In this document: piece after piece, positions 1-64,000 of the stretch | Numbering within the stretch: position 1 is the first letter of the stretch | How the letters are laid out: the number at the start of each line of letters is the position of its first letter | Assembly (NCBI RefSeq): GCF_015291625.1 | Contig: NZ_CP030047.1 | Location: forward strand, 3,658,001-3,722,000 | DNA from: Bradyrhizobium sp. CCBAU 53421 | GTDB taxonomy: Bacteria; Pseudomonadota; Alphaproteobacteria; Rhizobiales; Xanthobacteraceae | DNA length: 64,000 bases | Direction of reading: 5' to 3' | The notes under the pieces: generated by a model | The model's input: the letters and a program-made list of their open reading frames with translations, nothing else | What the model was told of the DNA's origin: nothing | Databases searched by the model: none | Program-made: the position numbers and the translations under genes

Positions 1-1043
1 GTTTCGCGCTCTAGGTGGGGAAGCAGGGCGTGCCATAAGCGACCATTTCGCGACGAGGTACCAGCCTTCTCAATTTCGTCGACGAGGACGACAGGATTCG
101 CGACATGCATCTGGCTAATTGCTCGCACGGGTACCGATGGAGTCGTATTGCCCCAAGCCTTGGGGCTCCCGCCGAACATGTTGTCGCTCGCACCACCGCC
201 ATCGTAACAGTATACGCCGATGCCGAACAAATCACTGAAAAGTCTGCGGACCAGGCGCGTTTTGCCGGCGCCCGCGGGACCCATCAGCAAAATCGGCGAC
301 AGTCGTACTGGCTCACCTTCGCGGAAGTCGCGCAAAAGCAGGTCGATTGCGCCAACTGCGTGAGGGTATTCTGCGATCAATTTCGCGCGCACCATGCTGA
401 CGTCGCGAGCAAGTCGCAATGGCAGCTTAGCGCCGACCAGGTCATTGTAATCGGTTTGGTAGTGATTGAGCTTGGTTGCCTTTTCCTTTGGCATAACCAC
501 GATACTCAACTTATCTGACTCAGTCCCACCTTCGTTATGTACGCGCGTAGGCGGTAGACTCTCCGTGCGATCAATCAGGTCCAACTTCTGGAGCTCGGTA
601 ATCCGAAAGATGTTGTCATCAGTGCCGGCGAAATCCCCACGCGCCGAGCGCCGCCAGGCGCTAAGGCGTTGAAGAATGCAATCCTTGGAGGAGATTTCCG
701 ACGACCATCCCCATAGATGATCAATTGCATATACAAGCTGCGGCAAGACGATCTCGAATGTCTGCGGTTCGGTTGGATCGACCGCCAGCATCAACGCACT
801 GAGCGCCTCCTCGCCGCGACCTCCGGCGAATAAGCGGTCCGCAAGTGTTCTACACGCCTTGTGGCTGGGCTCTTTCTTCCCCGACCAGAAATCCGTAGCA
901 ACGTCGTTCCGTCGCGCGCCGCTGATTTCCTTGATGCGCAACCAGAAAAAGCCCGCGGCGTACCGCCAATCGCGCTGCAACAAGAGCGATATCGGTAGGG
1001 GGATTGATGATAGAGTTTTGGGCGAGCGGTCGCGTGCAGTCAT
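1..1043 (-). CDS. AAA+ family ATPase, C-terminus beyond window
   Basis: The minus-strand frame stays open from ATG at 1043 to base 1, so about 347 residues are seen and the C-terminus lies outside. A purine-rich ribosome site (GAGAAAGG) sits 5 bases before the ATG. The N-terminal half is a basic helical region. The P-loop ATPase core follows: Walker A GPAGAGKT at bases 258-281, and Walker B-like VVLVDEIEKAG near bases 70-100. The DEIEKAG form resembles the Lon/ClpX-type AAA core, but no protease domain falls in the visible part. It is probably a cytoplasmic ATP-driven remodelling protein; the substrate is unknown. The frame is clean throughout, so this is not a relic. Confidence 0.85.
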   Translation of the reverse strand, partial: MTARDRSPKTLSSIPLPISLLLQRDWRYAAGFFWLRIKEISGARRNDVATDFWSGKKEPSHKACRTLADRLFAGGRGEEALSALMLAVDPTEPQTFEIVLPQLVYAIDHLWGWSSEISSKDCILQRLSAWRRSARGDFAGTDDNIFRITELQKLDLIDRTESLPPTRVHNEGGTESDKLSIVVMPKEKATKLNHYQTDYNDLVGAKLPLRLARDVSMVRAKLIAEYPHAVGAIDLLLRDFREGEPVRLSPILLMGPAGAGKTRLVRRLFSDLFGIGVYCYDGGGASDNMFGGSPKAWGNTTPSVPVRAISQMHVANPVVLVDEIEKAGTSSRNGRLWHALLPHLERE

Positions 1044-1550
1044 ACCAACCTTTCTCAAATCTCAATGGCGGAGCTCGAATCGAAGCTCGGGTTGTCTCAG
1101 GTGCGCCGCGACGACAGCAGTGCTCGCAGCTTCTCGCCTTCAAGGTCGTTGCATTCTCGCTGCATGTCACAGAGTCGGCGAGCACATCCGGGTAGCGCGC
1201 GCGAGAGCGCGGGCGCGTGACGTTGGTTCATTCGTTAAATCCGTTGCTGTAGGTGCGAAGAAGTTCTGACGGACGGCAAGCCGGGAGCGCGCGTAAGGTC
1301 CCGGCTCGCACAGCGTGAGTCCAAAAGCGGCAATCTATCGTGCGCGGCCCCGAAGAGGTGGCCTCCGCAAAAGCTCAGCCAAGACGTGGAAACCTGACGA
1401 TCGAGTAGAACTGGTGGCGCCCGGTATGTCTCGGCATCACCGGCCATGAGGTTCGGCAGATTGTGCCGTTACGTAATGGGAGATGAACCGGAGCAGTGAA
1501 GCGAGCGTCGGGGCCGAGGCCCGCCGGTTGTGAGCCTTGGAAGAGCACTC
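1044..1550. other. Intergenic, no gene recognised
   Basis: Short ORFs on both strands look like chance frames. A very GC-rich alternating stretch lies around 1195-1220. It contains the promoter region of the minus-strand ATPase gene. Nothing else is supported. Confidence 0.5.
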
Positions 1551-2009
1551 TCAAAATGGATCGTTGCGCCAGAGTAGCCAAAGGTCGTGGCATTGCGGAT
1601 CGATTTTCTTGCGACGACGCAACGCGGAAGCGATCAGAGCCGTCGACGCACGATCATCTTCGAGGAAGCAGCACAGCACTGAGGACATCGCAACATCTGT
1701 CATAGGATCGACCATTCCATGAAACTTGAGAACACGAATAGCGACGCCTATGGCTGCTGCGGGATCTCCGGTCAGGGCCCGCAACCAATCGCAATCGTTG
1801 ATTGGTTCTGTCCGCAATAGGACGGCGCGGATTCGCTTCACATCTCGTCGGTCGAGATCTTGAGGAAGCCGAGTTCGCCACCAGACGAGTGGAGAAAGCT
1901 CAATTGAGTTTTGGAACGTGCTTGATCGCGGTGAAACTTGCTCTAAGGCATCCAACCGAGAAAGGCTGCTTGGGGCGAGGCTGTGTGCAGGAGTGCTCTT
2001 TACAGGCAT
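1551..2009 (-). CDS. Small protein of unknown function (about 152 aa)
   Basis: I do not recognise the family. The product reads as a compact soluble protein: an S/P-rich N-terminus, a basic Arg-rich stretch, then a helical part with the patch GDPAAAIGVAIRVLKFHG, and a C-terminus with several Trp and Cys. I placed the start at ATG 2009 because AAGGGA lies about 10 bases upstream; the frame extends 14 codons further to an ATG at 2051 with no ribosome site. It lies in the same orientation as the ATPase and the DUF6634-like gene. The clean composition and ribosome site support a real gene; no function is inferred. Confidence 0.6.
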   Translation of the reverse strand: MPVKSTPAHSLAPSSLSRLDALEQVSPRSSTFQNSIELSPLVWWRTRLPQDLDRRDVKRIRAVLLRTEPINDCDWLRALTGDPAAAIGVAIRVLKFHGMVDPMTDVAMSSVLCCFLEDDRASTALIASALRRRKKIDPQCHDLWLLWRNDPF

Positions 2010-2153
2010 GCACGATTTTCCCTTGGAACGGGGTTGATCTAACTGAAACATGAATAGATGGGTTAGGCGGGACCGATTCGTTGATCGTGATGGGCGCCAA
2101 GATCTGGCACGCCGAGAGGGCCCAAGAGCGTTGCCACAGCTATGCAGTGGCCG

Positions 2154-2480
2154 TTACGTATTTGCGATTCCGGGGGTCAACTGCTTGCCTAGACGATAGA
2201 ACCCTGACCACGTACGAGCCCATCGCTTGTCGGGGTCGATCAGCACCAATTCTGACGTATGGACGTTCGAGCAAGAGCCAAGCGTTGGATGTTGATGTAC
2301 CGATCCCTTCAAGCAAGGTGCGGGCAGGAAGGCGAACGACCATCGGTCGAGCAGCGGAGAAGCCTGCAAATGCGCTTCGGAAGGCAGTGAGCCTTGGCTC
2401 GAATTGCGCAGATCGTTGACGAGCTTTTCCAGATCGCGGCAGAGGGGGGCGACGCTGTGAAAGGGAAGGGTTGCGGACAT
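2154..2480 (-). CDS. DUF6634-like small protein (108 aa)
   Basis: The sequence carries the pattern I associate with the rhizobial family DUF6634: an early helix (CRDLEKLVNDL), the segment SPLLDRWSFAFLPAPCLKG, a HPTLG motif, and the closing RWARTWSGFYRLG. No enzymatic role is known to me. The ATG at 2480 is preceded by GGAGAG at a normal distance, whereas the 53 codons of open frame upstream look non-coding. It sits 144 bp upstream of the unknown gene at 1551-2009 in the same orientation, so the two may be co-transcribed. Family assignment is from memory of motifs. Confidence 0.65.
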   Translation of the reverse strand: MSATLPFHSVAPLCRDLEKLVNDLRNSSQGSLPSEAHLQASPLLDRWSFAFLPAPCLKGSVHQHPTLGSCSNVHTSELVLIDPDKRWARTWSGFYRLGKQLTPGIANT

Positions 2481-2904
2481 TGCACTCTCCGAGGTTAGAA
2501 ACGCACATTGGTTCGCTTGCCGTCCAGATCGCGAGCACCCGGACGACAAGAGGTCAGACGACCAGCAGTCAGCCGGTCGAAGATTGGGAGGTTCCTTGGG
2601 CCACAGGTTGGAAGCCGCACCCTTGCGTTTCAGCGGCATGTGCGCTGAAGGGGTTCGGTCTGGGCTTTAGGGGAAACTTTCAAGCAATGAGGTCGAACGT
2701 TATCTCTCGCCGGGCCGCCGGGTCGTGGAGCCAGCAAACGGCACGATGCGATTGAACTTGGATTTCCTGAGTTCTAGTCTCGTTGCCCAAAGCAAGGATT
2801 CTATTGCTTCGGGAACGCTTGGGCGGGGCATCAACTGCTCGCCGGCAGTTCTTCCTCAGCGAGTGGATGTACCGTATATAACATGAAGACACTTATAGGA
2901 CAAT
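2481..2904. other. Divergent intergenic region
   Basis: Separates the minus-strand DUF6634-like gene from the plus-strand XRE regulator. The last 40 bases are AT-rich (around the gtatataac at 2873-2881) and probably hold the regulator promoter. No ORF here is convincing. Confidence 0.4.
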
Positions 2905-3153
2905 ATGTCCGCTCAAATAATGGTTAACGCGGCTCAATTGCGTGCCGCACGGGTCTGGCTCTCGATGAGTCAGGACGAGGTCGCGGCCGCAGCGGGACTG
3001 ACCAGGCAGACCATCGTCCGGCTGGAGCAAGACACATCTTCGGCCCAAGAGCGCACGCTCCGAGATGTGCGACGAGTTTTCGAGGCGAGGGGCGTCGAGT
3101 TCTTGTTTCGCGACGGCGTGGGAGTAGGCATCTGTGCAGAGCGCTCGGGCTGA
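2905..3153 (+). CDS. XRE/Cro-CI family helix-turn-helix regulator (82 aa)
   Basis: Residues 9-65 form a helix-turn-helix of the XRE class: LRAARVWLSMSQDEVAAAAG, then LTRQTIVRLEQ as the recognition helix. The C-terminal stretch VRRVFEARGVEFLF is the short strand-and-helix ending common in rhizobial single-domain XRE proteins. It has no sensor domain, so it is probably a DNA-binding repressor acting alone or as a dimer. The start at ATG 2905 has AGGACA just upstream. No toxin or partner gene is adjacent, so an antitoxin role is not supported. The target operator is unknown; autoregulation is possible. Confidence 0.85.
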   Translation: MSAQIMVNAAQLRAARVWLSMSQDEVAAAAGLTRQTIVRLEQDTSSAQERTLRDVRRVFEARGVEFLFRDGVGVGICAERSG

Positions 3154-3365
3154 CCCGTCCGTCCATGAAGCGCGTCGCCAGGGCTACCACGCAGCCGCTG
3201 CGTTAGCCGCTCCTGTCCGCACATCGCCGAACGACATGGTTGCGGGGGCGATGCTAGCAGCTCACAAGGGCAGAAGCGGAAGTCGGCATCTGCTTTACTC
3301 GAAAGAGCCATCCGCGCGACGCTTCGGATCAAGACCAGATGCCGTGGCCGCGCGGTCCGTTCACG

Positions 3366-4196
3366 TTAACTCCTCGGTCGCAATTCATACTTTTCTTCCA
3401 AGTCGCTCGTTACAGCAATCACAAGGTCGGTCTTGATTCGCATTATCCAAATCCATCCCTCTTCGATTATCGTGAAGACGATGAAGAGACCAAGCGGCAG
3501 AATGGCTGAGAACTGCCCACTAGAAATTTTTGGATAAAGTTGCGTCAATGTGCTTGCGAGAAACACGCGCGCATTATCGAAGAATACGACCGCATTTAAA
3601 ACTAAGAGAACTAGACCCATCGCCCCAAAGCGAAGCCATTGCCAATGTCCAGAAATGTACTCAACGAAAGCATCTAGTCTCTCAAGCGAGAAGAAGTCTT
3701 GTGGCGCCGTCCGATAGATCTCCTTCGATTCCACAATTGCTGGCCCAATTGCCGCCAGCAACCAGCGCCAAGCAAATACGTTGACTGCAATAAACATGGT
3801 CAAGATCGCAGCAAACCGCCGTTCACTTCCGATCGCCCATACTAAGGACAAGCTCACGAGAATGATGAGTACGATTACGCCTTTGTCTGACGGTCGAAGC
3901 TTTCCCTCGGCCGGAGCTGTAGCATACACAAGCTCCTGCAGGTCAGTGTCATGGTTGAGGCCCCAGACCCACAAAAAATAGTAGACGATCATCGTGAGTT
4001 TGAGGCCCTTCGTCGGATCGATCGCACTGATGACGTCGGGAATTGGAAAAGTGGCGAACGTGAGGAACGCGTAAACCGTTGCCAACGTCATGGCTCCCCA
4101 CGAAACAGCACTTCTCGCTTGCCGTCGCCATTCAGTCACTCCGAGATGGCCTGACCTTAGCGACCGAGCTTTCTTGCTACGAATTCGGCGAAGCAA
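3366..4196 (-). CDS. Six-helix integral membrane protein, unknown function
   Basis: About 276 residues with a basic cytoplasmic N-terminus and roughly six hydrophobic segments: near TLATVYAFLTFATFPI, LTMIVYYFLWVWGL, VIVLIILVSLSLVWAIG, FAAILTMFIAVNVFAW, FGAMGLVLLVLNAVVFF and LPLGLFIVFTIIEEG. A soluble loop of about 35 residues lies between helices four and five. I see no transporter signature or catalytic motif. The start is uncertain: a TTG at 4196 follows a strong GGGAGGGGG, and the frame extends to another TTG at 4214. It lies alone between intergenic stretches, in the same orientation as the ABC operon but separated from it by the hairpin at 4310. Confidence 0.65.
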   Translation of the reverse strand: MLRRIRSKKARSLRSGHLGVTEWRRQARSAVSWGAMTLATVYAFLTFATFPIPDVISAIDPTKGLKLTMIVYYFLWVWGLNHDTDLQELVYATAPAEGKLRPSDKGVIVLIILVSLSLVWAIGSERRFAAILTMFIAVNVFAWRWLLAAIGPAIVESKEIYRTAPQDFFSLERLDAFVEYISGHWQWLRFGAMGLVLLVLNAVVFFDNARVFLASTLTQLYPKISSGQFSAILPLGLFIVFTIIEEGWIWIMRIKTDLVIAVTSDLEEKYELRPRS

Positions 4197-4309
4197 CGCC
4201 CCCTCCCAATCCAACAGCTATAAATCAAACCTATAAACTGAACGTCATTCATGCAACCATACCGAGTGGCGGTTCGAGCGTCGCCTTGTCAAAACGCGAC
4301 TAGCGTTCT

Positions 4310-4338
4310 ACGTCCGCTTCTTGAGCGGGAGCGGACGT
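4310..4338. repeat. 9-bp perfect inverted repeat (hairpin)
   Basis: ACGTCCGCT at 4310-4318 and AGCGGACGT at 4330-4338 are exact reverse complements with an 11-base loop. It lies between the membrane-protein gene and the osmoprotectant operon, both read leftwards, so it could act as a terminator for the ABC operon that ends at 4456. Similar GC-rich hairpins are scattered in rhizobial intergenic DNA, so a dispersed repeat is an equal possibility. Confidence 0.5.
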
Positions 4339-4455
4339 TCGCGGCGAACGGGCGGTGACGCCAGCGCCGCAACGTTAAGGCGGACTCGCTATTGGCTTAA
4401 ACCGACTCGTTTCTGCTCTTAGGGCACAACCATTTTAAACACTCTGGGCCTGCAC

Positions 4456-6015
4456 CTACTTTCCGCCGATCCTCTGCCACAGCCAACGCGTCACCGCGGC
4501 AGGCGAGGATTTCGCATTGCTGCCACTGGCGCGCAAATTGGCTTCGCGCATCGTCGCGATGTCGATCCGGCCAAGCAGCGGCTTTAGCGACTCCTGCAAC
4601 GCCGCATCATGCGCGCGCCGTGGCGCCAGCAGCAGGACCGCATCATAGGGCGGGATCGCGTGCTTGGGATCGGGCAGCGTCACCAGGTCGTATTCCTTGA
4701 TCCGCCCCTCGCTGGTATAGCCCGCGATGACGTCGACGTCGCCGCTAGCTACTGCCGCATACATGAAATCCGGCTGCATCTGTCGTTGCGTACGGAATGA
4801 GAGGTCGTAAGCCTTTTGCAGGGCGACCCATTCGGGGCGCGAAAAGAACTCGTAGTCGCCCGCAATCGACAGCGTCGGCGCGTGTGCCGCCAGGTCAGTG
4901 ATCGAATGAATACCCAGTGCATCGGCGCGCTGCCGCGGCATCACCAGCGCATAGGCGTTCTCGAAACCGAGCGCGCCGAGCAGGGTGATGTCCTGCTTTG
5001 CCAGGATCTCCTTCAACTCGGCGAGCAATGCTTCGCGCGGCGGCAAATCGGTGCGGTGAAACTGGTTCACCCACAGCGTGCCGGAATAATCCACATAGAC
5101 GTCGATGTTGTTGGCCGCGAGCGCTTGGAAAATCACGCTGGAGCCGAGGCCTTCGCGCGTCGAGGCCTGCAATCCTGCCGCCTGCATCCGCTGCTCGATC
5201 AGCGCGGAGAGCACATATTGCTCGGCAAACGTTTTGGCGCCGACGAGGTAGGTTGACGGTGCTCGTGCCATCGAAGGGATCAGCGTGGCCGCGACCAGTG
5301 CAGCGATTCCGACGCTGCCGAGCATGGTGTGGAGGCGCTTGCGCTCACGCAATCCGCGCTCGATGAGCGTTAAAAATTGATCGACCGCGAGCGCCAGCAG
5401 CGCCGAGGCGACGCAGCCGAACAGCACGAGCACCCAGTTCTGAGTCTGTAATCCGGCGAAGATATAATTGCCGAGGCTGGTCTGCCCGATCGGCGTCGAC
5501 AATGTCGCGGTCCCGATCACCCACACCGCCGAGGTGCGGATCCCGGCCATGATTACCGGCAGCGCCAACGGCAATTCCACCGTGAACAGCGATTGCCGTG
5601 GCGTCATGCCTACTCCTTGCGCCGCCTCAAGCAACGCGGGATCGACGCCGTTCAGGCCGGTGATGGTGTTGCGCAGCACCGGTAGCATCGAATAGAGCGC
5701 GAGCGCCAGCATGGCGGGCAAAAATCCGAACGCGGAAAATTCGAAGCCGAGCCAGCGAAGCGTTAACGAGGCAATGGCGAGCAGAAGCGGGTAGAACAGC
5801 GCGAGCAGCGCCAGCCCCGGCACGGTCTGGACGACGCTGGCGAGACCCAGCAGGATGCCGCGGATCATTGCATGATTGCGGGTGAGGATCGCGAGCGGCA
5901 GGCTGATCACGAGCCCGAGCGCCAGCGCAGCCAGGCTGACGTGAACATGGCTGCCGAGATAGTCCGGCAGGTGCGCCGCCGCGTCGCGCCAGCGAGGGTC
6001 GGACAGGAAACTCAT
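4456..6015 (-). CDS. Osmoprotectant ABC transporter, permease/substrate-binding fusion
   Basis: A 519-residue fusion of two ABC components of the OpuB/OsmF quaternary-amine uptake class. Residues 1-220 are the inner-membrane permease, with the coupling motif EAAQGVGMTPRQSLFTVELP. A further hydrophobic segment near residue 235 anchors the second half. Residues 250-519 are an OpuAC/ProX-type binding domain (GAKTFAEQYVLSALIEQ, then VYVDYSGTLW, a hallmark of the family). The likely substrate is glycine betaine, choline or a related compound, for osmotic protection. The start codon overlaps the stop of the upstream ATPase gene by 4 bp, so the two are translationally coupled. Fused permease-receptor proteins of this kind are known in this family. 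Confidence 0.92.
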   Translation of the reverse strand: MSFLSDPRWRDAAAHLPDYLGSHVHVSLAALALGLVISLPLAILTRNHAMIRGILLGLASVVQTVPGLALLALFYPLLLAIASLTLRWLGFEFSAFGFLPAMLALALYSMLPVLRNTITGLNGVDPALLEAAQGVGMTPRQSLFTVELPLALPVIMAGIRTSAVWVIGTATLSTPIGQTSLGNYIFAGLQTQNWVLVLFGCVASALLALAVDQFLTLIERGLRERKRLHTMLGSVGIAALVAATLIPSMARAPSTYLVGAKTFAEQYVLSALIEQRMQAAGLQASTREGLGSSVIFQALAANNIDVYVDYSGTLWVNQFHRTDLPPREALLAELKEILAKQDITLLGALGFENAYALVMPRQRADALGIHSITDLAAHAPTLSIAGDYEFFSRPEWVALQKAYDLSFRTQRQMQPDFMYAAVASGDVDVIAGYTSEGRIKEYDLVTLPDPKHAIPPYDAVLLLAPRRAHDAALQESLKPLLGRIDIATMREANLRASGSNAKSSPAAVTRWLWQRIGGK

Positions 6016-6812
6016 CCTGCGCTTGCTCCCGAGAGCAGGACGTTCAGGCGCTCGGCCTGGCGCCTGGGCGTGCGCAAGAGCTCCGCCACATACGGGTCAC
6101 TGTTGTTTGACAGCTCAGCTGGCCGGCCTTGCGCCACAACCCGTCCGGCCCGCATCACCGCGATGCGATCGGCAAGCAGCAAGGCCGCCGTCATGTCGTG
6201 GGTGACCATTACCGTGGTCAGGTCGAGCCTGCGATGGAGGGCGCGGTACTCTTCACCGAGGGTGTCGCGGGTCAGCGGATCGAGCGCGCCGAAGGGTTCG
6301 TCCATCAGCATGATACGGGGACGCGCGGCGAGCGCCCGCGCCACGCCTACACGTTGCTGCTGCCCGCCGGACAGTTCATGCGGAAGGCGATCGCGATGGA
6401 GGGAGCGATCGAGCCGCATCAGGTCGAGGAGCTCATCGACCCGCGCGGCGATCTCGGTGGCGGGCCAGCCGAGTAGTCTCGGCGTGGCGGCGATGTTGTC
6501 GGCGACGCACATATGCGGAAATAGCCCGCCACTTTGGAACACGTAGCCGATGCGCCGGCGCAAGCGCACCGGATCGAGGTCGCGCACGTCCTCGCCCTCC
6601 ACCATGACGCGGCCGCTGTCGGGGTCGAGCAGGCGGTTGGCGAGCCGCAGCAAGGTGGATTTTCCGGAGCCGGAGGCCCCGACGATCGCCAGGAATTCCG
6701 TCGCGGCAATATCGAGCGAGACATCGTCGACGGCCGTGACGCGTTCGGCGCCATGACCCGTGGCAAAGTTCTTCCCGACATGGGCGTAGGCGATCAGCGG
6801 TGCGAGTGCCAT
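6012..6812 (-). CDS. Osmoprotectant ABC transporter ATP-binding protein
   Basis: A 266-residue ABC ATPase: Walker A GASGSGKST near residue 43, Q-loop in IGYVFQSGGLFPHM, signature LSGGQQQR, Walker B IMLMDEPFGALD and the switch histidine in VMVTHDM. FQSGGLFPHMCV and GALDPLTRDTLGEEY fit the OpuBA/ProV subclass, without the C-terminal CBS pair of some ProV proteins. It powers the permease-receptor fusion encoded immediately downstream, with which it overlaps by 4 bp. The promoter should lie in the 30-100 bases upstream, where a long palindrome is found. The ribosome site at ATG 6812 is weak. Confidence 0.92.
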   Translation of the reverse strand: MALAPLIAYAHVGKNFATGHGAERVTAVDDVSLDIAATEFLAIVGASGSGKSTLLRLANRLLDPDSGRVMVEGEDVRDLDPVRLRRRIGYVFQSGGLFPHMCVADNIAATPRLLGWPATEIAARVDELLDLMRLDRSLHRDRLPHELSGGQQQRVGVARALAARPRIMLMDEPFGALDPLTRDTLGEEYRALHRRLDLTTVMVTHDMTAALLLADRIAVMRAGRVVAQGRPAELSNNSDPYVAELLRTPRRQAERLNVLLSGASAG

Positions 6813-6840
6813 GGTTGGATACCAGTGCGCTGGTGGCTAG

Positions 6841-6891
6841 AATCCGAAGTTCGCTTCATTCTACGGTAGGCACGTTAGCGAACTTCGGATT
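6841..6891. promoter_or_regulatory. 15-bp perfect inverted repeat upstream of the osmoprotectant operon
   Basis: AATCCGAAGTTCGCT at 6841-6855 is the exact reverse complement of AGCGAACTTCGGATT at 6877-6891, separated by 21 bases. The nearer arm begins 29 bp upstream of the ATPase start. It could be a pair of operator half-sites, an mRNA hairpin in the 5' leader, or a dispersed palindromic element. The long arm and wide loop are unusual for a simple operator. Confidence 0.55.
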
Positions 6892-7185
6892 GGAAGGACA
6901 CTAGCGAGTCTCTGCGGCTCGCCGCGACGCGCGGCAAGACGGCTGGTGGTTTGAGACAACAAAATTGGCAATGCGTCACAGGCGCGCGCGTACGAAACGT
7001 ACCGTCGTGACGCGATTAGAATGCTTGCCGAAGGTTCGTGCTTGCTCGTCCGTTCCGTACAAAGCTTGTTTGCGCGGCGATCGCGAACAATGCGACGCGG
7101 CAATCACCATAACGCAGCGGCACCACTTGCCCTGCTGTTGTTCGCCGCGGTCTTTCGCACCCAGATTGCCGCGCAATATACTCGC

Positions 7186-7470
7186 TCAGTTCCAACTTGG
7201 CCGGCCGCTCCGCAACAGCTGCTGATAGCCATGGCGAGCCGCCCACTTGGCACGATCGAGATGGCTCTCGTATGCGCCGCGCGCACGCTGCGGTTCATGT
7301 TCGGGATCGATGTGCAACACGATCTTCGCGACTTCTCTCCAGTCGGCGCCTGCAGCATCTGCGTCCAGAAGGCGCATATAGGTGACGGCGTGTTCTTGGT
7401 CGTAGGGCGTCAGGATCGAACTCGTCGGCGCTGCATCGTTGATATCGGGATCAAGCGGCGTATTTTGCAT
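7186..7470 (-). CDS. DUF2285-like small protein (94 aa)
   Basis: The N-terminus (LDPDINDAAPTSSILTPYD) and the segment ADWREVAKIVLHIDPEHEP, then SHLDRAKWAARHGYQQLLR, match the short rhizobial proteins I know as DUF2285. Such genes are usually found among replication and transfer genes of integrative conjugative elements, where they are thought to be small DNA-associated or regulatory proteins. No conjugation gene is adjacent here, so it may be the survivor of a decayed element. The ATG at 7470 has a purine-rich upstream sequence. Family recognition is from motif memory. Confidence 0.7.
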   Translation of the reverse strand: MQNTPLDPDINDAAPTSSILTPYDQEHAVTYMRLLDADAAGADWREVAKIVLHIDPEHEPQRARGAYESHLDRAKWAARHGYQQLLRSGRPSWN

Positions 7471-7742
7471 GGTGATCTTCCCAAGACGAGATCTATTCAG
7501 TGACGGGGCTTGGCTGACTGAGGGTGGGGGTGCGCAGGCGTCAGGTCAAGGTCTCATCTGCGCAGCGCATGGTGCTCCTGACCTGCCACTGAATTTTCAT
7601 ACAGCGGCAGTTAGAGTCTCGGGCCTCGTCGCCACCGCTAGCTGGATCACACGTCGTGGATCTTTGCAGGCCAGAGAGAAGCAAAAGTCCGCGCGGTTTG
7701 CGGGATTTCCCTGGTGGTCGAATGCGGATGGCCGTTCGTATG

Positions 7743-8648
7743 TCAAAGTTGGTGCAAAACGTACGACCATAGCGGCAAAGTCAAGAAAGAGAGGGATATG
7801 CCGAGACCGACCATCAGAGACACCAAAGGTGGGTTGAGGCCATGCTGCACGGCGACAATCGCGCCGCCAATTTGCGGACCCATTGCCGCCTCGAACAGTG
7901 TCACTCGCGTCGTTTCTTCCAGCGTGCCCAGAACGCCCAGATACACCAGCGCAAGGACGGCCGGCGCAAGAATCAGCTTGAAGCCAAGGCCAGTCGCCAA
8001 TGCGGTCCTAAGTCCGCCAGCTTGGTCGAACCTGAGTTGCAGCCCGACCGAGACCAGCGCCAGCGGCGCGAGCGTGTCACCGAAACGCTTCAATGCGTCG
8101 CCAAGCCAGCTGGGAAACTCAAACGGCATAAGAGAAAAAGCGACGGTCAAAGCGATCAGCGGCGGGAAGCAGATAATCCGCTTGACGATCTCAGCCTTTG
8201 AATCCGAGCCCGTCGAATAGATCGTTGCGACCGAAATGCCCAGCGTGCTTAGCACCAGATATGTGCCGAGTTGGTCGATCAGAATGCCAGTTGCCATGTC
8301 GGAGGCGCCGAAGAACGCTTCGATCATCGGCAAGCCGACGAAAGACGTGTTGGCGAGCCCACCCGAAAGCATCAGCGCCCCTGTCGTCTCCCGCGAGAAC
8401 TTCAAGCGGGTTGACAGCGCCCGGAAGAACCAAACGCCGAGGCCAAACATCAGCCATGGCATCGCGATGCTGAGCAGCAAAGACGCGTGCAGTCTGACGT
8501 TGTGGATCTGCAGAATGATTAGGGCCGGCAACGATATGTGAATGATGAATGCATTGAGAGCCAAATGGCCGTTCTCGGGGACTTTCTTGGCGGCGCGGAG
8601 GGCCACCCCGAGCAGCAGGCAAGAAAAGAGCAGAATGATGTTATTCAT
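7743..8648 (-). CDS. AEC (auxin efflux carrier) family transporter
   Basis: A polytopic inner-membrane protein of 301 residues with about ten helices. Family marks include the N-terminal ALNAFIIHISLPALI, the middle GGLANTSFVGLPMIEAFFG (the conserved N-x-x-F-x-G-x-P pattern) and the second-half APLALVSVGLQL. AEC carriers export small carboxylates or related anions; the substrate cannot be told from sequence. I start at ATG 8648, preceded by a G-rich ribosome site; the frame runs 45 codons further but that part is hydrophilic and overlaps the upstream gene. It follows the TauE/SafE gene by 47 bp on the same strand, so the two are probably one operon. Confidence 0.9.
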   Translation of the reverse strand: MNNIILLFSCLLLGVALRAAKKVPENGHLALNAFIIHISLPALIILQIHNVRLHASLLLSIAMPWLMFGLGVWFFRALSTRLKFSRETTGALMLSGGLANTSFVGLPMIEAFFGASDMATGILIDQLGTYLVLSTLGISVATIYSTGSDSKAEIVKRIICFPPLIALTVAFSLMPFEFPSWLGDALKRFGDTLAPLALVSVGLQLRFDQAGGLRTALATGLGFKLILAPAVLALVYLGVLGTLEETTRVTLFEAAMGPQIGGAIVAVQHGLNPPLVSLMVGLGISLSFLTLPLWSYVLHQL

Positions 8649-8695
8649 GCATCCCCCGAACATTTGCCTGTGGCTGTAGCCTCGAGCCGCGGCTC

Positions 8696-9505
8696 TCACC
8701 GCAAGGCCGAGTACAGGAGATGCATCCCGTTGAAGACCAGAAACAGCGCGAACAACGACGCCAGAGCGCGCGAAGGCAGCCAATGCGCAACCGCCACGCC
8801 AAGCCGGACTGTCAGCAGCGTTCCCGCAACGAGTGCCGCCAACGCGGGCAGATTGATGTAGCCGAGCATCCAGTGACCCAGCGGCACATTGCGACCCTCC
8901 CAGGCGTAGGTGAGGGCGCCGGCAAGACTGACAGGCAGTCCGATCGCAGCCGATGTACCGATCGCGAGTTTTGGCTCCATGCCGGCAGCCTTGAAATACG
9001 GGGTGAACAGCGTTCCACCCCCAATCCCCGCGAGAGCCGCAATGCCGCCGAAAGCTAGGCTAAACACCCTCAGTGAGGGCCCGCGCCTCGCCACCGTTTG
9101 CAGCGTGCTCAGCTTCGATACATCAGTCACCATCAAGGCCGCCGCAAACAGCTGGAAGCATGCCACGAATGTCAGCAGCGGAATGGCGGGGGCTTCGGCC
9201 GCGACGGCACTGCCGAGTGCGACGCCGACCATCACCCAAGGCGCGGCCCGTCGGATGGTATCGATAGAGGTGCTGCCGCGACAATAATGGCTGTACGCGC
9301 TTTGCGCCGCCGAAAACACGATCGCTGCCATCGACGTGCCGAGCGCCATTGCAACCGTGTGCTGCGGGCCTGCCCCCGTGGCCTTGAATGCGTACACCAG
9401 CACCGGCACCATGATCAGTCCACCGCCGATGCCGAACAATCCCGCAAAAAAACCTGCAGCGATCCCGCATAGCCCGAAGACCGCCAGGATTATCTCAAGT
9501 CGCAT
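8696..9505 (-). CDS. TauE/SafE family membrane transporter (sulfite/sulfonate type)
   Basis: A 269-residue protein with seven to eight helices. The duplicated family motif is clear: GFFAGLFGIGGGLIMVPVL near residue 20 and the second half GGIAALAGIGGGTLFTPYF near residue 150. TauE/SafE proteins move sulfite, sulfoacetate or other organic anions across the inner membrane. Start ATG 9505 is set by GAGAGGG just upstream; the 70 codons before it belong to another frame in use. It precedes the AEC gene in the same direction, which suggests a shared role in anion export. Confidence 0.9.
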   Translation of the reverse strand: MRLEIILAVFGLCGIAAGFFAGLFGIGGGLIMVPVLVYAFKATGAGPQHTVAMALGTSMAAIVFSAAQSAYSHYCRGSTSIDTIRRAAPWVMVGVALGSAVAAEAPAIPLLTFVACFQLFAAALMVTDVSKLSTLQTVARRGPSLRVFSLAFGGIAALAGIGGGTLFTPYFKAAGMEPKLAIGTSAAIGLPVSLAGALTYAWEGRNVPLGHWMLGYINLPALAALVAGTLLTVRLGVAVAHWLPSRALASLFALFLVFNGMHLLYSALR

Positions 9506-9731
9506 TTGGCCCTCTCTTGGCGGCGTGATGAGGAGCCCGCTCGGCCTTTGCAAGAAGCAGGCGCTTGATGCTACGCGCGAAGGTGCGGAGCTGAGTCCCG
9601 GCGTTGAGATGCCGCCGTGCTTTGAATGCGTTGGTGAACCAGACAGCGGCATCATCGGAGCGGCGGTGTTGCGCGTGCCGCCAGATCTCGGCCAAGTCAT
9701 CGCCGTGAATATCATTTCGATCGGGCAACAC
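9495..9731 (-). CDS. Small unknown protein (78 aa), GTG start
   Basis: From GTG 9731, preceded by AAGGA with good spacing, the frame reads MLPDRNDIHGDDLAEIWR, then HAQHRRSDDAAVWFTNAFK and a basic tail. A string of charged helices with a DLAEIWR-A-x-x-RR pattern resembles short rhizobial proteins of unknown role that I have seen near transporters, but I cannot name the family. Its last codons overlap the start of the TauE/SafE gene, so it would be the first gene of that operon. The lack of an ATG and the small size keep confidence moderate. Confidence 0.45.
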   Translation of the reverse strand: MLPDRNDIHGDDLAEIWRHAQHRRSDDAAVWFTNAFKARRHLNAGTQLRTFARSIKRLLLAKAERAPHHAAKRGPNAT

Positions 9732-9988
9732 GGCTGGGGTCCTTAAAACCGTCGGAGAGCGTCTAAAAATGCGTAGAAGAAGTACGAGTTGACTGCAAAA
9801 ACGGCCCCCAGCGAGACTTCCCGAGGCCTTACAAACCGCGTCCCGTATTCTTGAACGCCTCGAAATCGCGATCCGTCGCATCGAACTGAAAATGGATTTG
9901 TGGACTGTTGATGTTCAATTCCGGATGAGTGCATCGTCGGCGTCCGTCAGCAGCACTCTGCTGCCAGCCGGGCTTCGTACGGAACGTA

Positions 9989-10168
9989 CTATGGAAACAC
10001 TGTCATCGTTGCGAGATCGGTAGATATCGTTCCCGGCGACAGAGCGTCAAGGTAAACTATGATCATGAGCATGATCGCGAAGGCCACGTAGCCGAGCACG
10101 ATTGGTGCATCCTGGCGCGGGCCGTCACGTTGAGTTGTCGGGAACCTAACCTGCTGCGCGAGTGTCAT
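9989..10168 (-). CDS. Small single-helix membrane protein (59 aa)
   Basis: ATG 10168 is preceded by TTGGAGATTGGGCA, a good ribosome site. The product has a polar N-terminus, one transmembrane helix (VLGYVAFAIMLMIIVYL, residues 24-40) and a short tail. A signal anchor with no catalytic motif suggests a small inner-membrane peptide, perhaps an accessory subunit or stress protein. The coding frame is well composed and free of rare features. No partner gene can be assigned: the nearest gene on the strand starts 258 bp away. Confidence 0.6.
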   Translation of the reverse strand: MTLAQQVRFPTTQRDGPRQDAPIVLGYVAFAIMLMIIVYLDALSPGTISTDLATMTVFP

Positions 10169-10507
10169 TGCCCAATCTCCAATGTGATCCAGTGCAGTAG
10201 TTCAAATATATCCGGAGTCGAACAAGTGGATGTGACGTCGTTCACCCCGACGGAAAAAACGATCGAACTCTTCGTCAGTACTGCTCGATCTTAAGTTTGT
10301 TCATTGTTGATTCTGCGCCCGGAAGACCACGGCTGATTTCCGCGCAGCCATGTGAGTAATCATTTGCAACGGCCAGCCGTCACCCCTGGAATGTACACGC
10401 GGAGGAGGAAGGGACGGGTGACCTATGATCCCGTATTGAAATTGGGCAGCCCGGACGGGCAAGTGTCCTGAAAACGGGAGACAAATTCCAGGACGCAGCT
10501 GACGCAG
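10169..10507. other. Intergenic, no gene recognised
   Basis: Holds the upstream region of the 59-aa membrane peptide gene. A plus-strand GTG at 10420, after a GGAGGAGG-like run, opens only a 17-codon frame. Nothing more is supported. Confidence 0.4.
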
Positions 10508-10813
10508 CTAAAGCCATCCTCCATGCCTTCGTCTCATCTCGACAATTCGGTCAGCCGCTGACTGCCGGACTTCTTGGGTCAAGCCTATGTCGTCTCGCAA
10601 CCAAGGCCGTAGCGGATAGCTCTCGAATTTGCGACGCCCGGCCAGGGCTCGGCTGTGCAACCAAGCGACAATCGATCCGGCGAGCCCGCGGCTAATTCCT
10701 GTGTGAGGCTGATTCACGTGAGCGCCGGTCCTTGCGACCGCTAAACAGTCCTGGGATACCACGCCGTCTTCAGAGTCAGCGGCCCTTCGCGGCCTGCCAC
10801 CACCTTCCGTCAT
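10508..10813 (-). CDS. DUF1127-like small basic protein (101 aa)
   Basis: The C-terminal part fits DUF1127 (YjiS-like): an amphipathic basic helix (VAWLHSRALAGRRKFE) followed by the hallmark LRDDIGLT, where the family has L-x-D-I-G-L-(T/S). DUF1127 proteins are small Arg-rich proteins, some of which bind RNA or affect phosphate and carbon metabolism. ATG 10813 has GAGAGA upstream. The C-terminus is longer than usual, ending in a basic MRRRHGG-type tail. Isolated gene; no operon partner. Confidence 0.5.
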   Translation of the reverse strand: MTEGGGRPRRAADSEDGVVSQDCLAVARTGAHVNQPHTGISRGLAGSIVAWLHSRALAGRRKFESYPLRPWLRDDIGLTQEVRQSAADRIVEMRRRHGGWL

Positions 10814-12337
10814 CAATGTCTCTCAATCATCCTGATGCGCGAACTCGCCATGCGGAATCAGCGTTCACGAGGATGCTGAACTTAACGAACGTTCTGATCT
10901 CGTTTTTTGCAATGACGGACGCTTCGACACATGAATCCTGCGTTCGGCCGCTCTTCTCCGGCGGATCTTGCGCACGCCAGGGTACCAGTCCGCAGGATAC
11001 AACTATCGTTCTTTCGATCCGAAACGTCGCTCTTCTCGAGCTGCTCGATGCATCGGGTGAAGTCGTGGGCCCGGCGAGCTCGACCGGCACCCCCGCCATT
11101 CACGTTCTGAAATCGGGTAAGCCATGAGGATCTCCATTGCCGAAGATCATTGGATATCCCTCTCTGCGTGAGTGTGCCGCTGGAAGCGTTGGCAAAGCGT
11201 CGCAATGGCTACGAATACGGTTGGTCGCGATATGCGTGTCTTCTTGATCTTCCAGATGAAAACGTCCGCCGCGTCGACCTCAAATCGAATGCCGGCAAGT
11301 CGCCAATGTTTTCTTTCGCGAAGGCCCCGGCGGGTCTTGAATAGGGCCGTTCTAGGGCCATCGTCAACGTGAAGACCGTCAATCGCCTCAACGAAGAGGC
11401 GGTTGCGCCAATAGACGGAGGCCGCCCTTCGTTCCGCTCCACTCCAAGGCGGTTAACGCGCGCCGGTGCTGTCCCTACTCCGCTGTAGGGCTTGAAATAG
11501 AAAGGAATCGCCATGAGCCGCTTGCAACATCAGGAAGCGAGGCCAGAGCGGCTCTCTGGACCAAGATTGGGCGCAGAATGATGCAGCGGAACAACGGTGC
11601 CACGAGGCCTTGGCCATCTGGTTCGCTGCCAACTTTGCATGTGGTGTGCGGTCGGCGACATGGAAAAGTTCGTCGGCACCGGAGGGAGCCGCTGCATCAA
11701 AGCTCAGGTCGCTCGCGGCGAGTGGATTCATCCGCCAACGATGCAACTCAACTTGTTATGCAGTCGCTTCGCTGGGCTGCGTGTCTATCCGACGCAGAGT
11801 GCATGCTCGCTTCGAACGCGGTCCTCGCGCTTCCCGCGATCGTCTGGAATCTGGTTCTTGCGAACGCGCCAAGCCACACGCGATTGTTATCTGACTTACA
11901 ACTTGTCAGCGTATGCTCTCCGTGACAATATGACGCGGTCAGGAGCAGAGGTTGGGGGAGCTTGGTTCAAATATTGACACTTTTGAAATGATCTGCGCCG
12001 GGGCGGGACTTCTCAAGAATATTCATATTCTCTCCTTCACATCGCTGATGTTGATGCGAGTCGCTTGCGGGCCGGTTATCGGCATCGCTGCGGCCAGCAA
12101 GCGAGTTTAATATGAAATTCTCGCATGAGCGTTCAATGGCCGCAGCTTCGTGCCGCGAACCATAGGCTGTAGTTGTGACGCTGTTGTAAGGGGCTATGAC
12201 CCGGCAGCCCACCCCTTCGGCAGGCAATCGAAGGACATTCGTAGAACCCGGTTGTCCGGCGTGGCTGCTCTTCCTGCTCGATCTTTCGTCGCTTCGGAAG
12301 AAGTCGCCGCAGCAGCTGGATGGAAAGGTGAGGCGTC
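10814..12337. other. 1.5-kb region without a convincing gene; two tiny ORFs with good ribosome sites
   Basis: Composition is irregular and ORFs on both strands are short. Two starts stand out: plus-strand ATG 11513 after GAAAGGAATCGCC (22 codons) and minus-strand ATG 12026 after GAAGGAGAGAAT (19 codons, ending 11967). They could be leader peptides or the surviving starts of genes cut by rearrangement. The right-hand end holds the promoter region of the RCC1 gene. Confidence 0.4.
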
Positions 12338-13519
12338 TTGATTAGTCTTTTCAAAATCTGCAGCGGTGCTGAGTTCGCAATACAGGCACCTTCTGTGCGA
12401 TGGATCTTTCGCGTGCTTGTTGCTGTGCTGGCCCCGATACTCTTCGCATCCGCGTCGACGCGTGCGGGTTCGGCCGAGACTGGAGAGGTCCGTGCGACGG
12501 CTGTTGCCGCCGGAGGCTGGGTGATACTCCGGAATGACGGATCGGTAATTTCCTTCCGTGACGCCAACAATCTGGACCAGCCCGTGCTGGTGGAAGGGCT
12601 TCACGATATCATCGCGATTTCGGGAGCAAATCCTGGTTGGGCCCTACGAAAGGACGGAAGGGTCTTTTCATGGGAATATCGCTGTACTGTTGCAGAACAA
12701 CCGATCTGCGATATCGCGCCTGCTGTGGAAATTGCCGGAGTCCAGGACGCCATCTCGATTTCGAAAGTAGCCAGTTATGGTCTGATTTTGCTCAGAGATG
12801 GATCGGTATGGGGACTAGGCGAAGATCTGGACGGTCAAATTACTGGTCGTCACTCGCCCAATCCCAGCGAACATAAGACCTTCAAGAGCCCGATCAAGCT
12901 GCTCCTCCCGGAGCCCATCGCTTCCATTTCAGCCGGACAGTTTCACTCAGTTGCGATTGATCGCAAGGGTCAGGTCTGGAGCTGGGGAGGCGTCAACCAT
13001 CGATCTGTGTTGGGGGTTGGCGAATCCACGCAGGCTGCGGATGGGTCGAGTTTAACAAGAATCTCCAATATGCCTCCTGCCGTCGCCGTTTGGGCTGGTG
13101 TTCAAACTTATGTGTCGGACATCAACGGGGGAATCTGGAGTTGGGGCGAGATCAACCTATCAACCAAAAGCGGGAGAGCGCGCTTTGGAACACAAAATCC
13201 CTCTCTTGTTTCCGGTTTGAAAGACATAAGCAAAGCTAGCATCTCGACGTTCTATGACGCTTTTTTGGATACGAAGGGGCGCATCTCGATAATTGGCGTT
13301 GCTCCGGGTTCAACAATTTATGCGGCGAGTGATCAAAGAAACGGAACCTATGTTCGAGAGCCAACTCAGATTGAGGGCTTCGGTAGAATGCTGGATGTCT
13401 CAGGTGGGCTCGACGGATTAACGGTGATCGATGCGGCGGGCGAGGTGCTCCGCTTCTCTGCAAGCTCGAGAAATGGTCCGGCTTATCAACGCATCAATAT
13501 CGAGATTAGGAAGCATTGA
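12338..13519 (+). CDS. Exported RCC1-repeat protein
   Basis: A 393-residue protein with an N-terminal export signal (basic start, then FRVLVAVLAPILFASASTRA, cleavage likely near residue 45) and a body of RCC1-type beta-propeller blades. Repeating units read G-x-x-x-x-L-x-x-DG-x-V-x-x-W-G: VILRNDGSVISF, WALRKDGRVFSWE, LILLRDGSVWGLGE, VAIDRKGQVWSWGG and VSDINGGIWSWGE. RCC1 propellers bind proteins or act as scaffolds. A TTG at 12338 after AGGTGAGG is the best-placed start; a GTG at 12395 is an alternative nearer the signal peptide. Its stop is 8 bp before the giant gene, so the two are surely co-transcribed, and a role in that protein's export or cell-surface binding is a reasonable inference. 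Confidence 0.8.
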   Translation: MISLFKICSGAEFAIQAPSVRWIFRVLVAVLAPILFASASTRAGSAETGEVRATAVAAGGWVILRNDGSVISFRDANNLDQPVLVEGLHDIIAISGANPGWALRKDGRVFSWEYRCTVAEQPICDIAPAVEIAGVQDAISISKVASYGLILLRDGSVWGLGEDLDGQITGRHSPNPSEHKTFKSPIKLLLPEPIASISAGQFHSVAIDRKGQVWSWGGVNHRSVLGVGESTQAADGSSLTRISNMPPAVAVWAGVQTYVSDINGGIWSWGEINLSTKSGRARFGTQNPSLVSGLKDISKASISTFYDAFLDTKGRISIIGVAPGSTIYAASDQRNGTYVREPTQIEGFGRMLDVSGGLDGLTVIDAAGEVLRFSASSRNGPAYQRINIEIRKH

Positions 13520-13527
13520 GGACAACT

Positions 13528-16500
13528 ATGGCCGACGCAAACATATTGAGCGCAGCGCAATCCCAGTTTGGCGGTGGAAATTACGTGTATCTGTCCCCGC
13601 ACGGGAATGGGACAGTCTATGTCAACGCCGCAAGCGGATATGGCCTTGGTATTGATTGCTCCAATCTGGTTCAGCAATCGCTCCAAGCGGCGGGCTATGA
13701 CATCAAGTATCTGGCCACGTCTCAAATTATGACATCTCCCGGCACACTAAATCCGCCCGCTGCACCTTACTACTCGACGGTCAATCTCTCGGATCTCCAG
13801 ACCGGAGATATCTTAATGTTCAAGGGGCACATGGGCATCGTCCAAGACTATGACCCCGACACTGGAGTAGGCCATTTCTTCGGTTCACAGACCTCAACCG
13901 GTCCTGCCGTCGCATCATTTTCCACGAATGGTACGACGGTGGACCCCTCAACCGGACGGCCGATTTACTGGGGAAATGGTGTACAAGTTCTCGGAGCAAT
14001 CGAACCGAAGACTCCGAGCAATAATGTTCAAGGCGGAGATGTAGGAACTCAACCCGGTGGGCCGATCGGGTCGACACCATATTTCTCTCAAACGCTCGCC
14101 GCTGATCAGGTGTTGGGCATGCCTGCGTCAAATACCGCGGCTAACGTACTATCATCGGAAGTCGCGAACGGCCTTACTGATTCCAGCGGGCGATGGACTG
14201 CACCAGTTCCCTATCTTGATCAGTCGGTCGCGGCACAACAGCTGTCGCTAAATGAACTCCCGCCCTCCCTTTCGCCGACGGCACTCACCGACGACTTCCA
14301 GCAAAGCGCCCTGCGCGCGACGGATGTCAGCTTTTTGGAAAGCACGGTGAACCCGCCCTCCGCAAATGGTATCGATGGATCAAGCGCCGGCTCAGTGACG
14401 CTAGAGTCTGGCACGTCACCGGTCGCAGCTGACTTCAATGCTCTGGGCCAGAATTGGTCAGCCGATACTTCGGCGATGACTTATGGGATCAATCTTGCTC
14501 TGCCAGCTTCTCCAATACTGGCGACGGAGACGAATACGCAGTTGCTCTCCAATATCGGAGCGCGAGGGCTCGACAACCTAAGCACGACCCAGTCTTCAAA
14601 CGCCACAACGCAAACCGCTGTAACAACAACCACTGCAAACGACTACGTCAGTCAGGATTTTAATGCCCTCCAGGAGTCCGTGAGCGTCACAACTGCGTCC
14701 AGCGATACTGGAAGTGTGGGCAGTCAGTCTGGCAGCACCGTCAGCGATGTTATCAATACATACAGCAACGCTTCGTTCAGTTACGGCGGCTTCGGTGATG
14801 ATTTCAGCTTCGGCCCCGTTGTCCTTGACCTTTCAGGCAAGGGCGTCAACATCACCCAGCTATCGTCGTCGAACATGTTCTTCGACGTAACGGGAAGCGG
14901 GATTGAGAACCAGACGGCATGGGCCGGTGCTGGTAGCGGCGTTCTGTTCTACGATCCGACAGGCGCTGGGCAACTCACGCAGGCGAACCAGGTTATCTTT
15001 ACGGATTGGGATCCGAGTGCCACGAGCGACATGCAGGCGCTGCTCGATGTGTTCGATACCAATCACGACGGCTCGTTGGATTCGGGCGATACGAACTTCG
15101 GCAAGTTCTTTGTGACAGTGACGAACGCTGATGGCACGCAGTCCGTGCAATCACTGGCAAGCCTGGGTATCACCTCGATCAACCTGAACGCAGATGCGTC
15201 CAGCGTCTCCCTCCCCGACGGTTCCGCTATCACCGGTGAGACCACGTACACGACGAGCAGCGGTACCACGCGGGCGGCTGCGACAGTGTCTCTTGCTGCC
15301 GACACCAGCGGCTATGTCGTCACCACGACAACGACCAGCAACGCCGATGGATCGACAACAATCGACAATAGCGCCAGCAATACCGACGGCAGCCTTGATC
15401 ATCAGCGCATTCTCAATACGTTGATTTCGTCGAGCACGAGCAGCGGGGTCACGACAACGGCCACGGACAAGGTGTTGACAACCGTCAACAACGGCGGCGT
15501 GGTGGTAACGCTCCAAGTCGACAATACAGTCGCATCGACCAACGGCGTAACGACTGAAACCGTGACCAACTACTCGGCGGGCACGATTACGTCCACCGGC
15601 GAGTTGACCGGCGCCGGCACGTCCGGCTCCGAAAAGCTGAACTCGACCACCACGACGACGACGGTAACCTCGGGCGGCACCACCGTCACGATCTTGCGGG
15701 ATCAATTGGGCGGCGGCTGGACGACCCAGCAGGAGGTCGATTCCACGACCAGCACTGGGGGACCCGCATCCTACGTCGTGTCCAACCTTAATCCCGACGG
15801 TTCGGTGAGCGACGTCACCTCGACGTCCGTCACCAACGGCGGATTCACTCGCACGGTCACCGACCTGATCGACGGCAATAGCGCTCTCTCAACCACCACC
15901 GTCGATTCGACTGTTGTCGGCTCCGGCGGCACCCGTACTGAAACCATCGTCGCCTCCGCCGGCACGACCGTCACGAGTTCCGTCCAGATCGTGACGGTCA
16001 CGACGTCCAACACAGTGACCCGTACCACGGCGAGTGATCTCACTGACGGTGTCACACTCGATCGAACAAGCGTCGCGCAAACCGTGACGAGTTCCAGTGG
16101 TTCGACGATAACCCAGAGCGACAGTAGTGCGAATGGCGCTTTGCTCGATCAGACGATTACGACGGAGACGCCACAAAGCAGCGGCGGGCTCGTTACCTCT
16201 GCTACTTCGTCGATCCTTGACAATGGCGCCTTCGTGGTCAGTGGCACAGAGATCACGACAATTTCTAACGCCGGTCCGACGCAAACGACGACCGTCGTCA
16301 ATAAGAGCGCCGATGGCACCCTGCAGTCCGAGAGCATTACGTCGACGGCACTCGGCAGCGCCGCCAAAACGGTCACCACTTATGCCACGGGTGACGGAAA
16401 AGTCTCTCAGTATGAAGCGGTAACCGTCAGCGGTGGGACGACCACGGATACTTTGGAGAGTCTGAACGGCGACGGCTCAATGAACACTGAGGCCGTTACG

Positions 16501-19500
16501 ATAACGACCAGTGGTGGATTGGCCAAAACCAGCGAGAGCGACAACACGGGTCTGACCAGCGGCTCCGCTGCATTATTCGACCACATCACGACCGACAACA
16601 CCGTAACGTCGGGCGGAACGTCCACAGAGACAATTACGGGCTACGGTGCTTCGACCAGCTACAAGATCGACGAGAAGCAGATCGTCGTCACGTCGGGTGG
16701 ACTCGAGACCATCGTCCTGAGCGCCTTCACCAGCAATTCACTTGCTGGTTCTGGAACATGGGACCGGGTTACGACCGATCTGATCACGATCAACAATGGC
16801 GGCAGTGTCACGGAAACGACGACTACCACCGATGGCGCGGGCCACATCCTCCAAACGGTTCAGAAGAATTCTTCTGCAAACCGACAAAACACCACGACCA
16901 CAACGACGCTCGGTACGACCGGTCTGGTCAAGCAGGTTGAGACCGTCACGATTGAGAGCAACGGCACTGTTCAGGACCAGACCGTCAGCTTTGACCAACA
17001 AGGGGATGTGCTCGGAGCGACAGTTACGACCACAACGGCTGATGGGCTCACCAGGACTGTCCAGCACGACGTTCAAGGACAGACGGCGACGGCTTACTCA
17101 TCGAGTGGCCTGTCATTCGATGTCCAGACCACGGACACAACGGTGATCAACGGCGACGGCAGCCGAGCGGAGACCGTCAACAAGACCTCACGGAACGGGA
17201 CGCTGCTGGCGACGACCACGACTTCTTCCAGCGCCAATGGTCTTTCGATTACGACCAATGCCAATCCCTACGCGACTGCTCACTACGCAACGAAAACGAC
17301 GAACACGACGACGCTGAATGCGGATGGGAGCTCGACGGTCACTGCTGCTGAATATAATTACAATCAAGGGTTGATTGAGTCGTCGCAGACTGTCACGAGC
17401 GCGGGCGGCTTGGCTACGACGGTCAATCACGACCTGAATGGCGACGGCGTGATCGATCAAGCGACCACAGACGTCAAGACGATCAATGCCGACGGTAGCC
17501 GCACCGAGACGGTAACAGATTACACGGGAAGCGCAGGCGGCGTTGTTCGGGACGTAACGACCACCCAGTCCGGAATCATCGTCGCGGGAGCCGGTTTGGA
17601 AACGGTGGTTACGCGCCAGTCGAACGGATCAGTGTCGACCTACCAAGTCGAGACGATACTGCCTAACGCCCATGGCGTCATCTCAGATACCACCAATTAT
17701 TATTCCAGTTTGGGCGGACCACTTCTGCTGAGTACCACGGTGACCTCCAGCGCAAACGGTCTCAGCAAGACCAAGGCAACCGCGGTCAACGGCGATACGA
17801 CGACGGATTTCCAGACAAACGATACAATCGTCCTCAATGCGGATGGTAGCCAGACCGAGACCGTGATCACTGCCAACAGGAACGGCTTGATTGACGAGAG
17901 GGTCACCACCACTTCGGCGAACGGTCTTTCGAAGACGACGCAAGTGGATGCCAACGGTGCTCCGATCAATCTGGTTGGTCCGGCAAGCCCCGTCTTCAAT
18001 CTCGTGACCACGGACAACACCGTGCTGAATGCGAGCGACGGAAGTCACACCGAAACGGTGACGGATACGAATACGAATGGCACGGTCTTCGAGCAGACCG
18101 TTACAACGACCAGCGCCGATCAGCAATCAGTCGTTACCAATCGCTATCTCAACGAGACCGGCGCAATTTCTGGTCTCGACCAAGTCGAGACAACTCAAAC
18201 CCAGGCCGACGGTTCGACGATCGACGTGACATCAAGTTACGGTCCCACCGCCGCGTTGGTTGGCTCCGTTGTCAAGACGTCCAGCGGCAATGGACTCATT
18301 GGAACGACGACTTTCCGGAACGGTGTCGGAGCGACAGTCGACATCCAAAGCAATACGACGACCTACGACGCCAATGGCGACGGCGGCACGCTCAACGATC
18401 TTGAAGATGCAGATGCTGTCAATAGCACGACCACTCTGACAAGTTCCGTCGAGACCCAAACCTCTGGCAATGGCCAAGCGAAGACAACCATCATCGCGCT
18501 GACGGGCGCACTATCATCCAGCATCTCGTCGAATATAGTGGCTGTCGCGAACGCCAGCACGGCCATTTCTGACGCCGGAGTGACGACGCAAACGACGGCC
18601 GATGTCATTGAGGGGGTGACTACCGATACGATAACAACCGTGACATCGGCAAATCGCCTGTCGCAAACGACATCGACTATATTGGCAGGCGATCTCAGTG
18701 CCTTCATCGTTCAGCAGAGCACGACGGCGCTTGATGGGTCGCAGTCCCGGATAACTTCCTACTATGATCCGGCAGCGACATCCCTTCTGTTGGAGCAGAC
18801 GGCCATCAATATCAGCTATGATGGGCGTACGACCACGACGACGCGGCAAACCGCTTATGACCAGCTGAACCAGTCGATCATCAACGACACCAGCAATGAT
18901 CCTGGCGATACCGGCACCTACACGCCGACCTTCAGCACAGCCTACAACGTCGAGACAGATACTTATGTCGAAAATGCCGACGGCTCGACGACGGAAACCC
19001 TGAGCGGGACGGGCTCGTTCGGAGCACCGGCCTTCCAGCAGGTCGAGACCGTTGCGACGAACGCCGATGCGAGCAAAACCACGACAGTTCAGGACTATGA
19101 CGGGGTGGGCGTGCTCGGCCGACAGGCTGCTGCGGAGATCTCGGCAAACGGATTGGTTCAGGGCTTTGCTTTCAGTACCACGGGGCAAGATTCGGCGGCC
19201 AATTTGAAGCTAGCCGCCGCGGAGCTCGTTAATGGCACGGCGGTGCTGCCCGCATTGGTTGGCGGCGACATCATTGGGGTTGATTCCACGACTCTGAACG
19301 CAGATGGCAGCAAGACCGAGCTCATCGAGACTGGGTATGGCAATAGCCTGGGCAACTTGCGCTCGAAAACCGTGATCACAACGAGCGCCAACGGCCTCGT
19401 CACGACAACGGACGTCGACAATGACGGCAACGGCATTTACGAGCAGATCGATACGACGACCAAGGCGCCCGACGGTTCTTCGGTGTCTGTTTACGACTAT

Positions 19501-22500
19501 TACGGCGACACCTCGGCGACGTCCTCAACCCTGACGGGCTCGAATACTTATACCACGAGTGCAAATGGGCTTATCTCGACGCTAACAACATCGACGGGTA
19601 TTACGGACACCAAGGTCGAATTCGCCAATTCAAATGGAAGCTATGAGTGGTCTCGAAACGTGACCGCTGGAAGCGCAGCAGCAACTTACGGCTGGGTAAA
19701 TGGCAGCTCGATCCACAGCGTTGACGCCAACGGCATTGATACCTGGTCATTCCTCGACGGCTACGGCGATCCGCTGACGACGGTCAAGATCGATATCACG
19801 ACTGAGAAGCAGGATATTGCGATCGCGAACGAACTGTTCCAGACGATTCTCGGTCATCCGATGGACGACTCTGAAACAGAGTTCTTCGGACAGTACATCA
19901 AGAACGGCGTCTTCGATCGCGAGCAGCAGGCTTACGATATCGTCGCCGACTCGCAGGAGTACTCAGACAATTACGGAGTAAAGTTCACAGTCAACGGCCA
20001 GGCCGGGGTCCTCTATCAGGGCTTCGATATCTCAGCCGCATTCGAGAATGCTCTCGGTCGCTTGCCCACGGCCGAGGAAATGGCGACGTTTGGTGCGTAC
20101 TTGACTGTGCCGAACTCCGCCGGGAATCCGGAGAATTTCGATGATCTGGCGACGATGGTTGTCGCACTCGCACAGTATGCGACCGATCTCGGTGGCAACG
20201 ATAATCGAACTCAGTCCGATCCCGACGCGCATCTGGTCTCAACCGCGCCTTCCTGGATTAGCCCCGCTTCCAGTGCCGTGCAGATCGGAACCGCTGGCAC
20301 CTACAGCTATAGCAGCACGTTTATCATCGACCTGAACGCGACCACGGCGAAGGGCGTGGCAGCAACCATCAACGGCAGCAACGATATTATCATTGCTGGA
20401 ATGAATAGCAGTCTCACGGTATCAGGATTCAATAACTCGATTGACGATTCCAATGGAACCGCAACGATCGCGACGTCTAACGCTTCGATTCTCATCGAAT
20501 CCGGAGGCATTGCGACGATCTCCGGCAACAATAATCAGATTGCCCAGGTGGGCCCGACTCAGGTCACGTTAACGTCGGGTACGGGGGACGTCATCTATGT
20601 CGGTGCCGGTGACGCAGTACCAAATCCCAACTACGCAGCCTCCTACTCGAGTACGACTGCCTCGAATGCCTCAATCACGTTGGGCTCAGGCATCGGCACT
20701 AGTGCGGCTCACGACCAGGTCTCCGGAAGCGGCGACTCCGTCACGTTGACGGGAAGCGATATCATAGACATCTCTGGCAGTGGCGACGCCATCAATGTGC
20801 TCGGCAGCGGCGACACGATTTCCGTAAGTGGTGCCACCATTTCCGTGGCTGGCGGTCTCAGCGATGTGGTGATCAACGGCAACAACGATGTGGTCACGAT
20901 AGCTGCCGGGTCAATTGTACAGCTGACAGGATCGAGTGATTCTGTCACCCTCGGGAATAGCGATACAGTGAGGCTGAGCACAAGCTCAGTGATTACATCG
21001 CGCGGGTCAAACGACACCGTTACGGTGTCGAACTCTCCCGCGGTTGGCGGACCTGTGGAGACCGTGGCCAACCTGACGGCAACTCACGGCCAGAGCTTTG
21101 CAGGCTCGTCACTGTTCAGCTACAGCGATCCGGTTGGCAGCGCTGCGACGCAATACAGCGTCTGGGATACTGGCGCCGGTGGCGGCTACTTCATGCTGAA
21201 TGGCGTCGCGCTACCGATCAATCAGGGCAACATCATCACGGCCGCGCAGCTATCCCAGTTGACCTACCAGTCCGGCTCGGGAGCCGATACGTTGTGGGTG
21301 CGGGCCAACGACGGATGGGCTTGGGGCGCCTGGTCGAGCAGCTTCACGGTGACGGCGCCGACGGACACAGGGCCCGTGGAGACCGTAGGCAACCTCGGCG
21401 CAACGCACGGCCAGAGCTTTGCCGGCTCTTCACTCTTCACCTATAGTGATCCCTTTGGCAGTCCTGCGACGCAATACACCGTCTACAATAATGGCACTGG
21501 TGGCGGCTATTTCACTCTGAACGGCGTTGCGCTTCCCGTGGGGCAGGGCAATGTCATCACAGCCGCCCAGCTCTCGCAGCTGACCTACCAGTCCGGATCG
21601 GGGACCGATACGTTATGGGTGCGCGCAAATGACGGAACGGTCTTGGGAGCGTGGTCGAACAGCTTCACGGTGACGCCGCCAACGGATACCGGGCCTCAGG
21701 TGCTCGTTTCCAGCTACGCAGTAGCTCACGGCCAGATTATGACACCATCTTCGCTATTCACATACAGCGATCCATTTGGCAGCGCGGCTACTCTGTACGA
21801 CGTGTGGGACACCGGCGGCGGTGGCGCCCATTTCGAGCTGGATGGGGTCGCGCTCCCCGTCAACCAGGAGAACATCATTACGGCCGCGCAACTTTCGCAG
21901 CTGACCTATCAAATTGGTTCAGGTGCAGACACCTTGCAGGTGCGGGCCAATGACGGAACGGTTTGGGGAGCGTGGTCGAGTAAAGGTACGATGACAGGAC
22001 CGACCGACTCGGGGCCCGTGGAGACTGTCGCCAATGTCACCGCAACGCATGGTCAGAGCTTTGCGGGCTCGTCACTGTTCACCTACAGCGATCCATTCGG
22101 CAGCGCGGCCACTCAGTACGATGTGTTTGACACCGGCAGCGGTGGCGGTCATTTCGCGTTGAACGGCGTTGCGCTTGCTCTCAATCAAGACAACATCATC
22201 ACGGCCGCGCAGCTCTCGCAGCTGACCTATCAGTCCGGATCGGGAGCCGACACCTTGTGGGTACGTGCGAACGACGGAACGGTATGGGGAGCCTGGTCAA
22301 ATAAGATCACGGTAACGGCGCCAACAGACGCCGGGCCGGTGGAGACCGTCGCCAATCTGACGGTAGCCCACGGCCAGGCGTTGTCTCCATCATCGCTGTT
22401 CACCTATAGCGATCCACTCGGCAGCGCGGCCACTCAGTACGATGTGTGGGACACCGGCGCCGGTGGGGGTCAGTTCATGTTGAATGGCACGGCGCTACCT

Positions 22501-23661
22501 ACCAATCAGGGCAACATCATCACGGCCGCGCAACTTTCCCAGCTGACCTATCAATCTGGTTCAGGGGCTGACACTCTGTCGGTGCGCGCCAACGACGGGA
22601 CGGTTTGGGGCGCATGGTCGAACAACTTCACGGTGACAGCCCCGACTGACGCCGGGCCCGTAGAGACGGTCGCCAACGTCACGGCAACCCATGGTCAGAG
22701 CTTTGCCGGCTCGTCGTTGTTTACCTACAGCGACCCGTTTGGTAGTCCTGCGACCCAGTACCGTGTTTGGAACACAGGTACCGGTGGAGGACATTTTGTG
22801 TTGAACGGCGTGGCGCTCGCCGCCAACCAAACTGCTACCATCACGGCGGCTCAGCTCGCGGAGCTGACCTATCAGTCCGGCTCGGGCGCGGACACCTTGC
22901 AGGTACGGGCCTACGATGGCACGGTTTGGGGAGCTTGGTCGAACACCTTCACGGTGACGGCTCCGAACGACGCCGGCCCCGTCGAGACGGTAGCCAACAT
23001 CAAGACGACGTCGGGGCAAGTCTTCTCCGCTTCATCGCTATTCACCTATAGCGATCCATTTAGCAGTGCAGCGACCCAATACGATGTGTATGACACCGGC
23101 AGCGGTGGCGGTCATTTCACGCTGAACGGCGCAACGCTCGGTGCCAATCAGGATAATATCGTGACGGCCGCTCAGCTGTCACAAGTGACCTATGTGGCTG
23201 GTCCGGGAACGGATACCCTGTGGGTGCGCGCCAACGACGGAACGGTGTGGGGCGCGTGGTCGAACAGCTTCACGGTAAGCGATCCGACTACAATCGGCGC
23301 GGATGAAACCCTCGAACTCGCATCGGCCAGCTCGGCTGCCATCTCCTTCAAGGCTGCGACCGGGACCTTGAAGCTCGATAACTCGGCGAGTTTCAGCGGA
23401 ACGGTTGCCGGTCTGACCGGACAGGACGGCATCGACTTTTCCGATATTGCATTTGGCTCCATCCAGACACCGAGCTTTCACGGCACCGCTTCTGGTGGTT
23501 CACTGTCCGTGACTGACGGCACTCATGCGGCCAGCATCGCGTTACTCGGCAACTACATGGCGTCAACATTCGCAACTTCGAGCGACGGACATGGCGGAAC
23601 GCTTGTCACCCAGGCGTCAACGATCAATCCGATGCAGATCGCCTCGCCGCAGCACGCATGA
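13528..23661 (+). CDS. Giant repeat protein (3,377 aa) with NlpC/P60 peptidase and adhesin-like repeats
   Basis: Residues 1-160 are an NlpC/P60 cysteine peptidase, with C44 in GIDCSNLV, H101 in FKGHMGIV and H116 in GVGHFFG as the expected triad. A linker follows, then a segment typical of rhizobial RTX-type proteins (VVLDLSGKGVNI) with an EF-hand-like loop DTNHDGSLDSGD near 510. Residues about 570-2090 are Thr/Ser-rich repeats with recurrent NADGS-x-TET and SANGL motifs. A DUF4214-like part (about 2090-2195) precedes beta-roll-like Gly/Ser repeats. Seven 107-residue repeats follow from about 2508, and a C-terminal domain (ATGTLKLDNSASFSG) resembles type I secretion signals of this group. On reading I found no cysteine other than C44. 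It is probably secreted and surface-bound. ATG 13528 (after GAGGACAACT) is preferred over a TTG 12 bases upstream. No secretion ABC gene is in the window. Confidence 0.88.
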   Translation: MADANILSAAQSQFGGGNYVYLSPHGNGTVYVNAASGYGLGIDCSNLVQQSLQAAGYDIKYLATSQIMTSPGTLNPPAAPYYSTVNLSDLQTGDILMFKGHMGIVQDYDPDTGVGHFFGSQTSTGPAVASFSTNGTTVDPSTGRPIYWGNGVQVLGAIEPKTPSNNVQGGDVGTQPGGPIGSTPYFSQTLAADQVLGMPASNTAANVLSSEVANGLTDSSGRWTAPVPYLDQSVAAQQLSLNELPPSLSPTALTDDFQQSALRATDVSFLESTVNPPSANGIDGSSAGSVTLESGTSPVAADFNALGQNWSADTSAMTYGINLALPASPILATETNTQLLSNIGARGLDNLSTTQSSNATTQTAVTTTTANDYVSQDFNALQESVSVTTASSDTGSVGSQSGSTVSDVINTYSNASFSYGGFGDDFSFGPVVLDLSGKGVNITQLSSSNMFFDVTGSGIENQTAWAGAGSGVLFYDPTGAGQLTQANQVIFTDWDPSATSDMQALLDVFDTNHDGSLDSGDTNFGKFFVTVTNADGTQSVQSLASLGITSINLNADASSVSLPDGSAITGETTYTTSSGTTRAAATVSLAADTSGYVVTTTTTSNADGSTTIDNSASNTDGSLDHQRILNTLISSSTSSGVTTTATDKVLTTVNNGGVVVTLQVDNTVASTNGVTTETVTNYSAGTITSTGELTGAGTSGSEKLNSTTTTTTVTSGGTTVTILRDQLGGGWTTQQEVDSTTSTGGPASYVVSNLNPDGSVSDVTSTSVTNGGFTRTVTDLIDGNSALSTTTVDSTVVGSGGTRTETIVASAGTTVTSSVQIVTVTTSNTVTRTTASDLTDGVTLDRTSVAQTVTSSSGSTITQSDSSANGALLDQTITTETPQSSGGLVTSATSSILDNGAFVVSGTEITTISNAGPTQTTTVVNKSADGTLQSESITSTALGSAAKTVTTYATGDGKVSQYEAVTVSGGTTTDTLESLNGDGSMNTEAVTITTSGGLAKTSESDNTGLTSGSAALFDHITTDNTVTSGGTSTETITGYGASTSYKIDEKQIVVTSGGLETIVLSAFTSNSLAGSGTWDRVTTDLITINNGGSVTETTTTTDGAGHILQTVQKNSSANRQNTTTTTTLGTTGLVKQVETVTIESNGTVQDQTVSFDQQGDVLGATVTTTTADGLTRTVQHDVQGQTATAYSSSGLSFDVQTTDTTVINGDGSRAETVNKTSRNGTLLATTTTSSSANGLSITTNANPYATAHYATKTTNTTTLNADGSSTVTAAEYNYNQGLIESSQTVTSAGGLATTVNHDLNGDGVIDQATTDVKTINADGSRTETVTDYTGSAGGVVRDVTTTQSGIIVAGAGLETVVTRQSNGSVSTYQVETILPNAHGVISDTTNYYSSLGGPLLLSTTVTSSANGLSKTKATAVNGDTTTDFQTNDTIVLNADGSQTETVITANRNGLIDERVTTTSANGLSKTTQVDANGAPINLVGPASPVFNLVTTDNTVLNASDGSHTETVTDTNTNGTVFEQTVTTTSADQQSVVTNRYLNETGAISGLDQVETTQTQADGSTIDVTSSYGPTAALVGSVVKTSSGNGLIGTTTFRNGVGATVDIQSNTTTYDANGDGGTLNDLEDADAVNSTTTLTSSVETQTSGNGQAKTTIIALTGALSSSISSNIVAVANASTAISDAGVTTQTTADVIEGVTTDTITTVTSANRLSQTTSTILAGDLSAFIVQQSTTALDGSQSRITSYYDPAATSLLLEQTAINISYDGRTTTTTRQTAYDQLNQSIINDTSNDPGDTGTYTPTFSTAYNVETDTYVENADGSTTETLSGTGSFGAPAFQQVETVATNADASKTTTVQDYDGVGVLGRQAAAEISANGLVQGFAFSTTGQDSAANLKLAAAELVNGTAVLPALVGGDIIGVDSTTLNADGSKTELIETGYGNSLGNLRSKTVITTSANGLVTTTDVDNDGNGIYEQIDTTTKAPDGSSVSVYDYYGDTSATSSTLTGSNTYTTSANGLISTLTTSTGITDTKVEFANSNGSYEWSRNVTAGSAAATYGWVNGSSIHSVDANGIDTWSFLDGYGDPLTTVKIDITTEKQDIAIANELFQTILGHPMDDSETEFFGQYIKNGVFDREQQAYDIVADSQEYSDNYGVKFTVNGQAGVLYQGFDISAAFENALGRLPTAEEMATFGAYLTVPNSAGNPENFDDLATMVVALAQYATDLGGNDNRTQSDPDAHLVSTAPSWISPASSAVQIGTAGTYSYSSTFIIDLNATTAKGVAATINGSNDIIIAGMNSSLTVSGFNNSIDDSNGTATIATSNASILIESGGIATISGNNNQIAQVGPTQVTLTSGTGDVIYVGAGDAVPNPNYAASYSSTTASNASITLGSGIGTSAAHDQVSGSGDSVTLTGSDIIDISGSGDAINVLGSGDTISVSGATISVAGGLSDVVINGNNDVVTIAAGSIVQLTGSSDSVTLGNSDTVRLSTSSVITSRGSNDTVTVSNSPAVGGPVETVANLTATHGQSFAGSSLFSYSDPVGSAATQYSVWDTGAGGGYFMLNGVALPINQGNIITAAQLSQLTYQSGSGADTLWVRANDGWAWGAWSSSFTVTAPTDTGPVETVGNLGATHGQSFAGSSLFTYSDPFGSPATQYTVYNNGTGGGYFTLNGVALPVGQGNVITAAQLSQLTYQSGSGTDTLWVRANDGTVLGAWSNSFTVTPPTDTGPQVLVSSYAVAHGQIMTPSSLFTYSDPFGSAATLYDVWDTGGGGAHFELDGVALPVNQENIITAAQLSQLTYQIGSGADTLQVRANDGTVWGAWSSKGTMTGPTDSGPVETVANVTATHGQSFAGSSLFTYSDPFGSAATQYDVFDTGSGGGHFALNGVALALNQDNIITAAQLSQLTYQSGSGADTLWVRANDGTVWGAWSNKITVTAPTDAGPVETVANLTVAHGQALSPSSLFTYSDPLGSAATQYDVWDTGAGGGQFMLNGTALPTNQGNIITAAQLSQLTYQSGSGADTLSVRANDGTVWGAWSNNFTVTAPTDAGPVETVANVTATHGQSFAGSSLFTYSDPFGSPATQYRVWNTGTGGGHFVLNGVALAANQTATITAAQLAELTYQSGSGADTLQVRAYDGTVWGAWSNTFTVTAPNDAGPVETVANIKTTSGQVFSASSLFTYSDPFSSAATQYDVYDTGSGGGHFTLNGATLGANQDNIVTAAQLSQVTYVAGPGTDTLWVRANDGTVWGAWSNSFTVSDPTTIGADETLELASASSAAISFKAATGTLKLDNSASFSGTVAGLTGQDGIDFSDIAFGSIQTPSFHGTASGGSLSVTDGTHAASIALLGNYMASTFATSSDGHGGTLVTQASTINPMQIASPQHA
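15240..19790 (+). repeat. Thr/Ser-rich degenerate tandem repeats in the giant gene
   Basis: About 1,500 residues made of divergent units with recurring SANGLS-x-TT and VLNADGSQTET elements, separated by DxNGDG-like turns. The DNA is rich in acg/acc codons. The units differ in length and sequence, unlike the later 321-bp array, so they are old. The NGDG turns may bind calcium. Confidence 0.75.
21049..23295 (+). repeat. Seven tandem 321-bp (107-residue) repeats
   Basis: Units begin at 21049, 21370, 21691, 22012, 22333, 22654 and 22975, each marked by a G-P-(V/Q)-(E/L)-(T/V)-V start, and are exactly 321 bp apart. Each contains SSLFTYSDPFGS, GGHF-x-LNGVAL, ITAAQLSQLTYQSG and GTVWGAWSN elements. 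Length is kept without any indel while the sequence varies, so the fold, probably a beta-sandwich adhesin module, is under constraint. Confidence 0.92.
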
Positions 23662-23944
23662 GATCTATCGGGCTGTTGAGAAAATTCACAAGCCGGGAGG
23701 TGGTAGTGTCCACCTCTGCCAAAATCAACTTGAGGGACAAGGGGTTAGCCGGTTCCTGCGCCGACAACCACATCAAGAACCTCTTCTCCCTGGTCCGCGT
23801 TCGGACCCCGCATGGAAACAAGACGAGGGTGAAAGCAGGCAGGCAAGTTACGGCCCTATTGCGGGGCTTGAAGCCCGTCCCGGCGGTGGTCGCGCTACGG
23901 CGGGTGGATTGCCAAGACCGATTCAAGGTAATTCAATAGCCAGA

Positions 23945-24568
23945 ATGAAGATCGGTATCCAGTGTCCGCCATCGATGATCCCGCACTTGGAGCTAATCCA
24001 GCGCGGTGAGTATGACGTCGCTTACAATCATCCCCGTCCGATCATTCTCGACGTCGGCGCGAATGTCGGCGGCTTCGCTATTTGGGCGGTCAAGCGTTGG
24101 CCCGGCTGCGAGATCTATTGCTACGAACCATTGCCGGACAATTTCGCGATGCTGGAACCAAATGTTGGCACTCTTAGAGATTCTCGGGTCTCGAGTGGCA
24201 TCCATGTTCACAACTTCGCCGTTGGCGACCCAACGCACACTCGAATGTTTCTGGGCAAGAACAATTGCGGCGAGGCGAGTTTCTTCGACCTGGGAGAACA
24301 GGCGGGAAGCTCAGTCACAGTGGTCACAAGGCCGCCGGAGGTCATGCCGCCGGCACAGATCCTGAAAATCGACACCGAAGGGTGCGAAATTGAAATTCTG
24401 TCGGGGCTGAGATCGATCGACTACGACGTCGTTCTGCTGGAATACCACTCCGAACGGAACCGGCGAGAGGCCGATTTGCTGCTGCGCGACTATGCGCTGG
24501 TCGGCGGCTACGCGCGCAACTTTCATAGGGGCATTCTCAAATACATGCATTCGCGGCTGATCGCGTGA
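23945..24568 (+). CDS. FkbM family SAM-dependent methyltransferase
   Basis: A 207-residue class I methyltransferase of the FkbM type. SAM motif I is IILDVGANVGGFAIWA (about residues 33-48); the acidic residue of motif II is in EIYCYEPLPDNF; and the family motif ILKIDTEGCEIEIL lies near 140-153, followed by VVLLEYH. FkbM enzymes O-methylate hydroxyls on polyketides and, in rhizobia, often surface glycans. ATG 23945 is chosen because the fold begins right after it; the ribosome site is weak. It lies 283 bp downstream of the giant gene, in the same direction, and before a glycosyltransferase-like gene. Confidence 0.88.
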   Translation: MKIGIQCPPSMIPHLELIQRGEYDVAYNHPRPIILDVGANVGGFAIWAVKRWPGCEIYCYEPLPDNFAMLEPNVGTLRDSRVSSGIHVHNFAVGDPTHTRMFLGKNNCGEASFFDLGEQAGSSVTVVTRPPEVMPPAQILKIDTEGCEIEILSGLRSIDYDVVLLEYHSERNRREADLLLRDYALVGGYARNFHRGILKYMHSRLIA

Positions 24569-24775
24569 TCTGAACAGTTGGGCTGGTTGGACCGGTTAAC
24601 CTATGAACCACGTCGAGACTTCCGCCCTGGTGTCACCAGACTAGCGTCGATTTTGGCATGCATTGCCGCGTCCGGAGTAGTCCTAAGAGCTTGCGGTGCG
24701 GAGGACCATCGGACATGGTGTTCGCAGGGGGAAATCCTCTGCGGTCCCGCCCTGTAGACTGGGACGAGTCAGCGC

Positions 24776-24955
24776 ATGGTGGTGGTAGGCGCAATAACCG
24801 ATCTCCACCTAACTGGTGCCTCATTGCAGGTCTTCCTCATAGTTGCGGCATCGAGATATTTGGAGCTGCAGCAGAGCGTCTTCGACATGCTTAGCCAAAG
24901 CGCGCTCACCATCGCGCGATCGCTTTCCTGCTTGCGATCCCGTACGGTAGGCTGA
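24776..24955 (+). CDS. Possible small protein (59 aa)
   Basis: The frame from ATG 24776 reads as an acceptable small protein with two helical stretches (SLQVFLIVAASRYLEL and FDMLSQSALTIARSL). The ribosome site is weak and the family is not recognised. It may be a decayed fragment. The rest of 24569-25063 shows no gene. Confidence 0.3.
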   Translation: MVVVGAITDLHLTGASLQVFLIVAASRYLELQQSVFDMLSQSALTIARSLSCLRSRTVG

Positions 24956-25063
24956 TGTAATTGCGGTGGAAGCGAGGTCGAATATCTCTGAAAGGTCGCG
25001 TCGTTCGGCGCTCCTTGATTGCGCGTCGATGTCGCGCTTGACTGGTTATTTTTGGGAGGTGAC

Positions 25064-25825
25064 ATGGAAGCGCTTGGAGCAACTCGTATCGTTGTGCTGA
25101 CACCTTGCTTTGGCGGACAGGTAACAAGTCTCTATGCCGGGTCCGTATTCAAATTGCATTTGGCTTGCCAGGCTCGAGGCATCGAGTTTAGATGGAAAAT
25201 GGTAGGGGGGGATGCGCTGATCACGCGAGCAAGGGCCGAGATGATCAGGACCTTCCTCGACATCCCGGAAGCGACGCATGCACTATTCATTGATGCCGAT
25301 ATCGGCTTTGAACCGGAGCAAGCGTTCCGGCTTTTGGATCTGAATGTTGACGTAGCTGCAGCTGCGTACCCCGCAAAGGTGCTCGACTTCCAAAAACTGC
25401 ACAGAGCTGTCGCGTCGAATCGATCAAAGCTAGAATCGGCCTCGTTGGAGTATGTCGTTGCTTGGCACGATCGTGGCGCAGTTTCATCTCAACGGAAGGG
25501 CTTTGCACGTGTGCGTTTCGCTGGAACAGGGTTTTTGCTCCTGCGCCGCGCAATGATAGAAAAAATGTGCACTGCCTATCCACAGCTGCAATACAAGGTA
25601 ACGCACAACCTGAGGCCAGATGGCCACGATGTAGAAAAGGCAAATCGGTTCGCGCTGTTCGATCCGATAATCGAGAAGGACACGGGCGAATACCTCTCCG
25701 AAGACTTTGCCTTTTGTAAGCGTTGGACGGATATTGGTGGTGAAATCTGGATGGATATGAGCAGCCGTCTTGATCATTTGGGTCAATTCAAGTTTCAGGG
25801 GGATTTGTCGACCCAGTTCGCATAG
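25064..25825 (+). CDS. Glycosyltransferase-like protein (GT-A fold, family 2-like)
   Basis: A 253-residue protein beginning IVVLTPCFGGQVTSLY, then ITRARAEMIRTFLD, a DXD-type metal/nucleotide-sugar motif in HALFIDADIGFEPE near residue 85, and EDFAFCKRW near residue 220, matching the acceptor-side (E/D)D-x-x-F-x-x-R region of GT-A enzymes. It should transfer a sugar from a nucleotide donor in the cytoplasm. ATG 25064 follows GGGAGGTGAC, an excellent ribosome site. With the FkbM gene just before it, it may decorate the Ser/Thr-rich giant protein or a surface glycan; that link is inferred from position. Confidence 0.75.
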   Translation: MEALGATRIVVLTPCFGGQVTSLYAGSVFKLHLACQARGIEFRWKMVGGDALITRARAEMIRTFLDIPEATHALFIDADIGFEPEQAFRLLDLNVDVAAAAYPAKVLDFQKLHRAVASNRSKLESASLEYVVAWHDRGAVSSQRKGFARVRFAGTGFLLLRRAMIEKMCTAYPQLQYKVTHNLRPDGHDVEKANRFALFDPIIEKDTGEYLSEDFAFCKRWTDIGGEIWMDMSSRLDHLGQFKFQGDLSTQFA

Positions 25826-26766
25826 TCAATGCGAACAATATCCAGCACTCGGAGGGCTGCATAAATGAGGATTGCCCAAGTCCCAGCGCAAAACAACACG
25901 ACAGCACGCCACGTGTTGGCCCTGAATCGATTTCGCCATTTGATGAGCTCGGATGCGCAACCACTGAAGCAGCGACCGCGGACGACACCGATCATCTGGC
26001 CGTAGCTGTCGAACCGGAATTGGGAGCGATGTTTTCGGATGTAGTTGATTTGACGTTGCGATGGATGCAGTTGTCATGCCGCCAATAGACACAAGCTCAT
26101 GCGCGTCGGCCAATCGGCATCATGTACCACGCGGAAAGTGACACCCCGATAGACTGCACCCGCGACACTTTCCAATATCAGCAGAATACCCCGGCCCACG
26201 CCGAAAGGAGAGCAGTCGGTCGAGCCCCACATCGCGCCAGCGCGAGCTCTTCGGAGCTGCATTCACGATCGTGGTGACGTCTGCCGCGGCCGGTCGCGCC
26301 TTCGATTTCGTGGTGACCGGCGCGACCTATAGTCTCTTCGGTCTGGCATATGCGGACGCGGACTGGCCGAGTCGTCCACCCGTACGCAATTGGGTTCAAG
26401 GAACCCATTCTGCCGGCTACGACAATGACCTCGTCCAAGCGTGTCTTTCCACTCTACCACGCTTACCGCTGGCTATGTCGCTATGTCGGGCTGCAAGAAA
26501 GCCAAGGTGCAGGATCGATGCGTCAGCGGGAGTCAGAGCGTGCCATTAAAGCCGGAGACAGGTTGCTGGCTGCCGCGGCGAACTGCTCGCACCATACGTC
26601 GAAGTTATCCTGCCGGCGAAGGGCGGGCGATCGTGCTGGACAGCACTGTGCTTCTGCCGCCGCCGGCGATCCCGACTGGCTGGAGAACGCCCCTCGCACC
26701 CTGACGACAAGGCTCCTCCTTGATCCTTACGCTATCGCATTTGTCGTTCTGCAGGTCCGTTGACCA
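25826..26766. other. Degenerate region left of the IS66 element
   Basis: Short overlapping frames on both strands look like decayed coding DNA. A minus-strand frame at 25795-25995 would give a 66-residue peptide with one hydrophobic segment (VVLFCAGTWAILIYAAL), and another at 26074-26262 has VGRGILLILESVAGAVY. Neither has a clear ribosome site. Nothing here is supported as a functional gene. Confidence 0.35.
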
Positions 26767-26774
26767 GATTGAAC
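26767..26774. repeat. Left 8-bp target-site duplication of IS66 element
   Basis: GATTGAAC directly before the left end; an identical copy follows the right end at 29928-29935. Eight bases is the standard IS66 duplication length. Confidence 0.92.
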
Positions 26775-26863
26775 GATAGCGGTACGACGCCCCCACCTCG
26801 TTTAGGTGGACGGGATGAGCGAGACTCGCGCGTGGATTTGACAACGCGAGGGACGCTCATTCC

Positions 26864-27286
26864 ATGCATCAAGACAGACATCAAGACAGGCATGATGCCG
26901 CCTCCTATCAGCGGATCGAGGTGATCACGCGGGAGAGGCGACGGCGCAGTTGGAGCGATGCGGAGAAGGCGCGGATCGTGGCCGAGAGCGCCGATCCGGA
27001 GACGAGCATTTCCGAGGTGGCTCGACGCAACGGAGTCAACCGGGGACTGCTCAGTGTGTGGCGGCGCCAGGCGCGGCTCGCGTCGAGCGAAGCGCCGCAG
27101 TTCGTGCAAGTCAGGCTCGACGCCGCCGTCGAGGCGCAGCCGAACGCGATCGATAAGGCGCATGTTCCGGTGAGTCCGGCGGAGCGGATCGAGGTGATGA
27201 TCGCCGGTGCGACGGTGCGCGTGCCTGTCGGCGTCGACGCCGCGACGCTGGAGCGCGTGCTGGCGGCGGTGAGGTCGACGCGATGA
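26864..27286 (+). CDS. tnpA: IS66 accessory transposase TnpA
   Basis: A 140-residue protein with the IS66 OrfA helix-turn-helix: RRSWSDAEKARIVAESA, then TSISEVARRNGVNRGLLSVWRRQ. Its C-terminal helix (GVDAATLERVLAAVR) ends just as tnpB begins. It binds DNA and is needed for IS66 transposition together with TnpB and TnpC. The stop overlaps the start of tnpB by 4 bp. Confidence 0.92.
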   Translation: MHQDRHQDRHDAASYQRIEVITRERRRRSWSDAEKARIVAESADPETSISEVARRNGVNRGLLSVWRRQARLASSEAPQFVQVRLDAAVEAQPNAIDKAHVPVSPAERIEVMIAGATVRVPVGVDAATLERVLAAVRSTR

Positions 27287-27639
27287 TCTCGTTTGGTCCA
27301 ATGGTCCGTGTGTTTGTCGCGACGCAGCCGATTGACTTTCGCAAAGGCGTTCATGGTCTGGTCGCGCTGATAGCGGAGGGATTAGGCGGCAAGCCCTACA
27401 GCGGCGACGTTTATGGCTTCCGATCGAAGCGATCGGATCGTTTGAAGCTACTGGTTTTTGACGGCTCGGGAATGGTTCTAGCGACGAAGTGGCTCGAGAA
27501 TGGGGGCTTCGCCTGGCCACCTGTTCGCGAGGGTACGATGCCGGTGACGGGGGCGCAACTGGCGATGCTGATTGAAGGTCTTGCGGAGTGGTCGCGTGTG
27601 GTCCCGAAGGTGACGAAGCGGCCGACGAAAGTTGCCTGA
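27283..27639 (+). CDS. tnpB: IS66 accessory protein TnpB
   Basis: A 118-residue protein with the family core: VRVFVATQPIDFRKGVHGL at the N-terminus, YGFRSKRSDRLKLLVFD, then a GF-x-WP-type segment (GGFAWPPV). It is the standard IS66 OrfB helper, unrelated to the IS200/IS605 TnpB nucleases. The start overlaps tnpA; tnpC begins 50 bp after its stop. Complete and of normal length. Confidence 0.94.
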   Translation: MISFGPMVRVFVATQPIDFRKGVHGLVALIAEGLGGKPYSGDVYGFRSKRSDRLKLLVFDGSGMVLATKWLENGGFAWPPVREGTMPVTGAQLAMLIEGLAEWSRVVPKVTKRPTKVA

Positions 27640-27689
27640 ATCGTCTTGTTTTGCTGGCGATTGCGAGTGTGTTCGTGTAGCTCTGCGAT

Positions 27690-29240
27690 ATGGCGCTTCG
27701 CTTTGAAGATCTCCCCTCTGACCCTGCGGCTCTCGCCGAGATGGTGCTGGCTTTCGAAGGCGAGAACGACGATCTGCGCGCAGAGATCGCGACGTTGAAG
27801 AGCCTGATCTTCGGCGCGCGGTCGGAGCGCTCGGCAATCGTCTGCGCTGAACAGATCGCGCTCGATCTGGAACGGACCGCGGGCGCGCAGCCTCCGGCCA
27901 ATGACGACAAACCGGACGCGCCGAGACCGAAGCGGCGCAAAGCGAGGCGCAACATCGGCGCGCTGCCGGCGCATCTGCCCCGGGTCGAGCGGGTGATCGA
28001 GCCGGCGTCCACGCTGTGCCCGTGCTGCACGGGTCAGATGCATCGGATCGGCGAGGAGAGCAGCGAAGCGCTCGATCGGGTTCCCGCGTGGCTGCGTGTG
28101 CTCCGCACGATCCGTCCAAAATACGCCTGCCGCTCCTGTGAGGGCCCGATTGTCCAGGCCCCGGCACCGGCGCGGCTCGTCGAGGGCGGCATGGCGACGA
28201 CGGCGCTGATCGCGCATATCGCCGCGGCTAAATATGCCTGGCAATCGACGCTCTACCGCCAGAGGCAGATCCTGGCGGGCCAGGGTGTCGTCGTCGACCG
28301 TCAGACGCTGGCGCGCTGGATGGGGAGCGCGGCGTGGCTGGTCAGGGGCCTCTACGATCTGCAACTGAAGACCATGCATGGCTTCGAGCGGCTGTTTTGC
28401 GACGAGACGCCAATGCCAGTTCTCGATCCGGGACGCGGCCGCACGAGGATCTGCCAGTTCTGGGCGCACGCGACGGACGATCGGGCGTGGAAGGGGCCGG
28501 CGCCGCCGGCGGTCGCCTACGTGTTCGCAGGCGGTCGCGGCAAGAAGGAGATCGTGGCGCGGTTGGCCGGCTTCGAAGGCGTGCTGCAAGTCGACGGCTA
28601 TGCCGCCTACGCCTCGCTGGCCGGCGATGCAAAGATGTCGGGCCAGATCCAGCTGGCGTATTGTCTCGTTCACGCGCGCCGCAACTTCGTGAGGGTGCAC
28701 AAGACGACGAACTCACCCTTCGCCGCGGAGGTTATCGAGCGCGTTGCGGCCGTCTACGCGATCGAAGAGAGGATCCGCGGTCTCGACGCCGGGGAACGCC
28801 GCGCAACGCGACAGGCCGAGACGAAGCCGCTGATGGAGGCGTTGAGGGCCCGTCTGATCGCGGTGAAGGACGGGATCTCCCGCCGCTCGACGCTCATCAA
28901 GGCGATCGACTACATGCTCGAACGCTGGCAGGGCGTGACGGCATTCCTGGATGACGGGCGGCTCGAGCCGGACACCAACACGGTCGAGCGATCAATCAGG
29001 CCAATTGCGATCGGAAAAAAGAACTCGTTGTTCAGTGGTGACGAAGGCGGAGGCGAGACCTGGGCGATACTCGCTTCGCTTCTTAACACGGCGAAATTGA
29101 ATGGCCTCGACCCCGAGGCGTATCTCGTCGACGTTCTCGATCGCATGGTGAGCGGCGCCACGAAGACCAACCAGCTTCACGAACTTCTGGCCTGGAACTG
29201 GAAGGCCGCACGCGAAGCCGAAAAGCGAGCCGCGGCATGA
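27690..29240 (+). CDS. tnpC: IS66 DDE transposase TnpC
   Basis: The 516-residue catalytic transposase. It has an N-terminal leucine-rich coiled coil with LKSLIFGARSER, a zinc-finger (CPCC...C-x-x-C, near residues 110-153), then the DDE core: first Asp in FCDETPMPVL, second in LQVDGYAAYASL and Glu in NTVERSIRPIAIGKKNSL. The C-terminal helical domain matches other IS66 transposases. All catalytic residues are present and the frame is intact, so it should be functional. The stop overlaps the following passenger gene by 4 bp. Confidence 0.95.
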   Translation: MALRFEDLPSDPAALAEMVLAFEGENDDLRAEIATLKSLIFGARSERSAIVCAEQIALDLERTAGAQPPANDDKPDAPRPKRRKARRNIGALPAHLPRVERVIEPASTLCPCCTGQMHRIGEESSEALDRVPAWLRVLRTIRPKYACRSCEGPIVQAPAPARLVEGGMATTALIAHIAAAKYAWQSTLYRQRQILAGQGVVVDRQTLARWMGSAAWLVRGLYDLQLKTMHGFERLFCDETPMPVLDPGRGRTRICQFWAHATDDRAWKGPAPPAVAYVFAGGRGKKEIVARLAGFEGVLQVDGYAAYASLAGDAKMSGQIQLAYCLVHARRNFVRVHKTTNSPFAAEVIERVAAVYAIEERIRGLDAGERRATRQAETKPLMEALRARLIAVKDGISRRSTLIKAIDYMLERWQGVTAFLDDGRLEPDTNTVERSIRPIAIGKKNSLFSGDEGGGETWAILASLLNTAKLNGLDPEAYLVDVLDRMVSGATKTNQLHELLAWNWKAAREAEKRAAA

Positions 29241-29887
29241 CGAAGCCGAAGCAACGGCGGGGAACGCGAAAAGCACACAAGACGACGATGGCGGACTATG
29301 CCATGTCGTTCGAACGGCTCGGGCGATGGATCAGCGAGCGCGCCAGGTCGGCGACGCTTCGGCATCCGCGGGCGACGTCGCTCTCCATGCTCGACGGCGC
29401 GGTGGCCGCGGTCGTCGCCGGGCCGGTCTCGATGGCGTCCGAGGAATGGGTGTGTCCGCTCCTCGGCGTAGATCCCGACGCCTTCAATCACGACACCGAG
29501 GAGTTCTCGGCGATCGCCGCCACGCTGATGCGCCACAACGCAATCGGCGAGACGCTGTCGACGAGACCGGAGAGCTTCGAGCCGCTGTTCGTGCGATCAC
29601 CGGACGGCGAAGTCGACCCGCAGCCCTGGTGCATGGGCTTCTACGCCGTTATGAAGCTTCGGCTTCTCGTCTGGTCGCGGCTTCTCTCCCCGAACGGAAC
29701 CGAACACCTTATGCTGCGGCCAATCTTGGTCCATTGCATCGACGACGCCGGGCGGCCCTTGCTACCTCCGGCCCGGCACACGCTGGGAACGCAGCCCATG
29801 GTCCAAAACGCCTGGCGCGACATTCCAGCAACCGTCGAGGCCTTGCGCCAGTTCTGGATGCCTATACGCTTCAAGCGCGGTGCGTAG
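29237..29887 (+). CDS. UPF0149/YecA-like passenger protein in IS66 element
   Basis: A 216-residue protein with the UPF0149 (YecA/YgfB-like) pattern: LDGAVAAVVAGPVSMASEEW near residue 50, followed by helices with HDTEEFSAIAATLMRHN. It lacks the C-terminal SEC-C zinc motif. The role of this family is unknown. The start overlaps the tnpC stop (ATGA), and the gene lies within the inverted repeats, so it travels with the element and is probably translated with the transposase. A regulatory or target-choice role is possible. Confidence 0.75.
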   Translation: MTKPKQRRGTRKAHKTTMADYAMSFERLGRWISERARSATLRHPRATSLSMLDGAVAAVVAGPVSMASEEWVCPLLGVDPDAFNHDTEEFSAIAATLMRHNAIGETLSTRPESFEPLFVRSPDGEVDPQPWCMGFYAVMKLRLLVWSRLLSPNGTEHLMLRPILVHCIDDAGRPLLPPARHTLGTQPMVQNAWRDIPATVEALRQFWMPIRFKRGA

Positions 29888-29927
29888 GCCGTTCGCACCA
29901 AGTCCGTGGCCCTCTCGTACCGTTTAC

Positions 29928-29935
29928 GATTGAAC
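29928..29935. repeat. Right 8-bp target-site duplication of IS66 element
   Basis: GATTGAAC immediately after the right end, identical to 26767-26774. Confidence 0.92.
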
Positions 29936-30046
29936 TATCGAGGTGTTCTGACCGGTGGGGATTCTTCGTAGAGAATCATCTTCACGCGCCTGCCTTCGTG
30001 CCCGTGGCATGGTATAGTCTCATCCTTTGCAGGACACGGTATTGCC

Positions 30047-31126
30047 TTGAAAAAAATCATTGGCGGCATAGCTTACGACACCGACACGGCGGAGTGTCTG
30101 ACCAGGTCAGATCACCAGCACGAAATGTCACAGGCTTGGTGGTCGCTCTATCGGACGCGTCAGGGGGCGTTCTTTGAGGTCGCTGCCGATCATGACGGCG
30201 TGGTAGACACGTACCGGCCGGTCTCGAAGGAAGAGGCGCGCCGGTATCTGGAGCGCCACGCTAATCATTTGGTGGAACGCTACTTTGGGCCTGTGCCCGA
30301 GGCCGGGCCGAAGCGATTTTCGCGCCGTACAGTGTTCGCTGCCGTTCAAGTTCTGAATCGGCTCACGCACGCCGAATTCACCCGTTTCCTCTTCGAATTA
30401 GGACCCGACTGGCCGAAGATGATCTCGCCGGAGCCACTAAGTCTTGCTAAGCGGCTCAACGAGCTTATGGGCGTATACGATCAGAATCCGGATCGCTTGG
30501 TTGAAGACGGGGAGAGCCTGGACGACGTTCTGGTCGAAAAGGCAGTGTCGTTGTTGCCCGCGGAGCGCCGACGATTATGGTCGGGTGAAGAAGAAGAACT
30601 ACGCGAGGATCACCGCGATTTTCTGCACCGACTTGAGATCGATGGCTTCGTTGTAGCCGACGGGAAATTACGTACGGCGCTTCCGCGCTCCATCGCACTG
30701 CCCGAGGCCCAAGACGAACTTTCCGCGCTACTTCTGAAGCACCGCTTTACGGTTGCGCAAGGCCACCTCGATCAAGCCTTCAGTGCCCACACAAGCGGAA
30801 ATTGGGCCGCAGCGAATGCGCAGATACGGAGCTTCCTCGACGGACTTCTGGACGAAATAGCCGAACGGCTAGATCCCTCTGCCGCTGCCTTGGGCTCGGG
30901 AAATCAGCGCCGGGCCCGACTTGCGGCCCTCGGATTCCTGAGCCGTGACCTGAACGAATGGAGCGACAATGGCCAAGGTTACCTCAACGGCCTCATAAAA
31001 CGCTTGCATCCGCACGGCTCGCACCCCGGCCTTTCCGACGCCGATGACTGTACATTCCGGCTGCATACCGTACTTCTCGCAGCGCGCCTGTTTCTTGTCC
31101 GATTTGACAAATGGGACTCTGCTTGA
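30047..31126 (+). CDS. Unknown protein (359 aa) with possible HEPN-like C-terminus
   Basis: The N-terminal 85 residues (KIIGGIAYDTDTAE, WSLYRTRQGAFFEV, then EEARRYLERHANHLV and FGPVPEA) resemble small free-standing proteins seen in rhizobial and plasmid accessory DNA. The middle is charged. The C-terminal 110 residues are helical and end GYLNGLIKRLHPHGSHPGLSD followed by TFRLHTVLLAARLFL, a pattern I have seen in abortive-infection or HEPN-type domains, though I cannot confirm the R-x4-6-H ribonuclease motif. The TTG start at 30047 has AGGACA upstream. The next small gene overlaps its stop by 4 bp. A defence or toxin role is inference only. Confidence 0.6.
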   Translation: MKKIIGGIAYDTDTAECLTRSDHQHEMSQAWWSLYRTRQGAFFEVAADHDGVVDTYRPVSKEEARRYLERHANHLVERYFGPVPEAGPKRFSRRTVFAAVQVLNRLTHAEFTRFLFELGPDWPKMISPEPLSLAKRLNELMGVYDQNPDRLVEDGESLDDVLVEKAVSLLPAERRRLWSGEEEELREDHRDFLHRLEIDGFVVADGKLRTALPRSIALPEAQDELSALLLKHRFTVAQGHLDQAFSAHTSGNWAAANAQIRSFLDGLLDEIAERLDPSAAALGSGNQRRARLAALGFLSRDLNEWSDNGQGYLNGLIKRLHPHGSHPGLSDADDCTFRLHTVLLAARLFLVRFDKWDSA

Positions 31127-31281
31127 GCGCGGAGAAAGAGGCAACAACGGGCGAGCTCCGTGAAGACGAGCATTTCGTCAGGACCTCGATTGCCCACAGC
31201 CTTTCTGCAACGTGGCGGCCCGGCGAGAACCCTCCCGATGCCTATCTCACGCTCGATACGGTACTATCGCTGTGGAAATAA
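31123..31281 (+). CDS. Small coupled protein (52 aa), unknown
   Basis: A TTG at 31123 overlaps the TGA of the preceding gene (TTGA). The frame gives an acidic-start peptide (MSAEKEATTGELREDEHF) with a VRTSIAHSLSATWRPGE centre and an LTLDTVLSLW end. It is too short for most gene finders. Coupling to the larger gene suggests a partner or antitoxin-like subunit, but no family is recognised. Confidence 0.5.
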   Translation: MSAEKEATTGELREDEHFVRTSIAHSLSATWRPGENPPDAYLTLDTVLSLWK

Positions 31282-31665
31282 CGACCTGACCCAGCATGTC
31301 ACCGATGACAGGGGCTCGCGGCGTACTGCATCATGTGGTTTTGAGGAGCTTTAGGAGGCGATGCTGTCACTAGCGGTGGATCATAGCCCCTTCAGCTCGG
31401 CTCAGCGATGTGCAAAGAGAGCAGATGGCGCACGCACCATTGGCCGATCCGCCGCCATCCTGGTCCGCGCGGACGCGCCCAGCAGTTCTCCGGCTTGACC
31501 GTTTGCCTCGCTTGGTGGAATTTGCACACGGCGCCCCCGGGGGAGGGTTTGTCGCGTTCGCCCGCGACGCAACCAGTCCGATCTTGGCCACACCAGGAGC
31601 GGGCATTTTCATGGGTAGCGAGCGCTTCGCGCTGATGGAACTAGGTCAGGCACGGAGTGACGCGG
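31282..31665. other. Intergenic, no gene recognised
   Basis: A plus-strand frame at 31410-31715 is Pro/Ala-rich and lacks coding character; it overlaps the better-supported small gene that follows. Nothing else seen. Confidence 0.4.
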
Positions 31666-31851
31666 ATGGCCTTCAGCAAATACGAGTTCAGGGTCGCGCT
31701 GTGGCGCCTGATTGAGGAGTATCTGGCCAACGCCGAGACGGCCGAAACCTACGTCGAGCTGGACGAGGAGCTGGAAGTCGCGGCAACCCGGCTGCATCGA
31801 AGATCTGAAAAAATCCCAGACGAAGACTTCGACAACCTCGATCTCTCGTGA
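31666..31851 (+). CDS. Small acidic helical protein (61 aa)
   Basis: ATG 31666 has GGAGTGACGCGG directly upstream. The product is mostly helical and acidic (FRVALWRLIEEYLANAETAE, then YVELDEELEVAATRLH and an acidic end). I recognise no family. Good ribosome site and consistent composition support it as a real gene; role unknown. Confidence 0.5.
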   Translation: MAFSKYEFRVALWRLIEEYLANAETAETYVELDEELEVAATRLHRRSEKIPDEDFDNLDLS

Positions 31852-31958
31852 GCGGCCGGCGGGCGAGGGTAGCGATGGCTTCGCACTGATCTGAGAGCTG
31901 ACCCGGCCGGCGGCGCCTCAGATTGATCACGGCCGGCGAGAGCTTCGCGCTATCCTAA

Positions 31959-32555
31959 TCATAGGGCGGCCGGGGCGGTGCCGAGGGCGCGCTGACTTTC
32001 GATACGAGCGGTCCGGCGCTTGATCTCTTCCGCGATGGCGCGGATTTGTGTCAATTCGCTTTGGCTGTAGCCGCGCCGCCAAAGGTTCATCAGCTTGTCG
32101 ACGTCGGGCGTCCCAAGGATCGGAGGGGCGTGTATTGCCTGCAGATAGACCGCGAGCAGATCGCCGTCAGCCAGTTCCGGCGCCGTGGTCTTGATAACCT
32201 TCGTGTGCTCTGGTGCGAAGATATCGACCTGGCCATCAGCATCCATCTTTGGACGGCGCGCGTTGAACAGGCTGATCCACAAGCTGTCGTCGAAACACTG
32301 CCGCGATCGCCGGTGAAATTCACCGCCATCTGTTGCAACGGTCCGTCATGCAGGTGTTCGTATGCGAAGGTTCCCAATTCCAGCAGCTTGCACATCTCCG
32401 CATCCTCGCGGGCGCGTCTCGCTTCAGACTCCCGGGTCTCCTCCGCTTCTTTGGCCGCGGCGATCGCGCGAACCTTGGCGCGGTCCCGCGACCTGATCAA
32501 CGCGACTGCCATTATCGCCGCAACGATCCAAAAGAAACCTTCCGAGGCCGGTCAT
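31959..32555 (-). pseudogene. Membrane-anchored protein gene with one or two frameshifts
   Basis: Two minus-strand frames join into one sensible protein. The upstream frame (ATG 32512) encodes an anchor end and a charged coiled coil (AAAKEAEETRESEARRARED), then LHDGPLQQMAVNFTGDRGSV. The second resumes in another frame with FDDSLWISLFNARRPKMD and runs to the stop at 31959. Adding one T to the run at 32293-32295 would restore the frame. A second break is likely near 32535, because ATG 32555 (MTGLGRF) leads into the membrane helix FFWIVAAIMAVALI only after dropping a base. Either the gene is dead or the assembly has errors here. Confidence 0.6.
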
Positions 32556-32575
32556 GTCGCTTCTCAAGCCCCTAA

Positions 32576-32773
32576 TCAACCTAGCGAGCGCTTCGCGCTC
32601 GGGTACCTCAATCCCATCAGCATCGCTATGCGCCGGCAGATACGGTCTCTGGCATTCGGTGGGATTTCACCCCATGTGAGGACGGTCGCCGACCAGGCAG
32701 CGTCGACGAACTCCGCCCGCCGGTGCGCCGGTACTTGATCGGCCAGGTCGTCAATTTCTGTGCGAGCCACCAT
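32576..32773 (-). CDS. Small unknown protein (65 aa)
   Basis: The protein begins MVARTEIDDLADQVPAHRR and is helical, with a basic end (CRRIAMLMGLRYPSAKRS). Start ATG 32773 lies after GAGGGAGGA, a strong ribosome site, and 17 bp after the stop of the secreted protein gene; the frameshifted membrane gene follows 21 bp later. The three probably form one minus-strand operon. Family not recognised. Confidence 0.55.
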   Translation of the reverse strand: MVARTEIDDLADQVPAHRRAEFVDAAWSATVLTWGEIPPNARDRICRRIAMLMGLRYPSAKRSLG

Positions 32774-32789
32774 TCCTCCCTCAGCGAGT

Positions 32790-33212
32790 TCAATCTTCCA
32801 GGTACGGCTTCGCGAGCTTGTACCATTCCTCTTGGCTCTTGCAGCGGGTCTCACCAACGACACAGTCGATGAACGACATGTCGCTAGTGTCCCAATAGCT
32901 GGCATACTCCTTGTTTTCGTTGAGGTCGTACAACCTCAACAGGTTCGATACCTTACCCGTCTTGGTGAAGAGGGAGATTTCGAGAAAGAAGCACTTGTTG
33001 AGCTTTTCGCTGTAGTGGTTCCGATAGTTGGACGTCTGGCGCTCGCCGTCCTCTGTCATGTGGGACGGCGACGAATACTCCTTCGCAAAGACCTCAGCGG
33101 CTCGCTTCCCACAGCGCTCCTGCAGCATGTAGCGCTCGGCATTGCTCTGCCCGTGCGCCAAGGTCGAGACTCCGCAAAACATCCCCACTAGAAAGACGAG
33201 ATTCATCCGCAT
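32790..33212 (-). CDS. Small exported protein (140 aa), unknown
   Basis: It has a clear signal peptide (MRMNLVFLVGMFCGVSTLAHG, cleavage near residue 21) and a mature part with four cysteines (LQERCGKRAAEVF, KCFFLEISLF, SFIDCVVGETRC), so it is probably periplasmic and disulfide-bonded. The ATG at 33212 follows AAGGGTGCTGGG. It resembles the many small Cys-containing exported proteins of Bradyrhizobium and has no known function. First gene of the likely three-gene operon running left. Confidence 0.65.
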   Translation of the reverse strand: MRMNLVFLVGMFCGVSTLAHGQSNAERYMLQERCGKRAAEVFAKEYSSPSHMTEDGERQTSNYRNHYSEKLNKCFFLEISLFTKTGKVSNLLRLYDLNENKEYASYWDTSDMSFIDCVVGETRCKSQEEWYKLAKPYLED

Positions 33213-33351
33213 CCCAGCACCCTTGCAACCAATAGCAGCATACAGGCGGTGCCTCGAACCTGGCAATGTCCGGGACAACCAACAAGACTGGCTCTCGACG
33301 GTTCGCTACTGTAAGGTTATAGGCGTGTCTTTTACCGTTCGAGGGGCCGGC

Positions 33352-33966
33352 ATGAAATTTGTGGTTGGGTGCTTGGTCGCAATCATCATTGGCGGAGTAC
33401 TTTTGGTCTTTGGCACCGTATCGCCCTGCGGGATGCTTAGGGAAGTCCAGCGCAAGCAAGACTCAGTGGCAGCAGTCTTGCCGGACGCCGTCCTAGATCT
33501 GGCTCTAGCTGCGAAGTACGGCTCCCTTACTCCGGGCAAGTGCGTAGCACTGCTGCTCCAGCTATCGAGGACCGCCAAGAATTCGGTACCACAGCAGCCG
33601 ACCCAGCCGGTAGCAGTCACAAAGCCCGTCCAGCCGACCGATTTTCAGACTGCAATGCAAGCGGCAAGTACCGTCATGGCAGAGTGCCGCGATCGGCGCT
33701 TGCGCGGCGAGATCAAAACGCGATTGGATTCCGTCCAATGTTCAAACCCGAGGGTGACGCAAATATTCTCTGCCGCGCACTACCGATATATGGACCTAAT
33801 CGAAATGATGAATTCGAGGCGGGAGGCAATTGCGAAAAAGCAAGACCAGGGGCAAATGACGGAGGAGCAAGCTGCTACCGAAGCTCAAAGCCTAATGGCG
33901 CAGCTCGCAAATATCGAACGAACACGGGACCTACGAAGCAATTTGGCGGCGAGTGCTCCGCGCTGA
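33352..33966 (+). CDS. Membrane-anchored protein of unknown function (204 aa)
   Basis: An N-terminal helix (MKFVVGCLVAIIIGGVLLVF) anchors or exports the protein. The rest has a Pro/Gln-rich linker (QQPTQPVAVTKPVQPTD) and long charged helices (MNSRREAIAKKQDQGQMTEE). Start ATG 33352 follows GAGGGGCCGGC. Divergent from the secreted-protein operon, with 139 bp between them as a shared promoter region. No family recognised. Confidence 0.6.
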   Translation: MKFVVGCLVAIIIGGVLLVFGTVSPCGMLREVQRKQDSVAAVLPDAVLDLALAAKYGSLTPGKCVALLLQLSRTAKNSVPQQPTQPVAVTKPVQPTDFQTAMQAASTVMAECRDRRLRGEIKTRLDSVQCSNPRVTQIFSAAHYRYMDLIEMMNSRREAIAKKQDQGQMTEEQAATEAQSLMAQLANIERTRDLRSNLAASAPR

Positions 33967-34149
33967 TATAAGCAACACTTCGGAGACCGCGGATGACCTA
34001 CGCTGCCAATCGCGGAATTGACCGTTCGGCCAATCGCAAGAAGCGGGTGTTGGGGGCCACGGCAACCACCCCTCGCGCAACTCCGATCCCCGGAACTGAC
34101 GTTCCATTTCGCCGGGATCGGGTATTGCGTGCCCCCGCAACCAAAAACT

Positions 34150-34653
34150 TCAGCCGAAGCTCCACGAGGCCCAGTCCAGGATCTTGCCTGCCGTGACCCA
34201 TGGGTCGCTCCGCAATTCGGCCATCGTGAAACGAAGGACTTGGACGTCTCTCGGACCGCGGCCGCGGCCGCCAAAAATGCCGGTAACGATTTCGGGGGCG
34301 CCGGGATAAATTTCGACGGACGCACGGCGCCAGCCGACTTTACCTAGTAGCCGTCCGCTATGGTCATAGGCCCAAACGGCGAGGTTGACATGGTCATCTG
34401 CGGTGATTGGCTTGGTCAAGTAGAGCGAAGTGCTTTCGGAGATGTCATCCGGGGGACGCTGATCAGGTCCGATCACCACAACACGGTCGTGTTCTCGTAA
34501 GCCGAACTTCACGACTAGCGTGAGCCCAACCAGCAGTAGTTTGGCCGCTCCATCTTCCTCCGCGGTCTCGAAGATGTCTACGATTGTCTCCGCCGCCTGC
34601 GCCAAAGCAGTGGCCGCGAGGCGCTCAAGTGCGTCGTTTTCATCCTTTGCCAT
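34150..34653 (-). CDS. Unknown protein (167 aa)
   Basis: From MAKDENDALERLAATALAQ the protein has a helical start, a hydrophobic stretch (AAKLLLVGLTLVVKFGL) and beta-rich remainder (HVNLAVWAYDHSGRLLGK). A longer frame to 34758 adds 35 residues that look non-native. The ribosome site at 34653 is poor, so the start is uncertain. No recognised domain. Confidence 0.45.
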   Translation of the reverse strand: MAKDENDALERLAATALAQAAETIVDIFETAEEDGAAKLLLVGLTLVVKFGLREHDRVVVIGPDQRPPDDISESTSLYLTKPITADDHVNLAVWAYDHSGRLLGKVGWRRASVEIYPGAPEIVTGIFGGRGRGPRDVQVLRFTMAELRSDPWVTAGKILDWASWSFG

Positions 34654-34807
34654 CTGAGAACCATACCGTCGCTGGCGAAAGAATAAAACACTGGGGTCTG
34701 TGGGGAATTGGAAAACCCAGACGGCTGTAACCCGTCGCCTATGCAGGTTAGAATCCATGCCAGACCGACCAAATTCGCGGGCAGAAGATTACGGTAGTCG
34801 GGAGAGT

Positions 34808-34827
34808 GCCGCTGAGCTATCCCGGGC
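34808..34827 (-). other. tRNA 5'-half-like fragment
   Basis: Read on the minus strand this is GCCCGGGATAGCTCAGCGGC, which matches the acceptor 5' strand plus the D-arm start (TAGCTCAGCGG) of many bacterial tRNAs. The rest of the D-arm, the anticodon stem and a pairing 3' acceptor strand are missing. Confidence 0.35.
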
Positions 34828-35519
34828 AAGTTGCGAGTTTGCACAATTTCGCATACCGAGATTGGCGCGGACGCCGGGAGTCGAGCCCGGGCTGCGAGAG
34901 TGCGGCGAGAAGATGATCCCGGCCGATCCCGTCCATGATGGCGCCAAGATGGGTAACATCGTCGTCGCCATCGGCGACGCCAACCTCCACCGCGTTGTTG
35001 GACGGAAGGCCCGCCATGCCGACGGCGGGTCGAGCGTGCTTGCCGTTCGCTTCGCCGAAGACCTCCACCATCAAATCGGAGAAGCCGTTGACGACCTTCG
35101 GTTGCTTACCAAAACCGTCGGCCGAGTTGACCATGCCGAAGACTTTGACCACGCGCTTCACCCGATCTAGGCTACCGAGCGCGGCGCGCACATTTGCCAG
35201 CATGATCAATCCGACCTGTCGCGCCGTGTCATGGCCCTCCTGTACCGTGAGATCTCTGCCAACCTTTCCCTTGTACTTCCGACCGGGGGCCGGAGTATTT
35301 CCTGAGAGGAACAAGAGGTTTCCCACGCGGACCGCGTCGACATAGTTGGCGACGGGAGGCGGCACGGCCGGCAGCGTGATGCCAACTCCTTTAGTCGCCC
35401 TCGGCGGAGGGCAATCCCTGCGCGAGAGCGGGGGCCAACAGGACAATCCACAACGTCAATCCAAGCGCGCATGCGCCTAGCAGCGAGGTTGGCCTCGTTG
35501 CGCTAATGACATCTGTCAT
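34817..35519 (-). pseudogene. Exported RidA/YjgF-family protein, frameshifted
   Basis: The RidA fold is clear: ITLPAVPPPVANYVDAV, VGNLLFLSGNTPA and the region around RVVKVFGMVNSADGF, ending at NNAVEV. The N-terminus lies in another frame: ATG 35519 after a GGAG site encodes a signal peptide (ALGLTLWIVLLAPALAQG) that stops soon after at GLPSAEGD. The family start RLKELGITLP can be rebuilt only by shifting frames twice near 35390-35400. After NNAVEV the frame runs on through the tRNA fragments, so the C-terminus is also abnormal. RidA proteins deaminate reactive enamines or imines; this copy is probably inactive or mis-assembled. Confidence 0.65.
34863..34890 (-). other. tRNA 3'-end fragment (T-arm, acceptor strand, CCA)
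   Basis: On the minus strand CCGGG-CTCGACT-CCCGG forms a perfect T-arm hairpin with a 7-base loop. It is followed by CGTCCGC (7-base acceptor strand), G and CCA, exactly the layout of a tRNA 3' end. The matching 5' GCGGACG is absent nearby. Such fragments are commonly left as attachment sites when an island integrates into a tRNA gene. Confidence 0.5.
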
Positions 35520-35998
35520 GGGCGTCTCCGTGAACACAGGTCGCGCGTCGATGACGACCATGAAGAAATAGGCGAGCCTTTCATGCAGAGATTAGTGGCA
35601 AATTGTAACATCTGCGCCGGCTCGCACCGTGCACAGTGAACGAACGATCTCCTCATCAGCTAGCGTGCTGTCTCGGTTACAGATTGGACCGTTTCGTACA
35701 GAAGCGCCCTGTCACTTGCCTTGGCTTTTTAGATGGCGAGCGCAGGACGTTCCCTAAGATTGGAATTCACCAGAAGCGGCGGAAACCACCCGCAGAATGA
35801 TTTTTAGGTTCCGAGCAGCAGCGCCGGCGATCGTACTGTCCAGCCTTTGATAGTCGTGGAAACTTGCTACTTATCGAGCGGTCGCGGTTGCTGAGCGGGT
35901 CCGTCCGTGAGACGAGTCCTCGCTTTGAAGTAATGCGGATGCGCCGAAAACGACGGTCAAACGAAGGCGCACCAAAGGCGGGGGCATTTCGTCCGTAA
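35520..35998. other. Intergenic, no gene recognised
   Basis: No coding frame or clear hairpin is seen. The right-hand part should contain the promoter of the AddB-like gene. Confidence 0.4.
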
Positions 35999-38647
35999 AT
36001 GCAATTGCGTAGAACGGTGGTCGTCCATACGATCCTCGCCGGTCACATGGTTCGTGTAGACGCCGCCCGCCGCAACGAAGCTGGCGTACAGGTCGTGACC
36101 ATGGGCCAGCTTGCCGCGAGGCTTGCCGGTGGCCTTCTTCAACCGGTTGATCTCCACGTCCTCACGGAAACCGTCAGTGACACGCTCCCGGACGTCGAGA
36201 TGGGTGAACTCGAGCCCATCAAAGAGCTGCCCGGAATGCCGGCGGCGGTCACCGCCACCTTCGACAAAGCATGGCGCGCCGGAGTTGATCTATCGGTGGT
36301 TGGCCATCCGCGGACCGACGCATTGGCGGCGCTCGAGCAGGCGGTCGTCCAGCGCTTGCCGGCATCGATGAAGCGGCCGGGCGATCTGGTCGAGATGGCG
36401 CTGCGGCGGATCGGACATGCGCCGGCCGTGATCGGTCCTCTGGAAATCCAGGGCCACAGCGAGATGTCACCGTGCTGGCGGCCGCTCCTGATCGCGCTCG
36501 CTGGAATTATCCCGGTGTCGTGGATTGCCGGCCCAAGGCATGTACCGGATTGGCTTAAGGCCTCGAAAGTCGAGGTGATGGCGTTGCCGCCGGCTGAACC
36601 GCCGGTCGAGGTGTTCTCCTGCGCAAATCAGGTCCATGAGGTCGGCGAGGCTTTCCGTTGGATGAGAGCCTTGCTGGTGAAGGGGGTGTCGGCGTCGGAC
36701 ATCGCCATCGCGGCGTCCAGCCCCGGCGACTACGACGACCACATGTTCTCAACGGCGCGAGATGCCAATCTTCAGATCCACTTCGTGCATGGCGTGAAGG
36801 CGCTGACCACCCGTGACGGGCAGGCGGTCGCGGCCCTGGCGGAGGTACTGGTCAAGGGACTGTCCCAGGAACGGGTGCGGCGCCTGCTGCCACTGACCCA
36901 GGGCGGACCGCTGCGCGACCTGCCGGGAGAGTGGACACGGGTTCTTCCCGTCGACGCTCCGCTGACCTCGGCCGAGCGGTGGGAGAGGGTGCTTACTCAA
37001 GCGGATGACGCCGAGTGGCCGGATGGCAAGAACCGAACTGCCGACGTGATGGAAGTGATCCGGTTGCTGGATCGGGGCACCGAGTCGGCGGAGCTGGCGG
37101 GCGAAACGCTGTTGAGCGGAGTTCAGCGATCCCTTTGGCGCCGGGCGCTGCGGGAAGGACCGGCGCAGGCCCTGCCGGTCACGTTGGCAAGCTTGCGCAT
37201 CGAGGACGGCATCGAGCCGGCCACCAACGCGATCTGGACGTCCGCGCTCGCACTGGCATCTTCGCCGCGTTCTCACGTCTGGTTGCTGGGACTGAACGCG
37301 GGCCGATGGCCGCGGCGGATCTCGGAGGACCGGCTCATTCCGGATCACGTGCTGCCCATCGAGCAGCTGGACCCGTTGCCGGTCGCGGATGGCGACAAGC
37401 GGGATCTCAAGACAATCGTGCGGATGGCGCAAAGCGTCCAGATTTCCTTCAGCCGGCGCGACGCCGAGGGCCGCATGCTCGGACGCTCGCCGCTGATCTC
37501 GGATCTCACTGGGACCTATCTCGACCGCGCCGGAACGCCAGAACACGCCTTCAGCGAGGCCGACCGGCTTCTTGCCCGTCCCTCCGAGTTCTCGCACTTG
37601 CCGATCGCCGTCTCCGGACTGGCATGCTGGCGCGACTGGCATCGCAACGAAATCACACCGCACGACGGCCTGATCGCGCCGGCGCATGCGCGGCTGAGCA
37701 AGTTGCTCGAGCGGCCGCTCTCGGCGACTTCGTTGAAGATACTTCTGCGGGATCCGATCCGCTTCGTCTGGCGCTATGGTCTCGGCTGGAAGGCTCCGGA
37801 GGACGCCGACGAGCCCCTGACCCTCGACCCCAACGCGTTCGGGACGTTCGTGCACGCCGTGCTGCGCGATGCCGTCGAGCTATTGGAGGGAGATGGCGGA
37901 ATCGCCAGCGCCGACCCGGAACGCATCGAAGCCGCTCTGGCGGACGCCCGCGATCGCGCGGTTGCCAAATGGGAGGATGCCCAGCCTGTGCCGCCGGACG
38001 TGATCTGGCACAGCACCACAGCGCGCGGGCATGCGCTAGCGGCCGCTGCGCTGGGATACGGCCTGGGGCCGCTGCCGAACCAGAAGACCTGGTGCGAAAT
38101 ACCCTTCGGAAAGGCCGACCCCAAGGACGATGGCCGCGATCTGCCCTGGTCACTCAACGCGCCTGTCGAGATTCCGGGGACCGGCCTGCTGATCGAGGGA
38201 CAGATCGACCGGCTCGATCTCTCGGGCGACAGGTCGCGCGCCCGCGTCATCGATTACAAGACGGGGAGGCTTGGCAAGAAGATGAACGAGGTGGTCATCA
38301 AGGGTGGCGCCGAGTTGCAGCGCTGTCTCTATGCTTTCGCGGTCAAGACGCTGCTCGGCGGCGGCGTGACGATCGAGGCTTCGCTTCTCTATCCGAACGC
38401 CGCAGAAGGAGACCGGGCGGTGTTTCCGCTGGCGGACCTCGACGGCGCGCTGGCGAAAGTGTCGTCCGCAGTGGTTGCCTCCCGCGACGCGATGCTGTCC
38501 GGCGTAGCGCCACTGGGCGAGGACGCCGCCGGCGACTACAACGATCACGCCTTCGCACTGCCGGCCAATCCAGGATACCTGCAGCGCAAGCTGCCGCTCG
38601 CGGTGATCAAGCTGGGCCCGGCCGCAGCGGTGTGGGAAGAGCCATGA
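35999..38647 (+). CDS. AddB-like PD-(D/E)XK nuclease (double-strand break repair type)
   Basis: An 882-residue protein. The first two thirds are an inactivated-helicase-like scaffold (GHSEMSPCWRPLL, ANQVHEVGEAFRWMRALL, HVWLLGLNAGRWPRR, RLIPDHVLP). The C-terminus is a RecB-family nuclease: FGTFVHAVLRD (His near 614), then GQIDRLDL and ARVIDYKTG, giving the D...D-x-K catalytic set near residue 750. I do not see the four-cysteine iron-sulfur cluster of classical AddB. The start overlaps no gene, and the N-terminal 20 residues look shorter than in related proteins, so the start is uncertain. Its stop overlaps the AddA-like gene by 4 bp. GC is very high. Together they should process DNA ends. Confidence 0.85.
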   Translation: MQLRRTVVVHTILAGHMVRVDAARRNEAGVQVVTMGQLAARLAGGLLQPVDLHVLTETVSDTLPDVEMGELEPIKELPGMPAAVTATFDKAWRAGVDLSVVGHPRTDALAALEQAVVQRLPASMKRPGDLVEMALRRIGHAPAVIGPLEIQGHSEMSPCWRPLLIALAGIIPVSWIAGPRHVPDWLKASKVEVMALPPAEPPVEVFSCANQVHEVGEAFRWMRALLVKGVSASDIAIAASSPGDYDDHMFSTARDANLQIHFVHGVKALTTRDGQAVAALAEVLVKGLSQERVRRLLPLTQGGPLRDLPGEWTRVLPVDAPLTSAERWERVLTQADDAEWPDGKNRTADVMEVIRLLDRGTESAELAGETLLSGVQRSLWRRALREGPAQALPVTLASLRIEDGIEPATNAIWTSALALASSPRSHVWLLGLNAGRWPRRISEDRLIPDHVLPIEQLDPLPVADGDKRDLKTIVRMAQSVQISFSRRDAEGRMLGRSPLISDLTGTYLDRAGTPEHAFSEADRLLARPSEFSHLPIAVSGLACWRDWHRNEITPHDGLIAPAHARLSKLLERPLSATSLKILLRDPIRFVWRYGLGWKAPEDADEPLTLDPNAFGTFVHAVLRDAVELLEGDGGIASADPERIEAALADARDRAVAKWEDAQPVPPDVIWHSTTARGHALAAAALGYGLGPLPNQKTWCEIPFGKADPKDDGRDLPWSLNAPVEIPGTGLLIEGQIDRLDLSGDRSRARVIDYKTGRLGKKMNEVVIKGGAELQRCLYAFAVKTLLGGGVTIEASLLYPNAAEGDRAVFPLADLDGALAKVSSAVVASRDAMLSGVAPLGEDAAGDYNDHAFALPANPGYLQRKLPLAVIKLGPAAAVWEEP

Positions 38648-41600
38648 AGAAGATCCCGGACTTGGAGGCACGGTTAACCGCGCTGACCGCCGTCGATCGC
38701 ACCCTGCTAGTCGAAGCCGGCGCCGGATCCGGGAAGACGTCGGTGATGGCCGGCCGGGTCGCCGTGCTGTTCGCGCGGGGCGTTGCCCCAAAGCACATCG
38801 CGGCGATCACGTTCACCGAATTCGCCGCCAGCGAACTCCGTCTCCGGATCGAGAAGTTCACGACGGCGCTGTCTATGGGCGAAGTGCCTCGCGACCTGGC
38901 CCAGGTCTTCCCGAACGGCGTTCCCGAGGCGGAGAAGGCTAATCTCTATCGCGCCTGCCAATCGTTCGACCAGCTCACGTGCAGCACTATCCACGGCTTC
39001 GCGCAGGCGCTGATCAAACCCTATCCGGCAGAGGCAGGCATCGATCCCGGGGCGAACATCGTCGACCCTACCGAAGCAGACCTGGCATTCAAGGAGCGCT
39101 ACGAGGCTTGGCTGAAGGAGAAACTTTCCGGGGATGCCGGCGACGGCCTGATCGCCCAGATCACCCTCGCGAGCGAGGCTGCCGGACTGACGCTCGTTGC
39201 GGATGTGGCGCAGTTCCTGCGCAAGAACCGTGACGCCAAATGCGCGCGGACCGCGTGGTCCTCCCGCGCCATGGCGGATTTCGCACGGGCGGTGGAGCAG
39301 TTCGAAGCGACCCTTTGCGGCTATGCCTACCGCGAGGAGAAGACGGCGGCCGCATGTCGGGCGCTGCGCGTTCTCGCCGACTTTCTCGGCTGCCACGGAC
39401 TGGCCGAGACGGTGCCCGCCAACGCCGCCTTGATCGCCGCGCTCGACTTCGAGCGCGACGACAGTTGCTTCACTCAGGCGGGCGGGCGAAGGGCGCTGCA
39501 GACCAAGACGAAATGGCAGGACGCAGCCGCCAAAGCTGGCCAGTCGAAGACCAACGGAGCGGCGGCATTCGACGCGCTCCTCCCGCGATACAAGGCTTGC
39601 CACGACGCCTTGGAGGCGTTGCTGGGAGCCATCGCTGGTGAGCTATTGTCGCGGCTGTGCGAGGAAACGCGGAGCCTTCTCGAGGAATGGCGCGACTACA
39701 AGCGGGACGCGGCCTTGCTGGACTTCGACGACCTGCTCTACACCGCGCGCGACCTGCTGCGCGACCATGGAGAGGTGAGGCGGGCGCTCTCGCAGCGTTT
39801 CCGGCACGTCATGGTCGACGAATTCCAGGACACCGATCCGCTGCAGACGGAGATCCTGTGGCTGATCTGCGGGGATGATTTCGACGGAGGCGACGCGCTC
39901 GCCCGTCCTCTGCGCCCCGGTAGCCTATTCATGGTTGGCGACCCTAAACAGGCGATCTACCGGTTCCGCGGTGCCGACGTGAACGCCTACATCGCTGCGC
40001 GGTCGGCGGTGGATGCCGGCTCGCAGATCAAGATCACTGCCAACTTCCGGTCCGTTGAGCCGATCGTCGATTTCGTCAACACTCGGTTCGAGCCGGTCCT
40101 GTCGGCCGCTGGGCAGCCCGGATTCTCCAAACTGTCGCCGATCCAGCCCGCGCTCGGTGGCAAGTCAGGTGTGCGCGCGCTGGACGTCGTGGTCGAGGGA
40201 GAAAAGCCCAGGGCCGCCGCGATCCGCGACGCCGAAGCGATCGCTGTGGCCGACCTGTGCGACAGGCTGGTCGGCAATCTACGGGTCCGAGACCAACACG
40301 CCGGCGAGACAAGACCGTGCCGTTTTGGCGACATCGCCCTGTTGGCGCCCGTCGGCACCGAACTCTGGCGCTTCGAGGAGGCGCTGGAGCAGCTCGCAAT
40401 CCCGGTCTCGACCCAGGCGGGCAAGGGCTTCTTCCGGCGGCAGGAGATCCAGGATCTGATTGGGCTGACCCGCACTCTCGCCGACCCGCGCGACACGCTC
40501 GCATTTGGCGCGCTGCTGCGTGGACCGCTGGTCGGCCTCTCCGAAACCGAACTGCTCGACATCTCGGAAGCACTGCCGTCCGATCCGGAGCGGCAAGGGC
40601 TGCCGATGCTCACGATCCGGACCGATCCGGCAAGTGTGGGCCATGCCCTCGCCAAAGACGTCCTGATGAAGCTGTCGTCGTTGCGCAAGCGGGCGCGTAC
40701 CACGACGCCGTACGCGCTCCTCGCCGACGCGGTCGCGGCGCTCCACGTGCGTGCGCAGATCCGGCAGCGGTTCAAGGCCGGTGCCGAACGGGCGGTCGCC
40801 AACGTCGATCTCTTCCTCGACATGGCGCGAGCCTACGATGTTCGCGGCCTGCGGGCGTTCGCGAGCGACATGCGTGCGAACTGGGAAGAAGCGGTCCGCC
40901 AGGTCGAGGGCCGGCCCGACGCCGAGCAGGAAGCGGTCTCGCTGATCACCGTCCACGCGGCCAAAGGTCTCGAGTGGCCGGTCGTCATTCCGATCAACAT
41001 GACCGGCACGCCAAACACCGAAGCCGGCCTGGTCCAGGACCGCTCGAAGAACCTGTTCTCGATCCCGATCCTCGGTATCTGTCCGGCGGACCATGCCGAC
41101 ATCGAGGCTCGCGCCGACGAGGAGCAGCGGCGCGAGCGCGTACGCCTCTGGTACGTGGCCGCGACCCGGGCGCGCGATCTGCTGATCCTGCCCAGGCACT
41201 CCGTCGAGCTGTCGGACAAGTGTTGGGCGAAGCTCGTCGATTTGGGCGTAGCCGGTCTTCCGGCGATCAACCCAAAGGACGTCGGCGCCGCGAAGGAAAG
41301 GGACGTCACACACCGGGAGAACGGCCAGACCCGCGAGACCTTCATCGCCGAGGCGACCGCCATCTTTGACACGCGCAAGACCGTGCTCTGGCGTCGCCCG
41401 AGCCGGAGAGAACTCGACCAAGTGGACGAAGCGGAAGCGAAGATCGAACGCGAGGAGGCTCCGGAAGCCGCTGCCCTGGAGCCGGCCGCCGTCCTCGGCA
41501 GCTCGACGCGCGGCACCATCCTTCATAAGCTGATCGAGGAGGTGCTGACCGGAGAAACCAGTGACGCCCAGGTCCCCCTCGAAGCGCGGGCCGCCGAACT

Positions 41601-41979
41601 GGTTCGCCAGATCGGGCAAGAGCCGGCGGCGGACCCGAAGGTCGGCATCAGCGCCATCGAGCTGGCCGCCACGGTGCGGCGGACGCTCGCCCTTCCGGAC
41701 GTCGCAAAGCTGCGGCCGCGCCTCGTCCCCGAGCTCCCACTGTTCGGAAGCGAGACCGGCAACAACGAGGAGGTGCTGCTCTCCGGACAGGCCGACGCGA
41801 TCGCGTTCGATGACGCCGGAGCCGTCGAGGCGGTCGTCGATTGGAAGAGCGACGTGGCTCCTGACGCGTCGAGCATCGGCCACTACAAGCAGCAGATCGC
41901 CGATTATCGGAAGCAGACCAAGGCCAAGCGAGCACTGCTTGTCTTCATGACCACCGGTCAGGTCGTCGATGTTGATTGA
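38644..41979 (+). CDS. AddA-like UvrD/Rep helicase with C-terminal nuclease
   Basis: A 1,111-residue superfamily 1 helicase-nuclease. Helicase motifs are complete: EAGAGSGKTSVMAGR (I), ITFTEFAASELRLRI (Ia), VMVDEFQDTDPLQ (II), LFMVGDPKQAIYRFRGAD (III), ITANFRSVEPIV (IV), LITVHAAKGLEWPVV (V) and LWYVAATRARDLLIL (VI). The C-terminus has the RecB nuclease residues: H in GTILHKLIEEVL, then SGQADAIAF and VVDWKSDV. It should unwind and degrade DNA ends with the AddB-like partner. Its ATG overlaps the addB-like stop (ATGA), so the two are made together. The sequence looks like an accessory form rather than the housekeeping AddA; that is a judgement from motif spacing. Confidence 0.9.
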   Translation: MKKIPDLEARLTALTAVDRTLLVEAGAGSGKTSVMAGRVAVLFARGVAPKHIAAITFTEFAASELRLRIEKFTTALSMGEVPRDLAQVFPNGVPEAEKANLYRACQSFDQLTCSTIHGFAQALIKPYPAEAGIDPGANIVDPTEADLAFKERYEAWLKEKLSGDAGDGLIAQITLASEAAGLTLVADVAQFLRKNRDAKCARTAWSSRAMADFARAVEQFEATLCGYAYREEKTAAACRALRVLADFLGCHGLAETVPANAALIAALDFERDDSCFTQAGGRRALQTKTKWQDAAAKAGQSKTNGAAAFDALLPRYKACHDALEALLGAIAGELLSRLCEETRSLLEEWRDYKRDAALLDFDDLLYTARDLLRDHGEVRRALSQRFRHVMVDEFQDTDPLQTEILWLICGDDFDGGDALARPLRPGSLFMVGDPKQAIYRFRGADVNAYIAARSAVDAGSQIKITANFRSVEPIVDFVNTRFEPVLSAAGQPGFSKLSPIQPALGGKSGVRALDVVVEGEKPRAAAIRDAEAIAVADLCDRLVGNLRVRDQHAGETRPCRFGDIALLAPVGTELWRFEEALEQLAIPVSTQAGKGFFRRQEIQDLIGLTRTLADPRDTLAFGALLRGPLVGLSETELLDISEALPSDPERQGLPMLTIRTDPASVGHALAKDVLMKLSSLRKRARTTTPYALLADAVAALHVRAQIRQRFKAGAERAVANVDLFLDMARAYDVRGLRAFASDMRANWEEAVRQVEGRPDAEQEAVSLITVHAAKGLEWPVVIPINMTGTPNTEAGLVQDRSKNLFSIPILGICPADHADIEARADEEQRRERVRLWYVAATRARDLLILPRHSVELSDKCWAKLVDLGVAGLPAINPKDVGAAKERDVTHRENGQTRETFIAEATAIFDTRKTVLWRRPSRRELDQVDEAEAKIEREEAPEAAALEPAAVLGSSTRGTILHKLIEEVLTGETSDAQVPLEARAAELVRQIGQEPAADPKVGISAIELAATVRRTLALPDVAKLRPRLVPELPLFGSETGNNEEVLLSGQADAIAFDDAGAVEAVVDWKSDVAPDASSIGHYKQQIADYRKQTKAKRALLVFMTTGQVVDVD

Positions 41980-42205
41980 TCAAGCCGACGAAATCGAACC
42001 GCGGCTGCTGTTCTGCTCGTGAACGGAAGCTTGTTGATGAGTTGATTGACGCTGATCTGCATTTGATAGACGGCGCGCTTGCGTATCAGAGGCTGGCTTT
42101 TATTTCGTCGACTGTGAACAAGCCTGTAAGCGGTTGAGCAGGAGTCTGTTTTTGGGATTTGATGGCGTTTGAGATTGCAGGGATTTGAGGCTTGATGGCC
42201 GCAAA

Positions 42206-43651
42206 CCCTGCAAATTCGTTTTGTGGATTCCTGTCCACTGTGAACCGTGCTTCTGTGGTGCACCGGAGGGACGATGCGGCCGAAGAAGCACAAGACGACA
42301 GGATCGAACGATCTGTTCCGGGCACGGTTGGACCAGATCATCAACATGAAGCACGAGCTGGTTCTGCTTGCCGGCAAGATCGACTGGGACTGGATCGACA
42401 GCGAGATCGCCCCGCTCTACAGCGAGAATGGCAGGCCGGGGATCGAGACCCGCTTCATGATCGGGCTGCTGTTGCTCAAGCACATTTACGGGCTGTCCGA
42501 TGAGGGGGTGTGCGAGCGCTGGGTGCACGATCCGTACTTCCAGTTCTTCACCGGCGAAGAATTTTTCCAGCACGTTTTCCCGCACGAGCGCTCGGACCTG
42601 AGCCATTGGCGCAAGCGGCTCGGTGACAAGCTGGAGCGGTTGTTGGCCGAGAGCCTTCGGGTGGCGCACGAGACCGGTGCGTTGCGCAGCCAGGACCTCA
42701 AGCGGGTCACGGTCGACACCACAGTGCAACCGAAGGCCATCAGCTTCCCGACCGATGCCAAACTGCTGCATGCAGCGATCCGGGGGCTGAACCGCCTGGC
42801 GAGGAAACACGGGGTCAGGCTGCGGCAATCCTATTGTCGCGTGGCCAAAAGCGCGGCGATGATGGCGGGCCGTTACGCTCATGCCAAACAGTTCAACCGG
42901 CATCAGCGGCAGCTGCGTATCCTGCGCAGCCGGCTGGGGAGGATCATCCGCGACATCCGCCGCAAGATCGAAGGCCAGGCGACGCTGGAGGAGGCGTTCG
43001 CCCTCCCGCTTGGCCGGGCCACGCAGATCCGCTCGCAGCAGCAGCGCCAGCGCGGCTTCAAGCTTTATTCTTTCCATGCCCCGGAGGTGGAGTGCATCGG
43101 CAAGGGCAAGGCCGCCGCGCCTTACGAGTTCGGCGTGAAGGCCTCCATCGTTACCAACAATCGCCGCGCCCCCGGTGGCCTGTTCGTGCTGCATGCCAGG
43201 TCGCTGCCCGACAACCCTTACGACGGTCACACGTTGCGGGACGTTATGGACCGCACCGAGACACTTACCGGCTGTGCGATCGAGCGGGCCTATGTCGACA
43301 AGGGCTACCGCGGCCACGACGCGCAAAATCCCCGTCGCGTCTTCATCTCCGGCCAGAAGCGCGGTGTCTTCGGCGCCATCAAGCGTGAGCTGCGCCGCCG
43401 CTCCGCCATTGAGCCCATCATCGGACACCTCAAAGCCGAAGGACACCTCGGCCGGTGCTACCTCAAGGGCCGCGCCGGCGATGCGGCAAACGTCGTCCTC
43501 TCCGCCGTCGGACACAACCTCCGTCGCATCCTCGCCTGGTTCAGAGAACTTTTGCGCCTATTGTTGGTCTCGCTCTGGCGCACGCTCAACTCTCCAGCTC
43601 AGCTCAATCCGGCTTCTTAACGGTCGACTATTTCCGGCACTTTTTGCAGAG
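42206..43651 (+). mobile_element. IS5-type insertion sequence, ends tentative
   Basis: One intact transposase gene. CCCTGCAAA at 42206 and, read inwards from 43651, CTCTGCAAA are the best inverted-repeat tips found, with one mismatch in nine. No clear target duplication flanks them, so the borders are provisional. It separates the AddAB-like pair from the ATP-grasp cluster. Confidence 0.6.
42274..43620 (+). CDS. IS5-family DDE transposase
   Basis: A 448-residue transposase with DDE_Tnp_1 organisation. The N-terminus (HELVLLAGKIDWDWID, then GRPGIETRFMIGLLLLKH) is the DUF772-like domain. First catalytic Asp is in VTVDTTVQPKAI, the second in AYVDKGYRGHD and the Glu in SAIEPIIGHLKAEGHLGR. All are present and the frame is open. 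I start at ATG 42274 (MRPKKHKTTG) rather than nine codons upstream, because of the GGAGGGACG before it. Long ORFs on the opposite strand here are shadows. Confidence 0.93.
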   Translation: MRPKKHKTTGSNDLFRARLDQIINMKHELVLLAGKIDWDWIDSEIAPLYSENGRPGIETRFMIGLLLLKHIYGLSDEGVCERWVHDPYFQFFTGEEFFQHVFPHERSDLSHWRKRLGDKLERLLAESLRVAHETGALRSQDLKRVTVDTTVQPKAISFPTDAKLLHAAIRGLNRLARKHGVRLRQSYCRVAKSAAMMAGRYAHAKQFNRHQRQLRILRSRLGRIIRDIRRKIEGQATLEEAFALPLGRATQIRSQQQRQRGFKLYSFHAPEVECIGKGKAAAPYEFGVKASIVTNNRRAPGGLFVLHARSLPDNPYDGHTLRDVMDRTETLTGCAIERAYVDKGYRGHDAQNPRRVFISGQKRGVFGAIKRELRRRSAIEPIIGHLKAEGHLGRCYLKGRAGDAANVVLSAVGHNLRRILAWFRELLRLLLVSLWRTLNSPAQLNPAS

Positions 43652-43695
43652 CCTGCGTAACATCAGTTGCCAAATTTGACTGGACAGTACCAAGC

Positions 43696-44439
43696 TTATT
43701 CAACCGTCGAATCCAGTCTTAGTACAAGATCGTCGCCCTGAGTGCACATCTGAAGCTGCATTTTTGAATCGTCGCGCATAATGAATAAATACCAATACAA
43801 GGCACTGAATCGTCGCGACAACTGCCATCCAGATATCTTAAGCCCCGCCGCCTCAATCATAGGCTTGAAAGTATCGATATGTGAGCCTTTCAAATTTTCG
43901 TTTAAAACTATGAGACCATCTCGCTCAAGATGTTTGCGTATGCCCGAGAAAAACTGGCGACGCAGACGCCACTTGTCGTCTAGATATATACGCGGCTCGA
44001 GATTGTGGCTGTACTCCAGCATGTTGCGCTCAGCAAAGTGAGGTCCAGTACCAACGACGAGGTCGAACTTCTCAGATTCTGGCAATGCCAAGAGCCCGTC
44101 GCCTTGATAAATTGTCACACGATCTTCGATATCATTCTTGCGCGCGGTATATTGCGCGGCATCAATGGCGGGTTGATAAATATCGGCAAGACACAGGCTC
44201 TCGCAAATTTGACTAGCCAACATCGAATATCCGATAAATGCAGGACCGGAGCACCATTCAAACATGCGTCGAAACCGGGGCCTCACTTCAAAGCAACTGA
44301 ACAGATCGAGAAAATCATCGGCTAGATAAACGCCGCCGCCATTTGCATCTTCAGTATAATAGACGGAAACGCCATTCCAAGATTTGAACTTGTAATCGTG
44401 TGCAATCGATTCAGGCGCGGATGTTGTGGGAGGAGGCAT
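43696..44439 (-). CDS. Class I SAM-dependent methyltransferase
   Basis: About 247 residues. The SAM-binding motif I is MFEWCSGPAFIGYSML (acidic Glu, G-x-x-x-G), motif II LCLADIYQPAIDAAQ and motif III VTIYQGDGLLALP. Where HemK/PrmC enzymes have NPPY, this has VVGTGPHF, so the acceptor is probably not a glutamine amide. ATG 44439 follows AGGACA; a TTG further upstream at 44502 is possible. It lies 105 bp downstream of the 98-residue ORF on the same strand, as the last gene of the ATP-grasp cluster. DNA here is AT-richer than the neighbours, suggesting foreign origin. A tailoring role in a small-molecule or peptide pathway is inferred. Confidence 0.8.
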   Translation of the reverse strand: MPPPTTSAPESIAHDYKFKSWNGVSVYYTEDANGGGVYLADDFLDLFSCFEVRPRFRRMFEWCSGPAFIGYSMLASQICESLCLADIYQPAIDAAQYTARKNDIEDRVTIYQGDGLLALPESEKFDLVVGTGPHFAERNMLEYSHNLEPRIYLDDKWRLRRQFFSGIRKHLERDGLIVLNENLKGSHIDTFKPMIEAAGLKISGWQLSRRFSALYWYLFIMRDDSKMQLQMCTQGDDLVLRLDSTVE

Positions 44440-44606
44440 GGTCGGTATGTGTCCTGAAGTTATCGCGGCACTCAACGTAAAGTCTGACTTATCCGGTGCC
44501 AATCTACAACAATTGATAGTTTTCGAGTCGAAACAAGGATCGATCAGGGGCTCCGAGGTTCTAACCGCTGCAGCATGGAAAATTCAGTGGCGGGGCGGCA
44601 GTTGTG

Positions 44607-44903
44607 CTAAGTAGCCGCCGCCGCCGTCCCAAAGATAGGCGAACGACCCGATACGGCGGTTGCTCCGTCGGCGAGCGTATCGAGGGGAGCATTCGGATCG
44701 GGACAGCCGCCGGGTAAGAGAAGACCAACTTCCGTGGCAGAGACCACGGTGGATGGGCTCTTACCCGCGGTGCCGACTGATGCAGACGGCGGCACGTCAG
44801 CTAGATTCCTCGATAACTTGGCGCAGCACAACGGAGGAGCGCCAAACGGCGCGCACGAATCGATAAGCTTACGTTTTTCTGGCGTCGGTATTTTCGTGAT
44901 CAC
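44607..44903 (-). CDS. 98-aa Pro/Ala-rich four-Cys ORF coupled to ATP-grasp gene; possible peptide precursor
   Basis: The GTG start at 44903 overlaps the TGA of the Ddl-like gene (GTGA), with GAAAGAG in place as ribosome site. The peptide has a charged leader-like start (MITKIPTPEKRKLIDS), cysteines at 17, 26, 27 and 67, a Ser/Thr/Pro-rich middle and a Gly/Ala-rich end (SGRSPIFGTAAAAT). It matches no domain I know. Size, lack of a fold, coupling to an ATP-grasp ligase and a methyltransferase just after fit a ribosomally made precursor. An alternative is a decayed or small accessory protein. The opposite strand also has short ORFs, so the coding claim rests mainly on the overlap. Confidence 0.5.
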   Translation of the reverse strand: MITKIPTPEKRKLIDSCAPFGAPPLCCAKLSRNLADVPPSASVGTAGKSPSTVVSATEVGLLLPGGCPDPNAPLDTLADGATAVSGRSPIFGTAAAAT

Positions 44904-45991
44904 AATGCTCTTTCATACTGACCAGAATACACGGCATCGATTTCGTTGATTAATGACGCTCTTATTAGGAGCAGCAGCAATTCCGGGTATGAAAAGCCTA
45001 ACGTCAATCCTCCCTTCGCAAAGGTCGCCGCCGAACTTAGACTTGGTAGAGTATTGACTTCCAAGAAGTGAGCGGATTCATCATCCGATACTATAAAGTC
45101 GACCCGGCCGTGGACAGTGAGCTGGAGTTGCTCCGCGATCGAGCGTGCATCCTTCATACATTTCTCAGCCGCCAATTTTGAAAGGCGAGCAGGACAATGA
45201 AAACGAACAGCAGCGCCCGAGCTTCCACCCTCCAATTTGCTGATCTCGTCATAAAACGCGCGCTCTGTCTCGACTTCGATTGGCTCCGTGCAGAACATCT
45301 CTGTGCCGAGCTGTATCAGTGAGACAGTGCAGACGCGCCCTTTCACAAACGATTCGCAGAAATAGGGCGTCTTCGGATCGACAGTTGAAATCCGAGACAC
45401 GACTTCGTCCACGTTGTTGCACTGTGCCATTCCCACGCTACTGCCGCCAGTGTCACCCTTGAGCATGACGGGGAAAGTCAGGCCGCTGCTTGAGATGAGG
45501 TCACCAATAGCTTTTGCCGAACGAGGTAGTAGCGTTGTCGAACTGGGAGTTGAAATACCCAAGGACCGTACCATTGTTTTGCAAGTCGTCTTCGAATTGC
45601 AGATGGCACTCGGCAATACAGATGGTCCTAGATAGGGGATACGTAGATAGTCGAGAAGACCTTGCATCTTTCCGTCCTCCCCGTGAGGGCCGTGGATCAT
45701 GATCAGGGCAAAGTCAATATTCTTGAGCCGATCAATGAAGCCAAACAGATCAGGATTGATGATCTCAATACTGAACCCCTCTTCGGCGAGGGTCGAAGCT
45801 ACACTTGTGACAGACATTCCTTTCGCTGGGCCAGATAGCAGAGCGCGGCGGTAATATGGATGATCTTCTGGAGATATCGGGCCGTATATAAGACCAATCT
45901 TTAGTTGTCTTACGAATTCAAGCACTTTTGGTACGATGGCCTTCTCATTCTCTACACGCTTGTTGTCTGGAAGCATCTGATAACTGAGCAT
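44900..45991 (-). CDS. ATP-grasp ligase, D-Ala-D-Ala ligase-like
   Basis: A 363-residue ATP-grasp enzyme. The Ddl signature is clear: IHGPHGEDGKMQGLLDYL, then PYLGPSVLPSAICNSKTTCK; ATP-binding VMLKGDTGGSSVGM; and the magnesium end DFIVSDDESAHFLEVNTLPS, keeping Asp, Glu and Asn. The usual NTxPG is changed to NTLPS. The first 35 residues are extra compared with housekeeping Ddl. It should join two amino-acid-like substrates using ATP. GAGTGAAACA precedes ATG 45991. Being outside the cell-wall cluster and next to a small ORF and a methyltransferase, it is more likely a specialised-metabolism enzyme or a resistance-type ligase than a cell-wall one. Confidence 0.85.
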   Translation of the reverse strand: MLSYQMLPDNKRVENEKAIVPKVLEFVRQLKIGLIYGPISPEDHPYYRRALLSGPAKGMSVTSVASTLAEEGFSIEIINPDLFGFIDRLKNIDFALIMIHGPHGEDGKMQGLLDYLRIPYLGPSVLPSAICNSKTTCKTMVRSLGISTPSSTTLLPRSAKAIGDLISSSGLTFPVMLKGDTGGSSVGMAQCNNVDEVVSRISTVDPKTPYFCESFVKGRVCTVSLIQLGTEMFCTEPIEVETERAFYDEISKLEGGSSGAAVRFHCPARLSKLAAEKCMKDARSIAEQLQLTVHGRVDFIVSDDESAHFLEVNTLPSLSSAATFAKGGLTLGFSYPELLLLLIRASLINEIDAVYSGQYERAL

Positions 45992-46559
45992 TGTTTCACT
46001 CCTCGGAAGTCCTGTTTGGCGAGGTTCATCACCGTGTCGTCAGCGATCGGCATGCCGCCAAAGACGCTGTGCTCATCTTTCTAAAGGATACAGCGCTCTG
46101 CTTCTTTCGGAGCCAGCGGATTGTGTCTCCGCTTACCTTGTTCGGACCTAGACGTGTTCAACCGGAGACGTCTGAAAAGCAGAACAAGACGCGATCGAGT
46201 GCGGCGCGGCGACGGGAGCGTGCTCGTTGTTGCAGCGGAGTGCCGTAACGATGCGAGGCCGGCGTCCAGTGTCGAGCGACCAGTTCTCCGCACCCATCGG
46301 CAATTTTTGGGTTCACCGCTTGCCGCCCACGCGATTCCATTGGCAGTTCGACCAACAATGCACCAGCAAATCAGCGACCGCCTGGAAGTGCCCGGAGGCT
46401 TACGTAGCACTTGTAATGGTATCATTACATGAGCACGTCCACTTGCCAAAAGCCTATTGCAAGCAAACTGCAAAGCTATGGTCTGTGGTGACCGCAGCCG
46501 TTGCATAACGGCCCCTCACTTTCGTCATCGCGGCGATTGTGGGCCGCGCGGCTTTGGTC
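45992..46559. other. Intergenic within the ATP-grasp cluster
   Basis: No convincing ORF. Minus-strand frames (for example 46158-46358) lack coding character. The left part should carry the promoter of the Ddl-like operon, a possible target of the regulator gene that ends at 46560. Confidence 0.4.
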
Positions 46560-47252
46560 TCAGGTCAGCGCGTAACCGACGCCGCGGACAGTCCGGATCA
46601 GCTTGCGCCGGGGCATCCCGTTGAGCGCTCGGCGTAGACGCGCTACATGGACATCGACAGTCCGCGAGCCTACGAAAACATTCTTCAGCCACGTGGCGCG
46701 AACGAGTTGGTCGCGGGTGAAGACGCGGCTTGGTTCGCTCATTAGATAGCGCAGCAAGCGGAATTCGGTTGGCGCAAGCCGGAGCTCTTGCTTGGCGCGA
46801 CAGACGCGAAAGCCGATGGGATCGAGCTCGATATCCTCGAAGATCAGAAGCTTTCTGGCGGACGGCCGCGCCAATATCGAGTGCAATATGCCGATGAGGC
46901 GTTCCGGCGGCGTGGCCCGCGGCAAGACTTCGAAGCCTTCTTGCTGCAAAGTGAGATTGCCGTGATCTTGCTGGATTGCATCACTTATCAAAATTACGAT
47001 CGGCCTTTCGAAACTACAAAGCAGATTAAATTCGCGGAGTGTGCCCTGTGTGAAGTCGACTTGGCTGCAGTCGATCAGAATGATATCGGGCAGAGCCTCT
47101 TCTAATGCTCGTTTACACTCTTCATCGAAGATGACGACACGAAGCCCGAAGCCGGCTGTCTCGAGAATATATCGCAGCAGGCATACATAATCCCTGTCGG
47201 TCCCGTAATATAGGATTATTGGTCGCAACCGACCGGACAGCTCGTCTTGCAT
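46560..47252 (-). CDS. OmpR/PhoB-type response regulator, atypical receiver
   Basis: From ATG 47252 the protein is 230 residues, the standard length of the family; the frame runs further to a GTG at 47417. The N-terminus is receiver-like (IILYYGTDRDYVCLLRYILETAGF, then PDIILIDCSQ), keeping the phospho-acceptor-like Asp but lacking the usual acidic pair at the start, and the rest is diverged. The C-terminus is a full winged helix: ELRLAPTEFRLLRYLM, FTRDQLVRATWLK, RTVDVHVARLRRAL and RTVRGVGYAL. No histidine kinase is adjacent. It is the likely regulator of the ATP-grasp cluster, possibly phosphorylation-independent. Confidence 0.85.
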   Translation of the reverse strand: MQDELSGRLRPIILYYGTDRDYVCLLRYILETAGFGLRVVIFDEECKRALEEALPDIILIDCSQVDFTQGTLREFNLLCSFERPIVILISDAIQQDHGNLTLQQEGFEVLPRATPPERLIGILHSILARPSARKLLIFEDIELDPIGFRVCRAKQELRLAPTEFRLLRYLMSEPSRVFTRDQLVRATWLKNVFVGSRTVDVHVARLRRALNGMPRRKLIRTVRGVGYALT

Positions 47253-47660
47253 ACCCGCTAAACTATTAAGCGTGACAGACAACACGGCTTCCTCTTCATC
47301 GGCATATCGGTACTCGCGAAGCGCGCTCTTCGCCAGGCGAGCTCTCCCCGTCCGGTCGACCAGTATAGAGAGCGTTTTTACTGAGTAAGCCCTACCCAAT
47401 GTGATAGGGGGATGCACAGGATGGCCGTAAAGTCGGTGCGGCCATTGAGCTTGGTTCGTGCCGCAAGGGAACGAGTCAAGATAATGACGTCACGAACAAA
47501 AGCGACGGCAACGCTGCTGGTTGGCCGGGTGTGAAGATCGTGCGGACCGGGCCTCTGGTCGATGCGGGCCTCGCGGATGGCGAGGTCGCCCGCGCCCTCA
47601 TTACTTTGACGTTGCTAGTCCTCCAACCGAGGGCTTTGGCGAAACAAGCAAAGCTGCCGC
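47253..47660. other. Intergenic within the ATP-grasp cluster
   Basis: Upstream region of the response regulator. Short frames on both strands are unconvincing. The 165 bases upstream of 47252 could still be coding if the GTG start at 47417 is used. Confidence 0.4.
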
Positions 47661-48929
47661 TCAATGAAGCAACGGAACGCCTATGGATGCCTCGAAGCGG
47701 CGGAGGACGGTATTGGCTACCATATTCGCCTCCGTAAAGGAGTCCGCTCGCAAATGGTACCAGCCGAGAATCTCTTTCCGTCGGACTTCGATGCTCGGTT
47801 CGAGGCGATGTGGATCGAACTCGATCAAATTTTCGCTATATTCCGTCAACCACGACAGATCAATCCGGTCAGCGAGCGCCGCGTCGCGGCCCGGCATGAT
47901 GTTGCGGGCAGAGACGTAGCCGGAATACTGCGGTGGGACGTCGCGGATTGGAAAGCCAAGATGAATATCCAGCAACCGCTCCTGAATCCATTCACCCGTC
48001 AGGTGGTGATATACTGACGGCATAACGCCACCCATAACGCGGGAATTCATCTCAACCAGGACGGGGCCTTGTTCCGTTGCAATCATCTCAACGTGAAAGA
48101 TCCCCATGTCGAAACCCAGCTCCCGGGCCACTGCTTCCGCATACTGGAAGCAAGACTTGATCTGATCCTGTGTGAGATCGGCGGGCATCGACGCTCCCAT
48201 CTCGATACATTCGTCTTCGCGTGCGCGTGGGTGATCGGACACCATAAAATGATAGAATTTTTCGTCCCGCACACCAATCTCCGCAGATACCAATGGGCCG
48301 ATAAGATGCTCCTCGACGAGGATTCCTTTGCGAAATTGGGCTTGCAGGTGTACAGGCAAGGCATCAATGCCGGATAGGAGGTTCTGAGCCGCACGTTCGG
48401 CATCGGTTGACGTTGGTGCGACCGCGGCGAGCAGACTATAATAGCCAGTCCGCGGCTTGACCACGACTGGGACACCGATGGCTTCCGCCGCTGCGCGAGC
48501 CTGTCGCGGCGTCACCACCTGACGGAATCTGGGGCAGCGCAGGCCAGCGGATTGGATGATTTCGCGCGCGCGAGCCTTGTCGCGTGCCGCCGCTACCGCA
48601 GACGCGCTTGTAAACGGAATACTTAGCCGGGCACAGACACGGGCTGCGACGTCAACGCACGCCTCGAATTCGGAGATGACGGCGTCGATCGGTGCGATTG
48701 CGGCGATCTGCTGCAAGCTGCGTAACACTGCCGTCTCTACGGTGGTGGCCGAGATCGTGATGACTGTGTCTAGTGTCGAAACTATTCGCTGGACGCGCTC
48801 CGTCCGGAAACGATCGTCGCGATAGCCAGACCTGATCAAGGAGACGCGCAATCCCCGTTGCTTGGCGAGGCGCATGGTCTCAACGCCGCCCCAAGTGGTG
48901 TCGATGAAGACGATATGCATCTCCTTCAT
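47661..48929 (-). CDS. ATP-grasp ligase, L-amino-acid-ligase/carboxylate-amine ligase-like
   Basis: A 422-residue ATP-grasp enzyme. It begins MHIVFIDTTWGGVETMRLAK (Rossmann-like preATP domain), then ISEFEACVDVAARV and AARDKARAREIIQSAGL. ATP-binding segments are PVVVKPRTGYYSLL and LVEEHLIGPLVSAEI, with the metal site GIFHVEMIATEQGPVLVEMNSRVMGG. The layout fits BacD/YwfE-type dipeptide ligases and related enzymes that join a carboxylate to an amine through an acyl phosphate. The start overlaps the upstream gene by 4 bp (ATGA). Substrates are unknown; a second ligase in the same region suggests a short peptide or amino-acid conjugate. Confidence 0.85.
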   Translation of the reverse strand: MKEMHIVFIDTTWGGVETMRLAKQRGLRVSLIRSGYRDDRFRTERVQRIVSTLDTVITISATTVETAVLRSLQQIAAIAPIDAVISEFEACVDVAARVCARLSIPFTSASAVAAARDKARAREIIQSAGLRCPRFRQVVTPRQARAAAEAIGVPVVVKPRTGYYSLLAAVAPTSTDAERAAQNLLSGIDALPVHLQAQFRKGILVEEHLIGPLVSAEIGVRDEKFYHFMVSDHPRAREDECIEMGASMPADLTQDQIKSCFQYAEAVARELGFDMGIFHVEMIATEQGPVLVEMNSRVMGGVMPSVYHHLTGEWIQERLLDIHLGFPIRDVPPQYSGYVSARNIMPGRDAALADRIDLSWLTEYSENLIEFDPHRLEPSIEVRRKEILGWYHLRADSFTEANMVANTVLRRFEASIGVPLLH

Positions 48930-49432
48930 TCCGCACGCATAGCGAGTTCTGGCTGGACGACATTCAGACGGATGACGGCGCCGGCCTGCCGGCTAAGTGC
49001 GAGTACGCTTTTCTCGATGACGGCGACGAGGCTCTCGAGAACAGCACATGGCTTTCGTGTCTCCTGGCCGCGTTCAAACTTTCCCAACAGAAGCAACGCA
49101 CAACTCTTGTCTGGTCGGGCACAGAAGACTAAGGCGCCGCCGCCCTCCAATTCACGAACCAGAAAGGCGTCGTCAGAGGCGATGCCTGAGACTCGCTGAT
49201 GGGCCCGGCTCAGCCTCGACCGGATCGCGGCGTAGTCCTCCCGAGATTCGACAACGCCGGCTAGGCACAGATACGGCAACTTTGCCGTAGTCCTCAGCCA
49301 GACGTCGGTTCCGTCTGCCTTATGAAACACCTCGACCTCCATTCCAATTCTAACAGCCGTGAGGCTTTTGAGCGGCACACCTCCTCCGTTGCCTGAATTG
49401 ATCTCCAATCCGAACCCTGCAGTTCCCCGCAC
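48926..49432 (-). CDS. Unknown protein (up to 168 aa) coupled to ATP-grasp gene
   Basis: A beta-rich protein with VRIGMEVEVFHKADGTDVWL, then LEGGGALVFCARPDKSC and SRQAGAVIRLNVVQPEL. I recognise no family. The GTG at 49432 has no good ribosome site; a GTG at 49378 lies just after GGAGGAGG and may be the true start. The stop overlaps the ATP-grasp start, so the two are made together and probably work together, for example as a substrate-binding or second catalytic subunit. Confidence 0.6.
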   Translation of the reverse strand: MRGTAGFGLEINSGNGGGVPLKSLTAVRIGMEVEVFHKADGTDVWLRTTAKLPYLCLAGVVESREDYAAIRSRLSRAHQRVSGIASDDAFLVRELEGGGALVFCARPDKSCALLLLGKFERGQETRKPCAVLESLVAVIEKSVLALSRQAGAVIRLNVVQPELAMRAE

Positions 49433-50060
49433 ATAATCTACAGATAGATCCCGCGCGGATTATTCGCGTTGTGCGCAGCCGTGCAGCCGCAAGTGATGCC
49501 TACGTTCAAGCATCTTGTTCATAGAGTCGGACGATATTTTTCGTACGCCCATGCGTCAAGAAGAGCACCAGCCATTTACGATAACTTATCCTAGTCTTTA
49601 CAATCCCGACCGCCGTCTTCGGAAGTGTCCTCGGTGTCGATGGTCGCACACGACAACGCTGGCATCGCAGAGTTGGCGCGGATCAGACTGGTTGTGGCTT
49701 TGCGCTCGAATTTATCGGTAGCGGAGTGTCGGCGTTCTTGTACGCTAAATGGCGGGTTTGGCGCGAGGAACGATCGGCGGATCTGCTCGTGTCGCGTAGC
49801 TGTCCGCTCGTTGCAGAGGGGGCGGCATAGGTCGTGTGGGATATCTCAGCGACGAGTGAGATCGGCAGATATTGTATTCGACACGGCGGATCGGCGATCT
49901 TGGCACGGGCGTCTTCCAGATCGATGAACAGGTCCCTTTGAGCAGTTCATCGCGCGTCCATCATTGACTGGGAAGTAATGCCAATTGGGCGGGGGAGGGG
50001 CGCGCACGCCTGGACCAGGCAGGGTGGAAGTGAGGAGAAGAACGAAATGATCGCATCCGT
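49433..50060. other. Intergenic, no gene recognised
   Basis: Contains the upstream region of the ATP-grasp operon and decayed sequence next to an IS66 fragment. ORFs here are short and without ribosome sites. Confidence 0.4.
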
Positions 50061-50216
50061 CTAAGCCAAGCTGCAGGCACGTTCTACGTGCTGCCAAGCC
50101 TTGCGATCGCTTAGCAGTGGCACACCTCTTTCGTGGCGGACCCACAGTCGCTCCTCAGCACTCAACCCATGGATATCTCGCTCAATTTCGAACAGCAGAT
50201 CGATCCGACAGGCCGC
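50061..50216 (-). pseudogene. IS66 transposase fragment
   Basis: The minus-strand frame reads LLFEIERDIHGLSAEERLWVR, then HERGVPLLSDRKAWQHVE, matching the region after the second catalytic Asp of IS66 TnpC (compare AIEERIRGLDAGERRATRQ in the intact copy at 27690). Both ends are missing. It is the relic of an element unrelated to the intact one in detail. Confidence 0.7.
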
Positions 50217-50675
50217 TTTGGGCTTTGGCGATTGGCAAAATTGCACGTGGGTTGAGTGTCCGCGCCGCGTCGAGCGCTGCCCACCACTTCGAAGTATGCC
50301 CTGCGGCAATGCGACCAGCTTGCGTCAGGGCAAGTCCCCTGGATGGAGGGAAGAATGGAATCTGACATCACTCACAGTAACCCAGAGGGTTGGACGTCTA
50401 GCCGGCAAAGGCAGAGCCGGCCAGTCGAAGGCGCGTCCTGCATGGGCGAAGGTAACGGTAACGTCACTCGTGAAGCGCCGACCGCGGGTAGGGCGACCCA
50501 GTGGCTAACCTCCAAATCATGGCTTCGCATTGTCAGATCCAGAGGCACCGTCGGAATGAATCAGCGGCACCGAGGTGATGCCGCTGATGTCGTCCTCCTC
50601 GTTGATCACGACCTACGCTCGAGCACTCGGTGCCGCCCTTTAGTCCAGCCCTTGATTGATTCAGCCCCTGAGAAC
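50217..50675. other. Region without a supported gene
   Basis: A plus-strand frame (50256-50798) is open for 180 codons but overlaps the porin end and has irregular composition. I see no domain and treat it as chance. Confidence 0.35.
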
Positions 50676-52232
50676 CTAGAAGAATATGGATGTGGTCACG
50701 GAGAAGTTCAGGGCGTGCCCTATTGGTGGAGTGTACGTGATGGCGGTCGGGTTATTGATGTACGAGAGGCCTACGCTCGTATATATTCCAGGCGCTAAGT
50801 GCGCGCTATATGTTGCAGAGATCCCTTTACTGTCGCTGTGAACAAGCTTCCCCTGAGCCGCGGCGGCGGCCACCGCAAAGTTGCTCCACACGGTGTCGGT
50901 GACGACAAGAGAGATTTGATCATCAGGACGACTTTCAAAAAGTCCTTTTGAATAGAGACGAACTTCATAATACTGACTGACCGTGTTTAGATCGGGCGGA
51001 GCGTACATCACGGAGAAACCACCGTAGATGCCGTGAGACGCCGAGCTCCGCACGTTACTCTGCCAGAGCTGCTGATCGAAAGTCAGGTAATAGAATCCGT
51101 TCTCATCAGCCCTTGGCTGCTTTGGATATTCTAGGTTCGTGTAGCTGCTGTTGTTAAATCCGGCCCCCGCGCGGAACACCGTCTGGGGGGACCCGGGCGC
51201 AGCTTTGCCCTGATAGCCAAACTCATTAAGCACCAGAAGGCCCGCGTTAGGCGTGCGCCAATCCAAGCCCGTCGGATTTTGATTTATGTATGTGGCTACT
51301 CCGTCGGGACTGATGGCCCGTTGAAACGAAATCTTATCGTACCAGTTGCCATCAACGTTCAGCTTCAGGTTGATAGCTGGTGTTGGCGCCTGGTTGCTGC
51401 TCATGCCTCCTTGATAGAGGATGCTTCCCGAAGGCCCGAAAACGTTTGCCCCCGCATTTGCTGAAGCCAACGAGACTCCGAACTCATTTGAGTTTCTGAG
51501 GTAGCCCACCTTGAGTTCAAGTTTCCTATCGAAAAAGGTTTGATAGTAGGCAATCTCATTGATTCCCCATCTATCAGGCAGCACAGGGTTCCATGTCGCC
51601 CATTGTCGCTCTGTCCCCACGATAACTTGACCATCGGGAATCCCATATCGGCTGAGATCGTAAGTCACCATCATGTAGTTGGAGGTGTAGAACGTCGGAT
51701 TTTGTCCGCTGTATAGTTGATTGGCGATCGTGCTTTTGGCGGCATTGGGCAGAACATTGTCCACAAAAGTGTTTTGTGTCCAGGCGACATAGCCGACCCC
51801 GACGCTAGCCAACGCGGACCTTACACCGCCTATATCCTGAGTGACGGTATCGGCGGGACCTGGGATGCCGACTTCCATTCCCTTTTCAGTGAGGTTATTG
51901 AATTTTGCGAAAGGATCGTCCGCCTTCTGATTTGCTACGACAGTCTTCTGATACTGATTGTCCTTCTTTTTAGCCTTGTCGGCCTTTTGTTGAGTTCTTG
52001 TTTTCGCGATCTTATCCGAACTATCACTCTGCGAGTTTGACGCCGCTACAGTCTGCGCTTGGGCTGAAGTGCCGATCAGGCAGGCTGCCAAAGACAGCGT
52101 GATAACAGTCCCTCTCTGTCTAGTTCGTCGAACGTTGAGAGCAGGTTGTGCGCAGAAGCATTGTCCCTCTGTCTGATTGCAGTGTGGAACAGGTGCGCTG
52201 ACTGTCTCGGCGCTCTTTATTTCAGCTCGCAT
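50676..52232 (-). CDS. Carbohydrate-selective porin, OprB family
   Basis: A 518-residue outer-membrane protein. The N-terminus carries a long signal sequence (GTVITLSLAACLIGTSAQA, cleavage near residue 60), a charged Lys-rich coiled-coil stretch (KADKAKKKDNQYQK) and then the barrel. Barrel strands include NYMMVTYDLSRYGIP, QYYEVRLYSKGLFESRPDDQ and a terminal NFSVTTSIFF, ending in the aromatic residue needed for outer-membrane insertion. Motifs such as GPADTVTQDIGG and GLFESRPDDQISLVV fit OprB porins. It would pass sugars or other small solutes. The ATG at 52232 has a G-rich site upstream. No partner genes are adjacent. Confidence 0.85.
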   Translation of the reverse strand: MRAEIKSAETVSAPVPHCNQTEGQCFCAQPALNVRRTRQRGTVITLSLAACLIGTSAQAQTVAASNSQSDSSDKIAKTRTQQKADKAKKKDNQYQKTVVANQKADDPFAKFNNLTEKGMEVGIPGPADTVTQDIGGVRSALASVGVGYVAWTQNTFVDNVLPNAAKSTIANQLYSGQNPTFYTSNYMMVTYDLSRYGIPDGQVIVGTERQWATWNPVLPDRWGINEIAYYQTFFDRKLELKVGYLRNSNEFGVSLASANAGANVFGPSGSILYQGGMSSNQAPTPAINLKLNVDGNWYDKISFQRAISPDGVATYINQNPTGLDWRTPNAGLLVLNEFGYQGKAAPGSPQTVFRAGAGFNNSSYTNLEYPKQPRADENGFYYLTFDQQLWQSNVRSSASHGIYGGFSVMYAPPDLNTVSQYYEVRLYSKGLFESRPDDQISLVVTDTVWSNFAVAAAAAQGKLVHSDSKGISATYSAHLAPGIYTSVGLSYINNPTAITYTPPIGHALNFSVTTSIFF

Positions 52233-52714
52233 GGTAACCCCCGATTATTTGGACGGATATGATCCATCGCGCGCTATCACGCGACGTGGCCGGCGACGCA
52301 TTTCGCAGGGTTGTGCAAATGCACCGTGACAGAACAGCCGGGGCGTTTCGACAACGGGAAGACTTGTACAGGTCCTTGGTTGGACGTCGATTGCATGCGT
52401 AAAGCGTCCGAGAGACACTCCTATTCCTTGCCTTATCTGAAGGGAGGCCGTTGTACGTGTGGGCCCGGCACTGCACAGCCTTAGCAGCGTGCTCCTCTTC
52501 GGCGACCGACAGGCGGCTGGCCTTTGGCTGATCCAATGATCAAGCGGCTAAGCCGGTCGGGATGGTCTGACTGCGGCAGAGTAGCAGAGCAAGCAGGCAT
52601 TGTAGGTAATAACCACGAGAGATCGACTGACTTCACCGCAGGGACAATGAGTATGATTCATCGTTCATTGGCGGGACTGGTGGTGATGCGTGTGGGGCGA
52701 GCGCAAGCGAATCG
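52233..52714. other. Intergenic, no gene recognised
   Basis: Upstream region of the porin gene, then decayed sequence approaching an IS66 relic. Confidence 0.4.
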
Positions 52715-52798
52715 ATGCACTGTTCGATTGAGCGCGGCATCAACGGGCAAATCGCAGAAGAGCGGCTGCGGGAGCGTAGAGGACACAGCGCCCCATCT
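52715..52798 (+). pseudogene. IS66 transposase fragment
   Basis: The plus-strand frame reads MHCSIERGINGQIAEERL followed by RERRGHSAP, matching the same TnpC region as the fragment at 50061, in the opposite orientation. Only about 28 codons remain. Confidence 0.55.
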
Positions 52799-52894
52799 GA
52801 CAATCCACACGAAACTTCCGCGGTACATTGCGGACGAAAAGCGACTCCGACCGGCCCGGTCGGGGGCGTTCCGATTGAAGGTCGGGTCACCGGA

Positions 52895-53080
52895 ATGAAC
52901 AATGAACAGATCAGCGGCAAGAAGCAGCGCAGCGCCGGCAACCCCGACATTGAGTTGGGTACCGCTTTCGATGTGCCAGTGACCTTCTTCTATGACAGCG
53001 ACAATAAGGCCTCCCCGGCCTGTTTCCGCGATGTCGCTTTTCGGCTTCGCGACGTGGATGCCTACAAATGTTTCCTATAA
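52895..53080 (+). pseudogene. Possible XRE-type regulator fragment
   Basis: The frame from ATG 52895 contains ELGTAFDVPVTFFYDSD, like the end of rhizobial Cro/CI-type proteins (A-x-x-LDVPVSFFYD). The DNA-binding helices before it are absent. The remaining tail is not conserved. Probably a gene remnant. Confidence 0.35.
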
Positions 53081-53338
53081 TCTGCCACGGCTCGTGCTCC
53101 TGCGGTCAGGATCGGTTCGGTACGCCCGTGTAACCGTCGGACACGCAGTGTAGGGGAGAGCCACCGCACCGGAAGAGAGACGGACATGCGGCCGTACGTT
53201 CTAGTCTAGCCGCAATCTCCAGGGCATGAGCGCGACAGCTAAACCATCAAACCATTGGCTGGTCATGCTGCCAACGAAGCGCCGGTGCCGCAGTATTTGC
53301 CGCAAGCCTGTTTGGGCGGGCAGGTAAAGGGAAGCTGT

Positions 53339-54226
53339 CTACCTCTCACAAGGGAGCATCTTGCGAGTAGAGAACTCACTCTCAATTAGGAATACCGCGA
53401 CAACGCATACCAGAAGTCCTAGAGTTGCGCTGACCGTCGTCGGTTCGCCGAACATCAAGTACGCCCATACAGCGGTGACTGGCGGAGTAAGATAGGTCAG
53501 CCTTGCAACGTGACTGGCCGTGCTCTGACGCAGGCAGAGCCAGTAGAGACCATAACCTGCTCCGGTCGTGACGACGACAAACCAAAGCACGATAGTCGCA
53601 AATTCAGCTGTCAACTGCGGAGCGATCCCTCCGTTCACAATGGCAAGCGGAAGTATGCAAACTGCAGAGACGGCGCTTTGGATCGCCAAGGCTGAACAGA
53701 TGGGCATAGAGTCTGTGGTTAGCTTTGAAATAAGCGTCGCCAACACAAAACATATAGTGGCGACCAGCGCCAATCCGTAACCCCAAACCGGAGCATGACC
53801 GACCGCTCCTCCGGTGGCCAGTGCTATGCCTGCGAGAGCAATCATTAGCCCTAGCCACTGCCTGATAGAGACCTTCTCGCCCAATATAGGCCCCGCAAAG
53901 ATAGCCGTCGCCAATGGCTGCAACGCAGTGATCAACGCGGCCGTCGATGCGGGAACGCCTGTGGCGACGGCCTTTACTGCCAAGGTGATGAAGCAGAACA
54001 TCGCTAGGAAGCCAATGAAAGCTTGATTGGCAATCTCGCGGAGCGCTAGTCCTCGAAGTATTGCCACGGCTAGCCACGGGGACAACAACAGTGCGGCGAG
54101 AGCAAACCGCCAAAAGAGAATCAGATAAACGGACTCGTGGGCATCAATCATTCTGGCGCCGATGAAGCCTGAGCTGGATGCTAGGACCAAGCCAGCTTCT
54201 GCGAGAACTTTCTTGCCGCTTAGCAT
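53339..54226 (-). CDS. EamA/DMT family transporter
   Basis: A 295-residue inner-membrane protein with ten helices in two EamA repeats. Typical marks: LVLASSSGFIGARMIDAH at the N-terminus, STAALITALQPLATAIFAGPILGEKV in the first half and ASHVARLTYLTPPVTAVWAYLMFGEP in the second. DMT carriers export amino acids, metabolites or drugs. Start ATG 54226 is set by GAGGAG nine bases upstream; the frame runs 16 codons further. It sits about 4 kb upstream of the ATP-grasp cluster on the same strand, so an export role for that product is possible but unproven. Confidence 0.9.
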   Translation of the reverse strand: MLSGKKVLAEAGLVLASSSGFIGARMIDAHESVYLILFWRFALAALLLSPWLAVAILRGLALREIANQAFIGFLAMFCFITLAVKAVATGVPASTAALITALQPLATAIFAGPILGEKVSIRQWLGLMIALAGIALATGGAVGHAPVWGYGLALVATICFVLATLISKLTTDSMPICSALAIQSAVSAVCILPLAIVNGGIAPQLTAEFATIVLWFVVVTTGAGYGLYWLCLRQSTASHVARLTYLTPPVTAVWAYLMFGEPTTVSATLGLLVCVVAVFLIESEFSTRKMLPCER

Positions 54227-54831
54227 TCCTTGAACTCCTCGAGGTGATGGGTTGGGCTCCAATCGAATTATCAAGATCGGTGCTCCATCCGTCGATCATC
54301 GAGGGGTTACAGTTTAGTGTCGAAGTGACCAAGAAGAAGGGATAACGGGCCATCTTGTATAGCGACGGAGCATGGTTCGTCCTGATTAGGCAAGTTGCAG
54401 ATTGGCCGACTCAAATAGCAATCTAGCTGCGTCTGCGGCCCGCGTTCTGAACTTGGCAAAACGGCCACCTTGAGACACCGCGCTAGTCGGGCAATCGGCG
54501 GCTGTTCCCAACTTGCGGGTTTGTGGCAGAGTGGGCAATGTTTGTGGCTTTTCACCGTGGTGGTGTCGGGTACGGCGCCGAATTACCCGAGTCGGGGCCG
54601 CTATCAATCAATATAGATTGCCCAATCTTGTATGCTCGTTCCCTTGACGATTGTACAACTACTCGCCTTGTCCAGAGACCCCATAGTGCCTCGTCACATC
54701 ACCGTTGCATAGCAAGGGCATGGATGCACCCCTAGCGCAAAACGGTGCCTCGTTGGCCACCTCGCGGTGGGGCTGTCCACGTGCGGTCGGGCAGGTCGGA
54801 GCACATTCAGATAGGTATCGGAGATTAACGC
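54227..54831. other. Divergent intergenic region before the phosphonate locus
   Basis: Promoter region for the EamA gene (left) and the phosphonate locus (right). No ORF is convincing. I looked for a Pho box near the right end and found only a weak, imperfect match around 54692-54712. Confidence 0.4.
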
Positions 54832-56100
54832 ATGCGACGAATGAAGTCGTCGTCAATAAAGGGCTGCGTACTGCTTACGTTGGCGGTAGCCGCGAATCAT
54901 TCGCAGGCGGCTCCTACTGAAATCAAGGTTGATACCGCCTTCGCCGCTTATGGCGAAATGCACAGAGCAATCGCTGCAACGTTCATGCAGGCGCATCCCG
55001 ACATCAAGGTAGTGTTCAACGCTCCTGCCTCAAGCTACGACGAACTGTTCCAGCGAACAATCCGAGGAGCAATCACAGGCTCGATCGCTGACGTTAGCTT
55101 TCAATCCTACAATTTCGTAAGGCCGCTGGTGGATCGTGGAGTACCGCTCGCCTTGGACAGTCTCGTTGCAGGTGAGGCCAACTGGGCGGACCTCGGCTAT
55201 CTCCCTAATATCACACGGATGGCCAATGTCGGCGGGAAGGTCTACGGGCTTCCCTTCAACACTTCGATTCCATTCATTTATTACAACAAGACGCAGGTCC
55301 GAGAATCTGGAAGTTCGCCTGATGCATTCCCTCGCTCGTGGGACGACATTGCCAGTCTTGCGAAAAGTATCAGCGATCATGCGGGTCCGGGAACAGGCAT
55401 CTATGTAGATTACTACTACATCGTCGCAAACCTCACGTTCGACGCGTTGATCGAAACGAGGGGCGGGAGGATGATGTCAGACGATCTCAAGGAGGTCGCG
55501 TTTGACGACCCCGAAGGGATTTCCGCGCTCGAGACGCTGCACAAGCTCGGTGCATCAGGAATGATTGATGCGACTCGCGATCAAGCACAGCAATCGTTCA
55601 AGGCCGGTGCGATGGGCATCTATGTCGGCACGTCGTCGGACATAAGCGCGCTAAAGAGTGCCGCTGACGCCGCCGGCTGGCAACTGGGTTGCGCAGCCTT
55701 TCCGCTTTCAAATGGCGGGCGGTACCCTGCGGGAGGTAACGCCGGCATGATCACGACGAAAGATCCAGCTAAGCAGAGGGCAGCGTGGCAATATATCAAG
55801 TTCGCGACTGGTGAGATCGGGCAATCTATCGTAGCCAAATATAGTGGCTACATGCCGAGCAACAGCAAGACGATCGAAAATCCTAGTTTCCGAAGTACGT
55901 TCGATGCTCATCCTTGCTACAAAATTGCTGTGGATCAGTTGCCGCACGTGACACAACCATTCACCTTTCCTGGGCCGAATGCGCAGCGGATCTCTGACGC
56001 GATACGAGAGCGTCTCCGTGACGTAGTTTCGCAGAAGAGGAAGCCAAGCCAAGTCATGCCTGAAATGGTGAGCGACGTGAAGGCGCTCCTTCCGAAGTAA
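54832..56100 (+). CDS. ABC transporter substrate-binding protein (UgpB/MalE-type), phosphonate locus
   Basis: A 422-residue periplasmic receptor with a signal peptide (MKSSSIKGCVLLTLAVAANHSQA, cleaved near residue 27). Family marks: EMHRAIAATFMQAHPDIKVVF, GLPFNTSIPFIYYNKTQ, RSWDDIASLAKSI and GGNAGMITTKDPAKQRAAWQYIKF. This is the solute-binding class 1 (sugar/glycerol phosphate) rather than PhnD. GGAGATTAACGC precedes ATG 54832. It is the first gene of the operon with phnM and the matching ATPase and permeases, so the ligand is probably a phosphonate or phosphonate ester. Confidence 0.88.
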   Translation: MRRMKSSSIKGCVLLTLAVAANHSQAAPTEIKVDTAFAAYGEMHRAIAATFMQAHPDIKVVFNAPASSYDELFQRTIRGAITGSIADVSFQSYNFVRPLVDRGVPLALDSLVAGEANWADLGYLPNITRMANVGGKVYGLPFNTSIPFIYYNKTQVRESGSSPDAFPRSWDDIASLAKSISDHAGPGTGIYVDYYYIVANLTFDALIETRGGRMMSDDLKEVAFDDPEGISALETLHKLGASGMIDATRDQAQQSFKAGAMGIYVGTSSDISALKSAADAAGWQLGCAAFPLSNGGRYPAGGNAGMITTKDPAKQRAAWQYIKFATGEIGQSIVAKYSGYMPSNSKTIENPSFRSTFDAHPCYKIAVDQLPHVTQPFTFPGPNAQRISDAIRERLRDVVSQKRKPSQVMPEMVSDVKALLPK

Positions 56101-56200
56101 ATCAGGCCTTCCGAAATTTGTTGAGTCATTGGGTTCTGTTCCTTGCCAGCGAGTGGCTCGTTCCAAAATAGGCTAACAAGGTTGTCGAAAGCAGGTACGT

Positions 56201-57352
56201 ATGAATGAAATTATCCGAAACGCTCGCATTGTTCTCGACGATGAGGTTATCGTCGGCAACATTACGGTTACAAATGGTGTAATTTCGAACATCGCGAATG
56301 GAGAACTTCGGACCAAGAGTGGCGTGGATTTCGACGGCGACTACCTTCTTCCGGGTCTCGTCGACATCCACAGCGACAATATAGAGAAGCACATATCCCC
56401 ACGCCCTAACGTCACTTGGCCAAGCACGTTCGCTGCGATGGCGCACGATGCCGATGTCGTGGGGGTAGGAATTACAACAATTCTGGATGCCATTTCCCTA
56501 AGCAACGCGATATCGCTCGGCGGAGCGGACGGAAGCCGAACCAAGCTCGCCCGGGAAATCATCGATGGTATTCGGGTTTGCCAGAAAGCTGACGCTCTAA
56601 AAGCAGAGCATCTCTTTCACATACGCTGCGAGCTTACAGATGTGGACATGGTGGATCGTATCCGTCAGCTTGGCGATGATCTCCCGATCAGCATGTTCAC
56701 GCTCGTCGATCACACACCCGGTCAACGCGTGTTCCGAGATATAGGGACGTGGCGAAACTATCGGAAGAAGGGTCGGGGGTTGAGCGACAGCGAGCTCGAT
56801 CGGTTACTTGATGCCGAGCTCGATGCTCAACGTCGATACGCCGGACCGAATAGGCTGGCAATTGCCGCCATTGCGCGAGAGCGGAAGATCGCGCTCGCTG
56901 GTCATGATGATTCAAGCGTCGAAGACATTAATGAGGCGGCCGCACTCGGCAGCTCCGCTTCCGAGTTCCCAACCACGATTGAAGCTGCCAGGTTAGCCCA
57001 CTCGCTCGGTATGAAGACCATCATGGGCGCGCCGAATCTAGTTCGTGGCAAGTCCCACCTCGGAAATGTGTCGGCGCAAGAATGTGCAGAAAAAGGCGTT
57101 CTTGACATCTTAGCCTCTGACTATGTGCCAGTCAGTCTGCTTCAGGCTGCGTTCATGCTCACGTCTGAACCGCTGGGGTATGCACTGCCCCAGGCAATCG
57201 CTACGGTTACGTCAAATCCGGCAAGTGCGTGTGGTCTGACAGATCGCGGCAGGATCTCAATCGGATCCAAGGCCGATCTTATCCGAGTTCGGTATACTGA
57301 CGGTCTGCCTGTGTTGCGCTGTGTGTGGCGATCTGGGGTGCGAGTGCACTGA
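56201..57352 (+). CDS. phnM: PhnM, alpha-D-ribose 1-methylphosphonate 5-triphosphate diphosphatase
   Basis: A 383-residue amidohydrolase-fold enzyme. Metal-binding marks of PhnM are seen: LLPGLVDIHSDNIEKHISPR, then TLVDHTPGQRVFRD, IALAGHDDSSVED and ILASDYVP near residue 305. PhnM removes diphosphate from the ribose-phosphonate triphosphate made by PhnGHIL, before PhnJ breaks the C-P bond. ATG 56201 follows GCAGGTACGT. Normally grouped with phnGHIJKL, here it lies between the binding protein and ATPase genes, showing that uptake and catabolism are one unit. Confidence 0.95.
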   Translation: MNEIIRNARIVLDDEVIVGNITVTNGVISNIANGELRTKSGVDFDGDYLLPGLVDIHSDNIEKHISPRPNVTWPSTFAAMAHDADVVGVGITTILDAISLSNAISLGGADGSRTKLAREIIDGIRVCQKADALKAEHLFHIRCELTDVDMVDRIRQLGDDLPISMFTLVDHTPGQRVFRDIGTWRNYRKKGRGLSDSELDRLLDAELDAQRRYAGPNRLAIAAIARERKIALAGHDDSSVEDINEAAALGSSASEFPTTIEAARLAHSLGMKTIMGAPNLVRGKSHLGNVSAQECAEKGVLDILASDYVPVSLLQAAFMLTSEPLGYALPQAIATVTSNPASACGLTDRGRISIGSKADLIRVRYTDGLPVLRCVWRSGVRVH

Positions 57353-57408
57353 CCGCACAGCGGTCGCCGTACCCGCTTTTTAGCTCCAACAAACAAAGAG
57401 ATGCAGAA

Positions 57409-58593
57409 ATGGCGGACCTAACGATTCGCGGGCTGAGCAAGGCATTTGGTCATACCACTATCCTTCAAAATGTAACGTTGCATGTTGCTGATGGCGAGTT
57501 TCTGACGCTGCTTGGTCCCAGCGGCTGTGGTAAGTCAACATTGCTACGGATTCTGGCGGGACTGGAGGCTCAAGGCAGCGGGTCGGTGGCAATCGGTGGA
57601 CGTATTGTGGATGGGATTCGTCCGAAGCATCGGGATGTCGCAATGGTCTTCCAATCCTACGCACTCTATCCCCACATGACGGTGGCGCAGAACATGGCGC
57701 TGCCGCTCAGGATGCGCAGGCTGACTGCCTGGCAGCGGTTGCCTGTACTGGGCGCACTGCTGCCAGGAGCGAGTCGGATCGGCGCTGAGATCGCTGCGGA
57801 GGTAGCGCAGACAGCGTGTGCTCTTGGGATTGGGCGCTTGCTGGATCGCAAGCCGAGCCAGCTATCAGGCGGACAGCGGCAGCGCGTCGCCGTGGGGCGA
57901 GCGATGGTGCGGCATCCGGCGGTGTTCCTGATGGATGAGCCGCTATCGAACCTCGATGCTAAGCTCCGGGTGCAGATGCGAGCCGAGATCAAGGAATTGC
58001 ACAAGCGCCTGGGGGGCACCTTTATCTATGTCACTCACGATCAGGCTGAGGCCATGACGCTATCGGACCGTGTCGCGGTGATGCTGGAGGGCGAGTTGCT
58101 GCAGGTCGCGCCGCCGCAGCAAATCTATGCCGATCCCACCGAGCGGCGCGTTGCGGAGTTCATCGGCTCGCCCAAGATTAACATGCTGGAGGGCGTAGTA
58201 CGCGAACAGGGGCTTGTCGACGTGGCGGGCTCCACGCTCGCTATGGATGTCCAGCGCGAGCCAGGTGCGGTCGTGACGCTAGGCATCCGCCCGGAGGCAC
58301 TGCATCTTGCCGATCGGACGGGACCGGATACGCTGACGGGTTCCGTGACGCTGGTCGAGCACATGGGTTCGGACCTCTATGTCCATCTCAAGATGCCGGG
58401 CATGGCCGAAGCGGTGATCGCAAGACTGCTGGCGGAGCGTGCCCCATACATTGCGACCGGCCAGACGCTCAATCTCGGCGTGCGACCTGACCGGGTACTG
58501 CTATTTACCCCCCAAGGCAAACGCATCCTGCAACGACCGACGCAATTGCCGGTAACAGCTAGCGTGACGCCGATCCGCGAGTACGTGCGATGA
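57409..58593 (+). CDS. ABC transporter ATP-binding protein, MalK/UgpC type
   Basis: A 394-residue ATPase: Walker A GPSGCGKST near residue 38, Q-loop AMVFQSYALYPHM, signature LSGGQRQR, Walker B VFLMDEPLSNLD and switch histidine in IYVTHDQ. A C-terminal regulatory TOBE-like part (VVTLGIRPEALHLAD) follows, typical of UgpC/MalK. A linker insert of about 25 residues (QRLPVLGALLPGASRIGAE) sits before the signature, longer than usual. ATG 57409 is used; the frame extends upstream over the phnM end. Its stop overlaps the first permease start by 4 bp. Confidence 0.92.
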   Translation: MADLTIRGLSKAFGHTTILQNVTLHVADGEFLTLLGPSGCGKSTLLRILAGLEAQGSGSVAIGGRIVDGIRPKHRDVAMVFQSYALYPHMTVAQNMALPLRMRRLTAWQRLPVLGALLPGASRIGAEIAAEVAQTACALGIGRLLDRKPSQLSGGQRQRVAVGRAMVRHPAVFLMDEPLSNLDAKLRVQMRAEIKELHKRLGGTFIYVTHDQAEAMTLSDRVAVMLEGELLQVAPPQQIYADPTERRVAEFIGSPKINMLEGVVREQGLVDVAGSTLAMDVQREPGAVVTLGIRPEALHLADRTGPDTLTGSVTLVEHMGSDLYVHLKMPGMAEAVIARLLAERAPYIATGQTLNLGVRPDRVLLFTPQGKRILQRPTQLPVTASVTPIREYVR

Positions 58594-59609
58594 GAACTGG
58601 GACCGAGCCCCTGTCATCCAGAGCGGGTTGGACGGATGCCGCCGGCCAACGACGCGCAGAAGAGCGGACAGGAAGACAGGGTGAGGCGCTTGCTGACCCG
58701 CAAGGACGCCATTTATCGAAGGCGATGCGTGGACAAAGGTTGAAGGGGTCCTTGGTGGGATGGACACTAGCGGGTCCAGCCTTCCTTTTCCTGATGATGC
58801 TGTTCTTCCTACCGGTGGTCGCTATCTTCGTCATTGCGCTCACTGACTGGCAGTTCGGTGCGCTGTCACTCAATTTCGTCGGGCTGGCAAACTTCCGCGA
58901 AGTCTTCGCCGACGAAGGGTTCCGTATCTCGTTGCTCAACACCATTATTTACGTGCTGATCGTGGTGCCAAGCACGGTTTTCTTGGGGCTCTTAGTCGCT
59001 TTAGTGATCGAAAGCGAGCAATCCCTGCGCGCATTCTACCGAGCTGTCCACTTCCTGCCCTACATGGCCACGCTTGCCGCCATGGCGATTGCATGGGAGG
59101 CGATGCTGCACCCCACTATTGGGCTCGTAAATCAGTCATTCGCCGCCCTGGGATTGCCGAAAGTGAACTGGCTGCGCGACGAAACGGCAGTTCTGCCGGT
59201 GCTGGGCATAATCGGAATCTGGCAGAATCTCGGCTTTGCCATGGTGCTCTTCCTCGCCGGGCTGAAGTCAATCCCACAGGATCTCTATGATGCAGCGGAC
59301 ATCGATGGCGCCGACCAATGGCTCGACCGTCTCCGCACCATCACATTGCCGATGCTCGGGCCGGTCTCCATGTTCGTCGTCATCGTCGTGGCGCTGCGGG
59401 CTTTCGAGACCTTCGACACCGTCCAGATCCTTACCCAAGGCGGGCCTGGACATTCCTCCGAAATGCTCCTTTTCACGCTCTATCGTGAAAGCTTCCAATA
59501 TTTGAGAACGGGCTACGGTGCATCCGTTACAATCGTCTTCCTAGGCATCGTAGTAGCTCTCACCCTGATCCAGGCCCGTATCATGGATACAAGGGTACAC
59601 TACAAATGA
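58590..59609 (+). CDS. ABC transporter permease (MalF/UgpA type)
   Basis: A polytopic permease with about six helices and the coupling motif EAMLHPTIGLVNQSF-like entry followed by DAADIDGADQWLDRLRTITLP near the end, the EAA loop of the family. Motifs match UgpA-like permeases. ATG 58590 overlaps the ATPase stop (ATGA), though the first 45 residues are hydrophilic and an ATG at 58725 just before the first helix is an alternative. Its stop overlaps the second permease start by 4 bp. Confidence 0.92.
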   Translation: MRTGTEPLSSRAGWTDAAGQRRAEERTGRQGEALADPQGRHLSKAMRGQRLKGSLVGWTLAGPAFLFLMMLFFLPVVAIFVIALTDWQFGALSLNFVGLANFREVFADEGFRISLLNTIIYVLIVVPSTVFLGLLVALVIESEQSLRAFYRAVHFLPYMATLAAMAIAWEAMLHPTIGLVNQSFAALGLPKVNWLRDETAVLPVLGIIGIWQNLGFAMVLFLAGLKSIPQDLYDAADIDGADQWLDRLRTITLPMLGPVSMFVVIVVALRAFETFDTVQILTQGGPGHSSEMLLFTLYRESFQYLRTGYGASVTIVFLGIVVALTLIQARIMDTRVHYK

Positions 59610-60448
59610 GCGCTATGTTCCGCTTTCCTCGCCCCCAGGCGATCGTCCGCCATGCGGTGTTGCTTTTGACTGTTGCCTTCATCTTGGTTCCGTTCGTGTG
59701 GATGGTGTCACTCTCCCTTAAGCCGCCTGGCGAAATTTTCCGCGCATCATTCTCTCTACTGCCGGAGCAATGGTATGCCATCGAGAACTACAGAAGGGCA
59801 CTTACCGCGGCACCACTGCTGCGATACATGTTCAACGGTGTCATCGTCTGTGCTGCCATCCTCATACTTCAAATTCTGATTTGCGCACCTTGCGCGTACG
59901 CGCTTGCGAAACTTGAGTTCGGAGGGCGGAACACGCTGTTTGCCCTCGTTCTGCTGGGTCTCCTGCTGCCCCAACAGGTACTGGCCCTGCCGCTTTTCGT
60001 GCTCGGCTACAGCGTGGGCGTCCTTAACACCTATACTGCGTTGGTTTTCCCCTTCATCGTTTCTCCCTTCGGGATATTCTTGTTCCGTCAGTTCTTCCGA
60101 TCGATTCCTGATGATATCGTTCACGCGGCCCGCCTTGATGGCCTTTCCGAGCTGGCGATCATCTGGAAGGTCATGATGCCGATGGCCATGCCGGCGGTTA
60201 TCGCATTTTCAATCTTCTCAATTGTATCGCACTGGAACGATCTCTTCTGGCCACTCATTGCCGTCAATGATCAAAGACTTATGCCGCCGCCACTTGGCAT
60301 TATGGCTTTCAAGAACGAGGACACCGGCTCCGACTATGGCCCCCTAATGGCTGCCTCGATCGTCGTGGTCCTACCGCTCATCGTTACCTTTCTCGTTGCG
60401 CAACGATGGTTCGTCGAAGGGATAGCCAAAGGAAGTATTAAGGGGTAG
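59606..60448 (+). CDS. ABC transporter permease (MalG/UgpE type)
   Basis: A 280-residue permease with six helices. The EAA loop is HAARLDGLSELAIIWKVMMP near residue 175, and the N-terminal AVLLLTVAFILVPFVWMVS and C-terminal QRWFVEGIAKGSIKG are typical of UgpE/MalG. The start overlaps the first permease gene. With the ATPase and binding protein it completes an importer of the PhnSTUV-like or Ugp-like kind. Last gene of the plus-strand transport operon; phnF converges on it. Confidence 0.92.
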   Translation: MSAMFRFPRPQAIVRHAVLLLTVAFILVPFVWMVSLSLKPPGEIFRASFSLLPEQWYAIENYRRALTAAPLLRYMFNGVIVCAAILILQILICAPCAYALAKLEFGGRNTLFALVLLGLLLPQQVLALPLFVLGYSVGVLNTYTALVFPFIVSPFGIFLFRQFFRSIPDDIVHAARLDGLSELAIIWKVMMPMAMPAVIAFSIFSIVSHWNDLFWPLIAVNDQRLMPPPLGIMAFKNEDTGSDYGPLMAASIVVVLPLIVTFLVAQRWFVEGIAKGSIKG

Positions 60449-60487
60449 GGCGCTGATAGCTCGCGGTGAGGGTACAAACTTTCAAGG

Positions 60488-61237
60488 TCAGAAATCGAAA
60501 AGGATATCGAAGTATCTGCCATCGTATGTGGAGACCGTGAACTCGATCGGAATGTTCTTTTCGTCGATTGCAAGATGGGTAAGTTCGAGCATCGGAGTGG
60601 AGCGTTCGATCCCGAGAACCTTCGCTTCTTGAGCGGTGGGGTTGGTAGCACGAATTCTTAGACTCTTTCGACTAATCTCTTCGACACCATAACGCTTCAT
60701 TGCAGCGCTGACAGATCCAGTGCTCGCAATCCACTGAGCAATGCCATTGAACCTCGGAAGCGGAAAATAGCACCACATAAGGGCGATATCACGTCCATCA
60801 AGCACGCGCGCCATCCGTATGCGGATGAGGGGATGGCCTTTCGGGAGCGCTAGGGGAGTTCCAAACCGTATTGCGCGGACCTGATCCACTGAGATCAAAC
60901 GATATCGTAGTGATCGACCGAGCATCCTCGCAGCGCTTGAAAGCTTCGTCGTACGGCCAATTCGATATGACAGGCTTGGCTCGCAAACAAACATCCCTTT
61001 CCCTTGCTCAACGCGAACCAACTCGTTCTGTTTTAGCTGCTGCACAGCGCGACGGATCGTATGTCGGTGCACAGCAAAGTGTTGCGCGAGTTCTTCCTCG
61101 GTCGGAAGCTTGCTGCCCGGAGCAAATCGCCCGTTGGCAAGCCACGCTTCAAGCTCTCCCTGAATTTGTCTCCAGCGCGACAGCGAAGAAGAGCGACGAT
61201 CAGCATTGGACCGATGCACTGTTTGACGTGGTCCCAT
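60488..61237 (-). CDS. phnF: PhnF-type GntR/UTRA transcriptional regulator
   Basis: A 249-residue GntR-family protein of the HutC/UTRA subclass. The N-terminal winged helix reads IQGELEAWLANGRFAPGSKLP, then EEELAQHFAVHRHTIRRAVQQL; the C-terminal UTRA domain includes HPLIRIRMARVLDGRDIALM, ISRKSLRIRATNPTAQEA and the end RYFDILFDF. PhnF proteins repress phosphonate genes until substrate is present. It is divergent from the hydrolase-phnGHI operon, with 169 bp between, where its operator should be. Confidence 0.9.
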   Translation of the reverse strand: MGPRQTVHRSNADRRSSSLSRWRQIQGELEAWLANGRFAPGSKLPTEEELAQHFAVHRHTIRRAVQQLKQNELVRVEQGKGMFVCEPSLSYRIGRTTKLSSAARMLGRSLRYRLISVDQVRAIRFGTPLALPKGHPLIRIRMARVLDGRDIALMWCYFPLPRFNGIAQWIASTGSVSAAMKRYGVEEISRKSLRIRATNPTAQEAKVLGIERSTPMLELTHLAIDEKNIPIEFTVSTYDGRYFDILFDF

Positions 61238-61406
61238 TGAGTTTCTCGATCAGTTGGAGTGCGGGCCCTCAGGGCAGCTTCCCATTCATTATACAACACG
61301 CGCTGTCGTCGGAGCATGATGGCTCTGAGTGTCACCGAAGTATCACAAACAAGGAAGAAGGTCGCAGCAAGCAATCCGGCCCATCTAATTATGGATATTA
61401 ACGAAA

Positions 61407-62267
61407 GTGCTCGTCGCAACATACAACATCCACTACGGAGTTGGTCGTGATAACAGGCTTGATCTCAAGCGATCCATCGACGCCATTGCCAACGCAGATG
61501 TCATTGCCTTGCAGGAGGTCGATGTCAATTGGGATCGCTCTCAGAACCAAGATCAGGTCGACCTCATCCGCCGGATGTTGCCCGAGCACGAGGTAGCGTG
61601 GGGACCGACGATCGACGTGTGCAAGTCTGGCGAAAGCGGCGTCAGACGACAATTCGGCAACATGATTTTGTCGCGTTATCCGATTGTGTCGATCAGGAAC
61701 TACCTTCTGACCAAGTATGGCGCAGCCGTCTACCTGGACATGCAAAAGGGCGCGTTGGAGGCGGTGATCGATACTCCAATGGGCCTCCTCCGGTTCTATT
61801 CGACCCACCTCTGCAGCACGTCAGTCAAACAGCGTCATCGCCAACTCGAATGGCTCATTGAGCACCATAAGAGAGTGGCAGATGAAGGTCCCGTTCTCGC
61901 GGGGCAGCATCCCGATGATACTTGGACTTCCGAGCCAGCGCTTCCTTCAATGCCCAGCGAGGCCATTCTACTGGGCGACTTCAATTTCGAGGATACCACA
62001 GAGTCATATACTGCTCTGGTCGGTGAACACTCGGAACGGTTCGGCCATCTCACCAATCGGGGTGGATTCGTGGATGCCTGGTCGGTTTGTCACGGCTTTT
62101 CGGAAGCAGCCCGCGAGGCTGGCTCGACGATCTTGCCACCACACGCTCATCGCGTCGATTACTGCTTCGTGAGCGAGAGCTTAATCGGACGGATAACATC
62201 AGCAACTGTCGATAGAGCGGCAGACGGCTCCGATCACCAACCCTTGCTTGTCAAGTTTAATGGATAG
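61407..62267 (+). CDS. Endonuclease/exonuclease/phosphatase (EEP) family hydrolase in C-P lyase operon
   Basis: A 286-residue EEP-fold hydrolase. Catalytic marks in order: VATYNIHYGVG, VIALQEVDVNW, FYSTHLCS, ILLGDFNFEDT (metal-binding D and N), HRVDYCFVS and GSDHQPLLVKF. The family includes phosphodiesterases and phosphatases using Mg2+. In this locus it probably acts on a phosphorylated ribose intermediate, perhaps opening the cyclic phosphate made by C-P lyase, as PhnP does elsewhere. The GTG start at 61407 is used since the core begins there; the ribosome site is weak. It is the first gene of the phnGHI operon. Confidence 0.85.
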   Translation: MLVATYNIHYGVGRDNRLDLKRSIDAIANADVIALQEVDVNWDRSQNQDQVDLIRRMLPEHEVAWGPTIDVCKSGESGVRRQFGNMILSRYPIVSIRNYLLTKYGAAVYLDMQKGALEAVIDTPMGLLRFYSTHLCSTSVKQRHRQLEWLIEHHKRVADEGPVLAGQHPDDTWTSEPALPSMPSEAILLGDFNFEDTTESYTALVGEHSERFGHLTNRGGFVDAWSVCHGFSEAAREAGSTILPPHAHRVDYCFVSESLIGRITSATVDRAADGSDHQPLLVKFNG

Positions 62268-62302
62268 TCTCCGTCGTCGCGTCTAGCGGACCCCAAAATA
62301 CG

Positions 62303-62803
62303 ATGCCAACGAGCATGCAAGCAACGAGAGAAAGCGACGGTTTGACGTTGTCATCCCAAGAACTCAGCAGAGGCGTCTGGATCGGGATCCTGGCGCGCTC
62401 GGCGCCGGCCGACCTCAATCGGCTCGCCTCGAGCTTTGTGCTGCAACTATCCTGGACATGGTTGAAGTCGCCCGAAACGGGTCTCGTTTTGGTCCGCGGC
62501 CGCATTGGCGGTACGGGCGATCCGTTCAACGTTGGCGAGATGACTGTTACTCGGTGCGCCTTGCGCCTCGCGGACGGAATCGTCGGTCACGGCTATGTGC
62601 AGGGCACCGATTCCCATCATGCAAAGCTAGCGGCTTTAGTCGACGCCGCGCTCCAGCGGGATGACGAAAACAGGACCCGGCTTTGCCGGGTTATTCAAGA
62701 GTTGCGTGAGATTCAGGTGCGGCGTCGGAAAGAACGTTGCGCGAAGGCAGCCTCGACGAAAGTCGAGTTCTTCACGATGGTCAGAGGCGAAAATTCAGAA
62801 TGA
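62303..62803 (+). CDS. phnG: C-P lyase subunit PhnG
   Basis: A 166-residue PhnG, part of the PhnGHIJ core complex that converts ATP and phosphonate into ribose-phosphonate triphosphate. Typical segments: GVWIGILARSAPADLNRL, ETGLVLVRGRIGGTGDPFNVGEMTVTRC split here, and YVQGTDSHHAKLAALVDA. It starts with ATG 62303 after a gap of 35 bp from the hydrolase gene, and its stop overlaps phnH by 4 bp. Length and motifs are normal. Confidence 0.93.
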   Translation: MPTSMQATRESDGLTLSSQELSRGVWIGILARSAPADLNRLASSFVLQLSWTWLKSPETGLVLVRGRIGGTGDPFNVGEMTVTRCALRLADGIVGHGYVQGTDSHHAKLAALVDAALQRDDENRTRLCRVIQELREIQVRRRKERCAKAASTKVEFFTMVRGENSE

Positions 62804-63405
62804 CAATAGCTGCAGCCAAGTCCGTTATCCATTCGGGTTTCAAAGACCCGGTGTTCGACAGCCAAGCCGTCTTTCGTACAATTCTGTCCTGCCAGGGCTA
62901 TCCTGGACGGACGTTTTCTCTTGATCGAACGGTTGATGGTCCGCGACCGTTCTCTGTTGCCACGGCCGCTGTCTGCCTCACGCTCTTAGATTTCGAAACA
63001 ACGCTCTGGCTCGACAAGCAAGGGCGAGGGGATGATATCATCGACTGGCTCAGCTTTCATTGCTGTGCGCCTCTCACAAAAGACCATCGAAAGACGCAGT
63101 ACGCAATCGTCGTAGACCCGTCTACCATGCCTAGCATCTGTGAATTTTCGCCGGGCGAGGTCGAGTCACCGGAGTTTGGGGCAACGCTAATCGTGCAGGT
63201 GCCGTCATTCGCGGATGGCCCGCGAACTCAATGGTCAGGACCAGGTATTCGGGAGACAGTTCAGCCGCGCATTGCCGGTCTTCCGGGTCAATTCTGGGCG
63301 GATTGGGAGAAGAACCGAGAGATTTACCCTCGGGGTGTTGACGTCTTTTTCACCTCTGGATCCTCAATCGTCGGGTTGCCACGCTCGGTTCACGTGGAGG
63401 TTTAG
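62800..63405 (+). CDS. phnH: C-P lyase subunit PhnH
   Basis: A 201-residue PhnH subunit with the family start HSGFKDPVFDSQAVFRTIL followed by QGYPGR, then AAVCLTLLDFETTLWLD and PSTMPSICEFSPGEVESPE. The start ATG overlaps the phnG stop (ATGA); the frame upstream belongs to phnG DNA. PhnH is needed for C-P lyase core assembly. The stop is immediately followed by the ATG of phnI. Confidence 0.94.
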   Translation: MTIAAAKSVIHSGFKDPVFDSQAVFRTILSCQGYPGRTFSLDRTVDGPRPFSVATAAVCLTLLDFETTLWLDKQGRGDDIIDWLSFHCCAPLTKDHRKTQYAIVVDPSTMPSICEFSPGEVESPEFGATLIVQVPSFADGPRTQWSGPGIRETVQPRIAGLPGQFWADWEKNREIYPRGVDVFFTSGSSIVGLPRSVHVEV

Positions 63406-64000
63406 ATGGCCTACGTTGCTGTGAAGGGTGGCGAGCACGCGATACTAAACGCACATAAACTACTCGCGGAGGAGCGCCGCGGAGATACTACAGTTCCTGA
63501 GCTGACGCTCGATCAGATCAGCGGCCAGCTTGGGCTTGCGATAGACAGAGTGATGAACGAGGGATCGATGTATGACCGACGTCTCGCAGCGCTTGCATTG
63601 AAGCAGGCACAAGGAGACCTCGCCGAGGCGATCTTTCTCTTGAGAGCGTATCGCACTACTCTGCCTCGGATTGCAGCTTCCGAGCCGATCGACACAAAGC
63701 GGATGTTCGTTCGACGCCGGGTCTCTGGAACATTCAAAGATCTTCCCGGAGGTCAGCTGTTAGGGCCGACTTATGACTATACTCACCGCCTTCTGGATTT
63801 CAGCTTAGCGGAATCGGTAGATGAGGGACTGGCGGGAGTGCCGGCTTCCGGCAGCCCAATTGACTTCAATGTGCCAAGTGTATTGGACGTCCTCGACGGG
63901 GACGGCCTTATTGAGTCAGCTGAGCGCCGCGCGGGAAGAGAGCCGTTCGATCTTACTCGCTCACCCATGAGATTGCCTGCTGGGCGTGACCAACGTTTGC
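63406..64000 (+). CDS. phnI: C-P lyase subunit PhnI, N-terminal part
   Basis: ATG 63406 begins an open frame to the window edge (about 198 of some 360 residues). Typical PhnI marks: YVAVKGGEHAILNAHKLLAE, LTLDQISGQLGLAIDRVM, NEGSMYDRRLAALALKQAQG and AIFLLRAYRTTLPR. PhnI with G, H and L forms the ribose-phosphonate triphosphate. Directly after phnH with no gap, preceded by GGAGGTTTAG as ribosome site. phnJ, K and L are expected beyond the window. Confidence 0.95.
   Translation, partial: MAYVAVKGGEHAILNAHKLLAEERRGDTTVPELTLDQISGQLGLAIDRVMNEGSMYDRRLAALALKQAQGDLAEAIFLLRAYRTTLPRIAASEPIDTKRMFVRRRVSGTFKDLPGGQLLGPTYDYTHRLLDFSLAESVDEGLAGVPASGSPIDFNVPSVLDVLDGDGLIESAERRAGREPFDLTRSPMRLPAGRDQRL

Follow-up and report, generated by a model that had tools for sequence, protein, structure and literature searches.

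u168 and its overlapping ATP-grasp ligase gene in Bradyrhizobium sp. CCBAU 53421, a possible part of a symbiosis-associated amino-acid-conjugating pathway

Comparison of the locus with described systems

The rhizopine systems (mos/moc) provide a compound, L-3-O-methyl-scyllo-inosamine, which is made in nodules under symbiotic control (PMC3538637). The locus described here, centred on a small gene named u168 and an ATP-grasp ligase gene, is like them in concept, and genes for an ABC transporter and a peptidase are found near the ligase genes of R. leguminosarum. It differs in having amino-acid ligases and amino-acid-forming enzymes, with no inositol genes seen. A second likeness is to the pyrrolysine pathway, as the radical SAM, ATP-grasp ligase and dehydrogenase logic of PylB/PylC/PylD resembles the R. 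leguminosarum loci in which KamA (lysine 2,3-aminomutase), a ligase and a dehydrogenase occur together. The radical SAM and dehydrogenase families of that pathway differ from those found here, and the ligase of the present locus scored 30.8 bits against the PylC cut-off of 248.3. In the beta-rhizobium Paraburkholderia phymatum, a nifA mutant showed log2 changes of -8.45 for the Ddl-like Bphy_7633 and -8.21 for the MATE exporter Bphy_7634 (PMC8305402), a Ddl-annotated gene and an exporter with a neighbouring locus number; the former is likened to the present Ddl-like gene by annotation. The ATP-grasp gene Bphy_7724 was up in the same mutant, not down.

The window, i.e. the whole stretch of 64,000 nt that was analyzed, comes from Bradyrhizobium sp. 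CCBAU 53421 (GCF_015291625.1, contig NZ_CP030047.1, positions 3,658,001-3,722,000 of the forward strand). Pfam analysis upheld the family calls of the initial annotation for its two ligases, namely ATP-grasp_4 for the 422-aa and Dala_Dala_lig_N/C for the 363-aa protein. The PDB relatives of the 422-aa ligase include BacD and the L-amino acid ligase BL00235 (E 9e-11 to 8e-10), with which it shares the ATP-grasp domain and, in the form VEMNSR, the E-x-N-x-R motif; this motif and the E-x-N of the Ddl-like enzyme are taken by us to be metal-site motifs. It differs from these L-amino acid ligases in its overlap pairing with u168 and in falling under all cut-offs among the 25 NCBIfam models listed (best 114.8 against 625 bits, NF002563; 44.2 against 850 for the BacD model and 42.7 against 840 for the DdaF model). 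The LAL_C2 domain, matched in the S. americanum ligase, had no match in the window ligase. Identity to the ligases of other u168 loci, Microvirga relics excepted, was 23-29%, and the enzyme formed a long branch in the tree.

The 363-aa enzyme matched PF07478 with 79.6 bits (cut-off 24) and PF01820 with 40.8 bits (cut-off 34.6). It shares both Pfam domains and a retained E-x-N motif with the D-Ala-D-Ala, D-Ala-D-Lac and D-Ser ligases, from which it differs in scoring below cut-off in all 25 Ddl/Van models listed of the 49 matched in NCBIfam (e.g. TIGR01205, 153.8 against 245.65; NF002378, 156 against 243) and in an altered omega loop. The loop reads FYDEISKLEGG against FYSYDAKYLDAD in the housekeeping-type Ddl of the same genome, so that the Lys-Tyr kept in the latter is Lys-Leu here; the role of this Lys-Tyr is presumed by us from E. 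coli DdlB. The two proteins are 25% identical and stood apart in a nine-row tree, in which the long branch of the Ddl-like enzyme leaves its place unfixed. The tight grouping with housekeeping Ddl that the initial annotation had named as the outcome against its cluster was thus not observed. Judged from these sequence features, the enzyme is not a housekeeping Ddl. Its link to the pair of u168 and ligase is plausible.

Gene map of the region

The initial annotation had placed six minus-strand ORFs in one cluster, presumably acquired, and an ORF check of the window recovered all of them (Table 1). The cluster itself had to be redrawn: the overlapping pair of u168 and the L-amino-acid-ligase-like gene is, from sequence, its solid core, while the 98-aa ORF falls out and the methyltransferase and the regulator find no support from co-occurrence.

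Table 1. Features of the u168 region (window coordinates)
Feature	Position	Strand	Length (aa)	Evidence
Transposase ORF (DUF772/DDE), region boundary	42247..43620	+		PF05598, 57.8 bits
SAM-dependent methyltransferase-like protein	43696..44502	-	268	Methyltransf matches weak, below cut-off
98-aa ORF, spurious	44607..44903	-	98	Antisense to IS remnant
Decayed 3' end of IS5-family transposase	44640..44775 (about)	+		blastn/tblastn
Diverged Ddl-type ATP-grasp ligase, candidate second ligase	44900..45991	-	363	Pfam
Atypical OmpR/PhoB-type regulator, degenerate receiver	46560..47417	-	285	Trans_reg_C, 86.6 bits
L-amino-acid-ligase-like ATP-grasp enzyme	47661..48929	-	422	PF13535, 47.2 bits (cut-off 27)
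u168, hypothetical protein, marker gene of the system	48926..49342	-	about 138	Homologue starts
IS-related scrap upstream of u168	49724..49975	.		Matches DNA that some records label IS3 transposase, mostly 73-74% identity
IS-related scrap	50310..50522	.		Matches DNA that some records label IS66 transposase, ~75% identity
EamA protein, ~4 kb from u168	53339..54274	-		

The u168 frame was originally read as 168 aa (48926-49432). Most homologues begin with MFLKADG at 49342, and the start is therefore most likely there, giving 138 aa; locus L053 has no start codon at this position. The protein had no Pfam match above cut-off and no match in NCBIfam or PHROG. Its gene overlaps that of the 422-aa ligase by 4 bp with both frames open at full length, and because of this overlap the two are probably translationally coupled. 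The other 4-bp overlap of the initial annotation, between the 98-aa ORF and the Ddl-like gene, also exists and is fortuitous. The 98-aa ORF was rejected as a gene, since its tblastn match lies antisense to a CDS that is annotated in Mesorhizobium sp. AR07 as IS5 transposase; it had zero matches in Pfam, NCBIfam and PHROG. The underlying IS5 scrap showed 72% identity over 142 nt to one locus (L012) and 72-75% to three more (L011, L013 and L014) in blastn, and an intact IS5 transposase used as tblastn query recovered its frame with an internal stop. The flanking IS remnants noticed earlier are genuine (Table 1). The region is AT-richer than the stretch at 36-42 kb (~66% GC), as had been claimed, but much of the remaining window has 54-62% GC; the lowest value, 51%, was found at about 44-46 kb.

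The methyltransferase-like protein matched phrog_35227 (E 3.9e-38). A 71% homologue occurs in genome G154 with no u168, ligase or Ddl-like gene adjoining, and none was found in the plasmids searched. It is probably an independent, phage- or IS-associated neighbour. The regulator is atypical as described before, with Trans_reg_C present and a Response_reg match absent. A match to either protein was found at 0 of the 25 related u168 loci, so co-occurrence does not support the conserved membership earlier proposed for both.

u168 loci in other rhizobia and their association with nodulation

Homologues of u168 were found in 11 plasmid records and at 14 genome loci, all from rhizobial genera; the genome search covered about 85,000 species genomes (species representatives), 14 of which carry the gene. 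Among 397 sampled genomes of the order, and likewise among 195 of the genus, only the source genome itself possesses u168. Of nine pairs, seven allowed dS to be estimated; in these dN was 0.21-0.38 and dS about 1.1-1.7, which means that u168 is under purifying selection.

The initial annotation had also considered that the homologues might never co-occur, which was not the case. An ATP-grasp ligase gene or relic was found by clustering at 15 of the 25 other u168 loci and a Ddl-like ligase at four, while KamA occurs at 12; the loci are not independent, as they comprise five alike R. leguminosarum-complex copies and six Microvirga relics. SHMT is a further recurring partner, and at one locus (L054) all of the named partners are absent. 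Five of the 15 ligase loci are Microvirga relics, and the sixth was recovered by tblastn. In these six loci u168 is followed by the C-terminal part of the ligase (about residues 317-421) with up to 65% identity, the deletion edges agree within 2 bp in all six, and five of the stretches contain nifV-like, nifW and fix genes. The R. leguminosarum-type loci possess an M81 peptidase, an ABC substrate-binding protein and an ornithine cyclodeaminase near u168. Beside the window copy no KamA, SHMT or DapF was seen and no catabolic genes were recognised.

nodA is present in each of the 14 genomes identified by their u168 (one copy with an internal stop) and in the source genome, making 15 of 15 tested. 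In the sample of the order nodA was present in 13 of 397 genomes (Fisher p 2.8e-19 against the u168 genomes, own genome excluded and kinship uncorrected). Eight other sampled genomes have full-length nodA and no u168, taking both draws as the same genomes, and u168 is therefore dispensable for symbiosis. In the source genome, u168 of the window sits at 3.70 Mb, a long way from nodA at 7.53 Mb and nifW at 8.11 Mb. This link to symbiosis and nitrogen fixation, absent from the initial annotation, is the main new content of the analysis.

Promoters were scored as sequences with at most one mismatch to TGGCACGN4TTGCW together with TGT-N10-ACA within 220 bp upstream. The u168 loci contain 21 such combinations in 405 kb, against a mean of 0.05 (maximum 1) in 20 dinucleotide shuffles and one in 185 kb of comparison DNA (seven other loci and the window). 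Pathway genes lie downstream of only four of the 21, all in two S. meliloti strains. In AK83 (L059) a site lies 39 bp before SHMT; in KH35c (L048) one lies 35 bp before the longest KamA ORF, about 83 bp from the likely start. The ligases of both strains have a site 35 bp before the longest ORF and about 320 bp from the likely start, and the ligase leader would accordingly be long in both. Three other combinations precede fixA in Microvirga and serve as an internal positive control. We infer that the NifA/sigma54-type sequences before these relatives function as promoters. No sigma54-like site with fewer than three mismatches was found for the window copy; its best sites have three mismatches and no NifA site, and one four-mismatch site with a NifA-type site is on the plus strand. 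Immediately upstream of the u168 operon of R. leguminosarum no site within one mismatch is present, and according to PMC10228743 the dat gene of that plasmid has no evident NifA site upstream. In PMC7950203, RLV_1884, a lysine 2,3-aminomutase, is among the top 50 pea-bacteroid proteins and undetected in vegetative cells; by length and position it would be the KamA adjoining u168 in R. leguminosarum (L057).

Proposed pathway and its alternatives

With moderate confidence, the pair is regarded as part of a variable, horizontally moved, symbiosis-associated amino-acid-conjugating pathway of legume-nodulating bacteria, with the diverged Ddl-type enzyme most likely as second ligase. A pathway-specific enzyme would provide an unusual amino acid, the suppliers in relatives being lysine 2,3-aminomutase, SHMT, a DapF-like epimerase, and saccharopine or D-amino-acid dehydrogenase. 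A carboxyl group activated as acyl phosphate by the ATP-grasp ligases would then be joined to another amino acid to form a small peptide-like conjugate, with u168 as a presumed constant accessory. In several relatives the genes would be turned on with nitrogen fixation through NifA and sigma54, and bacteroids in the nodule would therefore form the product, which might serve as an opine-like (rhizopine-like) nutrient or signal. For the window copy, which is presumably active, the neighbouring regulator may stand in for the missing NifA promoter.

The strongest competitor, less probable yet to be taken seriously, is that chance neighbours and relics have accumulated in an IS-rich stretch, the pair being severed from its pathway with no working cluster in this genome. 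On the same footing, the Ddl-like gene would be unrelated, the regulator an orphan and the methyltransferase phage-type. IS scraps flank and interrupt the region, these three genes are distributed separately, relics of the same pair occur in Microvirga, and the window copy is distant from nodA and nifW and has no NifA promoter. Against this, u168 and the ligase are open at full length with their overlap preserved, u168 is under purifying selection, and both ligases keep their metal motifs. A stand-alone dipeptide or antibiotic-like cluster of the bacilysin/dapdiamide type, acting against competitors and perhaps exported by EamA, is improbable, and equally so the corollary that the symbiosis link reflects shared plasmid ancestry only. 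BacD, L-amino acid ligases and DdaF are among the PDB/NCBIfam relatives and the EamA gene is close by on the strand of u168, but no anticapsin-type or 2,3-diaminopropionate genes were recognised among the Pfam-scanned neighbours, NifA-type promoters precede u168 partners elsewhere and nodA is in every u168 genome tested. A cell-wall or glycopeptide-resistance cluster of a Ddl-like ligase and a VanR-like regulator is very improbable: Ddl/Van and VanR profiles match, but all scores are below curated cut-offs among the matches listed, no VanS-, VanH- or VanX-type protein was recognised among the scanned neighbours, and a further Ddl with a higher score (L001) is present in the genome. A graspetide-like RiPP cluster in which the 98-aa ORF would encode the precursor and the methyltransferase would tailor it, suggested by ATP-grasp enzymes with an overlapping small ORF, can be practically dismissed, being refuted for that ORF by its antisense IS5-family origin.

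Within the preferred amino-acid-conjugating pathway, a bolder and rather unlikely extension is that u168 marks undescribed symbiosis-restricted pathways in which NifA-driven ligases join unusual amino acids into small peptide-like nodule compounds, peptide rhizopines formed in bacteroids. The inputs would be beta-lysine and D- or diamino acids, and the compounds would be eaten or sensed by kin; lineages would have swapped the amino-acid-making enzyme around a constant u168, giving strain-specific compounds.

u168 may form part of a so far undescribed chemical pathway of the nodule. The system could explain the abundance of lysine 2,3-aminomutase, and perhaps of other amino-acid enzymes, in pea bacteroids. 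Which private nutrients or signals bacteroids produce besides fixed nitrogen has long been asked, and few of the answers, such as the rhizopines, are known chemically. The u168 marker is short (~138 aa) and apparently restricted to rhizobia, and NifA-type promoter sequences precede ligase, KamA and SHMT genes in named, cultivable strains, which makes this question directly testable.

Distribution of the u168 family and its partner genes

The six minus-strand ORFs of the initial annotation were all located by an ORF check (see table). In most members of the u168 family, the start lies 30 residues downstream of the start of the 168-aa ORF, which gives a protein of 138 aa. The u168 gene overlaps that of the 422-aa ATP-grasp ligase by 4 bp, matches no known family, and its model was too weak for use. 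Family members were recovered from 11 of 72,556 plasmid records, each from a rhizobial genus, and from 14 loci among 84,980 species genomes (Mesorhizobium, Bradyrhizobium, Rhizobium and Microvirga); these counts are lower bounds because the species-genome search, a two-pattern scan derived from the alignment, is limited by its patterns. Each of the 14 species genomes has nodA, interrupted in one of them by an internal stop; the nodA test covered these species genomes. Of 397 genomes sampled evenly across the order, 13 had a nodA match (nine full-length, including the source genome) and the source genome alone had u168. The u168-nodA association gave a Fisher p of 2.8e-19 with the source genome excluded and kinship uncorrected. 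Pairwise dN between the window u168 and nine others was 0.21-0.38, with dS about 1.1-1.7 where estimable and two of the nine pairs saturated.

Partner genes were counted by ORF clustering over the 25 u168 loci and the window. Contrary to the refuting condition set initially, that homologues never co-occur, an ATP-grasp ligase gene or piece was present at 15/25 loci, KamA (lysine-2,3-aminomutase) at 12 and a Ddl-like ligase at four, the loci being non-independent (five from the R. leguminosarum complex, six from Microvirga). The 15 include five Microvirga relics and a locus cut by a contig end (L063); in L060 the ligase piece makes up one portion of a 926-aa protein that also carries a lyase domain. 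Further partners identified by annotation, Pfam or clustering were SHMT, DapF, LysA, ornithine cyclodeaminase, and saccharopine, D-amino-acid and Glu/Leu dehydrogenases. KamA, the ligases and the other partner enzymes were all absent from the S. medicae stretch (L054). Relatives of the window ligase were found in 17 of 195 genus genomes at E 1e-10.

In all six Microvirga loci, u168 is followed directly by roughly the final 105 residues of a window-type ligase, with deletion edges agreeing within 2 bp (window equivalents ~47983 and ~49007). Genes for nifV-like, nifW and fixB lie in five of these stretches and were not found in the sixth, a 7.2-kb contig (L070). This linkage to nif/fix genes puts the ancestor of the u168-ligase pair in a nitrogen-fixation region.

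Coordinates of the features
Feature	Location	Description
Methyltransferase	window 43696-44502, minus	
98-aa ORF	window 44607-44903, minus	
Transposase frame	window ~44652-44774, plus	internal stop
Ddl-like gene	window 44900-45991, minus	
OmpR-type regulator	window 46560-47417, minus	
ATP-grasp ligase	window 47661-48929, minus	422 aa
u168	window 48926-49432, minus (168-aa ORF as first drawn; 138 aa from the likely start)	
Repeat, ~190 bp	window 53010-53198	82% identity to two L049 copies, one adjoining a methyltransferase relative; second own-genome copy at 7.72 Mb, 80%
Very large ORF	window 13516-23661	3381 aa; sole domain match NlpC/P60, sub-threshold; RCC1-like gene before, FkbM-type methyltransferase after
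L012 (Bradyrhizobium sp. CB82 plasmid)	5762-9622	small hypothetical genes, duplicated, adjoining NHLP bacteriocin export transporters; candidate cluster for a ribosomal peptide
L051 (G182) promoter	7985, minus	perfect -24/-12 with NifA-type site; ~3 kb from window-ligase relative; u168 not found in G182
L051 ligase relative	11077-12363	ATP-grasp
L067 protein	6193-7131	312-315 aa class, adjoins ligases; GluTR N-terminal domain match
L075 protein	5929-6876	312-315 aa class, adjoins ligases
L075 (UPM791 pRlvC)	195000-244900	EctB-type aminotransferase, two ATP-grasp ligases, Ddl-like, GluTR-N-like hypothetical, MFS transporter; beyond it ABC transporters and M20, Xaa-Pro and M81 peptidases; adjoins nifHDK, judged by locus numbers

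NifA-type promoters and bacteroid proteins

Promoter sites were scored against the sigma54 consensus. The u168 loci held 34 sites with at most one mismatch, 21 of them also with a NifA-type upstream site, against shuffle means (20 shuffles) of 4.15 and 0.05, and against four and one in 185 kb of seven other loci plus the window. Three of the 21 combined sites precede fixA of Microvirga; the R. leguminosarum fixA sites were without a NifA-type site under the pattern used. Another four stand ahead of pathway genes. In S. meliloti AK83 one is 39 bp from the annotated SHMT start, and in S. meliloti KH35c one is 35 bp from the longest KamA ORF and ~83 bp from its likely start. The ligase genes of both strains each have one, 35 bp upstream of the longest ORF but ~320 bp from the start that the S. 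americanum ligase and, for AK83, the annotation suggest. The others lie ahead of small or unassigned ORFs. Sigma54 sites lacking the NifA-type site precede the SHMT and Ddl-like genes of R. sullae and the Ddl-like gene of AK83.

In R. leguminosarum UPM791, the 375-aa lysine 2,3-aminomutase RLV_1884 ranks in the top 50 of pea-bacteroid proteins and is given as undetected in vegetative cells (PMC7950203 Table 2); the glutamate dehydrogenase RLV_1887 is higher in pea than in lentil (Table 4). From length, annotation and fixAB-adjoining position, we take the two to be the KamA and the dehydrogenase encoded in the R. leguminosarum u168 operon (L057). The u168 protein was not found in that paper's passages, and RLV_1883, the number guessed for it, is absent from the main text. 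RLV_1844, RLV_1846 and RLV_1848 also appear in its top-50 table; with RLV_1845 and RLV_1849 they seem to make up the plasmid's second ligase/Ddl/GluTR-like group. The Ddl-like member of this group clusters in the tree with L001, the best-scoring Ddl of the source genome, taken to be the housekeeping enzyme on its score. Downstream lie an MFS transporter, then ABC transporters and peptidases, and the arrangement resembles paired gene sets for making and then using a peptide. RLV_1848 is assigned to heme synthesis in PMC7950203; its genomic company suggests that proteins of this type act in the ligase pathway.

Composition and setting of the window copy

The Ddl-like protein possesses both Ddl domains and misses the curated subfamily scores. 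It did not group tightly with the housekeeping-type Ddl, the outcome named initially as a refutation: identity to L001 is 25%, and in the tree it occupies a long branch by itself. The omega-loop Lys-Tyr pair is absent, as in the Ddl-like genes of four other u168 loci. Within the tested pool, the u168-locus Ddl-like genes of AK83 and R. sullae came out best (31%), a weak link since Streptomyces plasmid proteins match at least equally (about 28-33%). The gene is rare: at E 1e-20, one of 194 other genus genomes held a relative (28% identity).

Two ORFs counted earlier as cluster genes were set aside. Homologues of the methyltransferase, which matches a phage family, occur in 11/195 genus genomes with the source genome counted (71% identity in one other, 39-44% in nine more), and none was found in plasmids. 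The locus in G154, home of the 71% homologue, lacks matches to u168, ligase, Ddl-like enzyme and regulator, and the methyltransferase is probably a bystander. The 98-aa ORF matched 4/72,556 plasmid records (tblastn), with DNA identity of 72-75% over 89-142 nt to all four (blastn). Its best match, in Mesorhizobium sp. AR07, is mostly antisense to a gene annotated as an IS5-family transposase. When the intact transposase protein served as query, it recovered a stop-containing plus-strand frame. Judged from these matches, the predicted gene is an antisense reading of transposon scrap, lying between the methyltransferase and Ddl-like gene.

The source genome is a single 9.26-Mb contig. Its nodA (7.53 Mb) and nifW (8.11 Mb) mark the strain as a likely legume symbiont, and both lie far from the window. 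The promoter pattern scan found no NifA promoter in the window copy, which lies outside the nod/nif regions with transposon scraps at its borders, and it may therefore be rewired or stranded. That these genes are chance neighbours or a relic, with no working cluster here, has a probability of about one third.

A possible conjugate pathway

ATP-grasp ligases of the BacD and Ddl kinds form peptide or amide bonds via acyl phosphates, as is established for BacD and Ddl. The partner genes suggest that unusual amino acids would be the ligase substrates. The chances are about even that the window pair is part of a symbiosis-associated conjugate pathway. Among the papers listed by literature searches, none named a pathway of this kind. 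The enzymes are of known kinds, and the u168 family, its apparent rhizobial restriction and its NifA-linked partners appear to be new.
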